From Verrucomicrobiota bacterium (lineage in GTDB: Bacteria > Verrucomicrobiota > Kiritimatiellia > Kiritimatiellales > Tichowtungiaceae), in NCBI GenBank assembly GCA_020853375.1, contig JADYZA010000226.1, forward strand, positions 1 to 15,162: 15,162 nucleotides of DNA, written 5' to 3'. Position numbers and translations under genes: made by a program. The notes under the pieces were generated by a model. It was not told the origin of the DNA. It did no database searches and was given only the letters and a program-made list of their open reading frames with translations. Shown here one piece after another: positions 1 to 15,162 of the stretch; position 1 is the stretch's first letter, and every line of letters begins with the position of its first letter.

Positions 1-6
1 AAACGC

Positions 7-36
7 TTGTCGGCGGCTGGGCGGCATGGATATATT
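7..36 (+). promoter_or_regulatory. Probable sigma70-type promoter of the tRNA-Ala gene
   Basis: A TTGTCG hexamer at 7-12 and a TATATT hexamer at 31-36 are separated by 18 bp, close to -35 and -10 consensus. Transcription would start about 43, roughly nine bases before the mature tRNA 5' end. The position directly in front of a tRNA gene supports the call. It rests on sequence match alone, and the window begins only six bases upstream, so other upstream elements cannot be judged. Confidence 0.5.
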
Positions 37-51
37 CCGAGCCTTCTTTTC

Positions 52-124
52 GGGGCGGTAGCTCAATTGGTAGAGCGCCACGTTCGCAACGTGGAGGTCG
101 AGGGTTCGATCCCCTTTCGCTCCA
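52..124 (+). tRNA. tRNA-Ala, anticodon CGC
   Basis: A complete 73-nt cloverleaf folds by eye. The acceptor stem is 52-58 with 117-123. The D stem is GCTC/GAGC at 61-64 and 73-76. The anticodon stem is CCACG/CGTGG at 78-82 and 90-94, and the T stem is 100-104 with 112-116 around a TTCGATC loop. The anticodon loop TTCGCAA puts CGC at 85-87, which reads alanine codon GCG. Base pair 3:70 is G:T (G54 with T121), the universal alanine identity determinant, and this independently confirms the amino acid. The discriminator is A124. The 3' CCA is not encoded: the next bases are CAA. The integrase gene lies just downstream, so this tRNA is the likely integration target and keeps its sequence after insertion. 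Confidence 0.97.
100..124 (+). other. Putative left attachment site (attL) in the tRNA-Ala 3' end
   Basis: Tyrosine integrases of this kind commonly recombine in the T-arm and acceptor stem at a tRNA 3' end, with the int gene adjacent, as here (int starts 153 bases past the tRNA). The core is placed on the T arm to discriminator base by analogy only. No second copy of the tRNA 3' end occurs in the window, so the partner repeat (attR) must lie beyond it, and the exact core boundaries cannot be set from one end. Confidence 0.5.
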
Positions 125-130
125 CAATCC

Positions 131-164
131 ATCTCCTTGGTATTCAGCACCATGGAGATTTTTT
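131..164 (+). terminator. Rho-independent terminator of the tRNA-Ala gene
   Basis: ATCTCC at 131-136 pairs with GGAGAT at 154-159, and after a single T:T mismatch TGG (138-140) pairs with CCA (150-152) around a nine-base loop. A run of T follows at 159-164. It begins seven bases after the tRNA 3' end, a normal place for tRNA termination. If the attachment core is the tRNA 3' end, this terminator is already inside the mobile element. Confidence 0.75.
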
Positions 165-192
165 GTTTTCTGGTTCGTCTCTGATTCGCGGG

Positions 193-212
193 AAGTGTGG
201 CAAAAGTGTGGC
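193..212 (+). repeat. Tandem direct repeat in the integrase leader
   Basis: AAGTGTGGC occurs at 193-201 and again at 204-212, an 11-bp period of about one helical turn. Short direct repeats spaced by a helical turn between an attachment site and int are typical of arm-type integrase or excisionase binding sites. That role is inferred, not shown. Confidence 0.5.
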
Positions 213-215
213 TTT

Positions 216-229
216 GCCCCGTTTGATTT
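216..229 (+). repeat. Left copy of a 14-bp direct repeat flanking the integrase gene
   Basis: GCCCCGTTTGATTT occurs here, upstream of the integrase start, and again exactly at 1600-1613 just past its stop codon. In the second copy the last bases form the left arm and loop of the integrase terminator hairpin. The 9-mer core GTTTGATTT recurs at 13514-13522, 13766-13774 and 13957-13965. Function is unknown; integrase/excisionase binding or a trace of gene duplication are options. Confidence 0.5.
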
Positions 230-234
230 CCCGC

Positions 235-270
235 CTTGTTACATAACAACGCACTGCGTTTAACAAGGAG
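235..270 (+). promoter_or_regulatory. Integrase leader with competing inverted repeats overlapping the ribosome-binding site
   Basis: TTGTTA at 236-241 is the inverse of TAACAA at 244-249. The slightly longer CTTGTTA at 235-241 is also the inverse of TAACAAG at 261-267. The last arm overlaps the Shine-Dalgarno AAGGAG (265-270), which sits six bases before the integrase ATG. The left arm can pair with only one partner, so two mutually exclusive hairpins are possible and the longer one would cover the start of the ribosome-binding site. As DNA, the closely spaced palindrome could equally be a repressor operator. A TTGTTA-type inverted repeat also appears at 13694-13720. Confidence 0.45.
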
Positions 271-276
271 CGGATC

Positions 277-1572
277 ATGGGACTGGAACTGAGAAGAGAT
301 GCAGATCATAACCTTCGTTCGAAATGGTGGTATGGACGTTACACCGTGAACGGCAAGCGGCGATTCATCAATCTGGACGTTGAAGTGCAGGGCAAACCGC
401 CTGCCGATATTCGTCACGCAGGAAGCACCGCGTTTGAGTGTTCCCGGGCGTTGGCGCAGGCAAAACTGAATGAGCTCATTCGTGACGCAACCAGTCATAA
501 GTCCGCTGAAAAGCATTTGCAGGAACTCTATGAACTCAAAGCGGGTAAATCGATTGAACGGGTGCCGGTAGCCGATATATCCGCGCACTGGTTGTTGATT
601 CCGACCCGCCGGGAAAGATCAGCCTCATGGGAAAGAACCCAATGCTCCACGCTGAAGGATTTCAGCGACTACATCAAAAATAACCATCCTGCCGCACAGT
701 ACATTTCACAGATCACTCCGAAAATGGCTCGTGAATGGTTGCACAGCCTCGAAATCAAAAAATATGCCGCCGCCACTTACAACGACAAGCTGCACCTGCT
801 GAAAGGTTTCTTTGAGCGCATCGGCCACGAAGCCGGGGTTATTAAAAATCCCTTCTCCGGCTGTCCGACCAAAATCAAGAAAACGATGCACCGCCAGCCC
901 TTCACGCAGGACGAGCTCAACGCGATTCTAACTCATTGTGATGAGCTAACCCGTCCGGTCGTTATGACCGCCATGTGTACCGCCATGCGGCGCGGTGACT
1001 GCTCCATGCTCAAATGGGAATCCGTCGATCTGGAAAACGGATTCATTTCGGTGAAGACCTCCAAGACCGGCGAACTGGCTGAAATTCCTTTGTTTCCGCG
1101 GTTGCGGGCCGAGCTGGAACAGCTTCCCCGTGTGAGTGAATACGTGTTTCCCGAAGCGGCGGCTATGTACAAAACCAGCATCCACGGCCTGTCATGGCGA
1201 TTTAAGAAGGCGCTCAAGGCGGCTGAAATCAAAGAAACCGTAGTTGCGCGGGACGATGCCCGCCATAAGGCCAGCGTGAAGGATTTTCACTCATTGCGGA
1301 CAACGTGGATCACCATGGCTCTGTCGGCGGGTGTTCCGATGGAGCTGGTACGTCGCGTCACCGGCCATTCCACCGTTGAAGTCGTGCTGAAACACTACTT
1401 CCGTCCCGGACGCGAAGCCTTTCGCACGGCGCTCGAAACCGCCATGCCGCACATGCTCACCGGCGGCGCGACTCCGGCAAAAGCTATCCAAGCCGTTCAG
1501 GTGCGCCCAGACCTAATCCATGAACAACAGCTCAAAAAGGTCGAAGGACTGGCTGCCACCGTTGCCGCCTGA
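277..1572 (+). CDS. int: Tyrosine recombinase (phage/island-type integrase)
   Basis: This 431-residue protein catalyses site-specific integration and excision of the element at the tRNA-Ala gene. The N-terminal part (about 1-90) is basic, as in arm-binding domains. A core-binding SAM-like region covers roughly 95-195, and the catalytic domain about 205-385. Visible catalytic residues are Arg238 in AMRRGD, Lys263 in the SKTG turn, His338 and Arg341 in HSLR, His364 in TGH, and the nucleophile Tyr374 in KHYF. All expected active-site positions are present, so the enzyme looks functional. The start is supported by AAGGAG at 265-270, six bases before ATG. The alanine-rich 40-residue tail past the catalytic Tyr is unusual but not disruptive. 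The gene reads away from the tRNA and ends at its own terminator, so it is transcribed alone. The family is certain; the att specificity is inferred from position. Confidence 0.95.
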   Translation: MGLELRRDADHNLRSKWWYGRYTVNGKRRFINLDVEVQGKPPADIRHAGSTAFECSRALAQAKLNELIRDATSHKSAEKHLQELYELKAGKSIERVPVADISAHWLLIPTRRERSASWERTQCSTLKDFSDYIKNNHPAAQYISQITPKMAREWLHSLEIKKYAAATYNDKLHLLKGFFERIGHEAGVIKNPFSGCPTKIKKTMHRQPFTQDELNAILTHCDELTRPVVMTAMCTAMRRGDCSMLKWESVDLENGFISVKTSKTGELAEIPLFPRLRAELEQLPRVSEYVFPEAAAMYKTSIHGLSWRFKKALKAAEIKETVVARDDARHKASVKDFHSLRTTWITMALSAGVPMELVRRVTGHSTVEVVLKHYFRPGREAFRTALETAMPHMLTGGATPAKAIQAVQVRPDLIHEQQLKKVEGLAATVAA

Positions 1573-1599
1573 GTAGGGCGGTGAAACAAGGTGAGCAGA

Positions 1600-1613
1600 G
1601 CCCCGTTTGATTT
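1600..1613 (+). repeat. Right copy of the 14-bp direct repeat flanking the integrase gene
   Basis: GCCCCGTTTGATTT matches 216-229 without a mismatch. The two copies bracket the integrase gene at a distance of 1384 bp. This copy overlaps the terminator hairpin. Confidence 0.5.
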
Positions 1614-1625
1614 ATCAAACTTTTT
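1605..1625 (+). terminator. Rho-independent terminator after int
   Basis: GTTTGA (1605-1610) and TCAAAC (1615-1620) form a perfect 6-bp stem with a TTTA loop, followed by five T residues (1621-1625). It lies 33 bases past the integrase stop, between two convergent genes. On the minus strand no T run follows the hairpin, so it probably serves only the integrase transcript. The left arm is part of the 14-bp repeat shared with 216-229. Confidence 0.7.
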
Positions 1626-1658
1626 GAAAAAATAGTTTAGAAAATTTTCAGTGGGGCA

Positions 1659-2813
1659 TCATTTGGACTGTAGTAGCCGTTGAGCGGCGCCGGTTCGGGT
1701 CAGTTCATGCAGGACTTCTTCCGTGGCGGCGTGATATTTTTTGAGAAGCCGGACAAAGGTTTTGAATCCTGGTGCGCCGATGCGCACTAACTCCTGACGA
1801 TCAGACTTAATTTCAGCGAAGTCCGGCGTCCATTTCACGCCATTTTGAAGAAGCAACTCGAACATTCCATCACTGAAACAAGCGCTTTCTGCACTGCGGT
1901 AGGAGTAGTCGTTTTTACCGTGTCTAATCTCCTGCATCAGCAGATGACTGAACAGAAAACGAATGAGACTTCCAATGAGAGCGGACTTTTGATCCGTGTT
2001 CAGCCGTTTAAGAAACCCGGCGTCGATGAGAAGTTTCAGCGTTTCAGGTTTGCGTGATTCGAGCGCGGCCTCCAGAAATTTGACCGCATGATCTGCCGTC
2101 GGATTCATTTTCCCGATCTTCTCCATCATCCACGTCCACCCCTGACGCAAGGCGATTTCAACCGCGCACCGGTCATAGTAATCGATTTCCTCCACCTCCA
2201 GAATTTGCGGCCCCGGCTCAAACGGATCGGCCCCGGCCCAAAGCATCAGCGAAACCCACTTCTGACTTTGCTCTTTCGTATGAAACCGCAAGGCGATATT
2301 CAACTGCCGATTCCAATCCGGAAACCGCTCCTCGTATTCCTTATAAATTCTCAGGGCGGTCCGGATTTTATACTTAAAGGCGTACGCGATCGGATTATCG
2401 GTCTTCGTGTCGGCCCCGCGCTCGACAAAATAGCGCATAATATTCGTGTCCCAGGTGTCGAACACCCGCCACATGGGGACATCGCGAATATCAGCCCCGT
2501 GCTTCACCAGCAGCTCAACCAAATCCAGACGTCTCTGGCATACAGCATCTTCGATCGCGCAAAATCCGCCGAACCCGCCGTGTCTTGGCTCTGACGTATT
2601 GGCTCCGCCCTCCAGCAGCACTTGAACCAGACTGTGAAACCCCAACCCGACGGCAATCTCCAGCGGCCCTTGCGTCCGCTGGCGGGCCGGAACGGGCGGC
2701 GGGGGATTCACCGGCTTACCGGCGGCGATCCACTCCTGCACCTCGAAAAGCTTGCCCTGCCGGCAGAGATCGAGCAGAGGCTTCATCTCCTCTCTATTGG
2801 CGAAACGGCTCAT
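1659..2813 (-). CDS. Ankyrin-repeat protein
   Basis: This 384-residue soluble protein is built of ankyrin-like helical repeats. Clear units are PLEIAVGLGFHSLVQVLLEGGAN near residues 51-73 and AIEDAVCQRRLDLVELLVKHGAD near 86-108, with degenerate ones ending in FVERGAD, LMLWAGADP, LLIDAGF and LLLQNGV. Ankyrin repeats mediate protein-protein contacts. No enzymatic domain, signal peptide or membrane segment is visible, so the partner and process are unknown. It is the only minus-strand gene in the window, convergent with int and divergent from the hsd operon, and thus probably has its own promoter in 2814-2967. No Shine-Dalgarno is seen before the ATG at 2813. An upstream ATG at 2818 hits a stop at once. 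It could be an accessory defence, anti-defence or host-interaction gene; its place as island cargo does not decide between these. Confidence 0.85.
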   Translation of the reverse strand: MSRFANREEMKPLLDLCRQGKLFEVQEWIAAGKPVNPPPPVPARQRTQGPLEIAVGLGFHSLVQVLLEGGANTSEPRHGGFGGFCAIEDAVCQRRLDLVELLVKHGADIRDVPMWRVFDTWDTNIMRYFVERGADTKTDNPIAYAFKYKIRTALRIYKEYEERFPDWNRQLNIALRFHTKEQSQKWVSLMLWAGADPFEPGPQILEVEEIDYYDRCAVEIALRQGWTWMMEKIGKMNPTADHAVKFLEAALESRKPETLKLLIDAGFLKRLNTDQKSALIGSLIRFLFSHLLMQEIRHGKNDYSYRSAESACFSDGMFELLLQNGVKWTPDFAEIKSDRQELVRIGAPGFKTFVRLLKKYHAATEEVLHELTRTGAAQRLLQSK

Positions 2814-2967
2814 GTCATTTTTATGCGCTGAAGCGGTGCGAGGGTCAACTGTAACTGGTGCCGGACAAAGCAGGCACTTCGACTTTTAAAAACGCCGCGC
2901 TTCCACCCGCTGGATAAATCCGGTAGAAAAGTTTCCAATCTTTGGAAAATTCTGGAAGGAAGTCGGT
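2814..2967. promoter_or_regulatory. Divergent intergenic region with a TTTCCAA-N3-TTGGAAA palindrome
   Basis: This 154-bp spacer must hold the promoters for the ankyrin gene (minus) and for the seven-gene defence operon (plus). The clearest element is a perfect 7-bp inverted repeat, TTTCCAA (2932-2938) and TTGGAAA (2942-2948) with a 3-bp spacer, ending 19 bases before the hsdM ATG. Its form suits a dimeric repressor operator that would control the whole operon. It could instead be a short RNA hairpin in the leader. The hsdM Shine-Dalgarno (GGAAGGAAG) lies at 2954-2962. No convincing -35/-10 pair could be assigned on either strand. Confidence 0.5.
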
Positions 2968-5094
2968 ATGGCTATGGAAACGCATTCTCAAATGGCCAAT
3001 TTCATCTGGGGAATCTGCAATCTGCTTCGGGGGCCATACAAGCGGAATGAATATCGCAAGGTCATCCTACCGCTAACGGTGTTGAGACGCTTTGACTGCA
3101 TCCTCGCTCCGACTAAGGCCGCCGTGCTGAAAGAGCACGCCGCCATCAAGGCCAAGCCGGAAAACATCATACGGCACAAACTTTCAGAGATCACCGAGCA
3201 TCCGTTCTATAACCTGTCCAAGCTCGACTTCGCCCGGCTGCTGGATGACCCGAACCAGCTCGCGCCGAACCTCAACAGCTACATCAACGGGTTTTCCCCT
3301 AACGTCCGCGCCATTATGGAGCGGTTCGACTTCGGCACGCAGATCGCCAAGATGGCCGATAAAGACCTGCTCTACCTCGTCATCAAGAAGTTTGCCGCCA
3401 TTGATTTGTCACCGGAGCACGTCGATCCCCTGCAAATGGGGTACATTTTTGAGGAACTCATCCGGATCGGTGCGGAACAATCCAACGAAGAGGCCGGAGA
3501 GCATTTCACTCCGCGCGAAGTGATCAAACTGATGGTCAATCTGCTACTTGCCCCCGAAAAAGACCTTGCTCGCAGCCATGTGGTGAAAACCATCTATGAT
3601 CCGGCCTGTGGAACCGGCGGGATGCTGTCCGTTGCCGAGAAATACATTCGCGATCTCAACACCGACGCCCAGCCCAAGCTCTTCGGTCAGGACTGGAACG
3701 ACGAAGCGTGGGCCGTCTGCAAATCCGACATGCTTATCAAAGGCGAAGACGCAGACAACATCATCCGCGACGACACCTTCACCAAAGACGGCTTCGCTTC
3801 CGGCAACGCCGAAGACCGTCCTTCCAAATTCGACTACATGCTCGCCAATCCGCCCTTTGGCGTGGAATGGAAACAGCAGCAACGCTACATCGAACAGGAG
3901 CGCGACACCCTTGGATTCAGCGGGCGCTTTGGCGCAGGCACGCCCCGTGTGAATGACGGCGCACTCCTTTTCCTCCAGCACATGCTGTCGAAAATGCGCG
4001 CCCCGCAGGACGGCGGCAGCCGCCTCGCCATCGTCTTTAACGGCTCACCGCTATTCACCGGCGATGCTGGCGGCGGCGAAAGCGAAATCCGCCGCTGGAT
4101 CATCGAGAACGACTGGCTGGAAGCGATTGCCGCTTTGCCCGAACAGCTTTTCTACAACACCGGCATTTCCACCTATCTCTGGGTGCTCACCAACCGCAAA
4201 GAAAAACCCCGTAAAGGCAAGGTACAGCTCATTGATGCCCGCCCGTTCTGGGTGCAGATGGAAAAAAGCCTCGGCAACAAACGCCGCCGTATCGGCGACC
4301 CTTCCGACAAAGAGAAAGACCCCGACCATATCGGCGATCTCACCAAAATCTTCGGTAACTTCAAAGACGGCGAAACCCGAACCTTTACCGAAGAAGACCC
4401 CATCACTCACCAACCTATTCAGCGCCAGCGCATCGTCAGCAAGATTTTCGACAACGAAGACTTCGGTTATAACAAGATCACCGTTGACCGCCCGTTGCGG
4501 CTGAACTTTCAGGCCAGCGCCGAGCGCATTGTCCTGCTCGACGACGAAAGCGGATTCAAAAACCTCGCTTCCAGTGCGAAGAAAGACCCCGCCGTCCGCC
4601 AGCAGGAAATCGAAGAAGGCCAAAAGCGGCAGGAAGAAATCCGCGAACTGCTCCGCGCCTTCGGCAAAGCCACCAAAGAAAAACTGTTCAAGGATCGGAA
4701 GGCATTTCTCACCGAACTGCGCAAACTCGACCGCGAGCGCGACGCACACCTGAGCGCCCCGGAACTCAAAGCCGTGCTGTCCGCCATCGGCGAGCGCGAC
4801 GAAACCGCCGAAATCTGCCGCAACAAAGACGGACAGCCCGAAGCGGACTCCGATCTGCGCGACACCGAAACCGTGCCGCTCAAGGAAAGCATCGAAGAAT
4901 ACTTCAAGCGCGAAGTGCTGCCCCATGTGCCTGATGCGTGGATTGATACAACCAAAACCAAGGTTGGCTACGAAATCCCGCTCAACCGCCACTTCTACCG
5001 CTACGAACCGCCGCGCCCGCTGGAAATCATCGAGACCGACATCAAACGCCTCGAAGACGACATCATGAAAATGCTCAAGGAGGTCACGGCATGA
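2968..5094 (+). CDS. hsdM: Type I restriction-modification DNA methyltransferase subunit HsdM
   Basis: HsdM transfers methyl from S-adenosylmethionine to N6 of adenine in the bipartite target chosen by HsdS, protecting host DNA and forming the core of the restriction complex. An N-terminal HsdM helical domain covers about 5-140. The methyltransferase fold follows, with SAM-binding motif DPACGTGG at 211-218 and catalytic motif NPPF at 294-297, both intact. At 708 residues it is longer than classical ~500-residue enzymes. The extra C-terminal part (from about 520) is charged and helical, with probable coiled coil around 530-600, as in the long HsdM subfamily. The start is chosen for the Shine-Dalgarno at 2954-2962; a second in-frame ATG lies two codons later. 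It is the first gene of the defence operon, and its stop overlaps the next start as ATGA. Confidence 0.96.
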   Translation: MAMETHSQMANFIWGICNLLRGPYKRNEYRKVILPLTVLRRFDCILAPTKAAVLKEHAAIKAKPENIIRHKLSEITEHPFYNLSKLDFARLLDDPNQLAPNLNSYINGFSPNVRAIMERFDFGTQIAKMADKDLLYLVIKKFAAIDLSPEHVDPLQMGYIFEELIRIGAEQSNEEAGEHFTPREVIKLMVNLLLAPEKDLARSHVVKTIYDPACGTGGMLSVAEKYIRDLNTDAQPKLFGQDWNDEAWAVCKSDMLIKGEDADNIIRDDTFTKDGFASGNAEDRPSKFDYMLANPPFGVEWKQQQRYIEQERDTLGFSGRFGAGTPRVNDGALLFLQHMLSKMRAPQDGGSRLAIVFNGSPLFTGDAGGGESEIRRWIIENDWLEAIAALPEQLFYNTGISTYLWVLTNRKEKPRKGKVQLIDARPFWVQMEKSLGNKRRRIGDPSDKEKDPDHIGDLTKIFGNFKDGETRTFTEEDPITHQPIQRQRIVSKIFDNEDFGYNKITVDRPLRLNFQASAERIVLLDDESGFKNLASSAKKDPAVRQQEIEEGQKRQEEIRELLRAFGKATKEKLFKDRKAFLTELRKLDRERDAHLSAPELKAVLSAIGERDETAEICRNKDGQPEADSDLRDTETVPLKESIEEYFKREVLPHVPDAWIDTTKTKVGYEIPLNRHFYRYEPPRPLEIIETDIKRLEDDIMKMLKEVTA

Positions 5095-6125
5095 GTGCTG
5101 GAAAACAACCGGAAAATGGATCGCTGATTGTTTACCGTACCGACGACGGGCAAACGGAGATTCAGCTCAAGACGGCGGACGGCTCCGCATGGCTTAATCA
5201 GAGCGAAATGGCGGAACTTTTTGACACGACCAAACAGAACATAAGTCTCCACATTAAGAACATCTTAGACGAGGGCGAGCTCCCGGCAGAAGCAACTGTC
5301 AAGGAATCCTTGACGGTTCAACCGGAAGGAGCCCGGAAGGTTCAGCGGAAAACCTTTTTATACAACCTCTACATGATTCTGGCGGTCGGCTATCGCGTCC
5401 GTTCGCCGCGCGGCACACAGTTCCGGCAATGGGCCACCGCCCATTTGGCGGAGTATCTCGTCAAGGGCTTTGTCATGGACGACAAGCGGCTGAAAAACCC
5501 CGGCGGCTGGGACTACTTCGACGAACTGCTGGCCCGCATCCGCGACATCCGTGCCTCGGAAAAACGGTTCTATCAGAAAGTACGCGACCTCTTCGCCCTC
5601 AGCGCCGACTACCGCCCGGACGACCGCGCCGCCCAGCTCTTTTTTGCCGAAGCACAGAACAAACTGCTGTTCGCCGTCACCGGCCAGACCGCCGCCGAAC
5701 TGGTGGTGGCCCGCGCCGATCCGGAAGCCCCCAATATGGCGCTCACCAACTGGAGCGGAGCGCGCGTCCGCAAACATGATGTCATCGTGGCCAAGAACTA
5801 CCTGACCGCCGACGAAGTGGACACGCTCAACCGGCTGGTAGTCATCTTTCTGGAGCAGGCCGAACTGCGCGTCAAAGAACGCAAACAGCTCACCCTCGAC
5901 TACTGGCGGCAGAATGTGGATCGCCTGCTGGAGTTCAACGAAAAAGCCGTACTGGCTCACGCCGGAGCGGTTTCGCACGAAGCCATGCAGCGCATCGCGC
6001 AGGAACGCTACGAAACCTTCGACGAAAACCGCCGCCTTGCCGACGCCAAACAGGCCGACGCCGAAGACCTCAGCGAACTCGAGCAGATTGAAAAAGCGCT
6101 GGAAAATAAAAAGGGGACGCCGTGA
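5091..6125 (+). CDS. RhuM-family protein
   Basis: This 344-residue protein resembles the RhuM family, first named from a Salmonella pathogenicity island; the biochemical role is not established. A helix-turn-helix-like segment is visible at about 34-64 (WLNQSEMAELFDTT followed by a recognition-like helix), which suggests DNA or nucleoprotein binding. A conserved central block around 88-140 contains the FLYNLYMILAVGYRV and RGTQFRQWAT stretches typical of the family, and the C-terminal third is charged and helical. It starts inside the hsdM stop codon (ATGA at 5091-5094), with a near-perfect AAGGAGG at 5077-5083 promising strong translation, and overlaps hsdS by four bases. RhuM genes are often found with type I restriction genes, so a regulatory or accessory role is plausible but unproven. 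Confidence 0.88.
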   Translation: MSAGKQPENGSLIVYRTDDGQTEIQLKTADGSAWLNQSEMAELFDTTKQNISLHIKNILDEGELPAEATVKESLTVQPEGARKVQRKTFLYNLYMILAVGYRVRSPRGTQFRQWATAHLAEYLVKGFVMDDKRLKNPGGWDYFDELLARIRDIRASEKRFYQKVRDLFALSADYRPDDRAAQLFFAEAQNKLLFAVTGQTAAELVVARADPEAPNMALTNWSGARVRKHDVIVAKNYLTADEVDTLNRLVVIFLEQAELRVKERKQLTLDYWRQNVDRLLEFNEKAVLAHAGAVSHEAMQRIAQERYETFDENRRLADAKQADAEDLSELEQIEKALENKKGTP

Positions 6126-7450
6126 AGCTCCCGGCCTACCCGAAAACCAAACCCTCCGGCGTCGATTGGCTCGGCAACGTCCCCGAACATTGGGAGGCTC
6201 AAGGCGTAAAGTTTTGTTACTCGATTCAACTTGGGAAGATGCTTCAGCCTGAGCCTGCCAGCCCAACCGACGAAGAAACTCCTTATCTCAAATCTCAGCA
6301 CGTCCAGTGGGAACATGTGCGCATTGCCGACCTTCCAACCATGTGGACGAATAAAAAAGAACGGTGGCAGTATGCCGTGAGAGATGGCGACTTGCTCGTT
6401 TGTGAAGGTGGAGATGTGGGTCGCGCAGCGGTTGTTTACGGCGCACCAGACGGAACGATTATTCAAAATGCGCTCCATCGCGTCAGACCACAGGGTAAAA
6501 ACGAATCTGGCTTCCTCTTGTATGTTCTGGCACACGCAGCTTCGCAAGGCTGGTTCGAGATTATCTGCAATAAGTCCACCATCGCTCATTTCACTGTCGA
6601 TAAATTTGGCGCGCTGGGCGTCGCACTGCCAACGCCCGCCGAACAAAAATCCATCGCGGCGTTTCTAGATCGGGAGACGGGGCGGATTGATACGCTGGTG
6701 GCGAAGAAGCGGGAATTGATCGAGCGGCTGAAGGAAAAGCGCACCGCGCTCATCTCCCGCACCGTCACTCGCGGCCTCGATCCAAATGTCGCGCTCAAAC
6801 CCTCCGGCCTCGACTGGCTCGGCGACATCCCGAAGCATTGGGACGCGAAGCCCCTCAAGTTTATCGCTCTCGTAAAAACGGGCTTCGCATTCAGCAGCGA
6901 TGATTTCACCGACGAGGGAGTTCCGGTTCTGAGAATCGGCGACATCACACGCGACGGACGAGTCGATTTCAGCGGAGCGAAATACCTGACGGAAGATTTC
7001 CTGCGAACCCACAGAAGCGTCGTTGTTCAGCAAGGGGACATCACGATGGCAATGACCGGCGCTACGATTGGTAAAGTCGGGCGCTATTCTTTTGAAACTC
7101 CTGCGCTCCTAAATCAACGCGTCTGCATTTTTCGCCCGAGGCAGGACAACTCGAACGACTTTCTTTGGCATCTATTGAACGCAGATTTCTACATTGAACA
7201 TGTGTTGTTGAAGGCGTTCGGCGGAGCGCAGCCCAATATTTCCGACACCCAACTTCTGTCTTGTTCAGTCCCCGTGCCACCACCCAAGGAACAAGCCGCC
7301 ATCGCCGCGTATCTGGACGAGGAGACGGCGAAGCTGGACGTGCTGGCTGGCAAGGTGGAGACTGCGATTGAGCGGTTGCAGGAATACCGCACCGCCCTCA
7401 TCACCGCCGCCGTCACCGGGAAAATTGATGTTAGAAAGGCCCTTGCGTGA
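6122..7450 (+). CDS. hsdS: Type I restriction-modification specificity subunit HsdS
   Basis: HsdS gives the type I complex its sequence specificity. The 442 residues show the classic two-halves plan. Target-recognition domain 1 is at about 25-165, a conserved helical spacer at about 171-226 (starting TPAEQKSIAAFLD), target-recognition domain 2 at about 240-385, and the second conserved helix at 386-442 (starting PPPKEQAAIAAYLD). Each half begins with the same PSG(V/L)DWLG motif (11-18 and 227-234), a clear internal duplication. Both recognition domains are full length, so a bipartite target is expected, though its sequence cannot be predicted here. Start is GTG at 6122, overlapping the rhuM-like stop as GTGA, with AAGGGGA at 6111-6117. 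No second or inverted hsdS copy exists in the window, so there is no local evidence of phase variation by inversion. Confidence 0.96.
   Translation: MKLPAYPKTKPSGVDWLGNVPEHWEAQGVKFCYSIQLGKMLQPEPASPTDEETPYLKSQHVQWEHVRIADLPTMWTNKKERWQYAVRDGDLLVCEGGDVGRAAVVYGAPDGTIIQNALHRVRPQGKNESGFLLYVLAHAASQGWFEIICNKSTIAHFTVDKFGALGVALPTPAEQKSIAAFLDRETGRIDTLVAKKRELIERLKEKRTALISRTVTRGLDPNVALKPSGLDWLGDIPKHWDAKPLKFIALVKTGFAFSSDDFTDEGVPVLRIGDITRDGRVDFSGAKYLTEDFLRTHRSVVVQQGDITMAMTGATIGKVGRYSFETPALLNQRVCIFRPRQDNSNDFLWHLLNADFYIEHVLLKAFGGAQPNISDTQLLSCSVPVPPPKEQAAIAAYLDEETAKLDVLAGKVETAIERLQEYRTALITAAVTGKIDVRKALA
6149..6195 (+). repeat. First copy of a 47-bp imperfect direct repeat inside hsdS
   Basis: This stretch matches 6797-6843 at 40 of 47 positions and encodes the shared segment KPSG(V/L)DWLG...(E/K)HW at the head of each recognition half. 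The copies are 648 bp apart. Such homologous segments are where recognition domains are exchanged between hsdS genes by recombination. Confidence 0.75.
6797..6843 (+). repeat. Second copy of the 47-bp imperfect direct repeat inside hsdS
   Basis: Partner of 6149-6195, with seven mismatches. It lies at the junction between the central conserved helix and the second recognition domain. Recombination between the copies would remove recognition domain 1 and leave a half-size HsdS in frame, because 648 is divisible by three. Confidence 0.75.
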
Positions 7451-8361
7451 GCACTCCGTTCGAGATTGATAATTTCAAAAAGTATTTGGACACCGTGCGC
7501 GATGAGCTGCCAAAGGGCCGCATCTACTTCAGAGGACAGAACAAACTGGTCAGCGATAGTTATGAACTGAAGCCGTCCATCGGACGTTACAAAAAGTTGG
7601 AGTCTCTTACACCGTTTGCTCGTGAGGAAAAAGAACGCGCAGTTCTCGGCGTTTTTGCCAATCACCTGCTTGCCCATGTTCAACATCTTCCGCGTAATGA
7701 CTGGGAATCGCTTGCGATTGCTCAGCACCACGGGTTGCCCACGCGATTCATGGACTGGACAACCAATCCCCTTGTCGCACTCTATTTCGCTACACGCGAA
7801 ACAAAAACCAATGATGACAATCAGCCAATGAATAGCGCAGTTTATGTTTTGACGAGTGAGCCGACCCGGTTCAGTGAGTTGGAGCGTCCGAAAGAAGCGG
7901 TTATCAAACCGGTGCGCGACCTCATCAGTTCTATCTCCATAGCACCATCCGGCTATGAAGAGTTTGAGACCATTGAGGAAACTCTTACCAGGCGCAATTT
8001 TGAGGCCATTAACGACATTCTTGATGCTGAGTCAGAGCCGATAGAAAAAGAACCCAGTGAGCCGGTTGATCAAAAATTGATGAACAGCCCTTTTGGCATC
8101 GGCGAAAATATTATTTATGACCCTCCGCATGTTTCTCCGCGTATTCGCGCACAGGACGGAGTTCTGTTGGCGTGCCATCAGCCGACACAATCATTGGAAG
8201 AAAAGGATTACATCGAAATCGTCATCAGGCACGAAGCGCACGATGAAATACGTCGCCGCCTTGATCAATACGGTGTTTTCGACAAACAACTTTTCCCCGA
8301 CCTCGACGGAATTGCCAAGTGGCTCAAGTACAGGGTTTTTGAAATTGATGGAACTTGCTAA
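7447..8361 (+). CDS. FRG-domain protein
   Basis: This 304-residue protein carries an FRG domain, named for its conserved Phe-Arg-Gly: YFRGQ is at 27-31 and QHHGLPTR, followed by the DWT triad, at 93-105. These are the invariant parts of the family. The domain has no firmly established biochemical activity known to me. It recurs in anti-phage and mobile-element neighbourhoods, often as a suspected effector. The C-terminal half (about 140-304) is acidic and unassigned. Start is GTG at 7447, overlapping the hsdS stop as GTGA, with GAAAGG at 7434-7439. Base composition looks more A+T-rich than hsdM and hsdS, hinting at a different origin. It is followed by the only real gap (79 bp) in the operon, so it may belong functionally either to the restriction genes or to the ATPase-nuclease pair. 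Confidence 0.88.
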   Translation: MSTPFEIDNFKKYLDTVRDELPKGRIYFRGQNKLVSDSYELKPSIGRYKKLESLTPFAREEKERAVLGVFANHLLAHVQHLPRNDWESLAIAQHHGLPTRFMDWTTNPLVALYFATRETKTNDDNQPMNSAVYVLTSEPTRFSELERPKEAVIKPVRDLISSISIAPSGYEEFETIEETLTRRNFEAINDILDAESEPIEKEPSEPVDQKLMNSPFGIGENIIYDPPHVSPRIRAQDGVLLACHQPTQSLEEKDYIEIVIRHEAHDEIRRRLDQYGVFDKQLFPDLDGIAKWLKYRVFEIDGTC

Positions 8362-8440
8362 AAGCTATTCCTATTACGACGATAGTCACCGGAAAATTGA
8401 CGTGCGAAAACAATCTACTTCTGGTTGAATCGAAACCGTT

Positions 8441-9718
8441 ATGCGCATTGAAGAACTCAAAGTCTCCGGATTCCGTTGTTTCGACGATGCGACGTTTCGC
8501 TTTTCGTCGGGCGTCAATTTGATCGTGGGCGACAATGGCGCGGGCAAGACCTCGCTTCTGGATGCTTTGGCGGTGGCAGCAGGATCGTGGTTGCTGGGCA
8601 TTCGTGGTTTTGACCAGCGGCATCTCTGGGCAGAGGACGTGCGAGTGCGTCCGCAAGGCTCGAACGGCGATTTTCGTTTCGAAGAGGTGGAGCAGACGGA
8701 AATCCGAGCGCGCGGAGTCATCGATGGAGAATCTCTAAAGTGGGCGCGCACTTTGCGCGGGCGCAAGGGACGTACGACGACACGGGAGGCCAGTGGCATT
8801 CGCGAACTGGCTGAAGCGCGGGCACAATCCATCCGTAGTGGCGATGAACAGATCGTGCTGCCTTTGGTTTCGTATTACGGGACGGGCCGCTTGTGGCAAA
8901 TTCCGCGCGACATGAAGAAGGAGCTGAAGAAACGCTCCGACCTTTCGCGGTTTCAGGGCTACAAGAACAGCGTTGATCCGCGGTGCAGTCCGGTGGATTT
9001 CATGAAGTGGTTGAAGCGACATGAATGGATTGCGTTTCAGGAAGGAGCAGAGCCGCCTATTTCGACCGCTGTGAAGAAGGCGGTGTTGAACTGTCTGGAG
9101 GGGGGGCAGAAAATCTGGTTTTCCGCCAAGCAGGAGCAAGTATTGGTAGATGTGGAGGATCAGGGAGTCCACGCCTTTGAAAATTTGAGCGATGGCCAGC
9201 GCAACATGGTGGCGATGGTGGGAGACATTGCGATCAAGGCGGCGCAATTGAATCCGCAGTTTGGCGCGCAGGCCATCGAGAAGACGCCCGGCATTGTACT
9301 GATTGACGAACTGGATTTGCATCTGCACCCTCGTTGGCAACGGCGGGTAGTGTCGGATTTACAGCGCACGTTTCCCATGATTCAGTTTTTCTGCACTACG
9401 CACTCACCGCAGATCATTGGCGAGGTGCCGCGTGAATCGGTCATGTTATTGACGGCGACTGGCGCGCAACCACCAGTGGTGGCCTACGGCGCGGATTCCA
9501 ACTGGATTTTGGAGCATGTCATGGAAGCGCAGCAGCGCAGTGAAGTTTCGACAAAACTCATTCACAATGTCGAAGACGCTTTGGAGAAGGGCGATCTGGA
9601 ATCCGCCAAGTGTGAACTTCAAGAGTTGCGGAAAAAAGTCGGCAGCGAAGAAGGCGAAGTCGCCCGGTTAGAGGGAAGCATCCGTAACATGGAAGCGCTG
9701 GCGCATGAGAAGGATTGA
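8441..9718 (+). CDS. ptuA: AAA/ABC-type ATPase, PtuA-like (Septu defence)
   Basis: This 425-residue protein has the ABC-like ATPase head found in RecF/SMC and OLD relatives. Walker A GDNGAGKT is at 30-37, the signature LSDGQ at 249-253, Walker B IVLIDELD at 285-292, and the switch histidine THS at 320-322. The helical insertion between Walker A and the signature is short (about 210 residues), not a long SMC arm. The C-terminal segment (about 360-425) is charged and helical. No Toprim nuclease domain is seen, which argues against OLD/Gabija-type GajA. Pairing with the adjacent HNH gene is the Septu PtuA-PtuB arrangement: the ATPase senses or gates and the HNH partner cuts DNA. No Shine-Dalgarno is evident before ATG 8441. 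The 14-base overlap with the next gene supports coupled translation. The ATPase class is certain; the Septu assignment is strong by context but untested. Confidence 0.85.
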   Translation: MRIEELKVSGFRCFDDATFRFSSGVNLIVGDNGAGKTSLLDALAVAAGSWLLGIRGFDQRHLWAEDVRVRPQGSNGDFRFEEVEQTEIRARGVIDGESLKWARTLRGRKGRTTTREASGIRELAEARAQSIRSGDEQIVLPLVSYYGTGRLWQIPRDMKKELKKRSDLSRFQGYKNSVDPRCSPVDFMKWLKRHEWIAFQEGAEPPISTAVKKAVLNCLEGGQKIWFSAKQEQVLVDVEDQGVHAFENLSDGQRNMVAMVGDIAIKAAQLNPQFGAQAIEKTPGIVLIDELDLHLHPRWQRRVVSDLQRTFPMIQFFCTTHSPQIIGEVPRESVMLLTATGAQPPVVAYGADSNWILEHVMEAQQRSEVSTKLIHNVEDALEKGDLESAKCELQELRKKVGSEEGEVARLEGSIRNMEALAHEKD

Positions 9719-10424
9719 AAAACGCGCCGAGCCGCAGGAGTTGACGCAATGGAGGGCGGCGAATCAAGCCGACCCCGGCGGTGGCGGAATCAATTACGGG
9801 TATGCCTTGCTGAGGCAGTCATCTGCGGTGGTCAACCGACTGGTGGATTCATTGCTTGCTGAACAAGGCGGGCTGTGCGCCTACACGGGCCGGAGAATTG
9901 ACCGCGACTCAACACACGTCGAACATTTGCGTCCACAGACTCCATGGAAAGCGCACCGGGGACTGGATGTCACTTATTCAAATCTGGTGGGTTGCTGGCC
10001 GCAGCCGAACGGACCGCGCGGCCAGTATGGGGCACACCCAAAAGAGGATTGGCCCGCCCCCGGACAAGAAGCACATTTTGTTTCGCCACTGAGCAATGGT
10101 TGCGAGGCGCGTTTCATTTTCAACCAGCGCGGCGAGATTAAAACCACAGATGCTGCTGCGGCTGAAACAGTGCGAAGGCTAAAACTGGATCACCATCTTT
10201 TGACCGCGTTACGTCGAGCGGAAATTGATTCTGTGTTAGGAGCAACCAGAAACCTTCCATTGAAACGTGCTCGGAGTCGGTTGCGCTCCATCGAGGAAGC
10301 TGAAGCGACAGTGAATACGGGTGGGAACGCAATACTTGACCCATATTGTTTTGCGCTGAAGCAGGCGCTCCAAAAGCACATCCGCAGTTTGGAAATAATC
10401 GGGCAAACCAAAGCACAGCAATGA
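9705..10424 (+). CDS. ptuB: HNH endonuclease, PtuB-like (Septu defence, TIGR02646-type)
   Basis: This 239-residue HNH nuclease is the probable DNA-cutting partner of the upstream ATPase. The HNH core is visible as CAYTG at 58-62, HVEHLRPQ at 71-78 (His71, Glu73, His74), Asn93 in YSNLVGC, and a later HPK at 111-113. Where this family usually has two zinc Cys-x-x-Cys pairs, only the first cysteine of each is present (Cys58, Cys97); the second positions are Thr61 and Gln100. The start ATG lies 14 bases inside the ATPase gene, with GGAAG at 9691-9695. The stop overlaps the hsdR start as ATGA. The C-terminal part (about 150-239) is helical and basic and may bind the ATPase. In known Septu systems PtuA and PtuB form a complex that degrades DNA during infection; that function is inferred here. 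Confidence 0.85.
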   Translation: MRRIEKRAEPQELTQWRAANQADPGGGGINYGYALLRQSSAVVNRLVDSLLAEQGGLCAYTGRRIDRDSTHVEHLRPQTPWKAHRGLDVTYSNLVGCWPQPNGPRGQYGAHPKEDWPAPGQEAHFVSPLSNGCEARFIFNQRGEIKTTDAAAAETVRRLKLDHHLLTALRRAEIDSVLGATRNLPLKRARSRLRSIEEAEATVNTGGNAILDPYCFALKQALQKHIRSLEIIGQTKAQQ

Positions 10425-13400
10425 ACCAAACCAACGAACGCGCCTTTGAAACTTACGTGGAGGAAATCCTGCTGACGAAAAGCGGCTGGAAATCCGGTAG
10501 CAACGCGGAATGGGATAAGGAACGGGCGCTCTTTCCGGCGCAGGTGTTTGCCTTTATCCAGGATACCCAGCCGAAACTGTGGACCGAAATGCAGGCGCAG
10601 CACGCGGCGGGGCTGGAGCCGCTGTTGTTGACCACACTGGTGAAGGAGCTGGACGCGAAGGGTTCACTCCACGTTTTGCGGCACGGGTTCAAGTTTTACG
10701 GCAAGACCTTCCGCCTCGCCTATTTCAAACCGGCCCACGGCGCGAACTATGAGATCATTGAGCTGTTTAACAAAAACCAGCTCACCGTTACGCGGCAGGT
10801 ACCGTGTCACCCCGGCGACAACCGCACGCTGGATATGGTGTTGTCAGTGAATGGTCTGCCGGTATCCACCATCGAGCTGAAGAACCCCGGTACCGGCCAG
10901 AACTGGCGGCATGCGGTACGACAATATAAAGAAGATCGCGATCCGCGCGTCCCTTTGTTCGATTTCAAGAAGCGGGCGCTGGTTCATTTCGCCGCCGACT
11001 CCGAAGAAGTCCACATGACCACGCGGCTGTCCGGGGACAAAACGCATTTTCTGCCGTTCAATCGGGGCAGCCATCCGGGGAAGATTATCTGCGGCCAAGG
11101 CAATCCCCGTCATGACTCTGGCTATCGCACCGGTTATTTCTGGGAAGAGATTCTGCGGTTCGATAGCTTTCTCGACATTCTCGGTCATTTCATGTTCCTC
11201 GAAAAGAGAGAGGAAAAGGTGGACGACGGACGCGGCGGTTCGCGCATGGTCACTAAGGAGACGATGATTTTCCCGCGCTATCACCAGCTCGATTCCGTAC
11301 GCAAACTGGTTGGAACCTCCCGTACGGAAGGGCCGGGGCGCAATTATCTCATCCAGCACTCGGCTGGCAGCGGCAAGACCAACAGCATTTCGTGGCTCTC
11401 GCACCGGCTGGCCAGTCTACACGATGAAAAGGACGTGAAGGTTTTTGACTGTGTGGTGGTGATTACCGACCGGCAGATTCTTGACCGGCAGTTGCAGGAC
11501 GCGATTTATCAGATTGAACACGCGCAGGGCGTGGTGAAGGCGATCGATCAGGACTCGAAGCAATTGGCAGAGGCGCTGATTGACGGCACGAAAATTGTGA
11601 TCACAACGTTGCAGAAGTTCCCGTTCGTCTTGCGCGGGTTGCTGCACGCCGCCGGAGCGGAGAGCGCAGAACAGGCCACCGAGGAACAAAAAGCTGAGGC
11701 GGCCAGGTGGGAGGCGGAAATCGCCAAACGCCGTTACGCCGTGATCGTGGACGAAGCACACTCCAGCCAGTCCGGCGAAACATCGCGGGAGCTGAAGGCT
11801 ATTCTTGGCGAAACGAGCCAAGCGGAGAACGAAGAGGAAGAACCGGATTGGGAAGACCGGCTCAATCAGGTGGCGCAGTCAAGAGGCCGGCAGTCTAATC
11901 TGAGCTTCTTCGCCTTTACCGCCACGCCCAAGGGCAAGACGCTGGAGCTGTTCGGGCGCAAAGGGGAGAATGGTTTGCCGGAGGCGTTTCATCTCTACTC
12001 GATGCGTCAGGCTATTCAGGAAAATTTTATTTTGGATGTGGTGAAAAACTACACCACCTACGCCACCTATTTCCGGCTGGTGAAGTCCATTGAAGACGAC
12101 CCAAACCTGCCCAAGAAAAAAGCGGTACGGGTCTTAGCTAAATTTATGAGCCTGCATCCGCACAATATTGAGCAGAAGACCGAAGTAATGGTGGAGCATT
12201 TTCGCCAAAAGGTGATGCGCCAGCTAGGCGGTCGCGCCAAGGCGATGGTGGTCACCTCTTCACGTCTTCATGCCGTGCGCTATATGAAGGCTTTCGAGCT
12301 TTACCTTACAGAAAACGGCTACACCGACATCCGTCCGCTGGTCGCTTTCAGCGGCACAGTGAAAGACCCGAAAACCGGACTCGAATATACCGAGCCGGGG
12401 ATGAACACAGATTGCGTAACCGGAGCCCCGATCAGCGAGAAGCAATTGCCTGAGCGGTTCGCGTCATCGGATTATCAGGTTTTGCTGGTGGCCAATAAAT
12501 ACCAGACCGGCTTCGATCAGCCGTTGCTGTGTGCGATGTATGTGGACAAACGGCTCGATGGCGTGCAGGCCGTACAAACCTTGTCGCGCCTGAACCGGAA
12601 GATTCCCGGCAAGGAAAATCCGTTCGTGCTGGATTTTGTCAATAAGGCCGAGGACATCTACAAAGCCTTCAAGCCCTACTATGACGCGACGAGTTTGCAG
12701 GAGGGCTCCGACCCGCAACAGCTGGAAACGCTCAAGCATGATTTGGATACCGCTCAGGTCTATTTCTGGAGCGAGGTCGAGGCGTTTTCCCGCGTCTTCT
12801 ACAAGCCCGCCGCCCGGCAGAGCGCGCAGGATCACGCCGGTATGCAGCTTCACCTTCAACCGGCAGTGGATCGCTTCAAGGCGATTGAAGACGAGCTGAA
12901 GCGCAGTGAGTTCCGGGAAAAGCTGAAGGGCTACGTGCACATTTATTCTTTTTTGAGCCAGATTGCTCCTTACTGCGATCCATCCTTGGAGATGCTTTAC
13001 AGCTACGGTCGTTTCCTGCTTCCGCACCTTCCGCTCGACCGCGACACCGAGCGAGTGAAAATCAGCGATGAGGTCGGTCTGGAATACTATCGGTTACAGC
13101 GGATTTTCGATGGCGACATAGCTCTTGAAGAGGGCGATCCGGAGGGCGTGAAGAGCCCGACCGATGTCGGTACCGGCAAAGCCAAAGAAGACAAAGCCCC
13201 GCTGTCAGAAATCATCACCGTGCTGAATGAACGCTTCGGGACGAATTTCACCGATGAAGACCGTTTATTCTTTGAGCAGATTCGCGAAAAGGCCACCAAT
13301 AATGATCAGGTCATCAAATTGCGGCAAGCCAACCCGTTCGATAAATTCCAGCTCGGTATGCGTCAGCTTGTCGAAGGGCTCATGATGCAGCGCATGACCG

Positions 13401-13519
13401 ACAACGACAAGATCGTGACCCGTTACATGGATGATAAAGAATTCGGCAGTGCCGCCTTCGATGTGCTTTCAAAAGCCATCTACGAAGCAATTCCTGTGAA
13501 CGATGCTTCTCACGTTTGA
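10421..13519 (+). CDS. hsdR: Type I restriction enzyme, endonuclease/translocase subunit HsdR
   Basis: HsdR (1032 residues from this start) pumps DNA using ATP when the complex meets an unmethylated target, and cuts far away. The N-terminal nuclease is PD-(D/E)xK: Asp138 in TLDMV, Glu152 and Lys154 in IELK, then a QxxxY-like AVRQYKEDR at 165-173. The SF2 motor shows Walker A SAGSGKT at 314-320, DEAH at 444-447, TATPK at 500-504, and motif VI QTLSRLNR at 719-726. The C-terminal 300 residues are helical, as expected for assembly with HsdM. All catalytic residues are intact. An ATG at 10346 is in frame, but ATG 10421 is preferred because it overlaps the ptuB stop as ATGA, matches the other junctions, and begins the family-typical NERAFE. 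It is last in the operon, separated from hsdM and hsdS by three non-hsd genes. Confidence 0.96.
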   Translation: MNQTNERAFETYVEEILLTKSGWKSGSNAEWDKERALFPAQVFAFIQDTQPKLWTEMQAQHAAGLEPLLLTTLVKELDAKGSLHVLRHGFKFYGKTFRLAYFKPAHGANYEIIELFNKNQLTVTRQVPCHPGDNRTLDMVLSVNGLPVSTIELKNPGTGQNWRHAVRQYKEDRDPRVPLFDFKKRALVHFAADSEEVHMTTRLSGDKTHFLPFNRGSHPGKIICGQGNPRHDSGYRTGYFWEEILRFDSFLDILGHFMFLEKREEKVDDGRGGSRMVTKETMIFPRYHQLDSVRKLVGTSRTEGPGRNYLIQHSAGSGKTNSISWLSHRLASLHDEKDVKVFDCVVVITDRQILDRQLQDAIYQIEHAQGVVKAIDQDSKQLAEALIDGTKIVITTLQKFPFVLRGLLHAAGAESAEQATEEQKAEAARWEAEIAKRRYAVIVDEAHSSQSGETSRELKAILGETSQAENEEEEPDWEDRLNQVAQSRGRQSNLSFFAFTATPKGKTLELFGRKGENGLPEAFHLYSMRQAIQENFILDVVKNYTTYATYFRLVKSIEDDPNLPKKKAVRVLAKFMSLHPHNIEQKTEVMVEHFRQKVMRQLGGRAKAMVVTSSRLHAVRYMKAFELYLTENGYTDIRPLVAFSGTVKDPKTGLEYTEPGMNTDCVTGAPISEKQLPERFASSDYQVLLVANKYQTGFDQPLLCAMYVDKRLDGVQAVQTLSRLNRKIPGKENPFVLDFVNKAEDIYKAFKPYYDATSLQEGSDPQQLETLKHDLDTAQVYFWSEVEAFSRVFYKPAARQSAQDHAGMQLHLQPAVDRFKAIEDELKRSEFREKLKGYVHIYSFLSQIAPYCDPSLEMLYSYGRFLLPHLPLDRDTERVKISDEVGLEYYRLQRIFDGDIALEEGDPEGVKSPTDVGTGKAKEDKAPLSEIITVLNERFGTNFTDEDRLFFEQIREKATNNDQVIKLRQANPFDKFQLGMRQLVEGLMMQRMTDNDKIVTRYMDDKEFGSAAFDVLSKAIYEAIPVNDASHV

Positions 13520-13556
13520 TTTTTCAAATCAGGCTTAAAAAAATTTTCGCTTTTTT
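13514..13556 (+). terminator. Possible weak terminator after hsdR
   Basis: TTTGA (13515-13519, including the hsdR stop codon) can pair with TCAAA (13524-13528) around a TTTT loop; an alternative register pairs GATTT with AAATC. T-rich stretches follow at 13543-13547 and 13551-13556. The stem is A+T-rich and short, and the T runs are displaced, so termination may be partial and allow read-through into the next region. The sequence resembles the integrase terminator (GTTTGATTT-A/T-TCAAA). Confidence 0.4.
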
Positions 13557-13587
13557 CACGCCACAGGGACTTTTGCTTTAATTACTT

Positions 13588-13720
13588 CATAGTCAACAAG
13601 CTATAAGTATTTGAATGCGCGATCTACCCTGTCGCTCTGGCGTGCTTATTTTATTTTGCCCCTTAACCTAAAAGGAAATGAAAAGGGGGCTCTCTTGTTA
13701 ATCTACTCATAACCAACAAG
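13588..13720 (+). repeat. Imperfect direct repeat pair CATA(G/A)(T/C)CAACAAG
   Basis: The two 13-bp copies (13588-13600 and 13708-13720) are 120 bp apart start to start and differ at two positions. The upstream TACT is also shared with a one-base gap. Repeats in front of a replication-protein gene can be protein-binding sites or iterons, but two copies are too few to claim an origin. Confidence 0.4.
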
Positions 13721-13750
13721 ATGGATTATTTTTTAGTGCAACCAACTTTT

Positions 13751-13813
13751 GGCTCCGGCGCGTCTGTTTGATTTCTCCCCTTTGGGTGAGAGTTTCAACA
13801 TTTAACCGGAGCC
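13751..13813 (+). promoter_or_regulatory. Leader hairpin that sequesters the ribosome-binding site of the primase-like gene
   Basis: GGCTCCGG (13751-13758) and CCGGAGCC (13806-13813) are perfect 8-bp inverses. The right arm contains the Shine-Dalgarno GGAG (13808-13811), nine bases before ATG 13821, and the left arm supplies an anti-Shine-Dalgarno. Inside the loop a second hairpin forms from CTC-CCC (13775-13780) and GGG-GAG (13784-13786 and 13788-13790) with a TTT loop and one bulged T. This nested two-stem form would hold the start site closed until a ligand, protein or upstream translation opens it. It matches no riboswitch class I recognise. It could also be read as a DNA cruciform or operator. 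Confidence 0.6.
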
Positions 13814-13820
13814 GAATCAT

Positions 13821-15162
13821 ATGCTGTACGCCATCAAAAACCTGTCGTCGTTAAAAACACAACCCTGCACGCCGTGGACTGTAACTGTCGGCTCCCCGCC
13901 CAAGACCGACTGGAACAATCCCAATATCGATCACTGTTTCTATTCCGGTTTCGAAGGTTTGATTTCTGGGGCCCGAATTGATTCTAAAAATAATCCCGCC
14001 GTTTCTCTCCATTGGATCGTGGCCGACTACGATGGCCTGATCGACCAACACGCGCGCGATACCGTTCTCGACCACTGCGTTGATTTCCGTCCGCAGTATA
14101 TCTGCAAAACAATTTCTGGCGGTGCCCGGCTGCTCTGGCGGCTCGAAGCACCCTTCCTGCTCCACAGCAACGACCTGACCTCTCGGCTCCTGCGGCACAT
14201 CCGCAAAAAGTTGAGGCTCTCTAAGGTCTTGGTCGGGCTGGACACCGCCGCCTTTGATGATCCCTGCAAATACTACGAAGCCGGCACGGACTGGGTTCAG
14301 CTTTCCGGCGGCGTGATTCCGGCAAACTTTATGATGCAGTGGGCGGTGGAGTCCTCCCATCAATACGACTGGAACAAGCTGGGCCCTGTCATTCCTATCG
14401 AAACCATCGCCGACGAAGTGGAACGGCAATTCCCCGGTCGTTGGGCCGGCGATTTTGACATCGGCAGACGCGGCGTTCGCTTTTGGGATTCTTCGGCGGA
14501 CAACGAGACAGCGGCAATCATACGTGATTCCGGTATGCAATGTTTCACCGGCGGGCAGGCCTTCGTTCCGTGGTCTACCATACTTGGCTGGCCGTTTGTT
14601 AAAAAGTTTGAAGCCGACCGGATTGGCGGAGCGATCAATGGAGTCTATTTTGACGGACGGGAATACTGGGCACAGCTTTCAAACAGGCAGTGGCAAGCCA
14701 CGAACAAATCTGACATGGCGAATGACCTACAGGCAGAGCGCGGCCTTAGTTCTACAGTTCCTCGCGGTTCTGCTGCCAGTGAGGTTGTTTTGGCCCTTAA
14801 TCGTATCCGGAAACAGCAATACATTGCCTGTGCAGCACCGCTGGTTCACCGCCCCAAAGGCATCGTTATGGTTAACGGATTGCGCGTTCTCAACACCTCC
14901 ACCGTCGAAGTTCTCCATCCCGCCGATCTGGATTCTCAAGGTGGAGCGGGCACTCCGAGCACGCTTTCTTCTGTAGCTGCGGACGCTGGCCGCGGTCTTC
15001 CTCAAGCCTGCCAGTTCTCTTGGTTGGAATCCTACTTTGCCACCTTCTTCGATCCGGTTGAGCAGTTGGATTATTTCTACGCCTGGCTCCAGCGCTGGTA
15101 TATTTCGGCACGGGAGGGGCGTATGCTTCCCGGTCAGGCTTCATTTTTCGCCGGCGTTCCGA
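13821..15162 (+). CDS. Putative primase-helicase (archaeo-eukaryotic primase-like), 3' end beyond window
   Basis: An open frame runs from ATG 13821 to the window edge (447 codons, no stop). It shows the three hallmarks of archaeo-eukaryotic primase-like domains: hydrophobic strand with paired aspartates WIVADYD (Asp69, Asp71), SGGARLLWRL at 99-108, and a third acidic block GLDTAAFDDPCKYYEAG around 139-155. The residues after about 330 look like the linker that precedes a superfamily 3-type helicase, and the last residues, GQASFFAGVP, look like the strand entering a P-loop, so the Walker A motif probably starts right after the cut. Such proteins initiate replication of phages, satellites and plasmids. 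The start has GGAG at 13808-13811, buried in a hairpin. The family is inferred from motifs; a DNA-binding or other AEP-like function remains possible. Confidence 0.68.
   Translation, partial: MLYAIKNLSSLKTQPCTPWTVTVGSPPKTDWNNPNIDHCFYSGFEGLISGARIDSKNNPAVSLHWIVADYDGLIDQHARDTVLDHCVDFRPQYICKTISGGARLLWRLEAPFLLHSNDLTSRLLRHIRKKLRLSKVLVGLDTAAFDDPCKYYEAGTDWVQLSGGVIPANFMMQWAVESSHQYDWNKLGPVIPIETIADEVERQFPGRWAGDFDIGRRGVRFWDSSADNETAAIIRDSGMQCFTGGQAFVPWSTILGWPFVKKFEADRIGGAINGVYFDGREYWAQLSNRQWQATNKSDMANDLQAERGLSSTVPRGSAASEVVLALNRIRKQQYIACAAPLVHRPKGIVMVNGLRVLNTSTVEVLHPADLDSQGGAGTPSTLSSVAADAGRGLPQACQFSWLESYFATFFDPVEQLDYFYAWLQRWYISAREGRMLPGQASFFAGVP

What the first reader, a model, noticed from the sequence alone, without database searches (positions are those of the whole stretch)
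2968..13519. Seven-gene compound defence operon: type I restriction system with RhuM, FRG and a Septu-like ATPase-HNH pair nested inside
The order hsdM, rhuM-like, hsdS, FRG, ptuA-like, ptuB-like, hsdR is joined by overlapping start/stop codons at hsdM/rhuM, rhuM/hsdS, hsdS/FRG, ptuA/ptuB and ptuB/hsdR. Three genes of a different character separate hsdR from its partners, yet the last of them is translationally coupled to hsdR. This suggests more than random cargo: a layered system in which modification status, restriction and an ATPase-gated nuclease are expressed at fixed ratios. One hypothesis is that PtuAB and FRG act as a back-up when the type I enzyme is inhibited. The gene families and coupling are seen; functional integration is inference.
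Basis: partly seen in the sequence, partly recalled or inferred. Interest (0 to 1): 0.8.

Follow-up and report, generated by a model that had tools for sequence, protein, structure and literature searches.

The report
Restriction operon carrying swappable defence cargo
This is a bacterial DNA-restriction operon whose gaps between the core genes hold other antiviral genes; one of these (FRG) has evolved together with the core enzyme, while others, including a Septu-like ATPase-nuclease pair, are swapped in and out between relatives.

Summary
The seven genes, their order and the overlapping junctions are real; only FRG/ptuA is uncoupled (79-nt gap), and hsdR probably starts at 10421. It is not a fixed seven-part machine. 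Of 53 relatives with hsdM and hsdR on one stretch, none has the FRG-ptuAB block, 20 have FRG, 6 have RhuM. Three Chlorobiaceae with nearly identical HsdM carry different cargo. Unrelated last cargo genes also overlap the hsdR start (11 of 49), so coupling does not show partnership.

Two things exceed random stacking. FRG, where present, lies between hsdS and hsdR (21 of 21) and its divergence follows HsdM and HsdR (r about 0.9), unlike Schlafen and Abi_2 cargo. PtuAB sits before hsdR in five further operons of a sister type I clade; all six PtuBs carry CxYT instead of CxYC, and PtuA bodies and PtuB have conflicting histories, so the pair is a mosaic.

Best reading: a stack on a type I chassis, FRG an optional co-inherited part, PtuAB a self-contained effector. 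A PrrC-like guard role is possible and untested. Embedding of defence genes in type I operons is published; this is a new variant.

The parts
2968..5094 (+). hsdM, type I DNA methyltransferase subunit (708 aa)
   Evidence: Pfam N6_Mtase 1.9e-55, HsdM_N 5.5e-26; PADLOC MTase_I 1e-278; relatives up to 88% identity
5091..6125 (+). rhuM-family gene in the hsdM-hsdS gap (slot 1), ATGA overlap with hsdM
   Evidence: Pfam Virulence_RhuM 7.2e-109; PADLOC PDC-S05 6.1e-151; in 6 of 53 relatives, slot 1 or 2
6122..7450 (+). hsdS, type I specificity subunit with two target-recognition repeats, GTG start, GTGA overlap with rhuM
   Evidence: Pfam Methylase_S 8.5e-27, 2 stretches; internal 67-nt direct repeat, spacing 648
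7447..8361 (+). FRG-domain gene, first gene of the hsdS-hsdR gap (slot 2), GTGA overlap with hsdS
   Evidence: Pfam FRG 1.5e-24; PADLOC PDC-S15 2.8e-133; alignment of 21; co-inheritance
8362..8440 (.). 79-nt spacer, the only uncoupled junction in the operon
   Evidence: sequence; the sigma-70 consensus scan placed no site here
8441..9718 (+). ptuA-like ABC ATPase (425 aa)
   Evidence: PADLOC PtuA 1.1e-129; match over residues 1-417 to solved PtuA 8ee4, 1.4e-50; trees
9705..10424 (+). ptuB-like HNH nuclease (239 aa) with CAYTG in place of the usual CxYC, 14-nt overlap with ptuA
   Evidence: PADLOC PtuB 6.3e-53; NCBIfam TIGR02646 53.3 bits; alignments
10421..13519 (+). hsdR, type I restriction/translocase subunit (1032 aa), ATGA overlap with ptuB
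   Evidence: Pfam HSDR_N, SWI2_SNF2, T1R_D3-like; TIGR00348 5.6e-53, below its cut-off
52..125 (+). tRNA-Ala(CGC), probable insertion site of the island
   Evidence: ARAGORN; contig break at the tRNA
277..1572 (+). tyrosine integrase
   Evidence: Pfam Phage_integrase 1.4e-16

Best explanation
A tRNA-associated integrative island carries one defence stack built on a type I restriction-modification chassis. HsdM2S methylates host DNA and HsdR joins it to translocate on and cut unmodified DNA (established for the family). FRG is an optional but co-inherited fourth part of this HsdM/HsdR clade; it probably acts as a restriction-linked effector, possibly as an NAD-using ART-type enzyme (literature prediction only). 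RhuM and PtuAB are exchangeable modules in two gene slots. PtuAB is probably a self-contained ATP-gated HNH nuclease that stops infected cells by cutting tRNA or DNA; it shares the operon, and at its end the translation, of the restriction genes. Shown here: the families, slots, recurrence, co-inheritance of FRG and mosaic origin of PtuAB. Inferred: the island as an integrated element, co-transcription, activity and independence of PtuAB.
For: Order and overlaps. Cargo turnover: of 53 relatives FRG is in 20, RhuM in 6, PtuAB in 0; 2 of 54 operons (window included) have no gene of 100 aa or more in either slot. Three Chlorobiaceae (L059, L060, L066), with end branches of 0.0085-0.025 in the HsdM tree, hold FRG+RhuM, a YhcG-cluster gene+RhuM, and a 189-aa gene. 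FRG: slot 2 in 21 of 21, distances follow HsdM r 0.875 and HsdR r 0.911 (n 20, L011 left out for a frame problem), against Schlafen 0.10/0.27 and Abi_2 0.16/0.11. Families keep to one slot (69 of 77 genes vs 51 in shuffles, reached in 0 of 10000). PtuAB elsewhere with no hsd gene found nearby. PtuA/PtuB tree conflict. A Septu PtuAB cloned alone protects E. coli (PMC13096335, passages read).
Against: PtuAB lies before hsdR in six operons of this Hsd superfamily and their PtuBs share CxYT; the five in the tree group together (91/71). That is more regular than free shuffling of one pair would suggest. FRG is clade-limited: in 40 genomes of the window's phylum that have an HsdR of the wider superfamily only one remote FRG match was found, not on an HsdR contig. 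RhuM and YhcG distances also follow the core (r 0.81-0.91), though on 5 and 4 rows. No expression or activity data exist for this operon.
Confidence: 0.6

Rival explanations
1. Guard (PrrC-like): PtuAB is held latent by, or senses, the HsdMSR complex and is released when a phage anti-restriction protein blocks the type I enzyme, so it is a true second line of the same system.
For: PrrC, an ABC-ATPase tRNA nuclease embedded in the EcoprrI operon, works in this way (PMC3874165 and PMC2610378, passages read). Retron-Eco7 PtuAB and Septu EcB88 cut tRNA-Tyr (PMC11555353 and PMC13096335, passages read). ptuAB lies before hsdR in six operons of this superfamily, directly in four of them (window, L108, L154, L173), with two or three genes between in L117 and L131; other ABC-ATPase genes sit near the end of slot 2 in L009, L015, L023 and L043. 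The PtuB subtype, rather than PtuA, tracks the embedding.
Against: CxYT PtuBs also occur with no hsd gene found (8 of 41 others), including CxYTG in L115 and L175. PtuAB is also embedded in an unlike type I operon with CxYC (L129) and in Hma. Coupling to hsdR is not specific. PtuA bodies were evidently exchanged, which does not favour a finely fitted ATPase contact.
Confidence: 0.25
2. One obligate seven-part machine with fixed subunit ratios.
For: Five translational overlaps in one operon.
Against: The exact order was seen nowhere else: 0 of 53 complete relatives, and none among 20 further HsdR stretches of the phylum, three of which are contigs already sampled and several of which stop short of hsdM.
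Confidence: 0.03
3. Cargo without selected function: recent insertions that happen to be tolerated between hsd genes.
For: 79-nt uncoupled gap before ptuA; ptuAB absent from all 53 close operons.
Against: Intact reading frames and conserved catalytic residues; recurrence of ptuAB before hsdR in other lineages; strong slot preference of cargo families.
Confidence: 0.07

Closest known systems
EcoprrI-PrrC (type Ic R-M with embedded anticodon nuclease)
   Same: ABC-ATPase-controlled nuclease gene embedded in an hsd operon; proposed second line of defence
   Different: PrrC is one protein with its own nuclease domain; here two proteins, ATPase PtuA and HNH PtuB, plus FRG and RhuM; no evidence yet of control by the type I enzyme
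RRDM island of enteropathogenic E. coli (RptR, DarTG2 inside type I R-M)
   Same: Seven-ORF type I operon with a defence pair between hsdS and hsdR (PMC12255303)
   Different: Different cargo; no small first gene like rptR among the seven genes here (not searched by profile)
Septu type I (PtuA-PtuB)
   Same: PtuA match to 8ee4 over nearly its whole length, PtuA and PtuB profile matches
   Different: PtuB has CxYT and lacks the second cysteine pair; PtuA body and PtuB have conflicting histories
Septu embedded in Hma
   Same: ptuAB nested between genes of a helicase-methylase system (L111, L122, L128); the association is published (PMC8565338 passages; PMC12255303 introduction)
   Different: Other chassis; the L111 and L122 PtuBs are CxYC (L128 unreadable)
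PADLOC guilt-by-embedding candidates PDC-S05 (RhuM) and PDC-S15 (FRG)
   Same: Best profiles for both genes; PDC candidates were found by embedding (PMC10855318 and PMC12988326, passages)
   Different: Those are single-gene candidates; here FRG is shown to be co-inherited with one HsdM/HsdR clade
C. jejuni hsd loci with rlo genes
   Same: Restriction-linked ORFs inside type I loci (Miller et al. 2005 as cited in PMC2610378)
   Different: Different gene families for the most part; the original paper was not looked up

Membership tests
Type I restriction-modification system | hsdM, hsdS and hsdR in one operon with intact frames and core motifs | tested here: met
Type I restriction-modification system | ATP-dependent restriction and site-specific methylation | not testable with these tools
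   no experiment or methylome
Septu (type I) | adjacent ptuA and ptuB matching Septu profiles | tested here: met
   PtuA. NCBIfam equivalogs NF041760/NF041761 (retron-type) are below their cut-offs
Septu (type I) | cysteine pairs (CxYC and CxxC) usual in PtuB | tested here: not met
   CAYTG and no CxxC. 8 of 41 other PtuBs compared also have CxYT, so I treat this as the mark of a subtype; that the pairs define Septu is my assumption
Septu (type I) | anti-phage activity of the pair | not testable with these tools
   none for this pair
Retron type I-A (PtuAB with reverse transcriptase) | reverse transcriptase gene next to ptuAB | tested here: not met
   neighbours are FRG and hsdR
PrrC-type restriction-guarding nuclease | ABC ATPase-nuclease gene inside a type I operon | tested here: met
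   as a two-gene pair
PrrC-type restriction-guarding nuclease | homology to PrrC with the R-E-H nuclease domain | not tested
   no PrrC profile among the 25 of 152 matches shown for PtuA or the 22 for PtuB; no direct comparison made
PrrC-type restriction-guarding nuclease | silenced by the R-M enzyme and released by an anti-restriction factor | not testable with these tools
   needs experiment
FRG as ART-superfamily enzyme | ART fold | tested here: inconclusive
   AlphaFold2 mean pLDDT 59, no PDB match with E <= 0.001

The most novel reading that the evidence does not exclude
PtuAB with a CxYT PtuB is a two-protein counterpart of PrrC: a nuclease module (PtuB plus the C-terminal tail of PtuA) that has stayed linked to the hsdS-hsdR gap of one type I superfamily while the ATPase body was exchanged, and that is unleashed when the type I enzyme is inhibited; FRG is a fourth part of the window's clade that takes part in the same response.
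Probability: 0.2. Interest if true: 0.8.

Novelty: new variant of a known kind. Interest (0 to 1): 0.5.

Why it matters
It gives type I operons a describable layout: two cargo slots, families that keep to one slot, and one cargo gene (FRG) that has evolved with the core. That singles out FRG as the first gene to test for a real functional link to restriction. The PtuAB mosaic shows which part of a Septu pair stays with the restriction operon and offers a direct test of whether the PrrC guard principle has been reinvented with an unrelated nuclease.

Tried and rejected
Rejected: L009 as a PtuAB example; a sequence match suggested it, but PADLOC places the pair in HEC-01. Rejected: coupling to hsdR as evidence of partnership. 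Rejected: CxYT as a strict mark of embedding, after L112, L115, L155, L174, L175, L177, L182, L184 without hsd genes found and L129 embedded with CxYC. The first Mantel run gave a low FRG-HsdM value (0.18) because the hsdM stretch of L011 changes frame; it was left out later. FRG fold: model too weak, no PDB match. PtuB model from one sequence was poor and was not searched. Viral contigs: 7 HsdM relatives, no PtuA relative. The sigma-70 scan found fewer sites (4) than shuffles (7.4).

Dropped before counts: 27 of the 80 HsdM loci (26 without a usable hsdR on the stretch, and L003 with a fragment only); among them L052 has FRG and L002, L016, L031, L036 have RhuM. 437 relatives were found but the tool kept 80. 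Insert genes were called by my own script, which favours the operon strand (minus ORFs were down-weighted and needed 300 nt), so the 111 to 3 strand count is biased; 30 insert genes were sent to Pfam and 10 to PADLOC, not all of them. 'PtuAB in 0 of 53' rests on blastp of the inserts against the window's proteins at 1e-4; the ATPases of L015 and L043 were checked by Pfam only. Seven PtuB loci without a readable motif (L109, L119, L123, L125, L128, L156, L165) were left out of the motif count. Of 26 PtuA places in the phylum 20 were fetched, plus the window. 'Without hsd genes' means none found by tblastn with the query sets; L129 shows that more distant hsd genes were missed at first. L123, L156 and L165 were left out of the tail and body trees, and eight further rows out of the body tree for long branches. 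L173 was found after the trees and is in none. Groups put to the AU tests were named after seeing the trees, so those p-values are too favourable. Shuffle and Mantel tests do not allow for shared ancestry of the rows.
Full report
WHAT IS THERE. The window is one whole contig (C228) of a 1.55-Mb draft genome. It begins with tRNA-Ala(CGC) at 52-125 and a tyrosine integrase, then an ankyrin-repeat gene on the minus strand, then the operon hsdM-rhuM-hsdS-FRG-ptuA-ptuB-hsdR at 2968-13519. Five of the six junctions overlap, four by 4 nt and ptuA/ptuB by 14 nt; FRG/ptuA has a 79-nt gap. The ATG at 10421 is the likely hsdR start. All seven frames are intact.

RELATIVES OF THE OPERON. A pattern-seeded scan of one genome per species (84,980, from the tool's description) with HsdM found 437 relatives, of which the best 80 (66-88% identity) were kept. 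53 of the 80 have hsdM and hsdR on the same stretch. I listed ORFs of at least 60 aa in the hsdM-hsdS gap (slot 1) and the hsdS-hsdR gap (slot 2). FRG is in 20 of 53, RhuM in 6 of 53, PtuAB in 0 of 53. The exact window order is in none. Other cargo, by Pfam or PADLOC on chosen representatives: Schlafen AlbA_2, Abi_2, YhcG/DUF1016 (PDC-S02), PDC-S18, PDC-M32A, Fic, a TIR protein, a caspase-like protein, HipA, a deaminase, M78 peptidase with DUF4411.

CARGO IS SWAPPED. L059, L060 and L066 (Chlorobiaceae) are neighbours in the HsdM tree with end branches of 0.0085-0.025, yet hold FRG+RhuM, a YhcG-cluster gene+RhuM, and a 189-aa gene. Across 49 operons with a measurable junction, the last slot-2 gene overlaps the hsdR start in 11 and lies within 30 nt of it in 38, whatever its family: RhuM, a RloB-like gene, DUF4411, HipA, FRG, Schlafen and unknowns. 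The window's ptuB/hsdR overlap is therefore nothing unusual for this gap.

SLOTS AND FRG. Families keep to one slot: 69 of 77 genes in 12 families sit in the family's preferred slot, against a mean of 51 in shuffles, reached in 0 of 10000 (rows are related, so this is not a strict probability). FRG is in slot 2 in 21 of 21 operons (window included), first after hsdS in 18, overlapping hsdS in 15 and directly before hsdR in 16. FRG distances follow HsdM (r 0.875) and HsdR (r 0.911), near the HsdM-HsdR value of 0.95; each was reached in none of 5000 permutations (n 20). Schlafen (0.10, 0.27; n 9) and Abi_2 (0.16, 0.11; n 6) do not follow; RhuM (0.81, 0.82; n 5) and YhcG (0.91, 0.84; n 4) do, on very few rows. 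On the HsdM tree FRG presence needs 13 changes (shuffled mean 17.1, as low in 9 of 500; this tree includes two frame-shifted rows), so FRG is often lost or gained. Against generality: in 40 genomes chosen by HsdR score from the 64 of 387 in the window's phylum that encode an HsdR of the wider superfamily, only one remote FRG match was found, on a contig without such an HsdR. Of 20 of these HsdR loci that I fetched, 10 have an HsdR at least 62% identical to the window's; on none of the 20 stretches was FRG or PtuAB found, and five have RhuM.

PTUAB ELSEWHERE. In a sample of 387 genomes of the phylum, 18 have a PtuA at E 1e-30 or better, 26 places. Of the 21 places looked at (20 fetched plus the window), four are embedded in type I operons: the window, L117, L131 and L129; two (L122, L128) are embedded in Hma. 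A plasmid search brought a Ketogulonicigenium vulgare operon hsdM-hsdS-ptuA-ptuB-hsdR (L108) with the same 14-nt ptuA/ptuB overlap. The phylum of L033's genome (Pseudomonadota by its title; 398 genomes) and the class of G564 (385 genomes) added L154 and L173; the phylum of L074's genome (Bacteroidota by its title; 395 genomes) gave 12 PtuB places, in none of which were hsd genes found. ptuAB stands directly before hsdR in the window, L108, L154 and L173; two genes lie between in L117 and three in L131, whose contig begins just before ptuA so that hsdS is not seen. HsdM of L108 and L117 is about 45% and HsdR of L108, L117 and L131 about 50% identical to the window's; L154 and L173 score like L108: a sister clade. 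L129 is another type I family, with order hsdR-ptuA-ptuB-hsdM-hsdS.

A PTUB SUBTYPE. The six PtuBs of this superfamily carry CxYTG where most PtuBs have CxYC; those aligned (L173 not) also lack the second cysteine pair, which suggests that the zinc site (recalled role) is gone, while H-x-E-H and the asparagine remain. Of the 41 other readable PtuBs, 33 have CxYC and 8 CxYT. By my own arithmetic 6 of 6 against 8 of 41 has a hypergeometric probability of 3e-4, but the rows are related and three of the searches were seeded with this subtype.

A MOSAIC. The PtuB tree puts the five embedded PtuBs then known on one branch (91/71), with window+L108+L154 at 99/95 and L117+L131 at 100/99. PtuA does not follow: holding the five embedded PtuAs together is rejected (AU p 8e-9). 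PtuA bodies (residues 1-349) of the window and L117 fall on one side of a fully supported branch (100/100) and those of L108, L154 and L131 on the other, each side with CxYC-partnered PtuAs; holding the body of the window with L108+L154, or L117 with L131, is rejected (p 4e-5, 1e-25). In PtuB the reverse groupings are rejected (window+L117+L115 p 3e-4; L108+L154+L131 p 0.03). All four combinations of body type and PtuB type occur. The last 76 residues of PtuA side with PtuB (window+L108+L154 96/84; L117+L131 92/86), and window-tail identity changes sides near residue 360. This tail signal is weak: placing the window tail with L115 is not rejected (p 0.505). The firm result is the conflict between body and PtuB.

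MECHANISM. The type I chassis is standard. FRG has been placed in the ART superfamily as a possible NADase effector (PMC9503650, passages read); my model could not test this. PtuAB of retron-Eco7 and of one E. coli Septu cuts tRNA-Tyr on infection and hinders phage growth; another Septu was reported to cut DNA (PMC11555353, PMC13096335, passages read). PrrC, an ABC-ATPase tRNA nuclease embedded in a type I operon, is held by the enzyme and released by phage Stp (PMC2610378, PMC3874165, passages read). The window's PtuAB could work in this way, but free-standing PtuAB is functional elsewhere, so independence is the simpler view.

LITERATURE AND NOVELTY. Embedded defence genes in type I operons are known: PrrC, rlo genes, DarTG2 between hsdS and hsdR (PMC12255303: abstract, introduction and discussion read), and PADLOC candidates found by embedding (PMC10855318, PMC12988326 passages); Septu goes with Hma (PMC8565338 passages). 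Payne et al. 2024, the preprint behind those candidates, was not seen (the library holds no preprints). Searches for Septu or PtuAB with type I operons and for FRG with restriction or hsd genes listed no paper whose title or opening lines describe this arrangement; most of the listed papers were not opened, and the library holds open-licence papers only. I rate it a new variant of a known kind.

Noticed in passing
window 1-127: The first 127 nt, up to just past the tRNA-Ala 3' end, are identical to the end of contig C107 of the same genome: an assembly break at the tRNA, as expected if the island is present in only part of the population or the tRNA end is repeated.
   Followed up: partly
window 1659-2813 (-): Ankyrin-repeat protein of 384 aa between integrase and operon, divergent from hsdM.
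   Followed up: no
window 13821-15161 (+): ORF running off the contig end, no match at 1e-3 in Pfam, PADLOC or NCBIfam.
   Followed up: no
L129 6566-16237: ptuAB between an EcoEI-type hsdR and hsdM-hsdS, followed by a gene with a weak AAA_21 match; PtuB is CxYC.
   Followed up: partly
L112 7031-9852: Bacteroides plasmid with rhuM next to ptuA-ptuB and no hsd genes found; PtuB CGYT.
   Followed up: no
L009, L015, L023, L043 slot 2: Other ABC-ATPase genes near the end of slot 2: HEC-01A/B, AAA_21 with a weak RloB match, AAA_21 with an unknown 188-aa protein, and a single 610-aa AAA_21 protein.
   Followed up: partly
L007 and L012 slot 2: FRG together with genes shared by both operons, among them a caspase-like one (L007 13533-14243).
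   Followed up: no
L123 6453-7661: PtuA (45% identical to the window's over 369 columns) with no PtuB found, divergent from what look like type III-style restriction and methylase genes (my reading of the translations).
   Followed up: no
L139 and L140: Viral contigs with hsdM and hsdS followed by a 333-aa protein matching only the start of PtuA; no hsdR found on the stretch.
   Followed up: no
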